Assembly (NCBI RefSeq): GCF_025822765.1
Contig: NZ_JACKUK010000037.1
Span: 1-58,403 of the forward strand
From: Mycobacterium barrassiae
Lineage (GTDB): Bacteria > Actinomycetota > Actinomycetes > Mycobacteriales > Mycobacteriaceae
Direction of reading: 5' to 3'
DNA: 58,403 nucleotides
In this document: positions 1-58,403 of the stretch, in pieces
How positions within the stretch are numbered: position 1 is the first letter of the stretch
How the letters are laid out: every line of letters begins with the position of its first letter
Translations under genes and position numbers: made by a program
The notes under the pieces: model-generated
What the model was told of the DNA's origin: nothing
The model's input: only the letters and a program-made list of their open reading frames with translations
The model's database searches: none

Positions 1-144
1 TAACCGTAGGAGTCGACCAGCACTCCAGGCTGTAACAGTGCTCACCAGCCGGCGGTCCGGTGATCAGCCTCCCGCTGAAGAACCAAGATCCCCGTCAAGG
101 ACACGCTGATCGACTCCCATTAGGGCTGGTGCGGGTATCCGTGG

Positions 145-150
145 CACAAT
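145..150 (+). promoter_or_regulatory. -10 element for the leaderless sirA leader
   Basis: CACAAT lies 6 nt upstream of the GTG at 157, the spacing expected between a mycobacterial -10 hexamer and a transcription start. If transcription starts at the G of that GTG, the leader ORF is leaderless. No convincing -35 is visible, which is common in mycobacteria. Confidence 0.55.
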
Positions 151-156
151 GGCGAC

Positions 157-258
157 GTGACTGCCGGCCGCATCTTCCCCCAGCGCGTATCGCTGGTGGC
201 GCGTCGGCACGTCGACTTCAAGCGCGTGTGTACCTGTTGTTGTCTGCCTTGCGCTTGA
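157..258 (+). CDS. Polycysteine leader peptide (33 aa) upstream of sirA-cysH-che1
   Basis: This short ORF starts at GTG 157 with no Shine-Dalgarno and ends in codons reading CTCCCLPCA then TGA, so five of the last nine residues are cysteine. The middle reads SLVARRHVDFKRV. Mycobacteria are known to use leaderless ORFs with polycysteine tracts as cysteine-responsive attenuators of downstream sulfur operons, and the Rv2391 (sirA) operon is one of the described cases. When cysteinyl-tRNA is scarce the ribosome should stall on TGT-TGT-TGT (235-243) and alter folding of the 110-nt spacer before sirA. The peptide itself probably has no function. Positions 1-156 upstream hold no gene I can support. 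Confidence 0.8.
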   Translation: MTAGRIFPQRVSLVARRHVDFKRVCTCCCLPCA

Positions 259-347
259 TCTAGGTCCCAGCCCACCCGAACGTACAGCTGGCCGCCGGAT
301 CTGCGCCGCCGGACAGCCACCCGGTGACCACGCGCGATTCGAAGGCC

Positions 348-364
348 GGCTCCACCAAGGAGCC
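348..364 (+). promoter_or_regulatory. Shine-Dalgarno-sequestering hairpin of sirA
   Basis: GGCTCC (348-353) pairs perfectly with GGAGCC (359-364) around a 5-nt loop. The right arm contains the sirA ribosome binding site (AAGGAG, 357-362), 7 nt before ATG 370. The hairpin would hide the site unless upstream ribosome behaviour on the cysteine leader changes folding. The pairing is seen directly; the regulatory role is inferred. Confidence 0.6.
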
Positions 365-369
365 ACCCC

Positions 370-2052
370 ATGACCACCGCGGAATCCAAGCCGAGACCCG
401 CCAAGAAGACCCGTGCAGAGGGTCAGTGGGCACTCGGATACCGCGAGCCGCTCAACGCCAACGAGCAGTTCAAGAAGGACGACGACGCGCTCAACGTGCG
501 CGCCCGCATCCTCGACATCTACTCCAAGCGCGGTTTCGACAGCATCGACAAGCAGGACCTGCGGGGCCGCATGCGATGGATGGGCCTCTACACCCAGCGC
601 GAGCAGGGCTACGACGGCACCTGGACCGGCGACGAGAACGCCGATCTGCTCGAGGCCAAACACTTCATGATGCGGGTGCGCTGCGACGGAGGCGCCCTGA
701 GCGCCGCGGCGCTGCGCACCATCGGCGAGATCTCCACCGAGTTCGCCCGCGACACCGCCGACATCAGCGACCGCGAGAACGTCCAGTACCACTGGATCCA
801 GATCGAAGACGTGCCGCAGATCTGGGAACGGCTGGCCGCGGTCGGCCTGCAAACCACCGAAGCCTGCGGCGACTGCCCCCGCGTGGTGCTGGGCGGCCCG
901 CTGTCAGGCGAATCCCTCGACGAGGTCCTCGACCCCAGCTGGGCTGTCGACGAGATCGTGCGCCGCTACGTCGGCAACCCCGCGTTCTCCAACCTGCCGC
1001 GTAAGTACAAGACCGCGATCTCCGGCCTGCAGGACGTCGCCCACGAGGTCAACGACGTCGCATTCATCGGCGTCAACCACCCCGAGCACGGCCCAGGCCT
1101 GGATCTGTGGGTCGGCGGCGGGCTGTCCACCAACCCGATGCTCGCCCAGCGCCTCGGTGCCTGGGTGCCGCTGGAAGAGGTTCCGGACGTCTGGGAGGGC
1201 GTGACGTCGGTCTTCCGCGACTACGGCTACCGGCGACTGCGCAGCAAGGCCCGGCTGAAGTTCCTGATCAAGGACTGGGGCGTCGAGAAATTCCGCCAGG
1301 TTCTCGAGGACGAGTACCTGGGTCGCAAGCTGATCGACGGGCCTGCGCCCGAGCCGGTCAAGCACCCCATCGACCATGTCGGGATCCAAAAGCTCAAGAA
1401 CGGGCACAACGCCGTCGGCGTCGCGCCGATCGCCGGCCGGGTGTCGGGCACCATCCTGACCAAGGTGGCCGACCTCGCCGAGGCGGCCGGTTCGGGCCGG
1501 ATCCGGCTGACCCCGTACCAGAAGCTGGTCATCCTCGACGTCCCCGACGACAAACTTGACGAGCTGGTCGCCGGGCTGGACGCACTGGGCCTGCCGTCGC
1601 GCCCGTCGGCCTGGCGGAAGAACCTGATGGCCTGCACCGGCATCGAGTACTGCAAGCTGTCGTTCGCCGAGACCCGGAACCGCGCGCAGGTTCTGGTGCC
1701 GGAACTGGAGAAGCGGCTCGAGGACATCAACGCGCAGCTCGACGTGCCGATCACGGTCAACATCAACGGCTGCCCGAACTCGTGCGCCCGCATCCAGGTC
1801 GCCGACATCGGGTTCAAGGGTCAGATGGTCGACGACGGTGACGGCAACGCCGTCGAGGGTTTCCAGGTCCACCTGGGCGGGAGCCTCGGGCTCGACAGCG
1901 GCTTCGGCCGCAAGCTGCGCCAGCACAAGGTGCTGGCCACCGAGCTCGGTGACTACATCGACCGGGTGGTTCGCAACTTCGTGAAACAACGGGAGCAGGG
2001 CGAGCGTTTCGCTACGTGGGCAATACGAGCAGACGAGGCGGATTTGCGGTGA
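370..2052 (+). CDS. sirA: Ferredoxin-dependent sulfite reductase
   Basis: Reduces sulfite to sulfide with six electrons from ferredoxin in assimilatory sulfate reduction, in the cytoplasm. The 560-aa length matches mycobacterial SirA (Rv2391). It has two nitrite/sulfite reductase ferredoxin-like half domains and two siroheme/4Fe-4S domains. The cluster and siroheme ligands are visible as Cys422 and Cys428 (CTGIEYC) and Cys468 and Cys472 (NGCPNSC). ATG 370 follows AAGGAG at 7 nt. It heads an operon with cysH, starting 4 nt inside its end, and che1, which supplies siroheme iron. The cysteine leader at 157-258 points to control by cysteine supply. A nitrite-reducing role is possible in this family but the neighbours argue for sulfite. 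Confidence 0.95.
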   Translation: MTTAESKPRPAKKTRAEGQWALGYREPLNANEQFKKDDDALNVRARILDIYSKRGFDSIDKQDLRGRMRWMGLYTQREQGYDGTWTGDENADLLEAKHFMMRVRCDGGALSAAALRTIGEISTEFARDTADISDRENVQYHWIQIEDVPQIWERLAAVGLQTTEACGDCPRVVLGGPLSGESLDEVLDPSWAVDEIVRRYVGNPAFSNLPRKYKTAISGLQDVAHEVNDVAFIGVNHPEHGPGLDLWVGGGLSTNPMLAQRLGAWVPLEEVPDVWEGVTSVFRDYGYRRLRSKARLKFLIKDWGVEKFRQVLEDEYLGRKLIDGPAPEPVKHPIDHVGIQKLKNGHNAVGVAPIAGRVSGTILTKVADLAEAAGSGRIRLTPYQKLVILDVPDDKLDELVAGLDALGLPSRPSAWRKNLMACTGIEYCKLSFAETRNRAQVLVPELEKRLEDINAQLDVPITVNINGCPNSCARIQVADIGFKGQMVDDGDGNAVEGFQVHLGGSLGLDSGFGRKLRQHKVLATELGDYIDRVVRNFVKQREQGERFATWAIRADEADLR

Positions 2053-2753
2053 CGGAACTGATGTCAGAAGACGACCTGATCGCGTTGGCCGAGCGCGGCG
2101 CGGCCGAACTCGACGGTGCCAGCGCGGAAGAGCTGCTGCGGTGGACCGACGAGCACTTCGGCGGTAATTACGTGGTCGCATCGAACATGCAGGACGCCGT
2201 GCTGGTCGACCTGGCGGCGAAGTTGCGCCCTGGCGTCGACGTGTTGTTCCTCGACACCGGCTATCACTTCGTCGAGACCATCGGCACGCGTGACGCCGTC
2301 GAGGCGGTCTACGACATCAACGTGGTCAACGTCACGCCGGAGAACAGCGTGGCCAAGCAGGACGAGTTGTTCGGCAAGGATCTGTTCGCCCGCGATGCCA
2401 GTGAATGCTGCCGGATGCGCAAGGTCGAGCCGCTGTCCAAGGCGCTGCGCGGGTACTCCGCCTGGGTCACCGGTATCCGCCGGGTCGAGGCCCCGACGCG
2501 GGCCAACGCGCCGCTGATCAGCTGGGACAAGGCGTTTGGATTGGTGAAGATCAACCCGATCGCGGCGTGGTCCGACGAGGACATGCAGAACTACATCGAC
2601 GCCAACGATGTGCTTGTCAATCCCCTTGTCTTCGAGGGCTATCCATCGATCGGCTGCGCGCCGTGCACCGCCAAGCCCGTCGACGGCGCCGACCCGCGCA
2701 GCGGCCGCTGGGCGGGTCAGAACAAGACAGAATGCGGGCTGCACGCGTCGTGA
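2049..2753 (+). CDS. cysH: Adenylylsulfate (APS) reductase
   Basis: Reduces adenosine 5'-phosphosulfate to sulfite and AMP using thioredoxin. The bacterial APS-type signature is present: Cys120-Cys121 (ECCRMRK) and Cys203/Cys206 (GCAPC) bind a 4Fe-4S cluster, and Cys229 in the C-terminal ECGLHAS is the catalytic cysteine. I chose GTG 2049, which overlaps the sirA stop (GTGA) and implies translational coupling; ATG 2061 is an alternative and GTG 2016 would overlap sirA by 37 nt. The protein is 234 aa, a little shorter than Rv2392 (about 254 aa). The region NYVVASNM is close to the M. tuberculosis protein but lacks its glycine-rich insertion near residue 45. Confidence 0.93.
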   Translation: MTELMSEDDLIALAERGAAELDGASAEELLRWTDEHFGGNYVVASNMQDAVLVDLAAKLRPGVDVLFLDTGYHFVETIGTRDAVEAVYDINVVNVTPENSVAKQDELFGKDLFARDASECCRMRKVEPLSKALRGYSAWVTGIRRVEAPTRANAPLISWDKAFGLVKINPIAAWSDEDMQNYIDANDVLVNPLVFEGYPSIGCAPCTAKPVDGADPRSGRWAGQNKTECGLHAS

Positions 2754-3454
2754 CGCTCGTTCTCGCGGCGCACGGCAGCGTCGATCCACGCTCGGCGGCG
2801 GTCACGCACGCCGTGGCGGGCCGCATCCGACGGCTGCGGCCATGGCTTGACATTCGTCCCGCGTTTCTCGAAAAGGCCGGCCCGAGCCTGGACGATGTGC
2901 TGGCGGATCTCCACATCGGCGTCGTGGTGCCGTTTTTGCTTGCCGACGCCTATCACGCGCAGGTCGACATTCCCGCGATGATCGAGGCGTCGGGATCGCT
3001 GGTAGACCAGGCCGATGTGCTCGGCGAGGATCCCGCCCTGCTGTCGGTGTTGCGGCTGCGGCTCTCGGAGATCGGGGTGTCACCCGAAAGCGAGGGCCTC
3101 GGTGTGCTCGTCGTCGCGGTCGGCTCGTCGAACGCGGCCGCCAACGCACGGACGTCGACCGTGGCAAACACCCTGAGTCGGGGAACGCGTTGGGCGGGCG
3201 CTGAAGTCGCCTTCGCGACAGGACCTCAGCCCAGCGTCGCCGACGCCGCTGATCGGTTGCGGGCTCGTGGCGCCCGGCAGCTGGTGATCGCCCCGTGGTT
3301 CCTAGCCCACGGCATCATCACCGACCGCGTCGCGAAATATGCTGCGGCGCATGGCATTCCCATGGCTGAGCCGCTGGGTTCGCACAACCTCGTCGCCGCG
3401 ACGGTGCTGGACCGCTTCGACGCCGCCACTGCGACGACAGCCCAGGCGGCCTGA
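2750..3454 (+). CDS. che1: Sirohydrochlorin ferrochelatase (CbiX/SirB family)
   Basis: Predicted to insert Fe2+ into sirohydrochlorin to make siroheme for SirA. The N-terminal LVLAAHGSVDPRS motif carries the metal-binding His of class II chelatases, and a second half (GVLVVAVGSSNAAAN, then QLVIAPWFLAHG) repeats the fold, as in two-domain CbiX proteins. GTG 2750 overlaps the cysH stop by 4 nt (GTGA); this start gives 234 aa and begins right at the conserved strand. The sirA-cysH-che1 order equals Rv2391-Rv2393. It ends 4 nt from the convergent gene at 3459. Confidence 0.88.
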   Translation: MTLVLAAHGSVDPRSAAVTHAVAGRIRRLRPWLDIRPAFLEKAGPSLDDVLADLHIGVVVPFLLADAYHAQVDIPAMIEASGSLVDQADVLGEDPALLSVLRLRLSEIGVSPESEGLGVLVVAVGSSNAAANARTSTVANTLSRGTRWAGAEVAFATGPQPSVADAADRLRARGARQLVIAPWFLAHGIITDRVAKYAAAHGIPMAEPLGSHNLVAATVLDRFDAATATTAQAA

Positions 3455-3458
3455 CCGC

Positions 3459-4226
3459 TCAGCGCGGGTTCTTCTCGCCGGCCTCCACGGGGACGACCAA
3501 CCTGTTTTCTGCGGGGGCTACAGGGCACGTCGCATAGTCGGTGAATGCGCACGGCAGGTTCGCGGCCCGGTTGAAGTCGAGTGTCACGAAACCGTCCTCG
3601 CCTGGCGCTGCGACCGAGAGTCCGCGGCATGCAGGGTATATCGTGACACCGCTGGTCGCATCGGTGAAGAGGATGTGCAGACCGCCGTCACGCCCGGTGA
3701 ACGCCAGCAGCTGCGATGGCACGTCGTCCAACTCGAAATCGATCACCCCGACCGCCTGGTGGTGGTGCTCCAGACCTTCCACGACGGCACCGGTGGTCAC
3801 CGGACGCGGGCTGTCGAACGGCACGAATCGGCCGGCAACAACCCATTTCTCGTTGGGCGGATACGCGGGGATCCCGTGATACGCCCGCAGGTGCGGAGAG
3901 CGCGGGTCGTGCACACGCAGTGCTGCCGAGCCGGTTCGCCGGATCACCTCGATGCGGCGATCGCCGTCTTCGACGAGCAACCCAGGTGCCCCCTCGACCG
4001 GTTCGAGCCGTTCGACGCCGTCGATACCTTCCACGGACACCGCATCCTGATCCGCACGCCACCTGCCGGGTAGATCGGCAACAGTCTCGAAATCGCCTGA
4101 GAGCCAATATAAACCGGTGAGGCTGACCCAGCCGAGTGGATCGCCGAAGTACCGCTCCCGCTCGCTGTGCCATTCGTGCCAGGCCGTCTCCAACGCGGAT
4201 TCTGTGCTGTGGTCAACGGTTGTCAT
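3459..4226 (-). CDS. DUF1684 domain protein
   Basis: 255-aa cytosolic protein without signal peptide or membrane segment. The opening (WHEWHSERERYFGDPLGWVS, then LTGLYWL) and the core pattern (GRFVPFD, DFELDDVP, LHILFTDATSG, LDFNRAANLPCAFTDYATCP) are typical of DUF1684 (COG3358), whose biochemical function is not established. The late NxPC-Y-TCP segment holds conserved cysteines. It starts 29 nt after the end of the flavin monooxygenase gene on the same strand, so the two probably form an operon. The sulfur-acquisition setting suggests a role in using organosulfur compounds, but that is inference from neighbours only. Confidence 0.75.
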   Translation of the reverse strand: MTTVDHSTESALETAWHEWHSERERYFGDPLGWVSLTGLYWLSGDFETVADLPGRWRADQDAVSVEGIDGVERLEPVEGAPGLLVEDGDRRIEVIRRTGSAALRVHDPRSPHLRAYHGIPAYPPNEKWVVAGRFVPFDSPRPVTTGAVVEGLEHHHQAVGVIDFELDDVPSQLLAFTGRDGGLHILFTDATSGVTIYPACRGLSVAAPGEDGFVTLDFNRAANLPCAFTDYATCPVAPAENRLVVPVEAGEKNPR

Positions 4227-4255
4227 CTGACATACATCCCTTCCTCAGGTCTTCC

Positions 4256-5326
4256 TCAGGCCACCGCGTCTTGCCGGATCACCTGTGCTGACAGTGGTCT
4301 GCTCGACAGCTGCTGCCGAAGTACTGGGGCCACCTCGGCTTGAAAAAGCTCGAGACTGCGTCGCTTCTGCGCCTCGGTGACACCGTCGGTTTCGGCACTG
4401 AGGTGGATCACTTCGTGACCGAGCCGCTCGTGATAGCGGCCCACCTTGTCGATCACCTGCTGGGGGCTGCCGATCAGCGCAGAGCTGCGGTCTACGAAGT
4501 CCTCGATGGACTCGAACACCACCGGAAGACCGGCGCTGCGCGCGAACGACAGACGCGCCTCGAATGCGGGCCGGTACTCGTCGATCGCCTGCTGTGATGT
4601 CGGTGCGATGTGGAAGCCCGCGGTTCCCGCACCCACCAGGGCGTCGTTCGGATCATGGCCGTAGAACTCCCACCGCGCCCGATAGTGCTGAACGAGTTCG
4701 GCGTATGGCTCGATCGGATACGTCACGTTCGCCGAGAAGATCGGATCGCCGTGCCGCGCAGCCAGATCGACCGAGTCCCTGCTGGTTGCGCTGCCGTGCC
4801 AGATGCGGATCTTCTTCTGCAGTGGACGGGGTAGTGCCTTGGCGTCGACCAGCGGTGGGCGGAAGCGACCGGTCCACGTGACCCGCTCGCTGTCCCAGAG
4901 GGCCCGGAACAATTCGTAACCCTCGCGGTTGCGGTCCCACTGGTCGGCGGTCGTCACGTGGAACAACTCGGCCTGCGCCGCACCGTTGCCTTTGCCGATG
5001 ATCAACTCCAGCCGACCGCCGGACAGGTTGTCGAGCGTCGAATAATCCTCGAACGCCCGCACCGGGTCGAGCAGGCTCAGCGTCGTGACCGCGGTGAACA
5101 GTCCGATCCTCGATGTGCGCGCGGCGATGTTGCTCAACACCACCGGCGGCGACGACGAGATGAACGGATCCTCGTGGCGCTCACCGACAGCGAAGCCGTC
5201 GAAACCGAGTTCTTCGGCCAGTACCGCGTTGTCGACGACCTCCTGCAACCGTTCGGCAGGACTCTTCGCCACACCTGTGCGCGGATCGCGATGATGCGCA
5301 ATCAGCGTGAGCAACAAGAACTTCAT
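4256..5326 (-). CDS. LLM-class flavin-dependent monooxygenase
   Basis: Bacterial-luciferase-like TIM-barrel protein of 356 aa that would use FMNH2 or F420 and oxygen; placement beside sulfonate transport suggests C-S bond oxidation. Family marks are GFDGFAVGERHEDPF near the start, GRLELIIGKGNG and IWHGSATS. ATG 5326 (MKFLLLTL) sits 6 nt after GAGAG; ATG 5332 touches the same GAGAG with no spacing, and a further upstream extension has no family similarity. Transcribed divergently from the ABC permease at 5562 and followed by the DUF1684 gene. Substrate unknown. Confidence 0.85.
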   Translation of the reverse strand: MKFLLLTLIAHHRDPRTGVAKSPAERLQEVVDNAVLAEELGFDGFAVGERHEDPFISSSPPVVLSNIAARTSRIGLFTAVTTLSLLDPVRAFEDYSTLDNLSGGRLELIIGKGNGAAQAELFHVTTADQWDRNREGYELFRALWDSERVTWTGRFRPPLVDAKALPRPLQKKIRIWHGSATSRDSVDLAARHGDPIFSANVTYPIEPYAELVQHYRARWEFYGHDPNDALVGAGTAGFHIAPTSQQAIDEYRPAFEARLSFARSAGLPVVFESIEDFVDRSSALIGSPQQVIDKVGRYHERLGHEVIHLSAETDGVTEAQKRRSLELFQAEVAPVLRQQLSSRPLSAQVIRQDAVA

Positions 5327-5470
5327 CGGCATCTCTCGGCCGCGGGGATAGCTATCTCGATGGTAGCGAACGACATCGGCCACGATTTCATTCCCGAGCA
5401 GTACTTTTACGCCCCCGGCAAATAAAATTCTCCGTGAGCACAGATATCCCACAGCTGCGGACCAGCCGGT

Positions 5471-5476
5471 ACTAAT
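5471..5476 (+). promoter_or_regulatory. -10 element for the leaderless ABC-operon leader
   Basis: ACTAAT (within TACTAAT) ends 6 nt before the ATG at 5483, so transcription would begin at that A. No Shine-Dalgarno precedes the ATG, which supports leaderless initiation. It lies in the 235-nt divergent gap between the flavin monooxygenase (5326) and the permease (5562). Confidence 0.55.
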
Positions 5477-5482
5477 ACTCCA

Positions 5483-5521
5483 ATGACCGCGCCGCTGTCT
5501 GACGACCCCTGCTGTCGCTAG
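5483..5521 (+). CDS. Cysteine leader peptide MTAPLSDDPCCR upstream of the sulfonate-type ABC operon
   Basis: A 12-codon ORF starting at a leaderless ATG and ending TGC-TGT-CGC-TAG. The two adjacent cysteine codons (5510-5515) lie 4 nt before the stop. Just after the stop, CCTTTT (5523-5528) can pair, with one G-U, with AGAAGG (5547-5552), the likely ribosome binding site of the permease GTG at 5562. A ribosome paused on the cysteine codons would cover CCTTTT and free that site. This repeats the logic of the sirA leader with a shorter cysteine tract. Confidence 0.65.
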   Translation: MTAPLSDDPCCR

Positions 5522-5561
5522 CCCTTTTCCGGTCCATCTCAGCAACAGAAGGTCTCTCACA

Positions 5562-6425
5562 GTGTCGGTGTTCGTAGATATCGCTCCCGACGAGCCGCAA
5601 GTCGGCTCGCCGGCCTCCGCCGCGCCGGCAGGCAAGTGGCGCGGTCGGCTCACCCGCGCGGCCCTGCCCCTGCTGTCGTTGGTGGTGTTCGGCATCGTGT
5701 GGCAGCTGGCGGCGGCCAGCGGCATCTGGAACCAAACGTTCGTGCCCTACCCCAGTGCGGTGTGGCGGGCCTTCGTCGACGTCTCCACCACGCACGACGG
5801 AGTCCGCGGATACGCCGGCTACCTGCTGTGGGAGCACCTCTACATGACCCTGCGCCGCGTGCTCGCCGGTGTCGTCATCGGCGTCGCGGTGGGGGTCCTG
5901 CTCGGCCTGGTCATGGGTTCGGTCAGCTGGGTACGCAGCGTGCTCGAGCCCTGGCTGACATTCCTGCGCGCGCTTCCGCCGCTGGCCTACTTCTTCCTTC
6001 TCGTCATCTGGCTCGGAATCGACGAGGCGCCGAAGATCACGCTGCTGGCTCTGGCGGCCCTGCCGCCCGCCGCCGTGGCGACCACCGCAGCCGTCGTCGC
6101 CGCGCCGGTGGGTCTGCAAGAGGCCGCCCGGGCGCTGGGCGCGTCGCGCGCAGAGGTCATCCGCGACATCGTCGTCCCCTCGGCGCTGCCCGAGACGTTC
6201 ACCGGCATCCGTTTGGCTGTCGGCATGGCGTACTCGTCGGTGGTGGCAGCCGAACTGTTCAACGGCATCCCCGGTGTCGGCGGATTGGTCAAGGACGCAA
6301 GCAATTACAACAACACCCCGGTGGTGCTCGTCGGCATCTTCGCGATCGGGTTCTCCGGGCTTGTCATCGACGGTCTGCTTCGTGCCATCGAGCGGCGGAG
6401 CGTCCCTTGGATTGGAAAGGTATGA
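5562..6425 (+). CDS. ABC transporter permease (SsuC/TauC-like)
   Basis: Inner-membrane permease of 287 aa with about six transmembrane segments and the cytoplasmic EAA loop at residues about 186-209 (EAARALGAS, then IVVPSALP), which contacts the ATPase. Sequence style and the order permease-binding protein-ATPase match sulfonate or taurine importers. GTG 5562 is preceded by AGAAGG at 9 nt; the binding protein gene overlaps its stop (ATGA). The cysteine leader upstream makes a sulfur-containing substrate likely. I cannot separate sulfonate, taurine or sulfate-ester specificity from sequence alone. Confidence 0.88.
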   Translation: MSVFVDIAPDEPQVGSPASAAPAGKWRGRLTRAALPLLSLVVFGIVWQLAAASGIWNQTFVPYPSAVWRAFVDVSTTHDGVRGYAGYLLWEHLYMTLRRVLAGVVIGVAVGVLLGLVMGSVSWVRSVLEPWLTFLRALPPLAYFFLLVIWLGIDEAPKITLLALAALPPAAVATTAAVVAAPVGLQEAARALGASRAEVIRDIVVPSALPETFTGIRLAVGMAYSSVVAAELFNGIPGVGGLVKDASNYNNTPVVLVGIFAIGFSGLVIDGLLRAIERRSVPWIGKV

Positions 6426-7468
6426 AAGATATGAAATTCAAGGCCCTCAAGGCTGTAGTCGCCGCAGCGGCTGTCGCCGCCACAGCACTGACCGGTTGCT
6501 CCGTCGACAAGTCGGAGCAGCAGGCCGACAAGCCGACCATCCGGGTCGGTTATCAGACCTTCCCCAGCGGGGACCTGATCGTGAAGAACAACCGCTGGCT
6601 GGAAGAGGCGCTGCCCGACTACAACATCAAGTGGACCAAGTTCGACTCCGGCGCCGACGTGAACACCGCGTTCATCGCCAAGGAACTCGACTTCGGCGCG
6701 CTGGGATCCAGCCCGGTGGCCCGCGGACTGTCGGAACCGCTGAACATTCCGTACAAGGTGGCGTTCATCCTCGACGTGGCCGGTGACAACGAGGCGCTCG
6801 TCGCGCGCAACGACACCGGTATCGACTCCATCGCCGCGCTGAAGGGCAAGCGGGTCGCCACGCCGTTCGCGTCCACCGCGCACTACAGCCTGCTGGCCGC
6901 ACTGGACCAGAATGGGCTGTCCGCCAGCGATGTTCAGTTGATCGACCTGCAACCGCAGGCGATTCTGGCGGCTTGGGACCGCGGCGACATCGATGCCGCC
7001 TACACCTGGCTGCCCACCCTCGACGAGCTCCGCAAGACCGGCAAAGATCTGATCACCAGCCGTCAGCTCGCCGAGGCAGGTAAGCCGACGCTGGACCTGG
7101 CCGTCGTCTCCGACGAGTTCGCCGCCGCCCACCCCGACGTCGTCGACGTCTGGCGTCAGCAGGAGGCCCGCGCCGCGACCCAGATCAACGAGGATCCCGC
7201 CGCCGCCGCCAAGGCCATCGCCGCCGAGATCGGGTTGACCCCCGAGGAGACCGAAGGTCAGATCAAGCAGGCCGTCTTCCTCACCCCCGAGCAGATCGGC
7301 TCGCCGGAATGGCTTGGTGCCGAGGGGAAGCCGGGCAACCTGGCGGCCAACCTGCAGAGCGCATCACAGTTCCTGGCCGATCAGAAGCAGATTCCGTCGG
7401 CCGCACCACTGGAGACGTTCCAGGACGCGATCTACACCAAGGGCCTGCCAGGTGTCCTCAGTCAGTGA
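6422..7468 (+). CDS. ABC transporter substrate-binding lipoprotein (SsuA/TauA-like)
   Basis: 348-aa lipoprotein with a signal peptide and lipobox ALTGC; Cys26 would be lipidated, leaving the protein anchored outside the membrane. The mature start TIRVGYQTFPSGDLIV and FDSGADVNTAFIAKELDFGA are typical of aliphatic sulfonate/taurine binding proteins (NMT1/TauA-like type II periplasmic-binding fold). ATG 6422 overlaps the permease stop by 4 nt; ATG 6431 is a possible second start. It binds the transported compound and delivers it to the permease at 5562. The ligand is not deducible from sequence. Confidence 0.88.
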   Translation: MKDMKFKALKAVVAAAAVAATALTGCSVDKSEQQADKPTIRVGYQTFPSGDLIVKNNRWLEEALPDYNIKWTKFDSGADVNTAFIAKELDFGALGSSPVARGLSEPLNIPYKVAFILDVAGDNEALVARNDTGIDSIAALKGKRVATPFASTAHYSLLAALDQNGLSASDVQLIDLQPQAILAAWDRGDIDAAYTWLPTLDELRKTGKDLITSRQLAEAGKPTLDLAVVSDEFAAAHPDVVDVWRQQEARAATQINEDPAAAAKAIAAEIGLTPEETEGQIKQAVFLTPEQIGSPEWLGAEGKPGNLAANLQSASQFLADQKQIPSAAPLETFQDAIYTKGLPGVLSQ

Positions 7469-8261
7469 GCTGAAGGACGATGCGCGGCAGGACAACACGG
7501 CGGCGATCCGGATCGCCGGCGTGTCCCACCGTTACGGCAGAGGGCGCAACGAGGTCACCGCGCTGGGTCCGGTCGACCTCAGCGTCGACCCCGGATCGTT
7601 CCTGGTTCTGGTCGGCGCGTCGGGCTGCGGTAAGAGCACTCTGCTGCGCCTGCTCGCCGGTTTCGAATCGCCAAGCGAGGGACAGGTGCAAGTGTCGGGT
7701 GCACCACCGACTCCTGGGGTGACAGCGGGTGTGGTGTTCCAGCAGCCGCGGCTGTTCCCGTGGCGCTCGGTGGGCGGAAACATCGATCTGGCACTCAAGT
7801 ACGCGAAGGTGCCACGGGAGCGCCGGGCGGCCCGGCGTGACCAACTGCTGTCCCGGGTGGGCCTCGAAGGCACCGCCGACCGCAAGATCTGGGAGATCAG
7901 CGGTGGCCAACAACAGCGTGTCGCCATCGCGCGCGCATTGGCGGCCGAGACACCGTTGTTCCTTCTCGACGAACCGTTCGCGGCGCTCGACGCGCTCACC
8001 CGGGAGCGGCTGCAGGAGGATGTTCGCCAGGTCAGTGCCGAATCCGGGCGCACAACGGTCTTCGTCACGCACAGCGCCGACGAGGCCGCATTCCTCGGAT
8101 CGCGGATCGTGGTGCTCACCCGCCGGCCGGGTCAGGTGGCGCTGGACCTCCCAGTGGACCTGCCCCGCACCGGGGTGGACGCCGACGAACTTCGCCGCTC
8201 CCCCGAATACACGGCGATTCGCACCGAAGTCGGCCGAGCTGTCAAGGCCGCAGCGGCGTAA
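7452..8261 (+). CDS. ABC transporter ATP-binding protein (SsuB/TauB-like)
   Basis: 269-aa nucleotide-binding subunit. Walker A GASGCGKST, Q-loop FQQPRLFPW, signature ISGGQQQR and Walker B LFLLDEPFA are all intact, followed by the H-loop VFVTHS. GTG 7452 is the only start that keeps the N-terminal strand and overlaps the binding-protein gene by 17 nt; the ATG at 7314 would overlap far into it. It energises uptake with the permease at 5562. The end RTEVGRAVKAAAA is normal for the family. Confidence 0.88.
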   Translation: MSSVSELKDDARQDNTAAIRIAGVSHRYGRGRNEVTALGPVDLSVDPGSFLVLVGASGCGKSTLLRLLAGFESPSEGQVQVSGAPPTPGVTAGVVFQQPRLFPWRSVGGNIDLALKYAKVPRERRAARRDQLLSRVGLEGTADRKIWEISGGQQQRVAIARALAAETPLFLLDEPFAALDALTRERLQEDVRQVSAESGRTTVFVTHSADEAAFLGSRIVVLTRRPGQVALDLPVDLPRTGVDADELRRSPEYTAIRTEVGRAVKAAAA

Positions 8262-8357
8262 TAAGACTCACGCTGACTCCAGATGTAGTGAATCGCTGGC
8301 CACCGGCCTAGCGTCCAAGCAACCTATCGACTCTTTCCATCGAAGGATGGCCCCCTC

Positions 8358-9806
8358 ATGTCCGAAATCACCGCAGCGCCAGATTCTTTAAACGAAGAAC
8401 CCGCCCCGGCGGTACGCAAACTGCGTGGCAACCTCGGCGTCGCATCCATCGTCTTCATGGTGGTGGCCGCGGCCGCGCCGCTCGGCGTCATCGGCGGCGT
8501 CGTCCCGCTGGGCCTGGCCGCGGGCAACGGGGCGGGCTTTCCCGCGACATTCATCATCTCGACGGTGATCCTGCTGCTCTTCGCGGTCGGCTTCACCGCG
8601 ATGACACCCCATGTCGAGGAGGCGGGCGCGTTCTTCTCGTATGTCCGCAAGTCGCTTGGACTGCCTGCAGGTATCGGCATCGCGTTCGTCGCGATCCTCA
8701 GCTACGTCGCCCTGGAAGCCGGTGTCTACGGGCTGCTCGGGCCGGCGGGCACTGCGGTCGTCGAACTGTTCGGCGGACCGGCACTGCCATGGTGGTTGTT
8801 CGCGGCACTGGCGTTCGCCGTGGTGACCTTTCTCGGATACCGCAACATCGAGCTGTCGAGCAGGGTGCTCGGAGTGCTGCTGACCGCGGAGATCGCGATC
8901 GTCGTCGTCCTCGATCTCGTCATCGTCGCCCGCGGCGGCGACCACGGGCTGTCGACCGGCATCGTCAACCCCAGCGCCATCGTGTCCGGATCATTGGGCA
9001 TCGGATTGCTTTTCGCGATCATCAGCTATGTGGGGTTCGAGGCGACGGCCATCTTCCGCGACGAAGCCCGCACACCGGAGCGCACGATTCCCCGCGCCAC
9101 CTATGTCGCACTGATCCTGATCGGCGTGTTCTACGCCGTGACGAGCTGGGCCTTGATCTCGGGCTGGGGTGACGAGGCGGCCGTCGCGCACGCCACCGAC
9201 AACGGCGCCACATTCCTCGGTGACACCGCAGCGCGCTACATCGGCGTGATAGGCGCCGACATCATCACCGTGCTGTATTTCACCAGCCTGTTCGCCTGCA
9301 TCCTGGCTTTCCACAACGTCTCAGCACGCTATTTGTTCGCGCTGTCGCAGCGCGACATCCTGCCCGTGTCGTTGAGCCAGCCACACCCCCGGCACGGCTC
9401 ACCGCACCGGGCCTCGCTGTGGATCTCCGCCGTCGTCGCGGTCAGCATCGCGCTTGCGGTGGTGTTCAAGCTCGACCCGGCCGCGCAGTTCTACACCTGG
9501 TTCGCCGGCACGACGACCGTCGGCATCATCGTGCTGCTGATCGCGACCAGCGTGGCGGTGCTGGTGTTCTTCGGCAAGGACCGGCGCGGCCTGTCGCAAT
9601 GGCGGGTCCGAATCGCCCCGGCACTCGGGCTGGTCGGGCTGCTCGTGTCGCTGGTGCTCATCCTCGCCAACCTCTACACCCTCGTCGGCGGGTCCAGCAT
9701 CCTTGCCTGGGTCATCATCGGACTGCTTGTCACGGCGTTCGTCGTGGGCGCCGTCGTCGGGACGAAGGCTCGCGACTACCGAGACAACACCGTCGCAGCA
9801 TCATGA
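8358..9806 (+). CDS. APC-superfamily amino acid/amine permease
   Basis: 482-aa membrane protein with about 12 transmembrane segments, a short polar N-terminus and the opening LGVASIVFMVVAAAAPLGV, typical of the APC superfamily. YVGFEATAIFRDEARTPERT is the conserved consensus loop of that superfamily. The start has GAAGGA about 9 nt upstream. The glutamine-synthetase-like gene begins inside its stop (ATGA). Together with that ligase it suggests import of an amine or amino acid followed by gamma-glutamylation, as in polyamine or alkylamine use. The setting between sulfonate uptake and two flavoenzymes suggests a sulfur-containing amine. Confidence 0.85.
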   Translation: MSEITAAPDSLNEEPAPAVRKLRGNLGVASIVFMVVAAAAPLGVIGGVVPLGLAAGNGAGFPATFIISTVILLLFAVGFTAMTPHVEEAGAFFSYVRKSLGLPAGIGIAFVAILSYVALEAGVYGLLGPAGTAVVELFGGPALPWWLFAALAFAVVTFLGYRNIELSSRVLGVLLTAEIAIVVVLDLVIVARGGDHGLSTGIVNPSAIVSGSLGIGLLFAIISYVGFEATAIFRDEARTPERTIPRATYVALILIGVFYAVTSWALISGWGDEAAVAHATDNGATFLGDTAARYIGVIGADIITVLYFTSLFACILAFHNVSARYLFALSQRDILPVSLSQPHPRHGSPHRASLWISAVVAVSIALAVVFKLDPAAQFYTWFAGTTTVGIIVLLIATSVAVLVFFGKDRRGLSQWRVRIAPALGLVGLLVSLVLILANLYTLVGGSSILAWVIIGLLVTAFVVGAVVGTKARDYRDNTVAAS

Positions 9807-11155
9807 CGAACTCAGTGGAAACGCAGGCGCTGCGGCCCACCACGTCTGCAAGAGAGCGAGAGTTGCGCCATGCGCTCGGCGACGGTTCGCTCACCGAGAT
9901 CGAGGTGGCGTGGAGTGACCCGTTCGGACACGCACAGGGCAAACGGATTCCCGCGTCGCAGTTCCTGAGCCGGGCGCTCGGCAGCGGATTCGCCTTCTGC
10001 GAAGCATCTTTGGGGTGGAACACCGAGGGCACAGTCGTCGAGTCGCTTGAGCTGACCAACTGGGCCGGCGGCTATCCCGACGTGTACGCCGTACCCGATC
10101 TCGCGACGTACCGGCCGCTGCCCTGGCGTCCGCTGGTTGGTCACGTGATCTCCGATATCGTTGCCCACGACCGGAACCCGTCGCCGCTCGATCCTCGCGC
10201 GGTGCTCAAGAAGGTGCTCGCGCGCCTTGCTTCGCTGGGCTACACCGCAAAGATCGGGGTCGAGTTCGAGCTCTACCTGCTCAACTCCGACGGCTCACCG
10301 TTCCAGGACGACATCCACGCCTACTCGCTGGAGAACGCCAACGCGCTCGATCCGCTGCTCACCGATCTGTACGAGACGTTGAGCGCCTTCACGCGTTTGG
10401 AGGGCATTCAGACCGAGTACGGTCCCGGTCAAATCGAGACGAATCTGGTCTACACCGACGCGTTGGAGGCCGCCGACGATGCGGTCCGGCTCAAGTACGC
10501 CGCCAAGGAGGTGGCGCGGAAACACGGCAAGATCGCGAGTTTCATGCCGAAGCCGTTCACCGAACACTCCGGCAGCAGCCAGCATCTGCACATCTCGCTC
10601 TGGCGCGACGGCCAGCCTGCCTTCGCACCGACCGGCGGCGCCGAGAACGAGACCGCGCTGCATGCGATCGCGGGCCTGCTCGAGCACCTGCCGTCGATCA
10701 CGTTGTTCGGGGCACACTCGGTCAACGCCTACCGACGCTTCGTCCCCGATTCGTTCGCACCGGCGACAGTGACCTGGAGTCGCGACAACCGCAGCGCCGC
10801 GGTGCGATCCTTAGTCGAGGCCGACCCGTCGGCCAGCCGGATCGAGCTGCGCAGCGGCGCGTCGGATGCCAACCCGTACTGGTTGATCGCCTCCGCGCTG
10901 GCGGCGGTGATCGCGGGCCTGGAGGCCAAGGCCACTCCCCCGCGCCTCGAGGGCGGCAACCTGTACAGCCAAGGTGTTCCGCTGCCCGAATCACTGGGTG
11001 TGGCACTGGAACTGGCTACCCGCGACGACACCATCGCCGACATCCTCGGTGCCGGTTCGGTGCGAGATTTCGCGGCGCTGGCCCGCAGCGAATGGGTGGA
11101 GTACTCGAACGAGGTCAGCGACTGGGAACGCAGGCGCTACCTGGCCCGCTCGTGA
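9803..11155 (+). CDS. Glutamine-synthetase-like gamma-glutamyl-amine ligase
   Basis: 450-aa GS-fold enzyme. Motifs include the Glu-containing metal site IGVEFELYL, EYGPGQIETNL, SGSSQHLHISLW and the late SGASDANPYWLIASALAA. Its length and N-terminus (DGSLTEIEVAWSDPFGHAQG) resemble the PuuA/IpuC/GlnA3-type proteins that join glutamate to amines using ATP, rather than the housekeeping GlnA with its adenylylation loop. It is translationally coupled to the permease before it (ATGA at 9803) and the monooxygenase after it (GTGA at 11152). The amine substrate is unknown. Confidence 0.82.
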   Translation: MTNSVETQALRPTTSARERELRHALGDGSLTEIEVAWSDPFGHAQGKRIPASQFLSRALGSGFAFCEASLGWNTEGTVVESLELTNWAGGYPDVYAVPDLATYRPLPWRPLVGHVISDIVAHDRNPSPLDPRAVLKKVLARLASLGYTAKIGVEFELYLLNSDGSPFQDDIHAYSLENANALDPLLTDLYETLSAFTRLEGIQTEYGPGQIETNLVYTDALEAADDAVRLKYAAKEVARKHGKIASFMPKPFTEHSGSSQHLHISLWRDGQPAFAPTGGAENETALHAIAGLLEHLPSITLFGAHSVNAYRRFVPDSFAPATVTWSRDNRSAAVRSLVEADPSASRIELRSGASDANPYWLIASALAAVIAGLEAKATPPRLEGGNLYSQGVPLPESLGVALELATRDDTIADILGAGSVRDFAALARSEWVEYSNEVSDWERRRYLARS

Positions 11156-12168
11156 CCGCGCCACGGTTCGGCGTGTGGGCGCCGGTCTACGGCAACCACG
11201 GCGCCCGCGAGCATCCGCACGACGCGCCCGACGCGAGCTACCGCCGCACCCGCGATCTGCTCGTGCGCGCCGAAGCGGCCGGTTTTGACTCGACCCTGGT
11301 GGCACAGCACGTCATTCACCCCAGCAATACCGAGGACGACGTGCTCGAGACGTGGTCGACGATCGCGGCGGTCGCGGAAGCGACGTCGCGCATCGAGCTG
11401 ATCGGTGCGGTGAAGCCGCTGCTGTTCAACCCGTTGGTGTTCGCGAAGCTCTCCGCGAACATCGCAGCCATCGCCGAGGGCCGGTTGTCCGTCAACCTCG
11501 TCACCGGATGGTTCCTGCCCGAATTGGAGGGTTTGGGTCTGGATCCTCTCGATCACGATGACAGGTACGCGTATTCGCGCGAGTGGCTCTCGACCGTCAC
11601 GGACCTGTGGGCCGGTAAGCACGTCGCCATCGGCGACCATGGTGGCCAGCCGGCCTTGATCCGGCCCGCGCCTGCCGACCCGCCGCCCCTGTACGTCGGC
11701 GGCGAATCCGAACCCGGTCGGGCGCTCGCTGCCGAAAAGGCGGATGTGTTCTTCATCAACGGCCGACCGTTGTCCGACACCATCGAGGTGATCGAGGACC
11801 TGCGGGCCCGGCCGCGTGACGGTGCCCCGCTGCGATTCGGACTGTCCGCCTTCGTGATCGCGCGCGAGACCGAGGCGGAAGCACTCGCGGAGCTGGACTA
11901 CCTACATTCCCTCGACGACGCCGTGAACAGGCCCGAGATCTCCGGCGGCACCGACCCCAAAACCCAGATGTACAAGGTGCTTTCCGGCACCAAGCGGATC
12001 GGCTCCAACGGCGGCACACTGGCGGGCCTGGTCGGCAGCTACGACCAGGTCATCGAACGCATCAACGCATTTCACGAGGCCGGTATCGAGCTGTTCATGC
12101 TCCAGTTCCAGCCGATCGAGTCCGAGGTGGACCGGTTCGCGGACAAGATCATTCCCCACTTCCGATAA
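11152..12168 (+). CDS. FMNH2-dependent monooxygenase (SsuD/SfnG-like)
   Basis: 338-aa luciferase-like enzyme close in pattern to alkanesulfonate and dimethylsulfone monooxygenases: RFGVWAPVYGNHG, IELIGAVKPLLFNPLVFAK, RLSVNLVTGWF, and the ending GLVGSYDQVIERI and LFMLQFQPIESE. It would split C-S bonds to release sulfite for SirA. The GTG at 11152 overlaps the ligase stop by 4 nt. An SfnB-like flavoenzyme follows after 13 nt. Which reductase supplies FMNH2 is not visible here. Confidence 0.86.
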   Translation: MTAPRFGVWAPVYGNHGAREHPHDAPDASYRRTRDLLVRAEAAGFDSTLVAQHVIHPSNTEDDVLETWSTIAAVAEATSRIELIGAVKPLLFNPLVFAKLSANIAAIAEGRLSVNLVTGWFLPELEGLGLDPLDHDDRYAYSREWLSTVTDLWAGKHVAIGDHGGQPALIRPAPADPPPLYVGGESEPGRALAAEKADVFFINGRPLSDTIEVIEDLRARPRDGAPLRFGLSAFVIARETEAEALAELDYLHSLDDAVNRPEISGGTDPKTQMYKVLSGTKRIGSNGGTLAGLVGSYDQVIERINAFHEAGIELFMLQFQPIESEVDRFADKIIPHFR

Positions 12169-12181
12169 CCATGGAGTCGCT

Positions 12182-13417
12182 ATGACCGTCACCCGTGAAC
12201 CCGTCGCGCCGCGCGCGCCGTTCTCGACCGAGCCACTCGGCGGATCAGTGGCCGAGCGGTTGGCCCGGCTGCCCGAGATCGTGGCATCGCTTCGACGCGA
12301 GGATCCCGCCGCAGAACGCGAGCGGGTGCTGCAGTACGACGCCGTCGAAGCGATCCGGCGCGCGGGGGTGCTCGCACTGCGTGTGCCGACCGAGTTCGGC
12401 GGACCAGGCGGCACCGCGCGCGACGTACTCAGCGCGGTGATCCAGATCGGCCGCGGGAGTTCGAATGTCGCACAAGCGCTACGGGCACACTTCGGCTTCT
12501 CCGAACGCCTACTGAGCAACCGCGCGATTCCCGCCGAGCGCGCCGAGTGGTTCCCGCGACTGAACGCGGGCATCGTCGTCGGCAACGCGATCACGGATGC
12601 GGCGGGCCGGGCGCCGTCGAGCGCCGACACCAAGGTGCTCCCCGACACCTCAGGCGTGCTGCGGCTCAACGGCTACAAGTTCTACTCCACCGGAACGCTG
12701 TTCGCCGACGTCATCGCGGTGTCGGCGTTGGACGCCGACGGCCGCGATGTGCAGGCCATCATCCCCGCCGATCGCGAAGGCGTCGAATTGTTCGACGACT
12801 GGGACGGATTCGGCCAGCGCACAACCGCCAGCGGCGGCACCCGGTTCACCGAGGTCGAGGTGCACGCCGAGGAGGTCGTCACGGTGTCCGAGGGCAATAC
12901 GCTCGGACACGGGACCGCATTCCTGCAGCTGTATCTGGCGGCGGTGGCCGTCGGCATCGCCTACGCCGTATTCGACGACGCGGTCGAGTACGTCCGCACC
13001 AAGGCACGTCCGGCGGCGCATTCGGTCGCGGATAGTGCGGCCACCGATCCCTTTGTCCTGCAAGCGGTCGGCGATATCTCGGCGGCCGCATCGTCAGCAG
13101 AAGCGATCGTCCTGGCGGCGGCCGATCCGATCGACCGTCTTGTCGACCAGGGCCTGCAGCATGATCAGGACGCCGTCGCGGACGTCGCCGTCACGATCGC
13201 CAAGGCCCAGCTGGTGGCCGAACGATTGACCCTCTCGGCCGCTGAGCGGTTGTTCGATACCGGCGGCGCGTCGGCCACCGCCCGCGCGCTGAACCTCGAC
13301 CGGCATTGGCGCAACGTCCGCACCGTCGCCACGCATAGTCCGTTGGCGTACAAGGCCTATGTCGCGGGCAATTACGCCGTCAACGGAGTCTTTCCGCCGG
13401 CCAACGGCTACTTCTGA
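12182..13417 (+). CDS. SfnB/DszC-like acyl-CoA-dehydrogenase-fold flavoenzyme
   Basis: 411-aa protein of the acyl-CoA dehydrogenase fold. The marks TEFGGPGG, DTSGVLRLNGYKFYSTGT and FGQRTTASGGTRF, and the C-terminal LNLDRHWRNVRTVATHSPLA, are shared with the SfnB and dibenzothiophene monooxygenase (DszC) group, which oxygenate sulfur compounds with reduced flavin rather than dehydrogenating acyl-CoA. It is the last gene of the run from 5562 or 8358 and faces the cysA copy at 13449. A diverged relative lies at 23449-24681. Substrate unknown. Confidence 0.83.
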   Translation: MTVTREPVAPRAPFSTEPLGGSVAERLARLPEIVASLRREDPAAERERVLQYDAVEAIRRAGVLALRVPTEFGGPGGTARDVLSAVIQIGRGSSNVAQALRAHFGFSERLLSNRAIPAERAEWFPRLNAGIVVGNAITDAAGRAPSSADTKVLPDTSGVLRLNGYKFYSTGTLFADVIAVSALDADGRDVQAIIPADREGVELFDDWDGFGQRTTASGGTRFTEVEVHAEEVVTVSEGNTLGHGTAFLQLYLAAVAVGIAYAVFDDAVEYVRTKARPAAHSVADSAATDPFVLQAVGDISAAASSAEAIVLAAADPIDRLVDQGLQHDQDAVADVAVTIAKAQLVAERLTLSAAERLFDTGGASATARALNLDRHWRNVRTVATHSPLAYKAYVAGNYAVNGVFPPANGYF

Positions 13418-13448
13418 GCACCAGTCACCACTGCTCGCGGTAAGAAAG

Positions 13449-14507
13449 TCAGGCGGTGGTCAGCGACTCGTCGTCGTCGGCTTCATCGGCGGCAGGGATT
13501 TCGGAGCCGCCGGGCAGTTCGGGAACCCGCGTCGCACGCACGTACACGGTGTCGCCCTCCTTGAGGCCGAGCGCCTCGGCATCGCCGCGGGTGATCTGCG
13601 CGGTGAAAGGCGTATTGTCCGCGGCGCTGACGAGTTCGACACGAACTTCGAAGCCCAGCATGACGATCCGCTCGATGGTGGCCCGCACCACGCCAGTCGT
13701 CTGGACGGACTGATCGCTGCTCGCGATCGCCATATCGGGATTGCGACCGACGCGGATGTCATGCGGCCGGACCAGGGTGCCGTTCAAAGTCGACACCGTG
13801 CCGAGGAACGACATCACAAACGCATTGGCCGGTTTGTCGTAAACCTCGGTGGGAGAACCGACTTGCTCGATGCGGCCCTTGTTGAGCACCGCGATCCGGT
13901 CGGCGACATCCAGCGCCTCCGCCTGGTCATGCGTCACCAGCACAGTCGTCACATGGACCTCGTCGTGCAGGCGTCGGAGCCACGCGCGCAAGTCTTCGCG
14001 CACCTTGGCGTCCAACGCGCCGAACGGTTCGTCGAGCAGCAGCACTTCGGGGTCGACGGCCAGTGCGCGCGCCAAGGCCATCCGCTGACGCTGCCCACCG
14101 GACAGCTGGTTGGGGTAGCGACTTTGGAAGCCGCTCAGTCCCACCACCTCGAGCAGGTTGTCCACCCGGTCCTTGACCTCGTTCTTGGGCCGCTTGCGGA
14201 TCTTCAGCCCGAACGCGATGTTGTCCCGGACCGTCAGATGCTTGAACGCCGCGTAATGCTGGAAGACGAACCCGATGCCGCGGCGCTGTGGCGGCACGTC
14301 CGTGACGTCGTGTCCGTTGATGATGACGGTGCCGGTGTCTGGCTGATCGAGGCCCGCGATCGCGCGCAGCAGTGTCGATTTACCCGAACCGCTGGGCCCC
14401 AACAGCGCAGTCAGTGACCCTTTCGGCACCTCGAAGTCGACGTTGTCGAGCGCCGCGAAGTCACCGTAGTGCTTGTTGGCCCCCCGGACCTCGATGGCGT
14501 TGGTCAT
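13449..14507 (-). CDS. Second CysA-type sulfate ABC ATPase (tandem copy)
   Basis: 352-aa ATPase with Walker [24 protein letters not shown], Walker [13 protein letters not shown] and a C-terminal regulatory domain ending [20 protein letters not shown]. It is co-linear with the cysA copy at 14620-15672 through the whole nucleotide-binding domain and diverges mainly after residue 230 and at the acidic tail. A 112-nt gap separates the copies. Rv2397c in M. tuberculosis is single at this place. The second copy may make the transporter with a different permease or a different regulatory input, or may simply be redundant. Confidence 0.88.
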
Positions 14508-14619
14508 GTCATCTCCTCAGCGGTGAGCCTAGTTGCTCGTCGCGCGCGCCGGTCGCCGGACAACCCCGGAAACGATTTGACCATCCCGCCGAGGCCGAAA
14601 CGCCGTAGTGTCGCGCGCC

Positions 14620-15672
14620 TCAGTTGGCTACCAGCCGCCCCGAGTCGCCGTCCCTGATCGCTCGACCCTTCGACCCCAACGGCGGGACCCGGGTGGCCCG
14701 CACGTAGACGGTGTCCCCCGCTGCGAGGCCTAACGCCTCGGCGTCACCGCGGGTGATCTCAGCGGTGAACGGGGATCCGGTGACGTCGTCGGTGAGCTCT
14801 ACGCGCACTTCGAATCCCAGCTTGACGACACGGTCGATCGTCGCCTTCACCACCCCGGTCGTCTCGGTGCCGGCATCGAACGCGACAGCGAGTTCGGGAT
14901 CGCGACCGACTCGGATGTCGTGCGGCCGAACCAGTGCACCGTCCAGAGCCGACACGGCGCCAAGGAATGACAGCACGAACTCGTTCACCGGCTCGTCGTA
15001 CACCTCGACCGGAGACCCGACCTGCTCGATGCGGCCTTTGTTCAGCACCGCAATCCGGTCGGAGACGTCGAGGGCCTCCGCCTGGTCGTGCGTCACCAGC
15101 ACGGTGGTCACGTGCACCTCGTTGTGGAGCCGGCGCAGCCATGCGCGCAGATCCTCGCGCACCTTGGCGTCCAACGCACCGAACGGCTCGTCGAGAAGCA
15201 GGACCTCGGGGTCGATCGCAAGGGCACGGGCCAGTGCCATCCGCTGACGCTGACCGCCCGAAAGCTGTGCGGGGTAGCGGTCTTTGAACCCTGTGAGACC
15301 CACGACCTCGAGCAGTTCGTCGACCTTCCGATTGACTTCTGTCTTGGGTCGCTTGCGGATCTTCAGCCCGAAGGCGATGTTCTCGCGCACCGTCAGGTGC
15401 TTGAACGCCGCGTAATGCTGGAAGACGAAACCGATGCCACGTCGTTGAGGCGGCTCGTCGGTCACATCGCGTCCGTTGATCGTGACCGTGCCGGAATCGG
15501 GCCGGTCGAGCCCGGCGATCGCACGCAACAACGTGGACTTGCCTGAGCCGCTTGGACCCAGCAACGAGGTCAGTGATCCTTTCGGCACTTCGAAGTCGAC
15601 GTTGTCGAGTGCGGCGAAGTCACCGTAGTGCTTGTTCGCACCCCGCACCACAATGGCGTGATCGGTGGACAT
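14620..15672 (-). CDS. cysA: Sulfate/thiosulfate ABC transporter ATPase
   Basis: 350-aa ATPase subunit of the sulfate importer, equivalent to Rv2397c. Walker [11 protein letters not shown]-loop [13 protein letters not shown], signature LSGGQRQR and Walker [12 protein letters not shown] are intact; the C-terminal third is the TOBE-type regulatory domain. It starts 16 nt after cysW, so it belongs to the subI-cysT-cysW-cysA operon. The nearly parallel gene at 13449 follows it. Confidence 0.93.
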
Positions 15673-15688
15673 GCATCTTCTCCTGGGA

Positions 15689-16507
15689 TCAATCGTCGGT
15701 CTTGGTGCGTTTACGCTGAGCGTCGAAGATGATCTGGGCCACCAGCACGGAGACGGCCACTGCCATCAGCACAGTCGAAATGGTGTAGGCGCCATAGGGA
15801 TTGCCGAGCGTGTAACGGTCGTGGACGAGCAGTGTCAGGGTCTGCGACTTACCAGGCAGGTTCGATGACACGATCAATACGGCACCGAATTCGCCGAGCG
15901 TGCGGGCCACCGTCAGCACCACCCCGTACGTCAGCCCCCACCGTATGGACGGCAGCGTCACACGCCAGAACGTCTGCCACCACGTGGCGCCCAGCGTCGC
16001 CGATGCCTCTTCCTGATCGGTACCGATCTCATGCAGGACCGGCTCTACCTCGCGTATCACGAATGGAAGCGTCACGAAGATGCTGGCCAGCACGATCCCG
16101 GGAAATCCGAAGATGATCTTGAAGCCGAGGTCGTTCTCCACGAAACCGAACAGACCGGCAGAACCCCACAGCACGATCAGCGCGACGCCCACCACCACCG
16201 GCGACACCGCGAACGGCAGATCGATGACTGCTTGCAGAGCGTTCTTGCCGCGGAACTTCCTGCGCGCCAACACAATCGCGGTGGGGACTCCGAAAACGAC
16301 GTTCAGCGGCACGACGATCGCCACCACCAACAGCGACAGCTGAAGCGCCGACTGGGCGGCGGGGGTGGTGATGGATGCCCAGAACTCACCCAGGCCGGGA
16401 CTGAACGACCGCCACAGAATCGCCCCCAACGGGACGAGCAGAAGCGCGAATACATAAACGATCGCGATGAATCGCAGCGTCAGACGGGTCGGCAGGGCCA
16501 GCTTCAT
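15689..16507 (-). CDS. cysW: Sulfate ABC transporter permease
   Basis: 272-aa membrane subunit of the sulfate importer with about six transmembrane helices; [22 protein letters not shown] is split as the EAA-type loop that docks on CysA. Equivalent to Rv2398c. ATG 16507 overlaps the cysT stop by 4 nt, so the two permeases are translationally coupled. The C-terminus is charged ([14 protein letters not shown]). Confidence 0.92.
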
Positions 16508-17379
16508 CGTTCAGCTTGCTCCCGCTTCGCTGCCCGCGCGCCGAAGTACCTGAGGACGAAGAGAACGACGAACGAGATCGCAAGCAGCACAATCGAAACT
16601 GCCGCCGCACCGGCGCGGTCATCGTTCTCGATAAGGGTCCGGATCCACTGCGAGGACACCTCGGTCTTACCCGGGATGGCACCGCCGATCAGCACGATCG
16701 AACCGAATTCTCCGATCGCCCGGGAGAACGCCAGACCCGCGCCCGACAGCAGCGATGGCGCCAGCGCAGGCAGGATGACCTTGACGAAGATCGTCAGGTT
16801 GTTGGCCCCCAGCGAGGCCGCGGCTTCTTCTACCTCACTGTCGAGTTCCAGCAGCACCGGCTGCACGGCACGCACCACGAACGGCAGCGTGACGAACGCG
16901 AGTGCCAACCCGACGCCCCACGCGGTGTGCTGGATGTGAATGCCCACCGGGCTGCCCGGTCCGTACAGGGAAAGCAACACCAAGCTGGCGACGATGGTCG
17001 GGAGCGCGAAGGGCAGATCGATGACCACGTCGACGACCCGCTTGAGCGGGAAGTCGTCCCGCACCAGCACCCAGGCGATGAGTAGGCCGAACACCACGTT
17101 GACCACCGTGACGATGATCGAGATGGTCAGCGTCACCCGGAACGACGCCAGCGCCGACGGTGAGGTCACCGTGTTCCAGAACTCCGCAGGGCCGCCTTCG
17201 ATCGAGGTCCACAGGATCGCGGCCAGCGGCAGTAGCACGATCAGAGACAGCCACAGCACCGCGACACCCACCTGGAGGCGAGCCCCGTCGGGACGCAGAA
17301 GACCGGCCCCCCGGCCCGGCCCGTCAGGACCGAGCTCGGGGCGGCTGGCTTCTGGATTCGGGTCGATAACCGAGGTCAT
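16504..17379 (-). CDS. cysT: Sulfate ABC transporter permease
   Basis: 291-aa membrane partner of CysW, equivalent to Rv2399c. IDLPFALPTIVASLVLLSLY and the loop EEAAASLGANNLTIFVKVI, then LPALAPSLLSG, are typical of CysT/CysU. I start it at ATG 17379, which overlaps the subI stop (ATGA at 17376-17379); the GTG at 17478 would overlap subI by 100 nt and add a low-complexity, non-conserved head. About six membrane spans after a proline-rich cytosolic N-terminus of some 40 residues. Confidence 0.92.
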   Translation of the reverse strand: MTSVIDPNPEASRPELGPDGPGRGAGLLRPDGARLQVGVAVLWLSLIVLLPLAAILWTSIEGGPAEFWNTVTSPSALASFRVTLTISIIVTVVNVVFGLLIAWVLVRDDFPLKRVVDVVIDLPFALPTIVASLVLLSLYGPGSPVGIHIQHTAWGVGLALAFVTLPFVVRAVQPVLLELDSEVEEAAASLGANNLTIFVKVILPALAPSLLSGAGLAFSRAIGEFGSIVLIGGAIPGKTEVSSQWIRTLIENDDRAGAAAVSIVLLAISFVVLFVLRYFGARAAKREQAER

Positions 17380-18401
17380 CCCGTGGTTTCTGTGTAGATC
17401 TTGGTGATCGAGCCGTTCTTCTTGTCGAACAGTGCCGGGTCGACGTCGGCCCAGCCGCCGAGATCGGCGATCGTCCACAGCTTCTGCGGCACGGGGTACT
17501 TGTCGGCGAACTGCTCGAGGACGGCGGGGTCAACCGGCCGGAAGCCCGCCTCGGCCCACAGCTTCTGGCCTTCCGGGGTGAACTGGAAGTTGAGGAACTC
17601 CCGCGCCTTCTCCTGGTGCTGGCTGGTGTTGACGACCGCCACCGGGTTCTCGATCTTGAACGTCTGCGGCGGAGTGACGTGCTCGAGGTTGAAGTTGATG
17701 GCTTCGTTCTCGTAGGCGAGAAGGACGTCACCGGTGCCCTGGGCGAACACGTCGGTGGCCTCACGTCCCGAGCCGGGACGCAGTTTCACGTGCTGACGCA
17801 CCAGCTCGTCAACGTAGGCGAGGCCGGCCGCCGGATCCTGACCGCCGTTGCTCTTGACGGCATACGGCGCCAGCAGGTTCCATTTCGCCGCACCCGAGCT
17901 CAGCGGGCTGGGCGTGATGACCTCGATGCCGGGCTTCAACAGGTCGTCCCAGTCATGGATGTTCTTCGGATTGCCCTCGCGGACAGCGAAGGTCACCACC
18001 GAACCGAACGGCACGCCATTGTGGACACCGGCGTTCCAGTCCTCGTTGACCAAACCAGCCTTCACGAGGCGCGTGATGTCCGGCTCGACGGAGAAGTTCA
18101 CCACGTCGGCGGGCTTGCCGGACTCCACCGCGCGGGACTGGTCACCTGAGGCCCCGTAGGACGCGGTGACCTCGACACCTTCACCCTCCGGGGTGGCGGC
18201 GAATGCGGCGCTGGTCTTGCTCCAGCCCGGTTCTGGCACGGCGTAGGCGACCAGGGTCAGCGTGGTGTGCGCGTCGGAGCCGCCGCCCCCTTCGCCCGCG
18301 ACGTCGCTCGCGCCGCCGCTGCAGCCGGCCAGCACGGCCGCCGTCGCGGCGAGCGCGACGGCGGTGCGCCAGCTCTTGAGGGGTTTGAAGGTGCTGAACA
18401 T
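17376..18401 (-). CDS. subI: Sulfate-binding lipoprotein
   Basis: 341-aa extracytoplasmic sulfate receptor, equivalent to Rv2400c. Signal peptide with lipobox VLAGC (Cys27), a glycine/serine linker, then the type II periplasmic-binding fold; YGASGDQSRAVESGKPADVV and GDVLLAYENEAINFN are the classical sulfate/thiosulfate-binding protein patterns. AAAGG lies 5 nt before ATG 18401. It is the first structural gene of the transporter operon, and a polycysteine leader at 18530-18622 precedes it by 128 nt. Confidence 0.93.
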   Translation of the reverse strand: MFSTFKPLKSWRTAVALAATAAVLAGCSGGASDVAGEGGGGSDAHTTLTLVAYAVPEPGWSKTSAAFAATPEGEGVEVTASYGASGDQSRAVESGKPADVVNFSVEPDITRLVKAGLVNEDWNAGVHNGVPFGSVVTFAVREGNPKNIHDWDDLLKPGIEVITPSPLSSGAAKWNLLAPYAVKSNGGQDPAAGLAYVDELVRQHVKLRPGSGREATDVFAQGTGDVLLAYENEAINFNLEHVTPPQTFKIENPVAVVNTSQHQEKAREFLNFQFTPEGQKLWAEAGFRPVDPAVLEQFADKYPVPQKLWTIADLGGWADVDPALFDKKNGSITKIYTETTG

Positions 18402-18502
18402 GGTGACCTTTCGTTTCCTATTTCCAGGGGCGGTTAGCGAGCAGTCCCGTGGCGATAGAACGGCGAAAGATCGGTAGGAGGGTTCAAACCACAGCCGTCA
18501 CC
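18402..18502 (-). promoter_or_regulatory. Possible Shine-Dalgarno-masking pairings in the subI leader mRNA
   Basis: Between the polycysteine leader stop and subI, the mRNA holds CTTTCG (plus 18464-18469), exactly complementary to CGAAAG (plus 18408-18413) at the subI ribosome binding site. GGTGAC (plus 18497-18502) is complementary to the GTCACC (plus 18402-18407) just before the ATG. Either pairing would limit subI translation. These are short matches found by eye; folding software is needed to judge them. Confidence 0.35.
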
Positions 18503-18529
18503 GACGCCAAACCGCGCACGGGGATGGAG

Positions 18530-18622
18530 TCAGCAACAACAACAGACATCAGCGACGGCGCTGAATCCCACGGCAATGAGGGCCAGAACGTGGCCACTCT
18601 TGTTGCCGGACGCCGTACGCAT
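18530..18622 (-). CDS. Polycysteine leader peptide (30 aa) upstream of subI
   Basis: ATG 18622 opens a 30-codon ORF ending ADVCCCC-stop: TGT TGT TGT TGC TGA. The body (MRTASGNKSGHVLALIAVGF) is unremarkable. There is no ribosome binding site, and TATTCT (plus 18630-18635) sits 7 nt upstream, so it is most likely leaderless. Four consecutive cysteine codons directly before the stop are the signature of mycobacterial cysteine-responsive attenuators. It fits control of sulfate uptake by cysteine supply. Confidence 0.75.
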   Translation of the reverse strand: MRTASGNKSGHVLALIAVGFSAVADVCCCC

Positions 18623-18629
18623 GGCGCGA

Positions 18630-18635
18630 AGAATA
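18630..18635 (-). promoter_or_regulatory. -10 element for the subI leader
   Basis: On the minus strand TATTCT ends 7 nt before ATG 18622, placing the transcription start on the A of the start codon. It matches the TANNNT mycobacterial consensus. It lies about 30 nt after the stop of the tiny membrane ORF at 18666-18764. Confidence 0.55.
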
Positions 18636-18665
18636 ACAGAGTCTTCCCAGATGCTCAGCCTGGCC

Positions 18666-18764
18666 TCAGCCGACCTGCCGAGTCACCAGCCACATCACGA
18701 GCACCAGAACCACCAGGATGACGAGCACCAACGTCACCCTCGACCGCGGCATCCCGCCCCTCAT
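18666..18764 (-). CDS. Tiny single-span membrane protein (32 aa)
   Basis: Reads MRGGMPRSRVTLVLVILVVL and then a further hydrophobic stretch ending MWLVTRQVG: a basic N-terminus, one transmembrane helix of about 20 residues and a short polar tail. Its ATG (18764) overlaps the stop of the small membrane gene before it (ATGA at 18761-18764), which implies coupled translation. I do not recognise a family. The coupling and clean hydrophobic design argue that it is real despite its length. Confidence 0.55.
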   Translation of the reverse strand: MRGGMPRSRVTLVLVILVVLVLVMWLVTRQVG

Positions 18765-18955
18765 GGTTGGTCCTCGTCGTCATGCCTCACCCGACGCAAC
18801 ACCCGTATCCCGTTGCCCAACGCACCGTCGAGCACCACGGCGATTCCGTACGCCAGCGCCAGCACGACCGGCATCACCACCGCGGTCTGCGCGACGAAGG
18901 GCAGACCCGAGAGCCACAGCTCCACACCGTCCCACCAACTGAGGAAGCTGCCCAT
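18761..18955 (-). CDS. Small membrane protein (Rv2401A-like)
   Basis: 64 aa with one central membrane span (VAQTAVVMPVVLALAYGIAV) and a basic, acidic-ended tail (VLRRVRHDDEDQP). It occupies the position of Rv2401A, a conserved small membrane protein between subI and the trehalase gene in M. tuberculosis. TAGTCT lies 6 nt upstream of ATG 18955, so it is probably a leaderless transcript. Only 32 nt separate it from the divergent FAD oxidoreductase gene. Function unknown. Confidence 0.65.
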   Translation of the reverse strand: MGSFLSWWDGVELWLSGLPFVAQTAVVMPVVLALAYGIAVVLDGALGNGIRVLRRVRHDDEDQP

Positions 18956-18987
18956 CCAGCCAGACTATTCGATGCGAAAATGGCCGA

Positions 18988-20223
18988 GTGCCTGCCGACG
19001 CAAACAGCACTACCTGCATCATCGCCGGTGGCGGTCCCGCGGGCATCATGCTCGGCCTACTGCTGGCCCGCGCCGGTGTCGACGTGACAGTCATGGAGAA
19101 GCACGCGGACTTCCTGCGTGACTTCCGCGGCGACACCGTGCACGCCAGCACCCTTCGGCTCCTCGACGAGCTGGGCCTGGCGGCCGAATTCGCGCAGGTA
19201 CCTCACCGCGAGATCGACACCCTGACCATGACGATCCAGGGCACCGAGGTCAGCATCGACCTGCAGCGCATCCCCGGCCCACACAAACACATTGCGCTCG
19301 TGCCGCAATGGGACTTCCTCGAACTGCTCGCCGCCGCGGCCGAGCAGGAGCCGACATTCCGCTTGCTCCGCAGTACCGAAGTGCTCGGGCCCATCATGGG
19401 CGGCGACAAGGTGGTCGGAGTCCGATATCGGGCCGACGGCGGGCAGATCCGTGAGATGCGCGCGGCGCTCACCGTGGCGTGCGACGGTCGCTCGTCGACG
19501 CTGCGCACCGCCATGGGTCTGCGGCCCCGCAACTTCGGCACACCGATGGACGTGTGGTGGTTCCGGCTGCCGCGCGACGCCGACGACCCGCACGGCCTGG
19601 CCGGCGTGCTGGGCGCTGGTGCGGCCCAAATCGTCATCGATCGCGGCGACTACTACCAATGCGCCTACGTGATCCCCAAGGGCAGCGACGCCCAACTTCG
19701 CGCACAGGGCATCGAAGCGCTCCAGCGCCGTGTGGTGGCCCTGGTGCCGTGGCTGGCCGACCACATCGCCGGGTTGACGTCATTCGACGACGTCAAGCTG
19801 CTCGACGTCCAGCTCAACCGGCTGCCGCGGTGGTACCGCGACGGGGTGATGCTCATCGGCGACGCCGCCCACGCCATGTCCCCTGTCGGCGGCGTCGGCA
19901 TCAACCTCGCCGTGGCCGATGCCGTCGCGACGGCCCGCATCGTGGCCGGACCTCTGCTCGCGGGCACGCTTTCTACCAGGCATTTGGCCCGCGTCCAGGT
20001 GCGCCGCTGGCTGCCTGCGGCCCTGATCCAGGCGGTGCAACGGGTAATTCACCGCCGCGTCATCGCGGTGGCCATCGGCGCCGAAGGGGCAGCGGCGGGG
20101 CAGGTCAAACCGCCGCTGCTGGTGCGGCTCGCCGCACGATTCCGACCTCTGCGCACCGTCGCAGGCTACGGGGTCGCCATCGGCCCGCTGCCCGAGCGGG
20201 TCCCGAAGTTTGCCCGGCGCTGA
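18988..20223 (+). CDS. FAD-dependent oxidoreductase (PHBH-type aromatic-hydroxylase fold)
   Basis: 411-aa flavoprotein. The Rossmann FAD motif CIIAGGGPAGIMLGLLLARAG is split near residues 10-30; the DG motif (VACDGRSSTLR) and the GD motif (VMLIGDAAHAMSPVGGVGIN) follow, as in class A flavin monooxygenases and geranylgeranyl-reductase-like proteins. No membrane segment. GTG 18988 starts 10 residues before the FAD motif. Likely hydroxylates or oxidises a small hydrophobic or aromatic compound with NAD(P)H; the substrate is unknown. Confidence 0.82.
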   Translation: MPADANSTTCIIAGGGPAGIMLGLLLARAGVDVTVMEKHADFLRDFRGDTVHASTLRLLDELGLAAEFAQVPHREIDTLTMTIQGTEVSIDLQRIPGPHKHIALVPQWDFLELLAAAAEQEPTFRLLRSTEVLGPIMGGDKVVGVRYRADGGQIREMRAALTVACDGRSSTLRTAMGLRPRNFGTPMDVWWFRLPRDADDPHGLAGVLGAGAAQIVIDRGDYYQCAYVIPKGSDAQLRAQGIEALQRRVVALVPWLADHIAGLTSFDDVKLLDVQLNRLPRWYRDGVMLIGDAAHAMSPVGGVGINLAVADAVATARIVAGPLLAGTLSTRHLARVQVRRWLPAALIQAVQRVIHRRVIAVAIGAEGAAAGQVKPPLLVRLAARFRPLRTVAGYGVAIGPLPERVPKFARR

Positions 20224-20290
20224 TCGCGCCGCGGCAGGACACGCACGTGATGAGTGGACGCCGGGCACATCGGCAGTTGATGATGTCGGC

Positions 20291-22297
20291 ATGGTTCTGC
20301 AAGACGCCGAGGCCTCCAGCGGGCCATCCAAGGTTGAGTACGACGCGCCGTTGTCGGTGACGTCCCCGGTGCCGTACACCTCGGGTGGGTCCTTGCGGAA
20401 CCCGTTCCCGCCTATCGCCGACTACGCGTTCCTGTCCGACTGCGAGAACACCTGCCTGATCTCCTCGGCGGGGTCGGTGGAATGGCTGTGCGTCCCGCGC
20501 CCGGACTCCCCCAGCGTGTTCGGCGCCATCCTGGATCGCCGCGCGGGCCATTTCCGTCTCGCGCCGTACGGAGTGGCGGTGCCCGCCGCCCGCCGGTATC
20601 TGCCCGGCAGCCTGATCCTGGAGACCACCTGGCAGACCCACACCGGGTGGATCATCGTGCGCGACGCGCTGGTCATGGGACCGTGGCACGACCTCGAGAC
20701 CCGGTCGCGCACGCATCGCCGCACCCCGATGGACTGGGACGCCGAGCACATCCTGTTGCGCACGGTGCGATGCGTGAGCGGCACCGTCGAGCTGGTGATG
20801 AACTGTGAACCGGCGTTTGATTACCACCGCATCCCCGCCACATGGGAGTACTCCGCCCAGGCGTACGGCGAGGCGATATCGCGGGCGAGCCGCGATTCCG
20901 ACGCGCATCCGACGCTGCGGCTGACCACCAATCTGCGCCTGGGCCTGGAGGGTCACGAGGCGCGGGCGCGCACGCGGATGAAGGAGGGCGACAACGTCTT
21001 CGTCGCGCTGAGTTGGTCGAAACATCCGGCGCCGCAGACGTATGATGAGGCCGCCGACAAGATGTGGCAGACCAGCGAGTGCTGGCGGCAGTGGATCAAC
21101 ATCGGCGACTTCCCCGACCACCCGTGGCGGGCCTACCTGCAGCGCAGCGCGCTGACGCTCAAGGGGCTCACCTACTCGCCCACCGGCGCAATCCTGGCCG
21201 CGCCCACCACCTCGTTGCCGGAAACCCCTCAGGGGGAACGGAACTGGGACTACCGCTACGCGTGGGTGCGTGACACCACCTTCGCGCTGTGGGGCCTCTA
21301 CACGCTTGGCCTCGACCGCGAGGCCGACGACTTCTTCGCGTTCATCGCCGACGTCTCCGGCGCCAACAACGGCGAGCGCCATCCGCTTCAGGTGATGTAC
21401 GCCGTCGGCGGGGAACGCAGCCTCGTCGAGGAGGAACTCAACCACCTGTCCGGCTACGACGGTGCGCGTCCCGTGCGCATCGGCAACGGTGCGTACAACC
21501 AGATGCAGCACGACATCTGGGGCACGATGCTGGATTCGGTGTACCTGCACGCGAAATCGCGTGAGCAGATCTCCGACACGTTGTGGCCCGTGCTCAAGCA
21601 GCAGGTCGAGGAGGCCATCAAGCACTGGAAGGAACCCGACCGCGGTATCTGGGAGGTGCGTGGCGAGCCCCAGCACTTCACGTCGAGCAAGATCATGTGT
21701 TGGGTCGCGCTCGACCGCGGGTCCAAACTCGCTGAGCTACAGGGCGAGAAGTCCTATGCGCAACAGTGGCGGGCCATCGCCGAGGAGATCAAGGCCGACG
21801 TCCTCAAGAACGGTGTGGACTCCCGCGGCGTGTTCACGCAGCGCTACGGCGACGACGCGCTCGACGCGTCGCTGCTGCTGGCCGTGCTGACCCGGTTCCT
21901 GCCCGCCGACGATCCGCGGGTGCGGGCGACGGTGCTGGCCATCGCGGACGAACTCACCGAGGACGGGCTGGTGCTGCGGTACCGCGTCGAGGAGACCGAC
22001 GATGGATTGTCCGGCGAGGAAGGCACATTCACGATCTGCTCGTTCTGGCTGGTGTCCGCGCTCGTCGAGATCGGCGAGATCCATCGCGCCAAGCACCTGT
22101 GCGAACGGCTGCTGTCGTTCGCGAGCCCGCTGCATCTGTACGCCGAGGAGATCGAACCGAGCACCGGGCGGCATCTGGGCAACTTCCCGCAGGCGTTCAC
22201 CCACCTGGCATTGATCAACGCCGTCGTGCACGTGATCCGCGCCGAGGAGGAAGCCGACAGCTCAGGGGTGTTCGTGCCGGCCAACGCGCCTTCGTAG
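20291..22297 (+). CDS. GH15-family trehalase
   Basis: 668 aa, with the (alpha/alpha)6 glucoamylase fold in the C-terminal two thirds and an N-terminal beta domain (IADYAFLSDCENTCLISSAG). The sugar-binding block NWDYRYAWVRDTTFALWGLY and the late catalytic segment GEEGTFTICSFWLVS are present. Its place after the FAD gene and before lppR, and its length, match mycobacterial trehalase (Rv2402 and its M. smegmatis counterpart), which hydrolyses trehalose to glucose. I chose ATG 20291; ORF sequence upstream has no family similarity. Confidence 0.88.
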   Translation: MVLQDAEASSGPSKVEYDAPLSVTSPVPYTSGGSLRNPFPPIADYAFLSDCENTCLISSAGSVEWLCVPRPDSPSVFGAILDRRAGHFRLAPYGVAVPAARRYLPGSLILETTWQTHTGWIIVRDALVMGPWHDLETRSRTHRRTPMDWDAEHILLRTVRCVSGTVELVMNCEPAFDYHRIPATWEYSAQAYGEAISRASRDSDAHPTLRLTTNLRLGLEGHEARARTRMKEGDNVFVALSWSKHPAPQTYDEAADKMWQTSECWRQWINIGDFPDHPWRAYLQRSALTLKGLTYSPTGAILAAPTTSLPETPQGERNWDYRYAWVRDTTFALWGLYTLGLDREADDFFAFIADVSGANNGERHPLQVMYAVGGERSLVEEELNHLSGYDGARPVRIGNGAYNQMQHDIWGTMLDSVYLHAKSREQISDTLWPVLKQQVEEAIKHWKEPDRGIWEVRGEPQHFTSSKIMCWVALDRGSKLAELQGEKSYAQQWRAIAEEIKADVLKNGVDSRGVFTQRYGDDALDASLLLAVLTRFLPADDPRVRATVLAIADELTEDGLVLRYRVEETDDGLSGEEGTFTICSFWLVSALVEIGEIHRAKHLCERLLSFASPLHLYAEEIEPSTGRHLGNFPQAFTHLALINAVVHVIRAEEEADSSGVFVPANAPS

Positions 22298-22354
22298 TCA
22301 CCCTGCGAAGTGATGGTTACCTGTCGCCCAACGCTTTTCGGGGCTGTGCCTGGC

Positions 22355-22372
22355 TCCGGCGCGGACGCCGGA
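22355..22372. terminator. Bidirectional terminator-like hairpin
   Basis: TCCGGCG (22355-22361), loop CGGA, CGCCGGA (22366-22372): a perfect 7-bp GC-rich stem between the convergent trehalase and MetE-like genes. No T-run follows, as in many mycobacterial terminators. Confidence 0.5.
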
Positions 22373-22373
22373 C

Positions 22374-23423
22374 TCAGCTAGCGGCCAGCGCGGGTTCGCG
22401 GCTTGCCGCGTACTCCTGCCACGCGACGAGTACCGCCTCGAGCTGAGCCTCCGAATGCCGGCCGAGTCCGCACTCGGTCGATATCCCGAAGTCGGGCAGG
22501 AATTCCGACGCCAGCGCGGCCCGCGCACGTGCACCGTCGGCACCGTCCTCGGCATGCAGGAGACCGAGGTAGATCTCGGTGTCGGATTCCAGGGCGAGGC
22601 CGCTCAGCGGCTGCCAGTGTGCGCGCTTGGTCCAGGCCGCGACGGTCGCCGCCTGAATCGCGTCGATGCGCCGCGGTACGTGCCGGGACAACCCGTTGGC
22701 CAGGGCGACGATCGCGGTCGCGTCGCGCGGCAGGATATGCCTGCCGCCGCGGGCCGCCGCCTCCTCGTCCGGCGGATCGCCCATGAACGGTGACGCCCCG
22801 AACTTCGAATCGCCGTAGCACAGATGGAAAGTCAGCTCCGCGTCGTCGTGCACCCATGACGCCAACCGTGCCGTCGCCGCGAAGATCGGCTCGAAACCGC
22901 CGTATGGGTTAGGGAACCAGCCCTCGATGGTCGCCAGTTCGGTCGGCAGATCCCACTGGATCGCGAGATCACTCGGCGGGATGGCCTCCTGCAGCGCCTC
23001 GACACTGTGGCGCAATTGCTGTTCATAGGCGTAGGCGACCTCGACCTGAGAATCCAACTCCGCGAACGAGTTCACCGCGTTGAACGGCGTGGGTATGGAG
23101 ACAAGGAAGCGTGAGTCCGCCGCCAGCACGCCCTCATCACGGGCGGCGGCGAAGCGGGTATACGACTGCGTGGCAATGGTGTGGTAGTCCAAAGCACCGA
23201 AGGACACAGTCGAACCCGGGCGCACCCTGACCTTGTTGCCGACGACCTCCAGGGTCGGATTCTTCAGGAAATGGTCGGCCTGGGTCAGTACCCAGTTCGC
23301 CCGATCGCCGGGTTCGCCGTCGGGCACCCGGGTGGTACCGGGTTGCAACCGCTGCCCGACGAGACGGAAGGCGTCATCGACCGTCGGAACGTTGATGCTG
23401 CCGGTGAGATAAAAGCCAGCCAT
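22374..23423 (-). CDS. MetE-like (cobalamin-independent methionine synthase fold) protein
   Basis: 349 aa resembling the C-terminal barrel of MetE/UROD-superfamily proteins: GSINVPTVDDAFRLVGQRL, RVPDGEPGDRANWV, IQWDLPTELATIEGWFP, FHLCYGDSKFG and the C-terminal DFGISTECGLGR with a possible Zn-ligand Cys. It lacks the N-terminal MetE half, so it is one of the stand-alone MetE-like enzymes of unclear methyl donor or C-S chemistry. AGGAG lies 6 nt before ATG 23423. Last gene of the cluster starting at 26791, 25 nt after the SfnB-like gene. Confidence 0.75.
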   Translation of the reverse strand: MAGFYLTGSINVPTVDDAFRLVGQRLQPGTTRVPDGEPGDRANWVLTQADHFLKNPTLEVVGNKVRVRPGSTVSFGALDYHTIATQSYTRFAAARDEGVLAADSRFLVSIPTPFNAVNSFAELDSQVEVAYAYEQQLRHSVEALQEAIPPSDLAIQWDLPTELATIEGWFPNPYGGFEPIFAATARLASWVHDDAELTFHLCYGDSKFGASPFMGDPPDEEAAARGGRHILPRDATAIVALANGLSRHVPRRIDAIQAATVAAWTKRAHWQPLSGLALESDTEIYLGLLHAEDGADGARARAALASEFLPDFGISTECGLGRHSEAQLEAVLVAWQEYAASREPALAAS

Positions 23424-23448
23424 GACGAACTCCTTTTGTCGGACGGGG

Positions 23449-24681
23449 TCAGAGCAGAACACCGAGCCGGGGCGGCTTGGTCCCGTGCAGGGTGTAGTTG
23501 CCGAGGTGGACGTACTTCCAGCGGGCCGGATCGTGCAGCGAGTGCACCCGCACATTGCGCCAGTGCCTGTCCAGCGCGTGCCCACGGTCGGTGGCCGAAG
23601 CTCCCGCCAATTCGAATATGCCGCTGGCGATCTCGACGGCGAACTCTTGCGCCAGCGCCTTGGCCGCGGCTACCTGAAGTGAAGCCGCCGCAGCGGCCTC
23701 ACGCGTCAGCTCGGGCTCGGCGAGGGCGTCATCGACCAGCTTGGCGCCGTGCGCGAGCAGTGCCTCGAGCGCGTACAACCGGGCGGTCAGCTCCCCGAAC
23801 CTGCGGATGACATGCGGTTCGTCGGCGGCGCTGTCGACATTCGCCTCGAACCAGGGCCGCGAACGGGTCGTGACGAACCGTGCGCCGTCCTCCAGGGCCG
23901 CGCGAGCGATGCCGATGTCGACCGCCGCGTGCAGAGCCTGGTCGAAAGCGCCGAGGACCGAGGGCGGCGCGGTGACCGGATCGGGATCGGGCCCCTCGTC
24001 GAGGACAAACGCATCGTCGACGACGACGTGGTCGAAAACGACCTCACCGCTGGCGGTTCCGCGCTGACCGAACGACGACCACCGGTCGAGGTTCAGCGTG
24101 ACGCCGGGATCCTCCGGTCGGACGAACACGGTTGCGCCATGCGAGGGTTCGGTGTCCGGAATGCGGGCTGCGACGGCGATCCAGGTCGCGCCGAGAGTAC
24201 CGGTCGCGTAGTACTTGGTGCCGTTGAGTATCCACGTGCCGTCCTGTTGGCGCGTAACGGTGGTGAGCCTGTCGGCACTCGTGCGCGTCCCCCGCTCGAC
24301 GGTCGCATTGCCGAGCTGCGCGCCGGCGAGGACGTCGGTGTAGATGCGGGGCGCAGGGTCGTTGTGTTCCAACCCGCTGATGGCGTGCGCGAGCACGAAA
24401 TGCGAGAGCAGCAACTGTCCGACGGCCGAATCCGCCTGTGCGAGAATGCGCAGCACTTCCACCGCGGTGGCGCGGGGCAGGCCCGGACCGCCGAAGGCGA
24501 CGGGCACGATGATGCCGAGCAGACCCGATCGACCGATCTGCCGCAGTTGCTCTTCTGGCCAGGTTCCCGTGAGCTCGCGCTCGACCGCCCCCGCCGCGAT
24601 GTCGACCGCCAGCGCGCGTGCGGTGGCCAGCGCCTCTTCGGACGAGGTGAGGACGGGAGTGGTGCTTTCGGTGGTGGTCAT
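23449..24681 (-). CDS. SfnB/DszC-like acyl-CoA-dehydrogenase-fold flavoenzyme
   Basis: 410-aa flavoenzyme of the same group as 12182-13417: VPVAFGGPGL, DGTWILNGTKYYATGT, FGQRGTASGEVVF, and the closing GHALDRHWRNVRVHSLHDPA. Predicted to oxygenate a sulfur compound with reduced flavin. Its start lies 42 nt after the ancestral LysR stop, so it is probably co-transcribed with the cluster. The two SfnB-like proteins are clearly diverged, so they likely have different substrates. Confidence 0.82.
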   Translation of the reverse strand: MTTTESTTPVLTSSEEALATARALAVDIAAGAVERELTGTWPEEQLRQIGRSGLLGIIVPVAFGGPGLPRATAVEVLRILAQADSAVGQLLLSHFVLAHAISGLEHNDPAPRIYTDVLAGAQLGNATVERGTRTSADRLTTVTRQQDGTWILNGTKYYATGTLGATWIAVAARIPDTEPSHGATVFVRPEDPGVTLNLDRWSSFGQRGTASGEVVFDHVVVDDAFVLDEGPDPDPVTAPPSVLGAFDQALHAAVDIGIARAALEDGARFVTTRSRPWFEANVDSAADEPHVIRRFGELTARLYALEALLAHGAKLVDDALAEPELTREAAAAASLQVAAAKALAQEFAVEIASGIFELAGASATDRGHALDRHWRNVRVHSLHDPARWKYVHLGNYTLHGTKPPRLGVLL

Positions 24682-24723
24682 GGCGGGAACCTTAGGTTGA
24701 GGGGATGTTTGGTGTAGCGGGCG

Positions 24724-25694
24724 TCAAGCGACGCTGAAGGGGCGTTCAGGAACGCTGTAAACCGCATCGGCACTGATGCGCGCGCTGGCCTCACGAACGA
24801 GGGAGACGAACGTCGCCAACGCGGTGCCGTCGGCGGGCCGATCGGCGGTCGCCAAGGCGATACGGCGGACCGGCTGCCTTCCGGCCACGCGCCGCAATGC
24901 CACGTCGGTTCGGGCACCCGCCGCGGCGAGCGAAGGCACCAGTGACACACCCAGATTCGCGGCGACCAGGCCCTGCACGGTCGAGTAGTCCTCCGTGCGG
25001 AAGGTGACAGACGGGATGAAGCCGGCACTGCGGCACGCCCGCTGGAAGACCCGCACGTCCGGGCATGTCCCGGTTTCGGTGCTGACGATCCACTGTTCTC
25101 GGGCCAACGCGGCGAAGGGCACTTCGACACTGGCTGCCAGCCGGTGTCCCGCCGGCAGGACGACGAAAAACTCGTCGTCGTACACCGGGACCGAGTGCAC
25201 ACCGGGATCGAGTGCACACCGGGAAATTCGGGGGCCTCCCCCGGCACCTCGGTGATCACCGCTACGTCGGCCCCGCCGGAGGACAACAGGTCCACACCTT
25301 CTTCGGGGTCGGCGGAAACCAATTCGACGTCGACGCCCGGGCAGAGCATCCGGAACCGCGCGATCGCCCGCGGCAGGAGCGTTCCGGCCGCACTGGCGAA
25401 TGACGCCACGCGCACCACCCCTGGATGTGCGGTAGCCAGGTGCTGCAGGTCTCGTTCCGCGGTCCTGATGGCGCCGAGGATCGTTTCGGCGTGTTCGAGC
25501 AGCCGGTCGCCCGCCGCGGTGGTCCGCACCCCGGTGGGGCTGCGGACCAGCAGCGTCGAGCCGATGTCACGCTCGAGCGCCGCGATCTGTTGTGAGACGG
25601 CTGACGTGGTGTAGCTCAATGCCGTTGCGGCGGCCGACAGCGACCCGCAACGGACGACTTCCTGCAACACCACGAGCCGGCGCACATCGAACAC
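24724..25694 (-). pseudogene. LysR-family regulator interrupted by a 17-bp tandem duplication
   Basis: GTG 25694 starts a LysR protein: helix-turn-helix VRRLVVLQEVVRCGSLSAAA, TTSAVSQQIAALERDIG, then the effector domain to EFPGVHS. There the frame is lost; the rest of the effector domain (VPVYDDEFFVVLPAGHRLAA to ERPFSVA) continues in another frame to the stop at 24724. The cause is visible: a 17-bp unit occurs twice in tandem (25182-25215). Removing one copy restores a 317-aa LysR of normal length. As it stands, the shifted frame runs to a TGA at 24678 that overlaps the next ATG. It may be a null allele or a slippage-reversible switch. Confidence 0.8.
25182..25215. repeat. 17-bp tandem duplication inside the LysR gene
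   Basis: Plus strand: ACACCGGGACCGAGTGC (25182-25198) then ACACCGGGATCGAGTGC (25199-25215), followed by a partial third unit ACACCGGGA. The copies differ at one base. Seventeen is not a multiple of three, which explains the frame loss. Confidence 0.9.
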
Positions 25695-25768
25695 CCCGGC
25701 AACGTAACCGCCCGCGACGGCGCTGCCGAGGGTTGTGATCATAAGGATGAAATCGGCTCGGTGGCGCC

Positions 25769-26791
25769 TCAGTAGGCGCTGGCGGCCCCTTTCGGCACGA
25801 TGCCGTGGTGCAGTTCGGCCACGTCGGGATGGGCGCGGGTACGCGACTTCCACGCGTTCTCGCCGTAGGTGTTGAAGATCGGGTTGTCCGGGTCGGCCTC
25901 GACTCCACGCGACAGCGCCGCCAACTCCGGGGGCAGCGTGATGATCGGAACCTTCGCATCAAGCGAGGGGTTCAGGAAGAACGGAATGGACACACGATCG
26001 GTGTGCGGTGGAGGCGCGAGGACGCGATGACGGGTGGCGCGGAGATAACCACCCGTGGCGACCTCGAGCAGCTCACCGATGTTGACCACCAGGGCATCCG
26101 GCAGTGGCGGGACGTCGATCCACTGCCCCTCCTCGCCTTCGACCTGCAGACCGGTGGAGCCCTGCTCCAGCAGCAGCAACGTCAACACGCCTGAATCCTT
26201 GTGCACGCCAACGCCTTGGGTCGTGTCGCTGGTGCCGGGATAGCGCACCACCTTCATCAGGGTGGCGGGCCGGTCGGTGAATGCCGCATCGAACGTGTCC
26301 TCGACGGCCCCCAGCGAGACCGCCCAGTGACGCAGAAGGCGGATGCCGACCTCCGACAGCGTCGCCGCCCAGTCCTCGAACGCCGCGCGGAACCCTTCGA
26401 GCGCCGTCGGCCACAGATTGGGGCCCTGCAGCCGCCAATAACCTTCTGCACCATCGATCACCGGCCGCTCGGGTCCGATGTCGATCTGCTCACGCCAGTC
26501 GACCTTGCCATTGGTGAGCTCGCCGCCGATGCGTGAATAGCCGCGAAACTGTGGGCTTTTCAGCTGGCTGATCTCATTCTTGGCATCGAGCGGCAAGGCG
26601 AAGAATCGTCGCGCCAACCCGAGGACAGTGTCCATCTTGTCGCGTGGCACACCGTGACCGACGAGATAGAAGAATCCACTGTCATGCGCGGCCTCGCGCA
26701 ACTGTGCGCGGAACCGGGCCGGATCCGCTTCGGACTCCGCGAGATCGAGAACGGGGAGCATCACGCCATTGTCGACCCGCAATACGCTCAC
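25769..26791 (-). CDS. 2-oxoglutarate/Fe(II) oxygenase (isopenicillin N synthase family)
   Basis: Roughly 340-aa cytosolic dioxygenase. N-terminal DIOX_N domain (MLPVLDLAESEADPARFRAQ) then the double-stranded helix with the Fe triad: HxD in GVGVHKDSG, the distal His in RATRHRVLAPPP, and the 2-oxoglutarate pair RVS in HTDRVSIPFF. AAAGGAG is 6 nt before GTG 26791 but touches ATG 26797, so I favour the GTG. It heads the minus-strand sulfur-like cluster; oxidative release of a sulfur moiety, as in TauD-type enzymes (a different family), is conceivable but unproven. Confidence 0.82.
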   Translation of the reverse strand: MSVLRVDNGVMLPVLDLAESEADPARFRAQLREAAHDSGFFYLVGHGVPRDKMDTVLGLARRFFALPLDAKNEISQLKSPQFRGYSRIGGELTNGKVDWREQIDIGPERPVIDGAEGYWRLQGPNLWPTALEGFRAAFEDWAATLSEVGIRLLRHWAVSLGAVEDTFDAAFTDRPATLMKVVRYPGTSDTTQGVGVHKDSGVLTLLLLEQGSTGLQVEGEEGQWIDVPPLPDALVVNIGELLEVATGGYLRATRHRVLAPPPHTDRVSIPFFLNPSLDAKVPIITLPPELAALSRGVEADPDNPIFNTYGENAWKSRTRAHPDVAELHHGIVPKGAASAY

Positions 26792-26893
26792 GGCCATCTC
26801 CTTTAAACGACGCCACACCGGCGTATAGAAACCGTTAAATCACCATGCGCCAATCTCTTGGCCGACGGCTGCGCGCGGACCACCATCGTCGGC

Positions 26894-27169
26894 ATGAGTT
26901 ACAGCGGTCCTCGAGCGAATGACACCTCGCGCAAGGTGATCGATACCGCAGTCGGCGTCCTGGTCGGCCTCCGTGGCTGCTCACCGGCCGAGGCGTTCAC
27001 CGAACTGGTTGCGGTGACGCGGCAGACGGGAATCGGCATCGGCAGCATTGCCAACGACTTGGTGGCGGTCGCCAGCGGCACCTCGTCGGCGGACAACGCC
27101 GAGGCGTTCAACGTGTGGGGTGAATTGATCAGACGCGATCGGCGCGCACCTGTAGCCCCGAGCCGCTAA
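26894..27169 (+). CDS. ANTAR-domain RNA-binding protein
   Basis: 91 aa, essentially one ANTAR domain: KVIDTAVGVLVGLRGCSPAE, AFTELVAVTRQTGIGIGSIA, then ANDLVAVASG. ANTAR domains bind twin hairpins in mRNA leaders and prevent termination. No receiver or GAF domain is attached, so control of activity is not visible. ATG 26894 starts just before the domain; an in-frame TTG at 26858 is a weaker option. It is divergent from the 2OG oxygenase cluster. Confidence 0.75.
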   Translation: MSYSGPRANDTSRKVIDTAVGVLVGLRGCSPAEAFTELVAVTRQTGIGIGSIANDLVAVASGTSSADNAEAFNVWGELIRRDRRAPVAPSR

Positions 27170-27188
27170 CGTGCACGGCGCAGCGCCG

Positions 27189-27380
27189 TCACGGTGCCGC
27201 CTGGTGCGACATCGAGGGCTGCGGTGCAGGGTCGACATCCGCGTCGGGAGCGAACAAAAGACCGCCGAGAGCGATGATGACCACCCCGAGGAGCAACACT
27301 ATCCAAGGCCAACTTCCGACGGGTTGCAGCCGTGGAACGATTCCGCCTTCGGGAGCCGCCAACTCCGGATATTCGCCCAC
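27189..27380 (-). CDS. Small single-span membrane protein
   Basis: 63 aa: a polar head (GEYPELAAPEGGIVPRLQPV), one membrane helix (WPWIVLLLGVVIIALGGLLF) and an acidic tail (APDADVDPAPQPS). GTG start at 27380. No family recognised. The following gap 27381-27544 contains the short inverted repeat GGTTGC-AATC-GCAACC (27480-27495) and is AT-richer than its surroundings. Confidence 0.55.
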   Translation of the reverse strand: MGEYPELAAPEGGIVPRLQPVGSWPWIVLLLGVVIIALGGLLFAPDADVDPAPQPSMSHQAAP

Positions 27381-27544
27381 GCCTGCAGATTAGGGGCCCT
27401 CCGCCATCGCCGAGTTCGCAATGTCGGCCGCCATCGGTGAAACCGCAGGACGGCGATTGTGTTTCCTTTGAATCAGACTGGTTGCAATCGCAACCGCCGG
27501 TCAAAGCACGCAGCTGGAATACATTGATCTGACTGGTTATTTCG

Positions 27545-28255
27545 CTACTTGTTGGTGACGTTGGCCACCACGTCGCTCGCGATGGTCGCCGCCTCGTCGC
27601 CTGGCGAGTAGCTGCATGCCCACACCTCGATGGTGACGTTGGAGACCGGCGACAGCGCATGCTGGCACGCCCACCCGTCCGCATCGGACTGGACCGTGAG
27701 CTGGGTGATCAGGTTGTCTTCGGATTTGAGGTCTTCGAGTTCCCAGTCGTACGTGTTGCCGTTGTCGTCCACCGAAACCGTGTAGTTGGCGCACGACTCC
27801 CATGTCGCCTTGGACTTCTCGAAGAAGCCCAGCGCCTTGTCCGCCGACGGGTACAACACGATGGTCTGCTCGACCCAGTGATCGTTGTCGTCGCCTTCTT
27901 CGCGCGAGATCTGGTCCAGTACCGCCGTCCAGCCGCTGCCCGCGTACACGGGTTCCTCGGCTCCGTAGACCGCGCCCAGGCACTCCGGGTCCGAAACCTC
28001 GTTCGAGTGGTCGGTCATGTCATCCAGCTCGCTGGTGACCTCCATGGTCGTCGCGCCCATGATGGCGTTGATTTCACCGATCGTGAGCACCACGTCCTCG
28101 AGTTGTGACTCCTTCAGCGGCGCTACATCGGCTCCCGGGTTCTGGGCCCGCGTCGCGGTGCCCGAAATGGTGCTCACACAGCCGGTGAGCAGGACGGATG
28201 CCGCGATCACGGCGAATCCGGCACATGCCCGAGTGGCCCTACCGATATTGGTCAC
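27545..28255 (-). CDS. PknH-like sensor-domain lipoprotein
   Basis: 236-aa secreted lipoprotein: signal peptide with lipobox LLTGC (Cys26), then the extracellular sensor fold known from PknH (DPECLGAVYGAEEPVYAGSG, YPSADKALGFFEKSKATWES, NVTIEVWACSYSPGDEAAT). Conserved cysteines (about DPEC, WESC, WACQH, VWAC) could form the two disulfides of this fold. The ligand is unknown. It is not coupled to a kinase here. Confidence 0.82.
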   Translation of the reverse strand: MTNIGRATRACAGFAVIAASVLLTGCVSTISGTATRAQNPGADVAPLKESQLEDVVLTIGEINAIMGATTMEVTSELDDMTDHSNEVSDPECLGAVYGAEEPVYAGSGWTAVLDQISREEGDDNDHWVEQTIVLYPSADKALGFFEKSKATWESCANYTVSVDDNGNTYDWELEDLKSEDNLITQLTVQSDADGWACQHALSPVSNVTIEVWACSYSPGDEAATIASDVVANVTNK

Positions 28256-28318
28256 CGCGTTATTGTGACCGACTTCCGGCCGATGCGTGCGCCACCCGAC
28301 AATTCCGGGTCAAAGGCC

Positions 28319-29035
28319 TTACGCGGCGCCGACCTTCTCCAGCATCAGGCTCGCCACCCTCGACGCCCCGGCCGGGCCGCCGAGATTATTGGCGTCGGTA
28401 ACCTCCACGTCCACAACACAATCCGCCGCCACCCCGAGCGCCCGCTGGGTCATCGAACCGGCGTCGTGCATCACCATCGCCGACACCATCCGGCCGTCGA
28501 CCGACACGTCGGTGACCCTGCTCGTTTCCTGGGCACCATGTCCGGGTTGGTCCAACACCAGCGTCTGGCCGTTGCAGCGGTGCCACCTTTCTGCTGCAGC
28601 GGCGAAAAACGCCTGCGCATCAGCCTCGGAGTCGAACTGCACGACGCCGAAGAACCCGGACACCGGTGGCCTGTCGAACGTTCCGCCTGCCCACGACTGG
28701 CTCGCCACCCGCTGCACCGGACCTGCCTCGTAGACCACTCGCTGCAGCCGGTACGCCGGGCTGACGCAGTCGGCGGGCGTCGCATCTGCTGCGCCGATGC
28801 TGGCCAGCAGCATGTCGGGGCCGCCCTGGACGCGCTGGCTCATCATGCCGTTGGGGCCGAGAACGACCAGCTCATCCTGCGTGGGCAGGATCTTCTCCAG
28901 TGCCCGGACCGGCGACGGCTGAACGGCTTCGGCGATCCGCACCGTCGGCCGCGCGTCCTGGGCAGGAGCCCCGCAGGCCGCAAGAACGACGCACGCGCTC
29001 AACGCACCCACTGTGCGAGCCGTTGAGCGCACCAT
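28319..29035 (-). CDS. lppR: Sensor-domain lipoprotein LppR
   Basis: 238-aa lipoprotein with lipobox VLAAC (Cys21) and a PknH-type sensor fold (DCVSPAYRLQRVVYEA, FDSEADAQAFFAAAAERWHRC, VAADCVVDVEVTDANNLGG). The position directly beside lepA equals Rv2403c (lppR). Related in fold to the lipoprotein at 27545 but diverged. No enzyme motif; probably an envelope ligand-binding protein. Confidence 0.82.
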   Translation of the reverse strand: MVRSTARTVGALSACVVLAACGAPAQDARPTVRIAEAVQPSPVRALEKILPTQDELVVLGPNGMMSQRVQGGPDMLLASIGAADATPADCVSPAYRLQRVVYEAGPVQRVASQSWAGGTFDRPPVSGFFGVVQFDSEADAQAFFAAAAERWHRCNGQTLVLDQPGHGAQETSRVTDVSVDGRMVSAMVMHDAGSMTQRALGVAADCVVDVEVTDANNLGGPAGASRVASLMLEKVGAA

Positions 29036-29047
29036 CTTCGGTGGAAC

Positions 29048-30889
<1,842 letters not shown>

Positions 30890-30990
30890 GGGAATCTCCT
30901 GGTGAGCGGTGTGATGGGCAGTACCAGGGTATCTAGCCGGGCCCCAGTCGACACAATCGCGGCAACTGGGCTTCGCCTAAGCTCGTGAAT

Positions 30991-31590
30991 ATGGCTCTGC
31001 CCTGGAAAGTACCGAAGACCTTCCAGCGCTTTGCGGAGAACCTGGTGTTCAACGAGGCGCCGAAGTTCATCCGCCAGCAGCTGCAGTCCGAGACCGTGAC
31101 CCGCGGTATCCAGCAGGGCATCAAGCTCGGTATCGACGCCATCGTGGGTGCCCCGGCCGAGGAACCCCGCGCGATCACCGCAGGCCGTCCGGTGAGCCAG
31201 AACTTCGTGCCGACCGCGCACCGGGCCCGCAAGGTGATCTACGCCCCCCAACTCGACGGCCGCGCCGACCCCGGGGAGATCGTGTGGACCTGGGTCGTCT
31301 ACGAGGACGACCCCTCGAAGGGCAAGGACCGGCCGGTGCTCGTCGTGGGACGCGACCGGGCCACCCTGCTCGGCCTGATGCTGTCCAGCCAGGACCACCA
31401 CCGCGACGACCCCAACTGGGTCAGCATCGGCCGCGGCACCTGGGACTACGAGAGCAGGGCCAGCTGGGTGCGGCTGGACCGCGTGCTGGATGTGCCCGAA
31501 GAGGGCATCCGCCGCGAAGGCGCGATCCTTGCGCGGGAGACGTTCGAGGTGGTCGCCGCGCGGCTGCGCGCCGAGTACTCCTGGAGCTGA
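30991..31590 (+). CDS. PemK/MazF-like protein without adjacent antitoxin
   Basis: 199 aa, equivalent to Rv2405. About 95 N-terminal residues (WKVPKTFQRFAENLVFNEAP) precede a PemK/MazF-like beta barrel (DPGEIVWTWVVYEDDPSKGK, DRPVLVVGR). Normal MazF toxins are about 110 aa and paired with an antitoxin; here there is neither a partner gene nor a bare toxin. TAAGCT ends 7 nt before ATG 30991, so leaderless expression is plausible; GTG 30985 is the alternative. Probably a housekeeping derivative of the fold rather than an active toxin. Confidence 0.78.
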   Translation: MALPWKVPKTFQRFAENLVFNEAPKFIRQQLQSETVTRGIQQGIKLGIDAIVGAPAEEPRAITAGRPVSQNFVPTAHRARKVIYAPQLDGRADPGEIVWTWVVYEDDPSKGKDRPVLVVGRDRATLLGLMLSSQDHHRDDPNWVSIGRGTWDYESRASWVRLDRVLDVPEEGIRREGAILARETFEVVAARLRAEYSWS

Positions 31591-31623
31591 TTTCCTTCCG
31601 CGAGCTGGGCCCACACCGTAGGT

Positions 31624-31641
31624 AGGGGAACGCGAACTCCC
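31624..31641. terminator. Weak terminator-like hairpin after the PemK-like gene
   Basis: GGGGA and TCCCC (31624-31641) form a short stem around an 8-nt loop between two convergent genes; T-rich sequence lies 30 nt later (gggggttttt). The stem is short, so this is tentative. Confidence 0.3.
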
Positions 31642-31690
31642 CATTTCGCGACGTGTCGGGGGTTTTTGCGTCTGCTCGGCATCGGAGATG

Positions 31691-33466
31691 TCAACGTCGC
31701 AGATACACCGAGCACGTCGACGACCTGCAATCAAACAACCGGATGAAGCCAGCTGGGTCACGACGCACGGCCTCGCCCGCGGCGGTGCGCTGCCCGACGA
31801 TGAGCAGCCGCACGTTGTCGTCGTGCACCAGACGGTCGGCGGCCTCGGCCGTGGCGTCGTCGGGGATGCGTACCGCGCTGCGGGACAGATCGGGCGGCCA
31901 GGCGTAATACGGCAGCTCGAGCGTGTCGTCGAACAGTGTGATCTCGCCGGAACCCACCCTGGCGACCGCGTCGAGGAACTTTGTCGGCGGGCCTTCGGCC
32001 CCGACGGATCTGCGGCGCTCGTCATCGGTCATGCCGAAATAGGCGCGCAGCGTGGGCCCCTCTCCGGTCAACCCGGGGTAGGCGACGTAGATGTTGTGTG
32101 CGGCGACGAGGGCAACGAGGCCGAACACCGCGACGCGCGCCGACCGGCCCAGTCGCCGGTGGTCGATCGCGGGCGCCGCGAAGGCGAGCACCAATCCGGC
32201 GAACGGGAGCACGAAACGGGCGACCGCGGGATCGGGCGTGGCGAGCGTCGCGGCGAAGACGAGCGCGACGAGTACCGAGCGTGTCCGGGCCGCGCGGACC
32301 ACGGCGACCGGCAGGGCGACCAGAAACAACAGACCGAGCCCGCCGATGCGCATATCGAATGCCGGCACCGGAGGCCAGATCGTCGTCCACGAGGTGACGA
32401 TTCGCTCGACGACGTTGCCGCTGGTGCGCGGCGCACCAGCCCCCGAGGCCAGAAGTTCTGACATCGGATACCGGCCGGGCAGGTGCATCGGACCGATGTC
32501 GATGCGCACCGGCCATACCGGATTGCCTTGTCGCACAATGCTGGTCACGTAGGTTTCGCCACCGAGCAGCAGCACGAGCACGCCCGCGACGCCGAGTGTG
32601 CGCCACCAACCGGACCGCCACGCGATCACGACCAGTGCGGCGAACACGACGAGGGCGGCCACGGGCGCGCTGGGTTTCGAGCCCACGAAAAGGCCGAGCG
32701 CTGTCGCCGCGAGAAGAAGTCTGGTGCGGTCGACGGGTCCCAGCACGAACGCGATCGCGGTGAGCAACAGCGCCGCTGACGCGACGTCGACGTAGTTCGT
32801 CGGCAGTTGCAGAAACACCGCGGGCAGCGTCAGCCACGCTGCACCGGCCGCGACTGCAGTAGCCGACCGTGCGCCTTGCCCGCGAGCGATCACCGCAATC
32901 GCCAGAGCGCCGAGCAACCCGAACGGCAGATGACCGAGTTCGACCAACTGGTCGTCGGGGATCAGCGCACGCCAGGCGATGAAGACGTTTTCGACGTTGT
33001 GCGGATAGCTCGAGATGTAGGGGACATCGGCGGGGACATCGGTCAAAGTGCCGTGCTGCAACGCGAAGTTCACATACGGCAGGTGGTAGCCCAACGCATC
33101 CCACTGCCAGACCGGCAACAGGTAGGCCGCCGTCACCGCGATCGCCAAACCGCCCCCGGCGACCAGCAACACGGGCACCGTTTCGACGGTCGCCGGCAGG
33201 CGCACCCGCGGCCACGGCAGCCCCCGGATGTACACGGCCGCAACAACAGTGGCGGACACGATGACGCTTGCACCGAGCAGCACCGCCGTCGTCAGCGCGC
33301 CTATTGCGCCCAATGCGCGCACCCCGACAACCACGGTGACCGCGGTCAGCAGCGCACCTCCCAGCAGGCGCTCACCGGCCGATGCTTTGCGCGGGAACAG
33401 CAACGCGCTGAACCCGATCGCCGTGACGGCGGCCGACGCGAGGGCGATCGGCAGCGCCCACGCCAT
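31691..33466 (-). CDS. Polytopic membrane protein, GT-C glycosyltransferase-like
   Basis: 591 aa with about 11-13 membrane spans and a hydrophilic C-terminus. WQWDALGYHLPYVNFALQHG after the first spans resembles the first extracytoplasmic loop of GT-C polyprenyl-phosphate-sugar transferases, and the conserved Asp in it could be catalytic. The long C-terminal domain (after DDERRRSVGAEGPPTKFLDA) ends in CSVYLRR with two cysteines. Divergent from the GT2 glycosyltransferase gene at 33534. The exact family and sugar are not determinable by eye. Confidence 0.65.
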   Translation of the reverse strand: MAWALPIALASAAVTAIGFSALLFPRKASAGERLLGGALLTAVTVVVGVRALGAIGALTTAVLLGASVIVSATVVAAVYIRGLPWPRVRLPATVETVPVLLVAGGGLAIAVTAAYLLPVWQWDALGYHLPYVNFALQHGTLTDVPADVPYISSYPHNVENVFIAWRALIPDDQLVELGHLPFGLLGALAIAVIARGQGARSATAVAAGAAWLTLPAVFLQLPTNYVDVASAALLLTAIAFVLGPVDRTRLLLAATALGLFVGSKPSAPVAALVVFAALVVIAWRSGWWRTLGVAGVLVLLLGGETYVTSIVRQGNPVWPVRIDIGPMHLPGRYPMSELLASGAGAPRTSGNVVERIVTSWTTIWPPVPAFDMRIGGLGLLFLVALPVAVVRAARTRSVLVALVFAATLATPDPAVARFVLPFAGLVLAFAAPAIDHRRLGRSARVAVFGLVALVAAHNIYVAYPGLTGEGPTLRAYFGMTDDERRRSVGAEGPPTKFLDAVARVGSGEITLFDDTLELPYYAWPPDLSRSAVRIPDDATAEAADRLVHDDNVRLLIVGQRTAAGEAVRRDPAGFIRLFDCRSSTCSVYLRR

Positions 33467-33533
33467 CAGGACACCCGCTCGACGGTCATTCGCCTGAACC
33501 CTCCGCCACCGATCTGCATGAATACAATCTCAC

Positions 33534-34991
33534 GTGTTGTCCGAACAACTCGCTACCGCACTGCGTCGCTACTCATCGAGGCTCACGCCGCCGCCGACGC
33601 CTGCCGTCAGCGTGCTCATCCACCTTGCTGTGCTTGTGTGTTGGGTGGCGCTGTTCCTGAATGCCTTCGGCAGGGGCGGGCTGTTCGCATGGTCGGTCGG
33701 GTTGGCCTACCTCGCCTATGACACGGTTTTGGTCGGCTTCACCGCCTGGCAGATCCGTGATCTCATCTCGACGGGTGACAGCCATCGCGCGGAGGCGGCC
33801 GTCCGCCTCAGCCTGTCGGTACTGATAGCGGTGCACAACGAGGCGGCCGTGCTGCCCGCGACGGTCGGGGCGTTGCTCAGTCAGGACGACCCACCCGACG
33901 AGATCGTCGTCGCCGACGACGGTTCCACCGACGCCACCGCCGAGGTGTTGCGCGCTGAGTTCGGCCTAGTGGAACCCGACGTCGGCGCGAAATCGACCGT
34001 GACGCACGGGACGACGTCAATCGTGTGGCTGCGACTGTCCCACGGAGGAAAAGCTCGGGCGCTCAATGCGGCGATCACCGCGACAGATACCGATATCATG
34101 GTCACCGTGGACGGCGACACGCTCCTCGAGCGGCCGGCCATCGGTGTTGTGCGTCAAGCATTCTCGCGTGATCCGAATCTGGCGGGCGTAACCGGCATCA
34201 TCACACCGGTGTGCCGGCCCACGTTCGTCGGGCGGATCTGGCAGTTCTTCCAGACATACGAATACGTCCGAAACTTTCTCGGCCGCTATGCGTTCATGCG
34301 GATCGACTGCCTGCAACTGATATCGGGTGCGTTCGCGGGCTTTCGGCGCGAACATGTCGTCGAGCTCGGCGGCTTCGACGAGGTCTGCATGGTCGAAGAT
34401 TACGAGCTGGTGCACCGGCTGCGCCGGTATGCGGGAGAACATGGGCTGCCATGGAAGTTCGAGGTATTGGGCGGTGCGCAGGCCCGCACCGAGGCGCCCG
34501 GTTCGGTGGCGGCCTTCCTGCGGCAGCGACGCCGTTGGTTCGGCGGCTTCCTGCAGACGCAGTGGTGGTACCGCGCGATGACGGGCGACCGACGCATGGG
34601 TCGACTCGGCACCGTGATGCTGCCCATCAAGGCCGTCGACACCCTCACGCCGATCTTCGGACTCGTGGCCTTCGGACTGCTGATCGGTTACGCGGTGACA
34701 AGGCAAACCGACATACTCGGTCCGGTGCTTCTCGTCGTCGCGGGAAAGCTCGCCATCGACGTGGTTTTCGGGGTGTGGGCCATGCGCCGCTACCGATGGT
34801 GGGTCGGCGACCCCGGCCGCGGGAGCCTCGTCGGTATCACCCTGATGACGATCGTCGAACCGGTCACATTCCGGTTGATGCTGCATGGCGGCGCGCTTTT
34901 GGGGTGGTTCGCTTTCCTCAGCGGCGGGCAGCGTTGGGGCCGTCAGCACCGCTTCGGGCTGCGCGGCACCCACAACGCCCCAGACCAGTAG
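33534..34991 (+). CDS. Family 2 membrane glycosyltransferase
   Basis: 485 aa of the processive GT2 type (cellulose/hyaluronan/PNAG synthase-like). Two N-terminal spans, then the GT-A domain with SVLIAVHNEAAVLPATVGAL, ADDGSTDAT, the metal-binding VDGDTL, catalytic VEDYEL and RQRRRWFGGF, then three or four C-terminal spans. TACAAT (33523-33528) lies 5 nt before GTG 33534. With the divergent GT-C-like gene it may build and modify an envelope glycan. In M. tuberculosis neither gene is at this place (Rv2405 is followed by Rv2406c). Confidence 0.83.
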   Translation: MLSEQLATALRRYSSRLTPPPTPAVSVLIHLAVLVCWVALFLNAFGRGGLFAWSVGLAYLAYDTVLVGFTAWQIRDLISTGDSHRAEAAVRLSLSVLIAVHNEAAVLPATVGALLSQDDPPDEIVVADDGSTDATAEVLRAEFGLVEPDVGAKSTVTHGTTSIVWLRLSHGGKARALNAAITATDTDIMVTVDGDTLLERPAIGVVRQAFSRDPNLAGVTGIITPVCRPTFVGRIWQFFQTYEYVRNFLGRYAFMRIDCLQLISGAFAGFRREHVVELGGFDEVCMVEDYELVHRLRRYAGEHGLPWKFEVLGGAQARTEAPGSVAAFLRQRRRWFGGFLQTQWWYRAMTGDRRMGRLGTVMLPIKAVDTLTPIFGLVAFGLLIGYAVTRQTDILGPVLLVVAGKLAIDVVFGVWAMRRYRWWVGDPGRGSLVGITLMTIVEPVTFRLMLHGGALLGWFAFLSGGQRWGRQHRFGLRGTHNAPDQ

Positions 34992-34993
34992 CT

Positions 34994-35036
34994 ATCGTGG
35001 CTCCCGCCACTTCTGCCTCATCGTGGCTCGCGCCAC
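34994..35036. terminator. Two tandem hairpins between convergent genes
   Basis: GTGGC-TCCC-GCCAC (34997-35010) and GTGGC-TCGC-GCCAC (35023-35036) form two identical 5-bp stems inside a 17-bp direct repeat with one mismatch. The first lies after the GT2 stop; the second overlaps the last codons of the GNAT gene. They may end transcription in both directions. Confidence 0.45.
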
Positions 35037-35626
35037 ATGGGCCACATCGAGGGCCCCCCATCCGGCAACTTGATCTCCCCCATCACCTCGAATCCGAACC
35101 GCAGATAGTAGGACTCGTTGCGCGGGTTGCTGTTCTCGAGATACGCAGGCACACCTTCGGCGTCGCAGCGGTCCAGGCGCGAACGCATCAGCGCCTGCCC
35201 GAAACCCGCACCGCGCACCGACGGGTCGCTGCCGATCACCATCAGATACCAATGCGGTTCCTCGGGATGGTGCTCTTCCATCAGCTCCATCACCTGCATG
35301 CTGGCCTGCGCCCGCGAGCGAAACGCCCACAGCATCACGGGCATCATCGCGAGCTGTTCGAACCAGCCGGCCTTGCGCTGACCCGGCGGATCCCACAGCG
35401 TGGCCGCACCAACCGAGCCGTCGCGCCGGGCGACCTCAGACCCCGCGCGGGGCAGGAAATGATGTCGCGCAAGACCGGAGAAGGCCCGCGTCAGCGATTT
35501 GAGCCGGGTCCGGTCGTCGGGCAGCATCCATGACATCACCGGGTCGTCGTAGAACGCGCGCGCCAGCACCGTCGCCATACCGCCCACCTGACGCCGCTGA
35601 GCAGGCTCGACCTCGATGTCAGCCAC
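35018..35626 (-). CDS. GNAT-family N-acetyltransferase
   Basis: 202 aa with the acetyl-CoA loop PSVRGAGFGQALM and the following NPRNESYYLRFGFEVMGE that closes the GNAT fold. The N-terminal half (VLARAFYDDPVMSWMLPDDR) is typical of actinobacterial GNAT proteins. It starts 8 nt inside the end of the CBS gene, so the two are coupled. The substrate is unknown; nothing in the sequence tells whether it acts on a protein, an antibiotic or a metabolite. Confidence 0.82.
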   Translation of the reverse strand: MADIEVEPAQRRQVGGMATVLARAFYDDPVMSWMLPDDRTRLKSLTRAFSGLARHHFLPRAGSEVARRDGSVGAATLWDPPGQRKAGWFEQLAMMPVMLWAFRSRAQASMQVMELMEEHHPEEPHWYLMVIGSDPSVRGAGFGQALMRSRLDRCDAEGVPAYLENSNPRNESYYLRFGFEVMGEIKLPDGGPSMWPMWREPR

Positions 35627-36047
35627 GGGTGATGTAGGCCTGCAGCTGCTCCTGCTGGGCTTCGAGCTCTTCCATCCGCGTTTTCACGACGTCGCCGATG
35701 CTCACGATTCCGGCGAGCCGGCCGTTCTCCATGACGGGGATGTGCCGGACCCGCTTCGTGGTCATCAGCGCGCTGAGACTGTCGACAGTGTCGTTCAGGC
35801 TGCATGTCGCCACGAACGAGGTCATGATCTCCGACACCGGCTGCCGCAGCAGCTCGGCGCCGCGCTGCTGCAACGCCCGCACGACATCGCGCTCGGAGAC
35901 GATGCCGATCACTCCGTCGGGCGAGACCACCACCATCGCGCCGATGTTGTGCACAGAAAGCTCGGTGAGCAGCCCGGATACCGACGTCTCCGGGGTGATG
36001 GTCGCCACCGACGCACCCTTGTTCCGCAATACGTCCGCGATCCGCAT
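35619..36047 (-). CDS. CBS-pair domain protein
   Basis: 142 aa made of two CBS motifs (IADVLRNKGASVATITPETS, VVVSPDGVIGIVSERDVVRA; then VSEIMTSFVATCSLNDTVDS, MENGRLAGIVSIGDVVKTR). CBS pairs bind adenine nucleotides or S-adenosyl ligands and act as energy sensors. It corresponds to Rv2406c. No catalytic domain is attached. It is coupled to the GNAT gene that follows. Confidence 0.87.
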   Translation of the reverse strand: MRIADVLRNKGASVATITPETSVSGLLTELSVHNIGAMVVVSPDGVIGIVSERDVVRALQQRGAELLRQPVSEIMTSFVATCSLNDTVDSLSALMTTKRVRHIPVMENGRLAGIVSIGDVVKTRMEELEAQQEQLQAYITRG

Positions 36048-36231
36048 CGTTGCCTCCGCTCATGACCTGCCTCACATCAGGCTATGTCCGAGTCGCGCTG
36101 CGCGAAAGCTTTTGGCATCGGTGTCCCAAAAAACGCTGAAAGCTCCCTGTGAAGGAATAGAACGGTGGTACCCGCCGCTGCACCTTCTTGTCTCTCGCTA
36201 GGTTCAGACCGTCGACATGAAATGGAGAACC

Positions 36232-37251
36232 ATGACTACTCCGCACTCCGCGCCCACCGTCACTCTGGGTGACGAATTGAAGGTCAGTGCAATCGGTTTC
36301 GGTGCGATGGCGCTGACGCCGGTCTACGGCGAGGTGGACGACGCGGAGTCGCTTGCGACGTTGCATCGCTGCCTGGACCTCGGTGTCACCTTCATCGACA
36401 CCGCCAACATCTACGGCAACGGCAGCAACGAGCGGCTGATCTCTCAGCTTCTGGCCGATCGTCGCGACGAGGTCACGCTGGCCACCAAGTTCGGCATCGT
36501 CGGCAACCCGGCCGATCGCGCGGCGGGCCAGCTCGTCGCGCGCGGTGACGCCGCCTACGTCCGCCAATGCATCGACGAGAGCCTACAGCGGCTGCAGACC
36601 GAGGTCGTCGACCTCTACTACATGCACCGACGCGATACGAGCGTGCCGATCGAGGAAACGGTCGGCGCCATGGCCGAACTGGTGGCCGCGGGCAAGGTTC
36701 GCCACCTCGGGTTGTCGGAGGTGACGGCCGATGAACTGCGGGCCGCCGTCGCGGTGCATCCCATCGCGGCAGTGCAGAGCGAGTGGTCGATCTGGAGCCG
36801 TGACGTCGAGACCAACGTCGTGCCGGCCGCCGCCGAGCTCGGTGTCGGGTTCGTTCCGTATTCGCCCCTGGGCCGCGGCTTCCTCACCGGAACCATCAGC
36901 GCCGTCGACGACCTGCCTGCCACGGACTTCCGCCGGAAAATGCCCCGGTTCAGCGACGACGCCTTCGACTCCAACCTCGCGGTCGTCGAACTCGTGAAGT
37001 CGGTGGCAGAACAACAGAATGCGACACCGGCGCAGGTGGCACTGGCCTGGCTGCGGTACCGCGCCCAGACCCTCGGAGTGGCCGCGGTGCCGATCCCCGG
37101 AACCCGCCGGGCGGCGCGGGTCGAGGAGAACCTCGGCTCGCTGTGGGTGACGTTGACACCGCAACAGATCGAAGCATTGGACGCTGCGGCGGCGACGGTG
37201 ACGGGTCAGCGCTTCGCCAACCTGGGGTGGGTGTCCGCCGGCCGCGAATAG
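36232..37251 (+). CDS. Aldo/keto reductase
   Basis: 339-aa NADPH-dependent oxidoreductase of the AKR fold. [15 protein letters not shown] holds the catalytic Asp and Tyr, LATKFG the Lys, DLYYMHRRD the His; the C-terminal [15 protein letters not shown] binds the coenzyme phosphate. TGGAGA precedes ATG 36232 by 5 nt; the ATG at 36217 lacks a binding site. It stands alone in a 184-nt divergent promoter region shared with the CBS gene. Substrate unknown; family members reduce aldehydes and quinone-like compounds. Confidence 0.87.
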
Positions 37252-37297
37252 GCGCGGTCGCCTCACCGAGCCGGTGTACCTGGCCCAGCGATTCAGG

Positions 37298-37303
37298 TAT
37301 ATC
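37298..37303 (+). promoter_or_regulatory. -10 element for a leaderless RNase Z-like transcript
   Basis: TATATC ends 7 nt before ATG 37311, and no Shine-Dalgarno precedes that ATG. Both facts fit a leaderless mRNA starting at the A of the start codon. Confidence 0.5.
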
Positions 37304-37310
37304 TAGCCCC

Positions 37311-38171
37311 ATGATTGAGGTCACGCTGCTCGGTACCGGAAGCCCCATCCCCGATGCGAACCGGGCGGGTCCATCCACCCTGGTGCGAGCGGGTGGTCAG
37401 ACCTTCCTGGTCGACTGCGGCCGCGGTGTGCAGCAACGGCTGACCGCCGCGGGAAGCAGCGCAGGCGCGCTGACCGCACTGCTGTTGACGCATCTGCACA
37501 GTGACCACATCGCCGATCTCGGTGACCTGATCATCACCCGCTGGGTCTCCAACTTCACCCCCGAACCCTCCCCACTGCTGATCATCGGCCCTCCCGGTAC
37601 CGCCGAGGTGGTCGACGCCACGCTCAAGGCGTTCGGATTCGACATCGGGTACCGCATCGCTCATCACGCGGACCTCAACTCGCCGCCGCCGGTGGAGGTG
37701 CGCGAATACACCGACGGCCCGGTGTGGGATCACGACGGTGTACAGATCCGGGTGGCACCGACCGATCACCGTCCGGTGGCTCCCACCATCGGTTTCCGCG
37801 TCGAGCACGCCGGTGCCTCCGTGGTTCTGGCCGGCGACACCGTGCCGTGTGAAAGCCTCGACGCCCTGGCATCCGGTGCAGGTGCGTTGGTGCACACGGT
37901 GATTCGCAAGGATCTGATCGACGCCATGCCCATGCAACGCATCCGCGATATCTGCGATTACCACTCCTCCGTCGAGGAGGCCGCCACCACCGCGGCACGG
38001 GCCGGGGTCGGCATCCTGATCCTCACCCACTACGTGCCCGCGATCGCGCCCGGCCAAGAAGACGAGTGGCGTGCATTGGCCGCAACCGCGTTCGACAGAC
38101 AGATCGAGGTGGGCGACGACCTGCACCGCGTCGAGGTCCATCCCGGGGTATGCACCAAACCCAGTAGGTAA
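37311..38171 (+). CDS. MBL-fold hydrolase, ribonuclease Z-like
   Basis: 286 aa with the metallo-beta-lactamase zinc motif [12 protein letters not shown] (residues about 60-70) plus LAGDTVPCE and LILTHYVP with further ligands. [19 protein letters not shown] matches the RNase Z N-terminus. It corresponds to Rv2407. RNase Z trims tRNA 3' ends, but a flexible exosite arm is not obvious, so a different phosphodiesterase role is possible. ATG 37311 begins at the first beta strand; the longer frame from 37143 overlaps the AKR gene. Confidence 0.8.
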
Positions 38172-38178
38172 CGCACGG

Positions 38179-39018
38179 TCAGGCCAGGCGGGTGATCTCC
38201 ACGACGACGTCGAGGTCGGTCGAACCTTCGCCGGAGTAGATGCCTTTGAGCGGGCTGACATCCGAATAGTCCCGGCCGACTCCGACGCTGACGTACTGCT
38301 CGTTGATCTCGGAGTCGTTGGTGGGGTCGTAGTTCCACCAGCCGCCCGTCCACGCCTGTATCCACGCGTGACTCTGGCCGTCGATGGTCTGGTCGATCTT
38401 GGCCTTCTTGTTCGGATGCAGATACCCCGACACATAGCGACTGGGAATTCCCATGCTGCGCAGCAGGATCAGCGTCAGATGGGCGAAATCCTGGCAGACA
38501 CCCTTGCCTTCGCGGTGCGCGTCCAGCCCCGAGGAGTGCACACCAGTGGTTCCCGGCACGTATTCGAGTTCGCTGTGCACCCAGTTCGCCGCGGCGATGA
38601 CGGCTTCGTGAGGGTCGTGGTACTTGGCGATGCGTTGCCCTACCCGCGCGATCCGCTTACTGGTCGGCGTGTAGTCCGTCGGGCTGAGCACTTCGTCGAA
38701 CTTGTCGACGACCGCTTCCGAATGCAGGTCCTCCCAACCGACTTCCGTCTTGGGCATGTCGTCGCGATCGGTCTCCACCACCGACGACGACGTCACCTCC
38801 AGCTCGGTGTGTGGAGCGTGCAGGTCGAACGCGGTCACCGCGGTGCCCCAGTAGTCGACGTAGCGGTATGACCTTGTCGCGGGGATGGTCTCGACGCGGT
38901 TGAGAATGACGTTCTGGCGCGAATCCGATCGTGGCGTCAACCTCGCCTCGTTGAAGGACGCCGTCACCGGCGACTTGTATGCGTAGCCGGTGGAATGCAC
39001 CACCCTCAGCCGCCACAT
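38179..39018 (-). CDS. Transglutaminase-like cysteine protease-fold protein
   Basis: 279 aa, equivalent to Rv2409c. N-terminal bacterial transglutaminase-associated domain (VVHSTGYAYKSPVTASFNEA), then the catalytic triad: Cys in GVCQDFAHL, His in SHAWIQAW, Asp in NYDPTND. No signal peptide, so it acts in the cytoplasm. ATG 39018 shares one base with the alpha-E stop (TGATG). It is the last gene of the ATP-grasp/alpha-E/transglutaminase operon, a widespread trio of unknown function thought to make or process a peptide linkage. Confidence 0.85.
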   Translation of the reverse strand: MWRLRVVHSTGYAYKSPVTASFNEARLTPRSDSRQNVILNRVETIPATRSYRYVDYWGTAVTAFDLHAPHTELEVTSSSVVETDRDDMPKTEVGWEDLHSEAVVDKFDEVLSPTDYTPTSKRIARVGQRIAKYHDPHEAVIAAANWVHSELEYVPGTTGVHSSGLDAHREGKGVCQDFAHLTLILLRSMGIPSRYVSGYLHPNKKAKIDQTIDGQSHAWIQAWTGGWWNYDPTNDSEINEQYVSVGVGRDYSDVSPLKGIYSGEGSTDLDVVVEITRLA

Positions 39019-39998
39019 CAGATTTCACCCTCCTCGATGACCAGCGGGCCGTGGCGGCCTGCGTCTGTCCACGCGACCCACGGCGCAGAATGGAAGTACT
39101 CCAATGCCAACGCATCTCCGACATCGGCACACGTCTTCTGCAGCCCGGCCAGGCGTTGTTCGAGCGATTCGAGGAGCATCCCCGGCTGCAGGAATTCCAG
39201 CTCGCTACGCGCACGGCCCAGCAACCGCTGCGTCTCCGCGGTGGCGCCGACACGGTTGTGGGCCCGGTGATGCAGTTCGTCGAGGCTGTGCTCGGCCAGC
39301 CGCAGCGAATACATAACGGACCGCGGGAAAAGCCGGTCGAGAAGCATGAACTCGACGACTCGGCCGGCGTCGAGCACACCACGGTAGGTGCGCAGGTAGG
39401 TATCGTGCGCACCCGCAGAGCGCAGCACGGTAACCCAGGCGGGCGACGACGCGCTGTCGCCGACGCGGGCCAGCAGCAGCCGCACGGTCATGTCGACCCG
39501 TTCGATCGCGCGGCCCAGCACCATGAACCGGTATCCGTCGTCACGGCTGAGCGTCGAGTCCGCCAACCCGGCGAACATCGCGGCGCGCCCTTCGACAAAC
39601 GACAAAAACTCGTGGGGTCCAAGACGTTTCGCGGCGCGCTCACGTTCGGCAAGCGCGTTGTAGGTGGTGTTGAGGCACTCCCACATCTCGGTCGAGGTGA
39701 CTTCGCGGGCGCCGCGGGCGTTCTCGCGCGCGGCAGAGATGGCCTCGACGATGGAACATGCCCCGGACGTGTCGCGGCCGAACGCGACGATGTCGGTCAG
39801 CGACCACACGTCCAACGGCTGTGCGGGTGGGTCGATGCCCAGCACGCGCAGCAGTGTCCGCGATGTCTGGTCGGGATCGACGCTGGAGTCCTCCAGCAGC
39901 TGGTGGACGGTCACGTCGAGAATGCGGGCGGTGTCGTCGGCGCGCTCGACGTAGCGTCCGATCCAGTACAGCGATTCAGCGTTGCGGGCCAACATCAT
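39018..39998 (-). CDS. Alpha-E domain protein
   Basis: 326-aa all-helical protein of the alpha-E family (DUF403), equivalent to Rv2410c. The start [20 protein letters not shown] is the family signature; GRAIERVDMTVRLLL and LRLAEHSLDEL follow. No catalytic residues are recognised in the family. ATG 39998 overlaps the ATP-grasp stop by 4 nt and its own stop shares a base with the transglutaminase start, so the three products are made together and probably interact. Confidence 0.87.
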   Translation of the reverse strand: MMLARNAESLYWIGRYVERADDTARILDVTVHQLLEDSSVDPDQTSRTLLRVLGIDPPAQPLDVWSLTDIVAFGRDTSGACSIVEAISAARENARGAREVTSTEMWECLNTTYNALAERERAAKRLGPHEFLSFVEGRAAMFAGLADSTLSRDDGYRFMVLGRAIERVDMTVRLLLARVGDSASSPAWVTVLRSAGAHDTYLRTYRGVLDAGRVVEFMLLDRLFPRSVMYSLRLAEHSLDELHHRAHNRVGATAETQRLLGRARSELEFLQPGMLLESLEQRLAGLQKTCADVGDALALEYFHSAPWVAWTDAGRHGPLVIEEGEI

Positions 39999-41707
39999 TG
40001 GCTCCTCATCTGTTGCTGTTGCTGTTGCTGTTGCTGACCCGATTGCCCGTTCGTCGAACTCTGCGACTGCTGTTGCTGTTGCTGTTGTGAGCTCTCCGAC
40101 CCGTTGTCGCTCTTCGGCGCCTTGGGTGCCTTCGGTAGTGACCGGACCACTTCGGCGGCGGCGAGTTCGCGGTCGGCCACCGAGGCCCGCGAGGCCAGCA
40201 CCCAGGTGTCCTTCGATCCGCCGCCCTGACTGGAGTTGACCACCAGCGACCCTTCCGGCAGCGCGACGCGGGTCAGTCCGCCGGGAAGGACCCAGACCTC
40301 GTCGCCGTCGTTGACGGCGAACGGGCGCAGGTCGACGTGCCGGGGCGCCAGACTGTCGCCGATCTGGGTGGGGACGGTGGACAGCTGAACCACCGGCTGA
40401 GCGATCCAGCCGCGCGGGTCGTTGCGGATCTTCTTGGTGATCGCGGCGCGTTCCTTTTCGGAAGCGTCGGGGCCGAACACGATGCCGTATCCGCCGGATC
40501 CTTCGACCGGTTTGATGACGAGCTCGCCCACCCGGTCGAGGACCTCTTCGCGTTCGTCGTCGAGCCAGCAGCGGTAGGTGTCGACGTTGGCCAGCAGCGG
40601 CTTCTCACCCAGGTAGTACTCGATGATCGTGGGCACGTACGTGTAGACGAGCTTGTCGTCGCCGACGCCGTTGCCGACCGCGCTGGAGATCACAACGTTG
40701 CCCGCGCGTGCGGCGTTGAGCAGACCTGCGACGCCCAACACCGAGTTGGGATTGAACTGCATCGGATCGAGGAAGTCGTCGTCGATGCGCCGGTAGATGA
40801 CGTCGACCTGACGTTCGCCCTCGGTGGTGCGCATGTAGACGGTGTTGTCGCGGCAGAACAGGTCGCGCCCCTCGACGAGTTCGACGCCCATCTGGCGGGC
40901 GAGCAGCGAGTGTTCGAAGTACGCCGAGTTGTAGACGCCGGGCGTCAGCACGACGACCGTCGGGTCGGCCTCGTTCGAGGCGGCTGCGTTGCGCAGCGCC
41001 CGGAGCAGATGCGACGAGTAGTCGCCGACGGCGCGCACCCGGTGGGTCGCGAACAGATTCGGGAAGACGCGCGCCATGGTGCGCCGGTTCTCCATCACGT
41101 AGGAGACGCCGGATGGCGACCGCAAGTTGTCCTCCAGGACGCGGAACGACCCCTGCGCGTCGCGCACCAGGTCGATGCCGGCGACGTGGATGCGCACGCC
41201 GTTGGGCGGGTTGATCCCGGCGGCCTGCCGGTGGAAGTGCTCGCACGAGGTGACCAGCCGGCGCGGGATGACGCCGTCGCGCAGGATCTCCTGCTCGCCG
41301 TAGATGTCGTCCAGGTAGGCCTCGAGCGCCTTGACCCGCTGGGTGATGCCCTTCTCCAGCCGGGTCCACTCGGCAGCCGAGATCACCCGGGGGACGAGGT
41401 CGAGGGGGAACGGCCGCTCCTGGCCCGACAGCGAGAAGGTGATGCCCTGGTCGACGAAGGCACGCCCCAGGGCCTCGGACCTGGCCGCTAACTCCGAGGC
41501 GTCAGACGGTGCCAGCTCAGCGAATATGCCCTTGTAGGGGCCCCGCACGTTGCCCTGCGCGTCGAACATCTCGTCGAAGGCCTTCGCATACGACCCCAGG
41601 TTGTTGTAGCCACCGAAAACGCCTTCATGGCGGCGGGGCTTGGGGGACCGGGCGCGCGACGACCGAGTGCTGTCGGCTGGCAGGGTTCGCAGACTCACCT
41701 TTGACAT
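39995..41707 (-). CDS. Circularly permuted ATP-grasp protein with polyglutamine tail
   Basis: 570 aa, equivalent to Rv2411c (CP_ATPgrasp_1). [46 protein letters not shown] and [20 protein letters not shown] are the ATP- and metal-binding blocks. The protein then leaves the family pattern: after KSDNGSESS come seven Gln, [10 protein letters not shown], nine Gln and MRSQ. The Gln runs are encoded by alternating CAG and CAA. ATG 41707 starts a basic, unstructured head. It is predicted to ligate an amine to a carboxylate; the partner transglutaminase acts on glutamine in other systems. Confidence 0.88.
40009..40090. repeat. TGTTGC hexanucleotide microsatellites encoding polyGln
   Basis: Plus strand shows TGTTGC repeats about 4.5 times at 40011-40036 and about 3 times near 40070-40088. 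On the minus strand they are CAGCAA repeats read as glutamine. They sit just before the stop of the ATP-grasp gene, and unit changes would keep the reading frame. Confidence 0.85.
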
Positions 41708-41749
41708 GCTGCACCAACTGTCGCGTTCCGGCAGGCCAGCGCGCTCACT

Positions 41750-41779
41750 TTGGGCAATTACCCATCACGCTGGTAATCT
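41750..41779 (+). promoter_or_regulatory. rpsT promoter
   Basis: TTGGGC (41750-41755) and TAATCT (41774-41779) with an 18-nt spacer form a plausible sigma-A promoter about 76 nt before the rpsT GTG. The rest of the gap 41708-41855 is the divergent upstream region of the ATP-grasp gene. Confidence 0.5.
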
Positions 41780-41855
41780 GAACCCTCGCTGCCCGCAGGT
41801 CGGGCGCCACCAGTCTTTGCAACAAGCCAACCTGGATTTACGAAGGAAAACACGC

Positions 41856-42116
41856 GTGGCCAACATCAAGTCGCAGGAAAAGCGCATCAAGACCAACGAG
41901 CGCCGCAGACTGCGCAACAAGTCGGTGAAGTCGTCGCTTCATACGGCGGTCCGCGGATTCCGGGCAGCCGTCGAGTCCGGCGACAAGGACAAGGCCGGCG
42001 AGTTGCTGGTCTCGACCAGCCGCCAGCTCGACAAGGCCGCCAGCAAAGGCGTGATCCACAAGAACCAGGCCGCCAACCGCAAGTCGGCGCTGGCCCGCGC
42101 GTTCAACAAGATCTGA
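41856..42116 (+). CDS. rpsT: 30S ribosomal protein S20
   Basis: 86 aa, very basic helical protein that binds 16S r[23 protein letters not shown] and [20 protein letters not shown] are the canonical ends. GTG 41856 has GAAGGA 9 nt upstream; the longer frame is not conserved. Equivalent to Rv2412, divergent from the ATP-grasp operon and convergent with holA. Confidence 0.97.
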
Positions 42117-42122
42117 GCCCGC

Positions 42123-43097
42123 TCAGCCCTGGGCGAGTTCGGCGACCTTCCGCACCGCTGACTCCAACGCGTAGTCGGCGTCCGCTGCGGCTCCCTTGAC
42201 GTCCGCATTCAACGCTGCGACCAGTCGCACCGCCTCCGCGACCGACGCGCGCGACCACCGTCTCGCCTGCTTCTGCGCTTTCTGCACGCGCCACGGCGGC
42301 ATGCCCAGTTCGGCGGCCAGCCGGTAGGGATCTCCGGACAGTGGTGCCACCCGGGCGATGGTGTGCACGGCCTCGGCCAGAGCATCAGCCAATACGACCT
42401 GGGGCTCGCCGCTCATCATGGCCCACCGCAGCGCCTCAGCAGCGCCCGCGACGTCACCTACGACCGCCTTGTCGGCGATGTCGAAACCCTTCACCTCGGC
42501 CTTGCCGGAGTGGTAGCGGCGCACGGCGGCGGCGTCCACCTCGCCGTCGGTATCGGCGACCAGTTGCGAGCACACCGAGGCCAGGTCGCGGATGTCGGAC
42601 CCCACCGCGTCGAGCAGCGCGGTCACTGTGTCGTCGCTGACCTTGACCTTGTGCGCACGGAACTCGCGCCGGACGAAGTCGGCGCGCTCGGCGAACTTGG
42701 TGATGCGGGCGCAGGGGTGAACCTCTGCACCCATGCTTTTGAGCTTGTCGGCCAGGGCCTTGGCGCGACCGCCGCCCGAATGGGCGACGATCAGCACGGT
42801 TCCCGGCGGCAGGTCGGCGGCGACGTCGGAAATGAGCGCAACGGCGTCCTTGCCCGCGTCGGCTGCGGACTCCAGCACGATCACCCGTTCCTCGGCGAAC
42901 AATGATGGGCTGAGCAGTTCGGCGAGCTCGCTGGTGCTGACCTCGCCGGCACGCATCCGGTCTACCGGGACTTGGGTCTCATGCGGGCCGGTGCCTGCGT
43001 GCTTACGAACGGCGCGGAGCACACTCGACACCGCGCGTTCGACCAGAAACTCTTCGTCCCCGAGCACCAGGTGCAGGCGTGCCGCGTCCTCACTCAC
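42123..43097 (-). CDS. holA: DNA polymerase III delta subunit
   Basis: 324 aa, equivalent to Rv2413c. It is the clamp-loader wrench that opens the beta ring. [31 protein letters not shown] and [20 protein letters not shown] belong to the N-terminal AAA-like domain; [20 protein letters not shown] and the C-terminal helical collar ([19 protein letters not shown]) follow. It overlaps comEC by 4 nt, so it is translated after comEC. Confidence 0.92.
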
Positions 43098-44644
43098 CCC
43101 ACGATCGTGTCATGTCCACCCGACAGACCCGACACCGTCCACGCCAGCCCGACCACGACCGCCACGCATACACCGATCCGTGTCCATCGCCACCGCCACA
43201 TCACCACCGCGGCTAGTCCCCCTGCACCGACGGTGACGGCGCCCGGCAGTCCGGACGGCACGGAGAGCGCGGCGCCCGGGACCTTCGCCGCCCACCTGGC
43301 GACCGTTGACAGCCACCACAATTCGGGTCCGGTGAACCGGATCAGCAGATCCGCACCGGCGGGCCAGACCGGGCAAAGGGCCGCGGCGGAGGTCCCGAGG
43401 ACGGTGATGGGTGGGATCATCGCGGCGACGGCCAGGTTGGCAGCGACCGACACGACGCTGAACCTTCCTGAGATGCCGGCGATCAGCGGTGCGGTCACCA
43501 GTTGGGCGGCTATCGCGACGCACACCGCATCGGCGAGCGGCTTGGGCCAGCCGCGGTCGACCAGGCGCCGCGACCATGCCGGTGCGATGACGACCAGCGC
43601 TGCAGTCGCCGACACCGACAGCGCGAAACCCACGTCGACGGCCAGCTCCGGCGAGGCGACCATCAACGCCAGGACCGTCGCCGACAAAGCCGGAAGTGCT
43701 TGGCGGCGACGGTGCGACACCACCGCCAACAACGTGACCGCACCCATGATCGCGGCGCGCAGCACACTGGCCGACGGCTGCACGACGATCACGAACACGA
43801 GCAACACGAACGCCGCCAGCACGGCGGCCGCACGCGGACCGACCAGCCCGGCACTCAACAGCACCGCGCCGCACACGATGGTCACGTTCGCGCCTGATAC
43901 GGCAGTCAAATGGGTCAACCCCGACGCGCGAAACTCCGCCGTGGTCTGCTGCGAGAGGGCCGACGTGTCACCCAGCACCAACGCGGGCAGCATCGCCGCC
44001 TGATCGGCTGGTAGCGCACGCCGCGCCGCCTCGGCGAACGCGGTGCGGATTCCATGCGCGGCTCGGTACAGCGTTGCCGCTTCGCCCCACGTCGGCCGAC
44101 CAGTCGCCGACAGCACCGCAACCGTGAGGTCGGACCGTGTCGGCCGGCCGACTTGCGCCCGAAAGCCGACAGGACGGCCGGCGGCGAGCCCCGAAAAGGT
44201 TTGGGCCGAGCCGAATACGACGACCCTGCCCGTCGCGTCGTGTCCGTCGAGCGTCCTCACGGACGCACGAAACATCGTCCGGTTGCCGCCCAGCCGCCGT
44301 GGGCTTTCGGTCGGTGTGACCTCGACGGTGGCGAGCGTGCCGTAGCGCTGGGTGATCGGGTTCTGCCGCAAGGCATCGACGCGCAGCCCGATCGAGATCG
44401 CGAACGCCACGCCGACCACGACCACCGCGACCACCCCCGCACCGATGGCGCGATCATCCGTGTCCTCACCGCGGCCACGCCGCCACCACCCCACCACCCC
44501 GGTGACCGCGACCCCCACCGCCAGTGCGATCACCGAACCCGGTATCTGCCACAGGATTCCGGCCGCCGTCACCGACCAGCCGGTTATCGCCGCCGGAACC
44601 AGACGCAGGTCGAATCTTGTGCCGCCCGCATCCACCGGTGTCAC
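43094..44644 (-). CDS. comEC: ComEC/Rec2-family membrane protein
   Basis: 516-aa membrane protein, equivalent to Rv2414c, with the competence domain ([58 protein letters not shown]). At least ten membrane spans. It ends after the transmembrane core and has no C-terminal metallo-beta-lactamase domain, unlike the full-length Bacillus protein. In competent bacteria ComEC carries single-stranded DNA inward. The GTG/ATG start at 44644 overlaps comEA by 4 nt. Confidence 0.87.
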
Positions 44645-45465
44645 ACATGGACGCGATCGCGAAGCTTGTCCAGCCGCGCCGGCCCGATGCCGTCGACATC
44701 ACCGAGTTGGTCAACGCTGCTGAAGCGTCCGTTCGCGTCCCGCCAGGCCACAATCGCGGCCGCGGTCACCGGGCCGACTCCGGGCAGCGTGTCCAGCTGC
44801 TCGACGGTCGCGGTGTTCAGGTCAACCGAGTCCGGCGGTGCGTCGGCGGTTCCCGAGGCCGGAGGCTCCGCGGACGACGCGGCCGGGCTCGCACCGGGGC
44901 TGACCGAGCTGCCCATGACCGTCGGCTCTCCCGGTGCGGGCGCGATGCCGACGACGATTTGCTCACCGTCAGCGAGGCGTCTGGCCATGTTCAGATCCAC
45001 CAGATCGGCGCCATCGAGCGGGCCGCCTGCGGCGGTGAGCGCGTCCGCGATCCGGGCGCCGGGATCCAGCGTGACCAGCCCGGGCTTACCCACCAGGCCG
45101 ACCACGCTGACGACCACCGGCTGGTCTGGCGCCGGCGCGCCGGCGGGTGGTTTCGGACTCGCCGACGAGACCATTTGCACCGGTGGCAGTTTGGCCGACG
45201 CCACGGGCGGAGATTCGTCACGTGCCAGCGTGAACAGCGTCACCAGCACCGCAACGACGCCGACCCCGCCCAACGCGACGACTCCGGCACGTCCAGGATC
45301 GGCTCGTATCGCCGCCACCCAACTCGACGGGCCATCCGACTTTGATTCGGGCAACCATCGGGACAACAACGTGTCCGGCTGCGGCTCGGCATCGGTGCCG
45401 GTCTCGGGTTCACTCTCGGAGCCGAGACGCCGGTGAAGCCGCTCGCTAGGCAATTCCGTTCGCAT
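44641..45465 (-). CDS. comEA: ComEA-like DNA-binding protein
   Basis: 274 aa, equivalent to Rv2415c. One membrane anchor (GVVALGGVGVVAVLVTLFTL) after a cytosolic head, an SLBB domain (VVSVVGLVGKPGLVTLDPGA, then RIADALTAAGG), a Pro/Ala/Ser linker and C-terminal helix-hairpin-helix motifs (DLNTATVEQLDTLPGVGPVT, GDVDGIGPARLDKLRD). It would bind incoming DNA outside the membrane and pass it to ComEC. ATG 45465 (RTELPSERLHRRLG) is chosen over 45537, which adds a non-conserved head. Confidence 0.87.
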   Translation of the reverse strand: MRTELPSERLHRRLGSESEPETGTDAEPQPDTLLSRWLPESKSDGPSSWVAAIRADPGRAGVVALGGVGVVAVLVTLFTLARDESPPVASAKLPPVQMVSSASPKPPAGAPAPDQPVVVSVVGLVGKPGLVTLDPGARIADALTAAGGPLDGADLVDLNMARRLADGEQIVVGIAPAPGEPTVMGSSVSPGASPAASSAEPPASGTADAPPDSVDLNTATVEQLDTLPGVGPVTAAAIVAWRDANGRFSSVDQLGDVDGIGPARLDKLRDRVHV

Positions 45466-45622
45466 GAGCCGAAGGTAGGCGTGAACGCCGACCGACTCCG
45501 CCGCGCTCGGGGACACGCGGGCGCAACTGGGGATCAAATGGCGGTTGTGGATAACCGCGTTGTCTACGATGGATTTCCGGCGTCCGCGTCACAGGGCAAT
45601 CGCGGCACACAGGGAGTGCAAT

Positions 45623-46357
45623 ATGGATCGTCGTGCGCCGATGATCGCTGCTATTGCGTTCGCGGTGCTGTACGGCGTTGCGCTGCTGGCAATTCCGAAG
45701 CTGCCCGGCATCGACAAGCCCGGATACGACATCGTTTCCCACATCGAAGAGCACTCAGGGGCATTGCGCGCGCAGGCCTTGTTGCTGGCGTTCGGCTCGC
45801 TGGCGTTGGTGGTGGTGCTCGGGTATGCGCGCGAGCGGCTGACGGGCCCGTCTAGCTACGTGTTCACCATCGGCGCCGCGGCGGTGCTGATCCAGGTGTT
45901 CGTCGCGACGTGGTTCACCGCGGGACTTGCTCTGCACCCTGGACAGCTCGGCTCCGCCACCGCACGCACGATCGCCGACGTCGTGACCATGTGGGGCCCG
46001 CTGCGGACGATCGCGGGGATCATGGTCGCGATACCGATCCTGGTGGCTGCGAACGCCGGACACTTCCCACGGTGGCTGGGGACCGCCGCCGCGGTCTTCA
46101 CGGTCGAGCAGCTGATCGAAACGATCACCATCATCGGTCCCCCTGCAAGTTTCATCTCGCCAGGCGGCCCCATGAATGCCTATCTCGGTGCGCCGCTGTT
46201 CATCCTGTTCTTCCTGGCTCTCGGCGTCGCGTTGTCATTGGAGCGACAACGTGACGGTCAGCGTGCGATCGAGGCACCCCCAGGCTCGGGTGACGAACCG
46301 GAGGATGAACCGGAAACAGCAGAGAATGCCGAAAAGGTGAACGAACCGGCGGAATGA
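45623..46357 (+). CDS. Hypothetical membrane protein with six or seven spans
   Basis: 244 aa: seven hydrophobic segments (AAIAFAVLYGVALLAIPKL through PLFILFFLALGVALSL) and a charged, acidic tail (DEPEDEPETAENAEKVNEPA). The pattern resembles DUF4386-type proteins but I cannot assign a family firmly. AGGGAG lies about 7 nt before ATG 45623. No operon partner; the next gene is convergent. It marks the point where M. tuberculosis synteny (Rv2415c then eis) stops. Confidence 0.65.
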   Translation: MDRRAPMIAAIAFAVLYGVALLAIPKLPGIDKPGYDIVSHIEEHSGALRAQALLLAFGSLALVVVLGYARERLTGPSSYVFTIGAAAVLIQVFVATWFTAGLALHPGQLGSATARTIADVVTMWGPLRTIAGIMVAIPILVAANAGHFPRWLGTAAAVFTVEQLIETITIIGPPASFISPGGPMNAYLGAPLFILFFLALGVALSLERQRDGQRAIEAPPGSGDEPEDEPETAENAEKVNEPAE

Positions 46358-46398
46358 TCGGCCAGCCGACGCGTGCCGAGCGGCAGGCCGTTCGAGAT

Positions 46399-46839
46399 TT
46401 ATAAACGCACCAGGGTGAAGGGGTATGTAAAGGTGCCTCCGGGGGCACCGTCACAGCCCGTCGCGAAGTGCGATTCAAGAACGCCCGTTCTCGTCTGTGC
46501 ATCCCATGTATAGACGTCCCGCGTCGGAATGACGGGGCCGTAATACACATTGCCGCAGCGCAATCCGTCAGGTACATCAACGACCAGCGTGTACTTCCCA
46601 TCGACGAGGTTGGCGTCTCCACTGTAGGGATATGCCTTCGCGATGGGTTGCGGTATCGCTTGGACGTGCACGCATTCGCCGGGGCATCTGGACATCGCCC
46701 ACAACCAGGTGTGGAAGTCATACCTGCCTTCGACGTTCATCTGGAAGTTGCCGTAGACGGTGTCGGCATGGGCGCTCGCGGGATGGATCAGAGCGCAGGA
46801 GGTGACGACGATGGCTATGAACTGCAGCACGGTTTTCAC
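46399..46839 (-). CDS. Secreted hypothetical protein
   Basis: 146 aa with a Sec signal peptide (KTVLQFIAIVVTSCALIHPA, likely cut near SAHA-D). The mature part has four cysteines (SRCPGEC, GLRC, ATGC) and ends GTFTYPFTLVRL. GGAGG is 5 nt before GTG 46839; the ATG at 46863 lacks a binding site. It resembles in style the secreted protein at 50234-50746 (Cys-rich beta protein ending PF-LV). Function unknown; small exported proteins of this kind are common near mycobacterial mce loci. Confidence 0.65.
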   Translation of the reverse strand: MKTVLQFIAIVVTSCALIHPASAHADTVYGNFQMNVEGRYDFHTWLWAMSRCPGECVHVQAIPQPIAKAYPYSGDANLVDGKYTLVVDVPDGLRCGNVYYGPVIPTRDVYTWDAQTRTGVLESHFATGCDGAPGGTFTYPFTLVRL

Positions 46840-46906
46840 GACGGCCTCCAGACGATTCAGCATTATGGTCGCTGGCCTAGACGTCATGCGAGTGGTCACG
46901 TCCCTG

Positions 46907-48253
46907 CTAACGGGACAATTCGTCAGGCTCGGCCCGTAATCCGCCGGCATTCGACTGAGGCCAGTCCTCGATTGTCGTGAGATCGACGGCGCCTGGGTTT
47001 CTCACGCGCGCAATGGCAAGGATGGTGACACCACCGCAGCCCGCGGCCAGTACCGCCAACGGCGTGCTGCGAACATCGCCAGCCAGTACAACGCTCGCGA
47101 GAAGTGGAGTCAACCCGCCCCCGATGAGCGCGGCAAGCTGGTATCCCATCGAAATTCCCGTATAACGAACGCTCGTTCCGAACATCTCTGACAGCAATAC
47201 CCCCAGCGGCGCGTACATCGCGGACTGCAACACCTGACCAAGGACCATGGCGATGAAGAGCATCGGCACCGAGCGACTGTCGACCAACGCGTACATCGGC
47301 CAAGCGAAGACAACAATGCCAACGGCGCCTACAAGAATGATTGCGCGCCTGCCGAAGCGGTCAGAGATGGCGGAGAACATCGGAATGGCGACGAGCGCAG
47401 TCAACGACAAGAGCAGCACGCCGGTCATGGCGTCCGACGCGTCATAGCCGATCGTCGTGACATAGCTGATCATGTAGGTGCTGAGCAACGCCGTCAAAGC
47501 AAAGGGGCCGATGCCCACTGCCCACGCAAGGAGAAACTGTGACGGTTGGCGTAAGACTTTCATCAGAGGAATGCGTTCCGGAGCGGTAACTTCGTGGAAC
47601 GCCGGGCTTTCAGGAATGCTGACGCGGATATAGAGGCCCGCCACCAGCAGTACAGCGCTGAGCAGGTATGGGATGCGCCATCCCCACGACAGCAAATCGT
47701 CCTCGGGCAGCCATGTGACAATCGTGACGACCACTGTGGCGAGGAGCGCCCCGATGGGAGACCCCATCTGCACCAACCCATTCCAGAATCCCCGACGCGT
47801 CGGTTGCGCGTGTTCGGCCGCCATGAGCGTCGCCCCGCCCCACTCACCGCCGAGTGCCACACCCTGGATGACACGCAGTACGACAAGTAGCACGGGCGCC
47901 GCAGCACCGATCGCGTGGTAGCCCGGCAGCAGCCCGATCAGGAAGCTGGAGATGCCCATCAACGTCATTGTGAGAACGAGGACCGACTTGCGACCGAGGC
48001 GATCACCGAAGTGACCGAACAGGATTCCCCCGATGGGCCGCGCTACATATCCGGCCGCGAACGTTCCGAACGAGGCGATCGTTGCGACCGCCGGGTCGGA
48101 GTTCGGAAAGAACACCTTGCCAAACACCAATGCAGCAAGGCTCGCATAGATCAGGAAGTCGTAGTACTCGATCGCGGTGCCGATGAGGCTTGATACGCCG
48201 ACCCGACGAAGCACCGCCGATGTCGGCTGTTCCCCTCGATTCCCAGCGGACAT
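46907..48253 (-). CDS. MFS transporter, metabolite:H+ symporter (MHS) type
   Basis: 448 aa, 12 predicted spans. GTAIEYYDFLIYASLAALVF and GHFGDRLGRKSVLVLTMTLM are the MHS/sugar-porter signatures; RVIQGVALGGEWGGATLMA is the span-4 motif. Members carry carboxylates, osmolytes or shikimate-like compounds with protons. It lies upstream of the secreted-protein gene (gap 67 nt) and divergent from the OB-fold/thiolase pair. Substrate unknown. Confidence 0.85.
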   Translation of the reverse strand: MSAGNRGEQPTSAVLRRVGVSSLIGTAIEYYDFLIYASLAALVFGKVFFPNSDPAVATIASFGTFAAGYVARPIGGILFGHFGDRLGRKSVLVLTMTLMGISSFLIGLLPGYHAIGAAAPVLLVVLRVIQGVALGGEWGGATLMAAEHAQPTRRGFWNGLVQMGSPIGALLATVVVTIVTWLPEDDLLSWGWRIPYLLSAVLLVAGLYIRVSIPESPAFHEVTAPERIPLMKVLRQPSQFLLAWAVGIGPFALTALLSTYMISYVTTIGYDASDAMTGVLLLSLTALVAIPMFSAISDRFGRRAIILVGAVGIVVFAWPMYALVDSRSVPMLFIAMVLGQVLQSAMYAPLGVLLSEMFGTSVRYTGISMGYQLAALIGGGLTPLLASVVLAGDVRSTPLAVLAAGCGGVTILAIARVRNPGAVDLTTIEDWPQSNAGGLRAEPDELSR

Positions 48254-48391
48254 GGCTTTGGCTTTACTCCCACGAAGGCAGGCGGGCCTGATACGTCCGT
48301 TATATCTTCCCCGCCGACTCCCGTAGCTGCTCGATGCCGCTCACCGGGAGACCCGATTGTTCCCTAGCTGTCGCAGTGCGCAGGATGGCGG

Positions 48392-48841
48392 GTGATGAAG
48401 CACGCAATCGACAAGTCTCAGGCCGCGGTTGATGGGTGGTTCGCTACCGATGAGTCGGGTGCGGCGTATCTGATCGGCGGTAAGTGTCATGAGTGTGGGA
48501 CGTTTGTGTTCCCGCCGCGTGCCAACAACTGTCCCAACCCGGCCTGTGAGGGTGACGAGTTGGCGCAGGTGCCGTTGTCGCGGCGCGGGACGCTGTGGAG
48601 CTACACCGAAAACCGTTATGCCCCACCACCTCCCTACCCCGCACCTGACCCGTTCGAGCCGTTCGCGGTGGCCGCAGTCGAGTTGGCCGACGAGGGTCTG
48701 ATCGTGTTGGGCAAGGTCGTGGAGGGCACACTGGCCGCCGACCTGAAGGTCGGCATGCCGATGGAGCTGACCACCATGGCGCTGTACGTCGATGACGACG
48801 GCGTCGAACGCGTCGTACACGCCTGGAGGATCGCCTCATGA
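48392..48841 (+). CDS. OB-fold zinc-ribbon protein (DUF35 / ChsH2-like)
   Basis: 149 aa: an N-terminal rubredoxin-like zinc ribbon (Cys32, Cys35, Cys47, Cys52 in GGKCHECG and NNCPNPAC) and an OB-fold (GTLWSYTENRYAPPPPYPAP). Such proteins partner thiolases or MaoC-like hydratases in steroid side-chain degradation (Rv3521 type). GTG 48392 has AGGA 6 nt upstream; ATG 48395 is possible. It overlaps the thiolase gene by 4 nt (ATGA), as expected for a complex. Confidence 0.82.
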   Translation: MMKHAIDKSQAAVDGWFATDESGAAYLIGGKCHECGTFVFPPRANNCPNPACEGDELAQVPLSRRGTLWSYTENRYAPPPPYPAPDPFEPFAVAAVELADEGLIVLGKVVEGTLAADLKVGMPMELTTMALYVDDDGVERVVHAWRIAS

Positions 48842-50037
48842 GCCCTGAACCGGTCTACATCCTGGGTGCGGGGATGCATCCGTGGGGCAAATGGGGCCGC
48901 GACTTCACCGAATACGGCGTCGTGGCCGCGCGCGCCGCGCTGGCCGACGCCGGCCTGCACTGGCGCCAGATCCAGCTCGTCGCCGGTGCCGACACCATCC
49001 GCAACGGCTATCCGGGGTTCGTCGCCGGGGCGACGTTCGCCCAAAAGCTGGGCTGGAACGGCGTCCCGGTCACCTCCAGCTACGCCGCGTGCGCCAGCGG
49101 TTCACAAGCCTTGCAGAGCGCCCGCGCCCAGATCCTGGCCGGCTTGTGCGACGTCGCGCTGGTCATCGGCGCCGACACCACCCCCAAAGGGTTTTTCGCC
49201 CCGGTCGGCGGTGAACGCAAAAACGACCCCGACTGGCAGCGCTTCCATCTGATCGGGGCCACCAACACGGTGTACTTCGCGCTGCTGGCGCGCCGGCGCA
49301 TGGACCTCTACGGCGCCACACTCGAGGATTTCGCCCAGGTGAAGGTCAAAAACGCCCGCCACGGCCTCAACAACCCCAACGCCCGCTACCGCAAGGAAAG
49401 CTCGGTCGACGACGTGCTGGCCAGCCCGGTGGTCTCTGATCCCCTACGGCTGCTCGACATCTGCGCCACCTCCGACGGCGCAGCCGCAGTGATCGTGGCC
49501 AGCAAGTCGTTCACCGAAAAACACCTCGGTACCGTCGCCGGGGTGCCCTCAGTGCGCGCGATCAGCCTGCAAACCCCGCAATACCCCCAGCACCTACCCG
49601 AACTACCCGACATCGCCACCGACTCCACCGCCGCAGCACCCGCCCCCCAGCGAGTCTTCAAAGACCAAATCCTCGACGCCGCCTACACCGAAGCCGGGAT
49701 CGGCCCCCAAGACCTCAGCCTGGCCGAGGTCTACGACCTCTCCACCGCCCTGGAACTGGACTGGTATGAGCACCTCGGGCTGTGCGCCAAAGGCGAAGCC
49801 GAACAACTGCTGCGCAGCGGCGCCACCACCATCGGCGGCACCATCCCGGTCAACCCCTCAGGCGGGCTGGCCTGCTTCGGCGAAGCCATCCCCGCACAAG
49901 CAATCGCACAAGTCTGCGAACTCACCTGGCAACTCAAAGGCCAAGCCACCGGACGCCAAGTCGAAAACGCCACCGTCGGCATCACCGCCAACCAAGGCCT
50001 ATTCGGACACGGCTCCTCAGTCATCGTCGCCCGCTAA
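48838..50037 (+). CDS. Thiolase-superfamily lipid-transfer protein (Ltp type)
   Basis: 399 aa with a thiolase fold: YAACASGSQALQS holds the nucleophile Cys85, and VNPSGGLACFGEAI and the terminal GLFGHGSSVIV are later thiolase motifs. It belongs to the Ltp/SCP2-thiolase group (Rv3523-like), often acting as a retro-aldolase or thiolase on steroid side chains with a DUF35 partner. It overlaps the OB-fold gene by 4 nt. Its presence beside an mce operon suggests sterol or lipid catabolism, but no other sterol gene lies in the window. Confidence 0.82.
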   Translation: MSPEPVYILGAGMHPWGKWGRDFTEYGVVAARAALADAGLHWRQIQLVAGADTIRNGYPGFVAGATFAQKLGWNGVPVTSSYAACASGSQALQSARAQILAGLCDVALVIGADTTPKGFFAPVGGERKNDPDWQRFHLIGATNTVYFALLARRRMDLYGATLEDFAQVKVKNARHGLNNPNARYRKESSVDDVLASPVVSDPLRLLDICATSDGAAAVIVASKSFTEKHLGTVAGVPSVRAISLQTPQYPQHLPELPDIATDSTAAAPAPQRVFKDQILDAAYTEAGIGPQDLSLAEVYDLSTALELDWYEHLGLCAKGEAEQLLRSGATTIGGTIPVNPSGGLACFGEAIPAQAIAQVCELTWQLKGQATGRQVENATVGITANQGLFGHGSSVIVAR

Positions 50038-50054
50038 CCCGACCTTCGGAGCGC

Positions 50055-50111
50055 CGAGACTACGGTTTCTGACGACCTTTCAGCCGAATCCCGTCACAAA
50101 CCGTAGTCTCG
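50055..50111. repeat. Long near-perfect inverted repeat
   Basis: CGAGACTACGGTTTCTGACG (50055-50074) and CGTCACAAACCGTAGTCTCG (50092-50111) match in 19 of 20 positions around a 17-nt loop. It starts 17 nt after the thiolase stop and lies in a gap (50038-50233) with no gene. It has no T-run. It may be a terminator or a dispersed palindromic element. Confidence 0.7.
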
Positions 50112-50233
50112 ACGGCCCACGGTTGGCCCGACGCCGGTCCTCGATATCCCGCTGAACGGATCATCGACCCCGGCACCCGTGTATCGGTTCTACTCTGTTC
50201 TGTTAACGGTTTTCCTGGCCTAAGGAGCGGTCG

Positions 50234-50746
50234 ATGCGGGTTATGCGAGTCGCCATCGCGGCACTGGCGATGGGAGTCGTCGGACTCGAATCCACGCCCA
50301 CCGCAATCGCTTCGGACGACGAGTGGGGGCTGAATGGCACCTACATCGCGACCTCAAACGGTGAGTACGCGAAGAAGAATGAAGTTTTCCGGGAAGAGGC
50401 AAGCCTACGGAGCACGTGGACCATTTCGACGGAATGCAGCTATCCCACAGAGTGCACGGGCACGGTGGTCAGTGACTTCGGCTGGACCGCACCGATCTAC
50501 AAGACCAGTGGCGTCTGGTACGTCAAGCACACAGTAGATAACTGGGAGCCGTGTCCGGATGGCACTGCTGAGCCGGGGCTGCAGGTCTTCAGATTCGTAC
50601 CGGTCATCGAAGACGGCAGCATGACCGACCCGGGGTCGACAACGCTCGTAGGCGAGGATCAGACCACGGGGCCCAGTGGCGCATGCGGAATCAGCAAGCC
50701 GTTGTTCATCAGCATGCCGTTCAAGTTGGTGAAGACGGCTGACTGA
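50234..50746 (+). CDS. Secreted hypothetical protein
   Basis: 170 aa with a Sec signal peptide (RVAIAALAMGVVGLESTPTA, cut near AIAS). The mature domain opens WGLNGTYIATSNGEY and has cysteines (CSYPTEC, EPC, GAC) suggesting two disulfides; it ends MPFKLVKTAD. GGAGCG precedes the GTG/ATG region by a few bases. It is convergent with mceF. Proteins of this shape are common in mycobacteria, but no function is known to me. Confidence 0.7.
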   Translation: MRVMRVAIAALAMGVVGLESTPTAIASDDEWGLNGTYIATSNGEYAKKNEVFREEASLRSTWTISTECSYPTECTGTVVSDFGWTAPIYKTSGVWYVKHTVDNWEPCPDGTAEPGLQVFRFVPVIEDGSMTDPGSTTLVGEDQTTGPSGACGISKPLFISMPFKLVKTAD

Positions 50747-50757
50747 CCCAGAGCGGG

Positions 50758-52323
50758 TCAGCCGACCTTGAAGAAGTCCTGCCACGTCCGGGGACCGGCG
50801 GCCACCAAATCGGTCTGGCGGAACACCTTTCCGGCCGGAGTGGCGTACTGGCCCGTCTGCGGATCATAGGTGGCAAACGCGACCGACGGGCCGACCGCTT
50901 CGGGTTGAATCGATGCGCTCGGGGCCACTGGAGTGTTCTCACCAGCGATGGTCGGAGCTTGCGGGAGCATCGGGGACGACGGTAGTGGTACGGGCTGGGC
51001 GACTTCGGCCGGAGGCATGGGCGTGCCCTCGACCGGTGCGTAGATCCGCTCGTCAGAGTCGATCCTGTCGTCCGGCGGTACTCCTTGCGCGATCAAGTTG
51101 GGATCGATCGGATAGGGGCCAAGCGCGTGCTGGCGCAACGCCAAAGGCTCGAAAGGCTTGTCACTCTCGCATATTTCGACGGTCGGAGCCCGCTTACCGG
51201 GATGGCCCATACAGGGATAGTTTCGCGCACCGCGGACACCGATCGGCGAATCCTGCGGCAGTTTGCAATACAGCCCGTCGGGAGTGTCGACTATCGAAGT
51301 GTCTTCTGGCGATCGCCACATGTTGGGAGGGAGAAAGCCAACCGTGCACGCAGGCGGATCGTTCATCACCATCGTGAAGTCGCCCAACGCCATACCTGTG
51401 GGATTGTTCCGTGATACGCCGACCGTTTGCGTCGCAGCGACGTAGGGCGGCAGCAGCACGAGCAGTTGCTCGAGTGAGGCATGGTAGGTCACCCCGACCT
51501 CACCCAGCGCAACGAGATTCGCCAGCAGTACCGGCACCGTTGGCTTCACTTGGTTGAACAACCGCGATGCCTCGTCGGCTGCGCTCGGCCCGATCTCGAG
51601 GACAGTCCGGATTTGAGGATCGTTGGCGTCCAACTGGGCAGTGATTCCCGCGAGACTGCGCGCCCACGTCCGGATGGCGTCCGCGGACTGTACCTGGCCT
51701 TCCAACAGCGGCCGACTGTCGTCGATCAAGGTCCGTGTCCGCTCGGAAACGGTGTTGGCGTCGCCGATTACTTCGGCCGATGAGTCGAACAGCGAGCCCA
51801 GGTCATATGCCGCCCCGTCCAGGCCCTTGTACGACTCGTCGAGCAGTGCGCTGATCCTGTCTTTGGGGATGCTGTCGACCAGCGCGCTGACCTCGTCGAG
51901 CATCGGTCCGACCGCTTGCGGAATCGAGGTCTGCTGCTTCGGAATAACGCTGCCGTCTTGCAGATAGGGGCCTTCTGCGTTCGGGGGTGTCAGGTCGACG
52001 TACTGCTCGCCAACCGCGGACACACTGCGGACATGTGCCTGCGAGGATGCTGGAATTTTCGGCGATGTGTTCAGCGACAGGGTGGCGACGGCGCCCTCAC
52101 GGGTCGGACGCACGTCCATGACTTTCCCGACCTGCACGCCGCGGTAGGTCACGTTCGAGAAGCGGTAAAGCCCACCAGTGCCGGGCAGTTCCAGTTTGAC
52201 CGTGATGCGCCCGACCCCCAACAGAGTCGGTACCTGCATATAGCTCACCAACATCACCGCCACACCGATGACCGACGCGATGGTGAAGATGATCAGCTGA
52301 TTTCGGACGAAGCGCGTCAGCAT
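50758..52323 (-). CDS. mceF: Mce family protein, subunit F
   Basis: 521 aa; one N-terminal membrane anchor, the MCE domain (RITVKLELPGTGGLYRFSNV, TYRGVQVGKVMDVRPTREGA), a long coiled helical part, and a proline-rich, low-complexity C-terminus. It forms part of the six-subunit Mce lipid importer in the cell envelope. The ATG overlaps the mceE stop by one base. As the last gene, it lies 11 nt from a convergent secreted-protein gene. Confidence 0.88.
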   Translation of the reverse strand: MLTRFVRNQLIIFTIASVIGVAVMLVSYMQVPTLLGVGRITVKLELPGTGGLYRFSNVTYRGVQVGKVMDVRPTREGAVATLSLNTSPKIPASSQAHVRSVSAVGEQYVDLTPPNAEGPYLQDGSVIPKQQTSIPQAVGPMLDEVSALVDSIPKDRISALLDESYKGLDGAAYDLGSLFDSSAEVIGDANTVSERTRTLIDDSRPLLEGQVQSADAIRTWARSLAGITAQLDANDPQIRTVLEIGPSAADEASRLFNQVKPTVPVLLANLVALGEVGVTYHASLEQLLVLLPPYVAATQTVGVSRNNPTGMALGDFTMVMNDPPACTVGFLPPNMWRSPEDTSIVDTPDGLYCKLPQDSPIGVRGARNYPCMGHPGKRAPTVEICESDKPFEPLALRQHALGPYPIDPNLIAQGVPPDDRIDSDERIYAPVEGTPMPPAEVAQPVPLPSSPMLPQAPTIAGENTPVAPSASIQPEAVGPSVAFATYDPQTGQYATPAGKVFRQTDLVAAGPRTWQDFFKVG

Positions 52324-53600
52324 CAGTTACCTCCCTGCCCTGCCGACACTTCGGATTCCGAGACGGCCGCGACACCGGGTTCCGGTTCAGCGGTCGAACC
52401 ATCGACTGTCCCCATAGTTGCCGCCGGATCACCATGGGACTGTGCGGATTCCACGAGTGGCGGAAGATCGGCCACTTCTTGCGGCTGCGCCGTGATCGGT
52501 GCCTTGAGCGGATCGAGAGTGTGCGTCAGATACCACGGATCGCCCGGCGCCGGCACCATCGGGGCGCCTTCCTGTCCCCACCGAGTGCCCAGGAACAGGC
52601 CTCGCTTGAGCCGCGGAATTGTGAAGTCGAAGATGATGAACTGATTCATGTAGTCGCCGCGGATGGCGCGGTCGATGAAGCTCTGCGTGTATGGGAACGT
52701 CGGCGCGTAGGTGAGCACCGTGCCCAAGTCCGGGCCCACATCTGCGAGAGCACGCAGGGTTGGCTCGAGGTTCTCGAGATTCCGCACGAGGTCCGCCTGC
52801 GAGTCGTGGATCAGTGCCGTGGCCGTATCACTGAAGCGGCCGAGCTTGGTCAGAGCTTCGGTGATTCTCGGCCGTTCCCTGATCAGCACGTCCAGCGCCG
52901 GCGGAATGCGTTTCAGTGCCGCGGCGAGCACATCGCGTTGAGCGGCAAAGGTGCCCGCGAGCCGGTCCATCGCGACGATCGATGCGTTGATGTCGTCACG
53001 TTGCGAATCGAGCATCCCGACAAAGTCATTCAACCGGATGAGCAGATCCCTGATCTGACTTTCGCGTCCGTTCAGAGCGGCATTGAACTCCCTGACGATG
53101 TCTCCGACCTGCCCCAGTCCCCCGCCGTTGACAATGACCGACAGCGAGGACAGCGTTTGCTCGGTCGACGGGTACGTCGAGGAGCGATTCAGATCAAGGG
53201 TCGCGCCGACCGGCAGAGCGCCGACGGGCGCTTGTCCCAACGGTGGATCCAGCGCCAGATGCATCGACCCCAGCAGGCTTGTCTGCCCTACTGTGGCGAC
53301 CGCGTTGGCTGGTACCGCAACCCCCGGCCGAACCGATACCTCGACGTCGGCGTGCCAATTGCGGACCTTCATCTTTCTGACGGTGCCGACGACGACATCA
53401 CCGATCAGGACTGGTGAGTTCGGTTCGAGCGTACCGACATTGGCGATTTGCACGTGATACACAACCGCGTCGTGACCACTTGCGACGGTCCCGGGCAACG
53501 GCAGCGAATTCAGACCTTCGAACGAACAGCCCGTGACGGTCAAGCAGATGCACGATGGTATTGCCAGCAGCCGACAGATGAACCTGCGTACGCTCGTCAC
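52323..53600 (-). CDS. mceE: Mce family lipoprotein, subunit E
   Basis: 425 aa; signal peptide with lipobox VTGC (Cys25), so it is the lipid-anchored Mce subunit (LprN/LprK type). The MCE domain VVYHVQIANVGTLEPNSPVL and VGTVRKMKVRNWHADVEVSV follows, then helical repeats and an acidic, Ala/Glu-rich tail (STAEPEPGVAAVSESEVSAG). It overlaps mceD by 4 nt. It completes the needle through which lipids move to the YrbE permease. Confidence 0.88.
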   Translation of the reverse strand: MTSVRRFICRLLAIPSCICLTVTGCSFEGLNSLPLPGTVASGHDAVVYHVQIANVGTLEPNSPVLIGDVVVGTVRKMKVRNWHADVEVSVRPGVAVPANAVATVGQTSLLGSMHLALDPPLGQAPVGALPVGATLDLNRSSTYPSTEQTLSSLSVIVNGGGLGQVGDIVREFNAALNGRESQIRDLLIRLNDFVGMLDSQRDDINASIVAMDRLAGTFAAQRDVLAAALKRIPPALDVLIRERPRITEALTKLGRFSDTATALIHDSQADLVRNLENLEPTLRALADVGPDLGTVLTYAPTFPYTQSFIDRAIRGDYMNQFIIFDFTIPRLKRGLFLGTRWGQEGAPMVPAPGDPWYLTHTLDPLKAPITAQPQEVADLPPLVESAQSHGDPAATMGTVDGSTAEPEPGVAAVSESEVSAGQGGN

Positions 53601-55065
53601 GGCGTCGCCCCTGCCCCGTGCAACGCCGGGGGTTGTGCCGACACGGGAGCCTCGGCCGGCAGCAACATGTCCTCGAATTTCTTGACGTCCGGTACGGGCG
53701 CTGTGGGCACGCCGGGGGGAACCGGCGCGCCGGGGAACAGTGCCGGCGTCGGAGCTGCGGGCAGACCTGTCGGTGCATACACCCCTGGAGGCCCGGGCGG
53801 CGGACCGTTCCAGCCGGGAGGCGGCGGAACGTCGCCGGCACCGGTGTATGCCGAGACTGCCGGGGAGATCTCGGGCGGCAATGGGGCACCCCCGGTTCCG
53901 CCGGGCGCTAACGCCGGATCTGAGTAGATGAGATTGCCGGGACTCGGTGATTTTTGCAGGTACGCATTGAACGGCATTGGTAGGTAATTGAAATTGAGGA
54001 GGCGCAGAGCCGGGCCCAGATATTGCGAACAGAGTTTGGAGGTTTCCGGTGCTGTCGCGTTGTTGACTGCTCCGATGGCGGAGCAGATCAGTTGTACCGG
54101 GTTCGAGAAGTTCGACAGCGCGAACCCTCCGATCATGGTTCCGGTGTCGGGGTTATAGATGTTGTATCCGTTGCCGATCGCGTTCGGCGCAGCATGCAGC
54201 ACGTTCTTCAGAGTCATCCGATTGTCGGCCAGGTTCTGCGTCACGCTCGCTAGGCGCTCGATCTGCTCGGCGGTCTGGTCGCGGCTGCCTGCGACGAATC
54301 GCTTCACCTCGCCGACGGCCTCCGACAGGTTCGTCAGTGCGCCGTCAAGGTCGGTTCTGCTGGCATCCACGATGCTGCTGACGGTTGCCAGGCGATCCTG
54401 GAACTGCACGATTTGAGTGTTGCTTTCGCGCAGCGCCGTAACGAATGTCTGAAGGCTCTTGATGATGTCAACGATGTTCCCGCTTCCGTCGGCAAGGATG
54501 CGGCCCACTTGGGAAAGCTGCGTTATCGTCTCGCGCAACTTGTCACCGTTACCGTCCATTGCTGCGGCCGAGCTGTCGATGAATCGACCAACCGATGTCG
54601 TGGAGACGTCACCGTCGGGGCCCAGGTCCGTTGCCAGCCGCATGAGTTGGTCTTTGACCTCGTCCCACTCGACGGGGATTGCGGTGCGATCCACACCGAT
54701 GACCGCACCGTCCGGCATTGTCGGTCCGCTCGATTCGTACGCGGGCGCAAGCTGTACGTAACGCGCGGCGACCAGTTTTGAGCCACGATGACCGCCTTCG
54801 CATCAGCGGGGATCGGCACATCACGATCGACAGCGAGCCGGATTCGTGCTTGGGCCCCGTCCGGCTCGATGGAGCGAATCGTGCCCACCTTGACACCGGA
54901 AACCCGGACCTCGTCACCGGGATAGATTGCGGTCGCAGAGGTGAAGTACGCCGTGATGATTCTCGGAGCGAAGAAGGCTTGACGTACCAATACGACTGAC
55001 CCCGCCACCAGCAGTCCGATCAACACAACCAGCAGCACTCTGCTCAGCCGTGCGTGTTGGTTCAT
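53597..55065 (-). pseudogene. mceD: mceD with a single-base frameshift
   Basis: From ATG 55065 the reading frame gives a normal MceD start: membrane anchor and MCE domain (VRQAFFAPRIITAYFTSATA, AVDRDVPIPADAKAVIVAQN), then turns into nonsense. In another frame the protein continues LVAARYVQLAPAYESSGPTM and PDGAVIGVDRTAIPVEWDEV to a proline-rich tail and the stop at 53597. The break is at plus 54774-54779, where CAAAACTGG is read on the minus strand and CAAAACCTGG is expected. One missing C accounts for it. It may be a real inactivation or a base-calling error. The overlaps with mceC and mceE remain intact. Confidence 0.8.
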
Positions 55066-56144
55066 CGGCTACCACCCGGAATGCCGTTGTACGGGAAGGG
55101 GAATTCCGCACGTGGACCGGCGTTGTCCGGCGGTTGGCCGGCATTGACTCCCCGCCTGAAGCCGAATATGTAGTCGAGGAAGGGCTGCAGGGCTTGCGAT
55201 GGCAGCAAGTTCCCGACAAACGCGTTGTAGTAAAACCCGTTGTTGACCGCTTCGCCCTGGGTGATTTGGTATTTCGCCAGTCCGGTGAGGGCCTTTGCGA
55301 TGTTGTCGCGGTTCCGCTCGAGCACCTCGTACACGGAGTTCAACTTCTGCAGTGTCGGCGCGAGTTCCTGCTCGTTGTCGCGCACCAGACCGGTCAGCAG
55401 CTGGGCCACCGCGGACGTGTTGGCGAGCAGATTGACAATCGCATAGCGGCGTTGCTCGAGTATCGCCATGAAGTCGTTCGCGTTGAGAATCAGGGCGTTC
55501 AACTGCTGACTGCGTTCGGACAGGATTCCTGTGACGTCAGCAGCGCTGTCGAGCAGCCTTCCGAGCGTCTCGTCACGTCCGTTCAACGATTGCGACAGTC
55601 GACTGAGCCCATCGAAGGTCGGTCGGAGTTGAGGTGCGAGCCTGTCGATCGTGTCGGACAGGATGTCCAGGGATTGGGTCAGCGACGCGGTGTCGGTTGT
55701 TGCGGTGTTGGCGGTGAACTCACTGACGGCCTCGGTCAAGGAATAGGGCGAAGAGGTGCGTGACAACGGGATCATGTCCGCCGGTCTCATCGAATGATCT
55801 CCGGCCGGCTCCAATGTCAAAATCCGCTCACCGAGCAACGTTCCGGTGCGGATGTGGGCAGTGGTGTCCGTACCGAGTCGAACTCGGCCGTCGACGCTGA
55901 ATGTCACAAGTGCCTTGCCCTTGTCCAACGTCACATCGGAGACCGAGCCGACTTTCGTTCCGGAAACTTTGACCTCATTGCCCGTCGTCAGCCCGCCGGC
56001 TTCGGAGAACAATGCCTGGTACTTGACCGACGTCGCCAATGCCCACAACCGTTCGGGTTGCAGGCCGACGGCGATGACGAGCACGATCAGGACCGTGCCG
56101 ATGAAGCCGGCACGAATGAGTGAGGATCCGCGGTATTTCTCCAT
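55062..56144 (-). CDS. mceC: Mce family protein, subunit C
   Basis: 360 aa; anchor SLIRAGFIGTVLIVLVIAVG, MCE domain YQALFSEAGGLTTGNEVKVS, GTKVGSVSDVTLDKG, and the helical stalk ending in DYIFGFRRG. ATG 56144 overlaps the mceB stop; the longer frame to 56237 overlaps mceB. It is intact, unlike the neighbouring mceD. Confidence 0.88.
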   Translation of the reverse strand: MEKYRGSSLIRAGFIGTVLIVLVIAVGLQPERLWALATSVKYQALFSEAGGLTTGNEVKVSGTKVGSVSDVTLDKGKALVTFSVDGRVRLGTDTTAHIRTGTLLGERILTLEPAGDHSMRPADMIPLSRTSSPYSLTEAVSEFTANTATTDTASLTQSLDILSDTIDRLAPQLRPTFDGLSRLSQSLNGRDETLGRLLDSAADVTGILSERSQQLNALILNANDFMAILEQRRYAIVNLLANTSAVAQLLTGLVRDNEQELAPTLQKLNSVYEVLERNRDNIAKALTGLAKYQITQGEAVNNGFYYNAFVGNLLPSQALQPFLDYIFGFRRGVNAGQPPDNAGPRAEFPFPYNGIPGGSR

Positions 56145-57169
56145 CAGGGCTCCGCACACCTTCCAGTGTTCTGAATGATCCAGGGGAAGTAGGCGGTGCG
56201 GCCCTGCAGATCGGTGACCCGTACGGACAGGCCGCATAGGTACTGATTCAAGAAGCTTCCATAGGCGCCGAGTCTGACCAGCTTCTTGTAGTTCTCAGGT
56301 GCCTTCTGCAACGAGATGTCCAGCAGCGGTTTGTCTTTCTCGAGCAACGGCGCGACCCGGTTGAGTTCGTCGATGCTGCCCGCAAGCGGTGCGCGTGCCT
56401 GACCGAGCAGGTCGGCGAGTGAGGCGGTCCCGTTGTCGAGCGCCGTGATCGCTTCTCCGATGGGATCCTGGTCAGCCGCCAAGCCCGTGATCAACTGCTC
56501 CAGGCGGTCGACGGCACCCGAGAACTTTTCGCCGTCCCTGGAGATAGTGGCCATGACCACGCTGAGGTTGTCGATCAGCTGCTGCACTGTCTGACCGTTG
56601 TCAGCAATGGTGTTGGTGAATGACGCCGTCTTGGCGAAAAGCGACTCCACATTCCCGCTTTGGCCCTGCAGAATCTGGATCAGGGAATTCGTCAGGGCGT
56701 TGACGTCTTGGGGATTGAGACCTCGGATCACCGGCTTCAATCCACCGAGAAGTAAGTCGAGATCCAGCGCCGACTCGGTGCGGTCACGTGGAATCTGCGA
56801 GCCCGGCGGCGCGATCTTGGTCGAGCCCGGGCCATCGAGGAGCTCCAGGTACCGATCGCCGACGAGGTTGAGGTATCGCACCGCGGCCTTGGTGCCCGTG
56901 GTGAGCACCACATCGGGAGAAGCGTCGAACGCGACGACGACGGAGTTGTCCGACTGCAGCGACACGTCGTTGACGGTGCCGATCCGAATGCCAGAAACTC
57001 GCACGGAGTCACCAGGTTTCAGGCTTGACACATCGGCGAAGACTGCGGAGTAGCTGTTTGCCGGACCCGTACGGTACTGCGCGAAGATCGCGAAGAGAGC
57101 TCCGGTCAACAGCAGCATCACAATGCCGAAGACGCCGAACTTGACGATGGTGCCGACTGAGCGGGTCAT
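56144..57169 (-). CDS. mceB: Mce family protein, subunit B
   Basis: 341 aa; anchor GTIVKFGVFGIVMLLLTGAL, MCE domain SYSAVFADVSSLKPGDSVRV, SGIRIGTVNDVSLQSDNSVV, RYLNLVGDRYLELLDGPG, helical stalk and C-terminal GRTAYFPWIIQNTGRCAEP with a cysteine pair typical of MceB. It overlaps mceA by 4 nt. Intact. Confidence 0.88.
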   Translation of the reverse strand: MTRSVGTIVKFGVFGIVMLLLTGALFAIFAQYRTGPANSYSAVFADVSSLKPGDSVRVSGIRIGTVNDVSLQSDNSVVVAFDASPDVVLTTGTKAAVRYLNLVGDRYLELLDGPGSTKIAPPGSQIPRDRTESALDLDLLLGGLKPVIRGLNPQDVNALTNSLIQILQGQSGNVESLFAKTASFTNTIADNGQTVQQLIDNLSVVMATISRDGEKFSGAVDRLEQLITGLAADQDPIGEAITALDNGTASLADLLGQARAPLAGSIDELNRVAPLLEKDKPLLDISLQKAPENYKKLVRLGAYGSFLNQYLCGLSVRVTDLQGRTAYFPWIIQNTGRCAEP

Positions 57170-58293
57170 CCCGGCATTCCGGTCTGTGCGGTGTTGCGCG
57201 GCGGGCCGTCCAGCGGGCCGAACAGCGCCTCTTTCAGAGCATCCGAGTTGAGCAGAATGCCCTGATTACCGTATTGCGCCCGGTTGGCGCCGATGTCGGA
57301 CACGACGTACGGTGCGCGCACCTCGTAACCGATATCCGGGAGCCGCCCACACTGTGGTCCTCCAGTAGCGGCAACCTTCGGCAGGTTTTGTGGGTACCGA
57401 TACCTTTCGGAGCCGAGTACGAACGAATCCAGCAGGAGGACACCGGGAACGGGTGAGGGTGGGGCCGTAGCCAGCGGCACCATACCGGTCAGTAGACAGT
57501 TGAGTGCGGCGTTGTACTGGTTGGTCAAGTCGGTCGTTGGCACGAGCGCATGGACCAGGTCTGTGATCGCCGTTCGGTTCGCAGAGAGCACATCGTCACC
57601 GATCTCGGCGAAACCGATCGCGCTCAAGAGCAGGGTGTCCAGGTCCTGCTGCTTGTCGACGACCGTGTCGCTCAATCGAGTCGAGGCATCGACGATTCTC
57701 ATTAGGTCGGGGCCGGCGTCGGCGTATGCGTCGAGTACCTCGGGCGCCATTGCGATGTCCTGGCTGAGGTTGTCCAGGCTTGGGTTGATCGTCGCGAGCA
57801 TTTGGTCCAAGTCCGACAACGTTTGGCCGAACTTCTCACCTCGGCCATTGAGGCCCTTGGCAAATGCACCCAACGTCTCGTTGAGCTTTGCGGGTTCGAT
57901 CTTGTTCAGCACGGCCACGAGCTGCTGGAAGACGGTGTTGATTTCGACGGTGACGTGATTCGCCCCGAGAACCTGTCCGGACCGCAGTGACTGCGCGGAA
58001 GGATCTGTGGGCGGAACGAACTCGACGAACTTCGCGCCGAATACGGTCGATGAGGTGATGTCGACACGCACATTGGCTGGAATCAGATCCATCGCCGACG
58101 GATCGATCGCGAGATGGATTGCCGCTTTCCCATCCGGGAGTGCCTCGATCGCAGCCACGCTGCCTACTTGCGCGCCATGAAGTTTGACTCGCGCGTCGGG
58201 GTTCATGACGAGTCCGGCGCGGTCGGCGATGACGGTGACGGGCACGGTGTCGGCCCAGCTGCCGCGGAAAAGGCTGACCGCCGAGCTTGTCAA
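57166..58293 (-). pseudogene. mceA: mceA lacking its N-terminal membrane anchor
   Basis: The MCE domain (TVIADRAGLVMNPDARVKLH, GAQVGSVAAIE, STVFGAKFVEFVPPTDPSAQ), stalk (PAKLNETLGAFAKGLNGRGE) and C-terminal YRYPQNLPKVAATGGPQCG are typical of MceA. However, the usual N-terminal anchor of about 30-40 residues is missing: the only start available is TTG 58293, giving SSAVSLFRGSWADTVPV. Upstream, the frame runs into the 3' end of a probable transposase gene. So the 5' end seems to have been replaced by an insertion sequence. Whether a secondary promoter or start still expresses it is unknown. Confidence 0.6.
58288..58293 (-). promoter_or_regulatory. Outward TTGACA at the insertion-sequence edge
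   Basis: On the minus strand TTGACA (a perfect -35 hexamer) points into mceA, inside TACACAGAAATCTTGACA between the transposase stop and the MCE domain. No good -10 is seen at 17 nt, so promoter function is uncertain. The block could be part of a terminal inverted repeat. Confidence 0.3.
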
Positions 58294-58313
58294 GATTTCT
58301 GTGTAGGTGGCCG

Positions 58314-58403
58314 TTATAGGTAGGGGTTGATTCGTTCGGGGTAGGTCAGGGCCAATGCGCCCAGCGCTTGTTTCCAGCCGTTGGTGCGTGCGCCTTCGAC
58401 CAG
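58314..58403 (-). CDS. C-terminal end of a probable IS256-type transposase (partial)
   Basis: The last 29 codons lie in the window: TNGWKQALGALALTYPERIN then PYL and TAA at 58314-58316. The W-x2-AL-x2-LA-x5-R spacing resembles the C-terminus of mutator/IS256 transposases. It is cut by the window edge, so the family is a guess from a short piece. It would explain the loss of the mceA 5' end. Confidence 0.45.
   Translation of the reverse strand: MVEGARTNGWKQALGALALTYPERINPYL

Follow-up and report, generated by a model that had tools for sequence, protein, structure and literature searches.

The locus and its surroundings

The stretch of DNA analysed here, all 58,403 nucleotides of contig NZ_JACKUK010000037.1 of Mycobacterium barrassiae (the window), carries four closely packed genes on its forward strand. 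The first, at 8358..9806, encodes an amino acid or amine permease of the APC superfamily (PF00324, E=1.2e-20; PF13520, E=1.7e-19; no NCBIfam model above its cut-off), and it is followed by a glutamine-synthetase-like protein, predicted to be a gamma-glutamyl-amine ligase, at 9803..11155 (PF00120, E=2e-85), a luciferase-like, FMNH2-dependent monooxygenase at 11152..12168 (PF00296, E=3.3e-54) and an SfnB/DszC/MsuC-like monooxygenase of acyl-CoA-dehydrogenase fold at 12182..13417. An earlier note on this DNA had proposed these four frames, and an ORF check together with Pfam and NCBIfam profiles bears out both coordinates and families. Its account of the spacing holds only in part: permease and ligase genes do overlap by 4 nt (9803-9806), as do ligase and monooxygenase genes if the monooxygenase starts with the GTG at 11152 (its longest frame begins at 11092), but the supposed 13 nt overlap is in fact a gap, 12169-12181, between the monooxygenase and SfnB-like genes. 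Upstream, in the same direction and absent from that note, lies a TauCAB-like ABC transporter (5562-8261), recognised by profile matches and made up of a TauC-like permease (5562..6425), a TauA-like substrate-binding protein that matches the taurine-binding model (6425..7468, with a provisional start codon) and a TauB-like ATPase (7470..8261), all on the forward strand.

The four-gene run sits inside a sulfate-assimilation locus. On one side, on the forward strand, are a sirA-like gene of the sulfite/nitrite reductase type (370..2052; PF01077/PF03460, with NCBIfam nitrite and sulfite reductase matches, none above cut-off) and cysH, for an APS/PAPS reductase (2016..2753; PF01507, above the PRK02090 cut-off); on the other, on the reverse strand, profile matches identify the sulfate ABC transporter genes, with two cysA copies, cysW, cysT and subI (13449..18401). 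Sulfur genes flank 18 of 50 loci, the window included, and in a quick ligase tree they adjoin the ligase in at least four separate places (the window with L055 and L056; L077, L080, L112 and L088; the L075-L107 clade; and L071, with cysK-cysE). At L055, for example, sirA-cysH-cbiX precede the four genes on the same strand, across a gap of about 200 nt and with no ABC genes between. At another 18 of the 50 loci the fetched flank lacks sulfur genes as well as a MetQ-like gene (see below). The sirA-cysH and sulfate transporter flanks, together with the recurrence in the tree, support the sulfur-scavenging role that had been suggested for the run. The genes scanned from 370 to 18401 include none for a gamma-glutamyl hydrolase, a flavin reductase or an aldehyde dehydrogenase, and those scanned close to the run none for an N-acetyltransferase or a deacetylase.

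A ligase with an altered ammonium site

The ligase falls below the cut-offs of both the GlnA model (235 bits, cut-off 429) and the gamma-glutamylputrescine synthetase model (215 bits, cut-off 650). It retains the catalytic residues of glutamine synthetase, at what we take to be the metal and glutamate sites, and its ammonium site is altered: the flap glutamate is lost, with 'DSFAP' against the 'GYEAP' of true glutamine synthetase, and at least 97% of the 83 ligase rows (duplicates included) have Phe at the flap position. The name of the site comes from the accessible part of PMC8998196, where flap Glu327 (S. typhimurium numbering) is an ammonium-site residue, and its column was placed on the ligase alignment by us. 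This residue pattern supports the prediction, made in the earlier note too, that the product of 9803-11155 is a gamma-glutamyl-amine ligase. Identity to the relatives found outside its own clade is about 32-41%; only a ligase from Streptomyces (52-54%) and the second copy carried by genome G511 (54%) come closer. In family, catalytic residues and altered ammonium site the protein resembles PuuA, IpuC, GMAS and GlnA2, GlnA3 and GlnA4 of S. coelicolor (PMC8998196, in part); unlike those systems, it is linked to sulfur genes and to flavoenzymes of sulfur type.

Could the locus simply serve the nitrogen and carbon catabolism of an ordinary amine, as PuuA, IpuC or GlnA4 do, with flavoenzymes that oxidise carbon or nitrogen and sulfur neighbours that are coincidental? 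An APC permease beside a ligase of the gamma-glutamyl-amine type is a common layout in amine catabolism, and two plasmid relatives of the ligase, at about 36% identity, are annotated ipuC. The characterised ligase relatives, moreover, use sulfur-free amines, according to the part of PMC8998196 available. Set against this are the sulfur linkage at no fewer than four places in the ligase tree and the fact that relatives of both flavoenzymes scavenge sulfur. A rough scan of the window with what we presume to be the GlnR box pattern, which is a weak one, also gave 29 GlnR-like boxes against 40 expected and none from 4801 to 11113. We regard ordinary-amine catabolism as very improbable here.

Two flavoenzymes of sulfur type

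For the luciferase-like monooxygenase the best NCBIfam match is SfnG, although at 181 bits it lies below the cut-off of 383, with 29% identity to SfnG itself; the SsuD/MsuD alkanesulfonate monooxygenase model scores 123 bits, below its cut-off of 518. In MsuD the sulfonate-binding residues are W195, R225, R296 and S299 (PMC8234197, in the part available). The monooxygenase has N, S, N and T in their place, a pattern uniform across the orthologs that have residues at those columns (42-43 of 45, the rest being gaps), and it agrees with SfnG at W195 (N), H227 (F) and R296 (N). The earlier description of this enzyme as 'SsuD-like' is thereby weakened. Since the sulfonate-binding residues are missing, direct desulfonation of taurine or homotaurine by the monooxygenase, or of their gamma-glutamyl forms, seems less likely. 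C-S cleavage by this SfnG-like protein is a prediction.

The SfnB-like protein also stays below the cut-off of its model (307 bits, cut-off 431). Two of the three DszC histidine columns, whose numbering and roles (H92, H388 and H391) we have assumed, are kept: those of H92 and H391 are His in 47 of 47 SfnB-like proteins, and that of H388 is Val, Ile or Leu, with Gln in MsuC. The serine column of the FCSG motif is Thr in all 47. The predicted role of the protein is S-oxygenation. The window holds a second SfnB-type gene at 23452-24681, which at 400 bits is likewise below the SfnB cut-off of 431.

Conservation across the genus

In a single draw of 248 genomes of the genus, which share descent and so are not independent draws, we counted orthologs at identities of at least 58% (SfnB), 62% (monooxygenase) and 65% (permease), with adjacency defined as lying within 6 kb. 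The SfnB ortholog occurs in 37 genomes, 36 of which also have the ligase, in every case no more than 6 kb away; the monooxygenase ortholog occurs in 25, always that close to the ligase; and the permease ortholog occurs in 40, with the ligase within the same distance in 31. Occurrence is nested, the monooxygenase being found only with SfnB and SfnB almost only with the ligase. The four genes are a real module whose order goes beyond chance, and conservation of the order in other genomes was one of the checks that the earlier note had proposed.

It might nevertheless be argued that ligase and permease form their own unit for amine handling or detoxification, with the flavoenzymes as separate sulfur genes in the same operon. 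Indeed, the ligase has no flavoenzyme as a neighbour in 7 of the 43 genomes that carry it, and three genomes carry the permease with a MetQ-like gene and no close ligase. Relatives of the flavoenzymes also occur elsewhere without a ligase, which counts against the main pathway proposed below: five genus genomes have monooxygenase relatives at 45-51% identity with no close ligase, and a glutamine-synthetase-like gene is annotated in 0 of 7 plasmid regions around relatives of the monooxygenase or SfnB, in a gene table that is incomplete. Within the genus, on the other hand, a close SfnB ortholog lacks the ligase in 1 of 37 cases and none of the 25 close monooxygenase orthologs does, figures that shared descent inflates; this near-absence of ligase-free orthologs argues against independent cargo, and we find the separate-unit explanation quite improbable.

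The TauABC-like transporter and a possible amino-sulfonate route

The adjacent ABC transporter raises the idea of a different substrate. Its binding protein scores 225 bits against the taurine-binding model, below the cut-off of 304, and the TauA-like rows keep three of the taurine contacts of TauA (Gln30, Glu106 and Thr132) in 13 of 13 cases and the fourth, Asp205, in 12 of 13, one row being gapped (contacts from PMC6906117, in part). If the transporter feeds the ligase pathway, a TauA-type binding protein with these contacts would suggest an amino-sulfonate. Taurine, homotaurine or hypotaurine would then be imported by the TauABC-like system or by the permease, gamma-glutamylated, oxidised where needed by the SfnB-like enzyme (a sulfinate to a sulfonate, in the manner of MsuC) and desulfonated to sulfite by the luciferase-like one. 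A TauA-type ABC transporter adjoins the ligase in 9 of 43 ligase genomes, in two layouts: in the same direction in G000, G330, G421 and G419, and divergently in G431, G304, G413, G458 and G451. Annotations of SsuA-type transport, SfnB or MsuE also adjoin the plasmid relatives of the monooxygenase (48-52% identical) in 5 of the 5 regions opened, of 14 records, which also counts in favour of the main pathway proposed below; importers of sulfonate type are among these neighbours. Yet the transporter is present in 88 of 248 genomes, 51 of them without the ligase, and of the 37 genomes having both, 28 do not show the two within 8 kb of each other; the replacement of all four MsuD residues in the monooxygenase orthologs also tells against such a route, and we consider it unlikely. 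The resemblance to sulfonate import by TauABC and SsuABC lies in the TauA-like binding site; the differences are a score below the TauA cut-off and a transporter that elsewhere usually lies apart from the ligase.

MetQ-like proteins and upstream elements

MetQ-like and winged-helix genes stand beside the permease or ligase at 14 of 50 loci, in several branches, and may form a putative regulator pair; the window genome itself has no MetQ-family match. The MetQ-like proteins show no visible signal peptide or lipobox (N-termini judged by eye, leaving aside the L051 and L073 frames, which run on upstream). Methionine is held in MetQ by R156, N213, N238, Y81, F98, H100 and Y103 (PMC6739813, in part), and among 18 MetQ-like sequences R156 and F98 are kept in all and N213 in 16, with N238E, Y81F, H100Y and Y103F in all 18, so that the full methionine contact set is not present.

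An Rfam scan of window positions 1-24000 gave no match at E<=1 and hence no support for a riboswitch. A possible leaderless short ORF ending in Cys-Cys-Arg (5483..5521, forward strand) precedes the ABC-permease-ligase run, and three close relatives likewise have a Cys-Cys short ORF before their ABC genes: G330, G421 and M. stellerae (the last present under two labels, L056 and L160). Of a further 42 operon starts, placed approximately, two gave chance-like matches (L074 and L093), and the background by the same rule is 59 of 880 gene starts; as a signal ahead of the ABC genes this ORF is a hint only. Poly-cysteine upstream ORFs precede sirA and subI, both here and in relatives; within the window, neither the permease gene nor the ligase gene has one immediately in front of it. 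At a Streptomyces locus (L100) a poly-cysteine upstream ORF, 8203-8331, is found ahead of the permease. A motif common to the upstream regions of the window and L055, TGAGCNNAGATATCCC, with one occurrence in the window against 0.18 expected (<=2 mismatches), was dropped, as neither L056 nor L159 retains it.

A proposed pathway and its relatives

Putting these strands together, we think it probable, with real room for doubt, that in soil mycobacteria the module frees sulfur from an organosulfur compound bearing an amino group, through gamma-glutamylation followed by flavin-dependent S-oxygenation and C-S cleavage. The APC permease would import the organosulfur amine; the ligase would spend ATP on a bond between the amino group of this compound and the gamma-carboxyl of glutamate; the SfnB/DszC-like enzyme would then oxygenate the sulfur, the SfnG-like monooxygenase would cut the oxidised product at its C-S bond, and the freed sulfur would pass as sulfite to the sirA-type reductase. 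The gamma-glutamyl moiety would act as an amine-protecting group, later removed by a hydrolase encoded elsewhere. Weighing against the pathway, besides the ligase-free relatives of the flavoenzymes, are the genomes whose ligase has no adjacent flavoenzyme, the loci flanked by neither sulfur nor MetQ-like genes, the lack of a MetQ-family match in the window genome, the taurine contacts of the neighbouring binding protein, and the hydrolase, reductase and dehydrogenase genes missing from the scanned region. A ligase that acts first agrees with the nested occurrence, which is not proof of it. From the gene set, its conservation, the sulfur neighbourhoods and the residue patterns we infer each reaction, their order, the substrate and the removal of glutamate. 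As substrates we favour methionine-like thioethers, sulfoxides or sulfones, whether amines or amino acids, and a thioether or sulfone fits better partly because a MetQ-like protein accompanies the permease in other branches. Among the candidates named earlier, a methylthio-amine therefore gains, and taurine and homotaurine lose ground with the MsuD sulfonate residues replaced; of the reading as a whole, the sulfur role, the amine-type ligase and the gene order stand, and the SsuD-like assignment is what has weakened.

Known systems offer partial precedents. In S-alkylcysteine salvage by B. subtilis (PMC10863075, in the part available) the amine is acylated before flavin-dependent S-oxygenation and C-S cleavage (acetylation, CmoO, CmoJ, deacetylation), the order that we propose; what differs here is an ATP-dependent glutamine-synthetase-like ligase that would add glutamate in place of acetate, a proposed S-oxygenase of acyl-CoA-dehydrogenase fold and a run in which no deacylase is seen. 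The Pseudomonas sfn/msu pathway for dimethylsulfone (SfnG, MsuC, MsuD; PMC8234197, in part) shares the pairing of an SfnG-like group C with an MsuC/SfnB-like group D enzyme in a sulfur context; our matches, however, are all below family cut-offs, and the ligase and amine-type permease are extra. The Dsz 4S pathway (DszC, DszA, DszB) likewise has DszC-like S-oxygenation before luciferase-like C-S cleavage, as predicted here, but for our monooxygenase the best model is SfnG, not DszA, a ligase is added and no DszB is found among the scanned genes. Among the literature matches listed, mainly open-access, we recognised none that places a gamma-glutamyl ligase in the chemistry of sulfur or the C-S bond and none that describes the gene set. 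Three omics papers on sulfur in actinobacteria (PMC8557817, PMC7661421 and PMC11852219) do not use 'glutamine synthetase' in their main texts, as far as accessible, 'gamma-glutamyl' appears once in the accessible text of PMC8557817 (gamma-glutamylcysteine) and not in that of PMC11852219, and 'SfnB' is absent from that of PMC13352529. A more specific version of our proposal, which we put forward tentatively and hold to be rather doubtful, is that ATP-dependent gamma-glutamylation protects a methionine- or S-alkylcysteine-like amine in place of N-acetylation, under the control, in many species, of a cytosolic sensor derived from MetQ and a winged-helix regulator.

What would this mean?

Gamma-glutamylation is an established entry to the catabolism of amine nitrogen and carbon. 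If our proposal is true, it would also serve the acquisition of sulfur and so have a role that reaches beyond that catabolism. The proposal would furthermore predict what a group of glutamine-synthetase-like ligases does in soil mycobacteria, and it would furnish a testable list of substrates for the poorly understood enzymes of SfnB type.

Position and surroundings of the run

The four genes singled out in the earlier note are indeed there, all on the plus strand, as an APC permease (8358–9806), a glutamine-synthetase-like ligase (9803–11155), a luciferase-like monooxygenase (11152–12168) and an SfnB/DszC-like flavoenzyme (12182–13417). A TauCAB-like ABC transporter (5562–8261) lies ahead of them in the same direction, and to the left of its genes we find a sirA-type reductase (370–2052), cysH (2016–2753) and a CbiX gene, to which the minus strand adds a DUF1684 gene and another luciferase-like gene. 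Since sirA and cysH stand on the left, and sulfate transporter genes (cysA twice, cysW, cysT and subI, all minus strand) on the right, the run sits inside a sulfate-assimilation locus. Its nearest relatives with names belong to Mycolicibacterium and Mycobacterium, which places the window in that group. The tandem cysA copies (13449–15672, minus strand) are 83% identical; among relatives, locus L158 has two and L056, L159 and L160 have one. Elsewhere in the window, a second SfnB-like gene, a LysR-type regulator and a 2-oxoglutarate oxygenase follow one another at 23452–26818 on the minus strand, this SfnB-like gene scoring 400 bits and being nearer to true SfnB.

Such a setting is not confined to the window. 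Sulfur genes occur in the fetched flank of 18 of 50 close-ligase loci, window included (five sulfate or sirA-type, two of these types plus a taurine-type ABC transporter, ten taurine-type ABC and one cysK-cysE), while 14 of the remainder have a MetQ-like gene and 18 have neither, in a tally where flank lengths are unequal and the last-named context labels were assigned by hand. A quick ligase tree of 51 rows puts the sulfur-linked loci in four or more separate positions and requires eight changes of the sulfur-linked state, gains and losses being indistinguishable and the outgroup row long. At L055, from M. agri, all four come directly after sirA-cysH-cbiX, with no ABC genes between. Downstream of the L071 ligase stand a permease relative (59%), a cysteine synthase and a serine acetyltransferase, of which the synthase and the transferase score above cut-off. 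Genome G326 has the permease without a close ligase, then a YeiH-type gene that scores below cut-off; further downstream stand a DUF1684 gene and a monooxygenase of the NtaA/DmoA family, the latter above cut-off. Two ligases, from L080 (labelled Acidobacteria) and L112 (labelled an Actinomycetota MAG), are placed within the mycobacterial part of the tree, and these contigs are possibly mislabelled or mixed bins.

Cysteine-rich short reading frames

Poly-cysteine short ORFs, which close with a string of cysteine codons, precede sirA (157–258, plus strand) and subI (18530–18622, minus strand); the former is conserved in L055, the latter in L056, L077, L080, L088 and L112. Canestrari and colleagues are said to have described such ORFs, in 2020, as cysteine-responsive attenuators in mycobacteria. 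For the operon itself, nothing beyond a Cys-Cys short ORF (5483–5521) was seen, ahead of the ABC genes; it is found in three close relatives and absent from other lineages, and with a chance rate of 59/880 it may be taken as at most a hint of sulfur regulation. Short ORFs of this sort also turn up at other places. One ending in Cys-Cys-Cys precedes the gene we call c16, near the ligase locus, in L064, L075, L077, L080, L089–L091, L093 and L094; a thioester (TED) domain was seen in both scanned members of its cluster, and the c16 product is possibly a cysteine-responsive surface protein. Another, with three cysteines (8203–8331), precedes the permease of L100, a Streptomyces hyaluromycini locus whose ligase (52–54%) is accompanied by an APC permease, an AsnC-type regulator and, further on, a P450-like ORF (family judged by eye); no SfnB or monooxygenase match was found at L100.

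Co-occurrence across the genus

Of 248 genus genomes taken in one draw, 43 carry the ligase ortholog (a second copy, 54%, in G511 was left out); as these genomes are related, Fisher values for co-occurrence overstate independence. SfnB orthologs occur in 37 genomes at 58% identity or more (38 matched at the limit; the count omits G344, whose match is at 43%, and a second copy at 45% in G178), and 36 of these have the ligase, within 6 kb in every case (36/36). The monooxygenase, in 25 genomes at 62% identity or more (30 at the limit; the count omits matches of 45–51%, some of them second copies and the others from five more genomes), adjoins the ligase in 25/25, and among close orthologs it was never found without SfnB. 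Permease orthologs adjoin the ligase in 31 of 40 genomes (at least 65% identity; 86 at the limit), and the MetQ-like protein does so in 15 of 18. The full order permease-ligase-monooxygenase-SfnB is seen in 10 of the 43 ligase genomes, and with a MetQ-like gene added in 8; ligase-monooxygenase-SfnB accounts for 6, and a layout of that kind with a MetQ-like gene for 1, SfnB is present without the monooxygenase in 11, and 7 have neither flavoenzyme. Loci L146, L147 and L148 have permease, MetQ-like and winged-helix genes and no ligase in the fetched stretch, and the ligase of L157 is broken by a stop, so the module apparently decays piece by piece.

In other branches a putative regulator pair, made up of a winged-helix protein and a MetQ/NlpA-like protein, adjoins the permease or ligase (14 of the 50 loci, Millisia brevis among them); in the genome that carries the window, nothing matches the MetQ-like family. 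Set against the published methionine contacts of N. meningitidis MetQ (PMC6739813), Arg156 and Phe98 are kept in 18/18 of the MetQ-like proteins and Asn213 in 16/18, whereas Tyr81 is replaced by Phe, His100 by Tyr, Tyr103 by Phe and Asn238 by Glu in all 18. No signal peptide is visible by eye in these proteins, and we infer a cytosolic sensor whose ligand would be methionine-like rather than methionine.

Active-site residues and the likely substrate

The ligase keeps the residues that we take to bind metal and glutamate, and has Phe at the flap glutamate of glutamine synthetase, as one would predict for a ligase with an amine substrate other than ammonia. At the sulfonate-binding W195, R225, R296 and S299 of MsuD the monooxygenase has N, S, N and T, as does every ortholog with residues there (42–43 of 45, the rest gaps), and at the columns of W195, R296 and the neighbouring H227 it shares N, N and F with SfnG. 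Five plasmid relatives (48–52%) carry the window protein's letters at these columns, and SsuA-type transport, SfnB or MsuE annotations are found among the genes around them. No glutamine-synthetase-like gene is annotated in these five regions or in two plasmid regions of SfnB relatives, so relatives of the flavoenzymes manage without a ligase elsewhere. The SfnB-like proteins keep two of three DszC histidine columns (47/47), the third being a hydrophobic residue, and Gln in MsuC.

The main evidence for an aminosulfonate substrate is the taurine-type transporter, whose TauA-like binding protein, beside the run, retains the residues that contact taurine in E. coli TauA; but this transporter occurs in 88 of the 248 genomes, 37 of which have the ligase too, 9 of them within 8 kb. 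The active-site residues speak for a thioether or sulfone, with an aminosulfonate as the less favoured candidate. The earlier proposal, in which gamma-glutamylation opens the way to C–S cleavage of an imported sulfur amine, is partly upheld; the sulfur-gene context, the altered ammonium site of the ligase and the conserved gene order speak for it, and the missing MsuD sulfonate residues weaken the SsuD-like part of its reading of the monooxygenase. None of the genes in the run was recognised as a gamma-glutamyl hydrolase. The genome that carries the window contains a single strong match to C26 hydrolases, beside another glutamine-synthetase-like gene on contig C23, and one gamma-glutamyltranspeptidase on contig C14.

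Of known pathways, the salvage of S-alkylcysteine by B. subtilis comes closest in logic: there the amine is acetylated ahead of sulfoxidation and C–S cleavage (PMC10863075), whereas gamma-glutamylation is proposed here. In the best-supported mechanism, then, an amino organosulfur compound would be imported and its amino group gamma-glutamylated, after which the sulfur would be oxygenated and the C–S bond cleaved in a flavin-dependent step, delivering sulfite to the sirA-type reductase.
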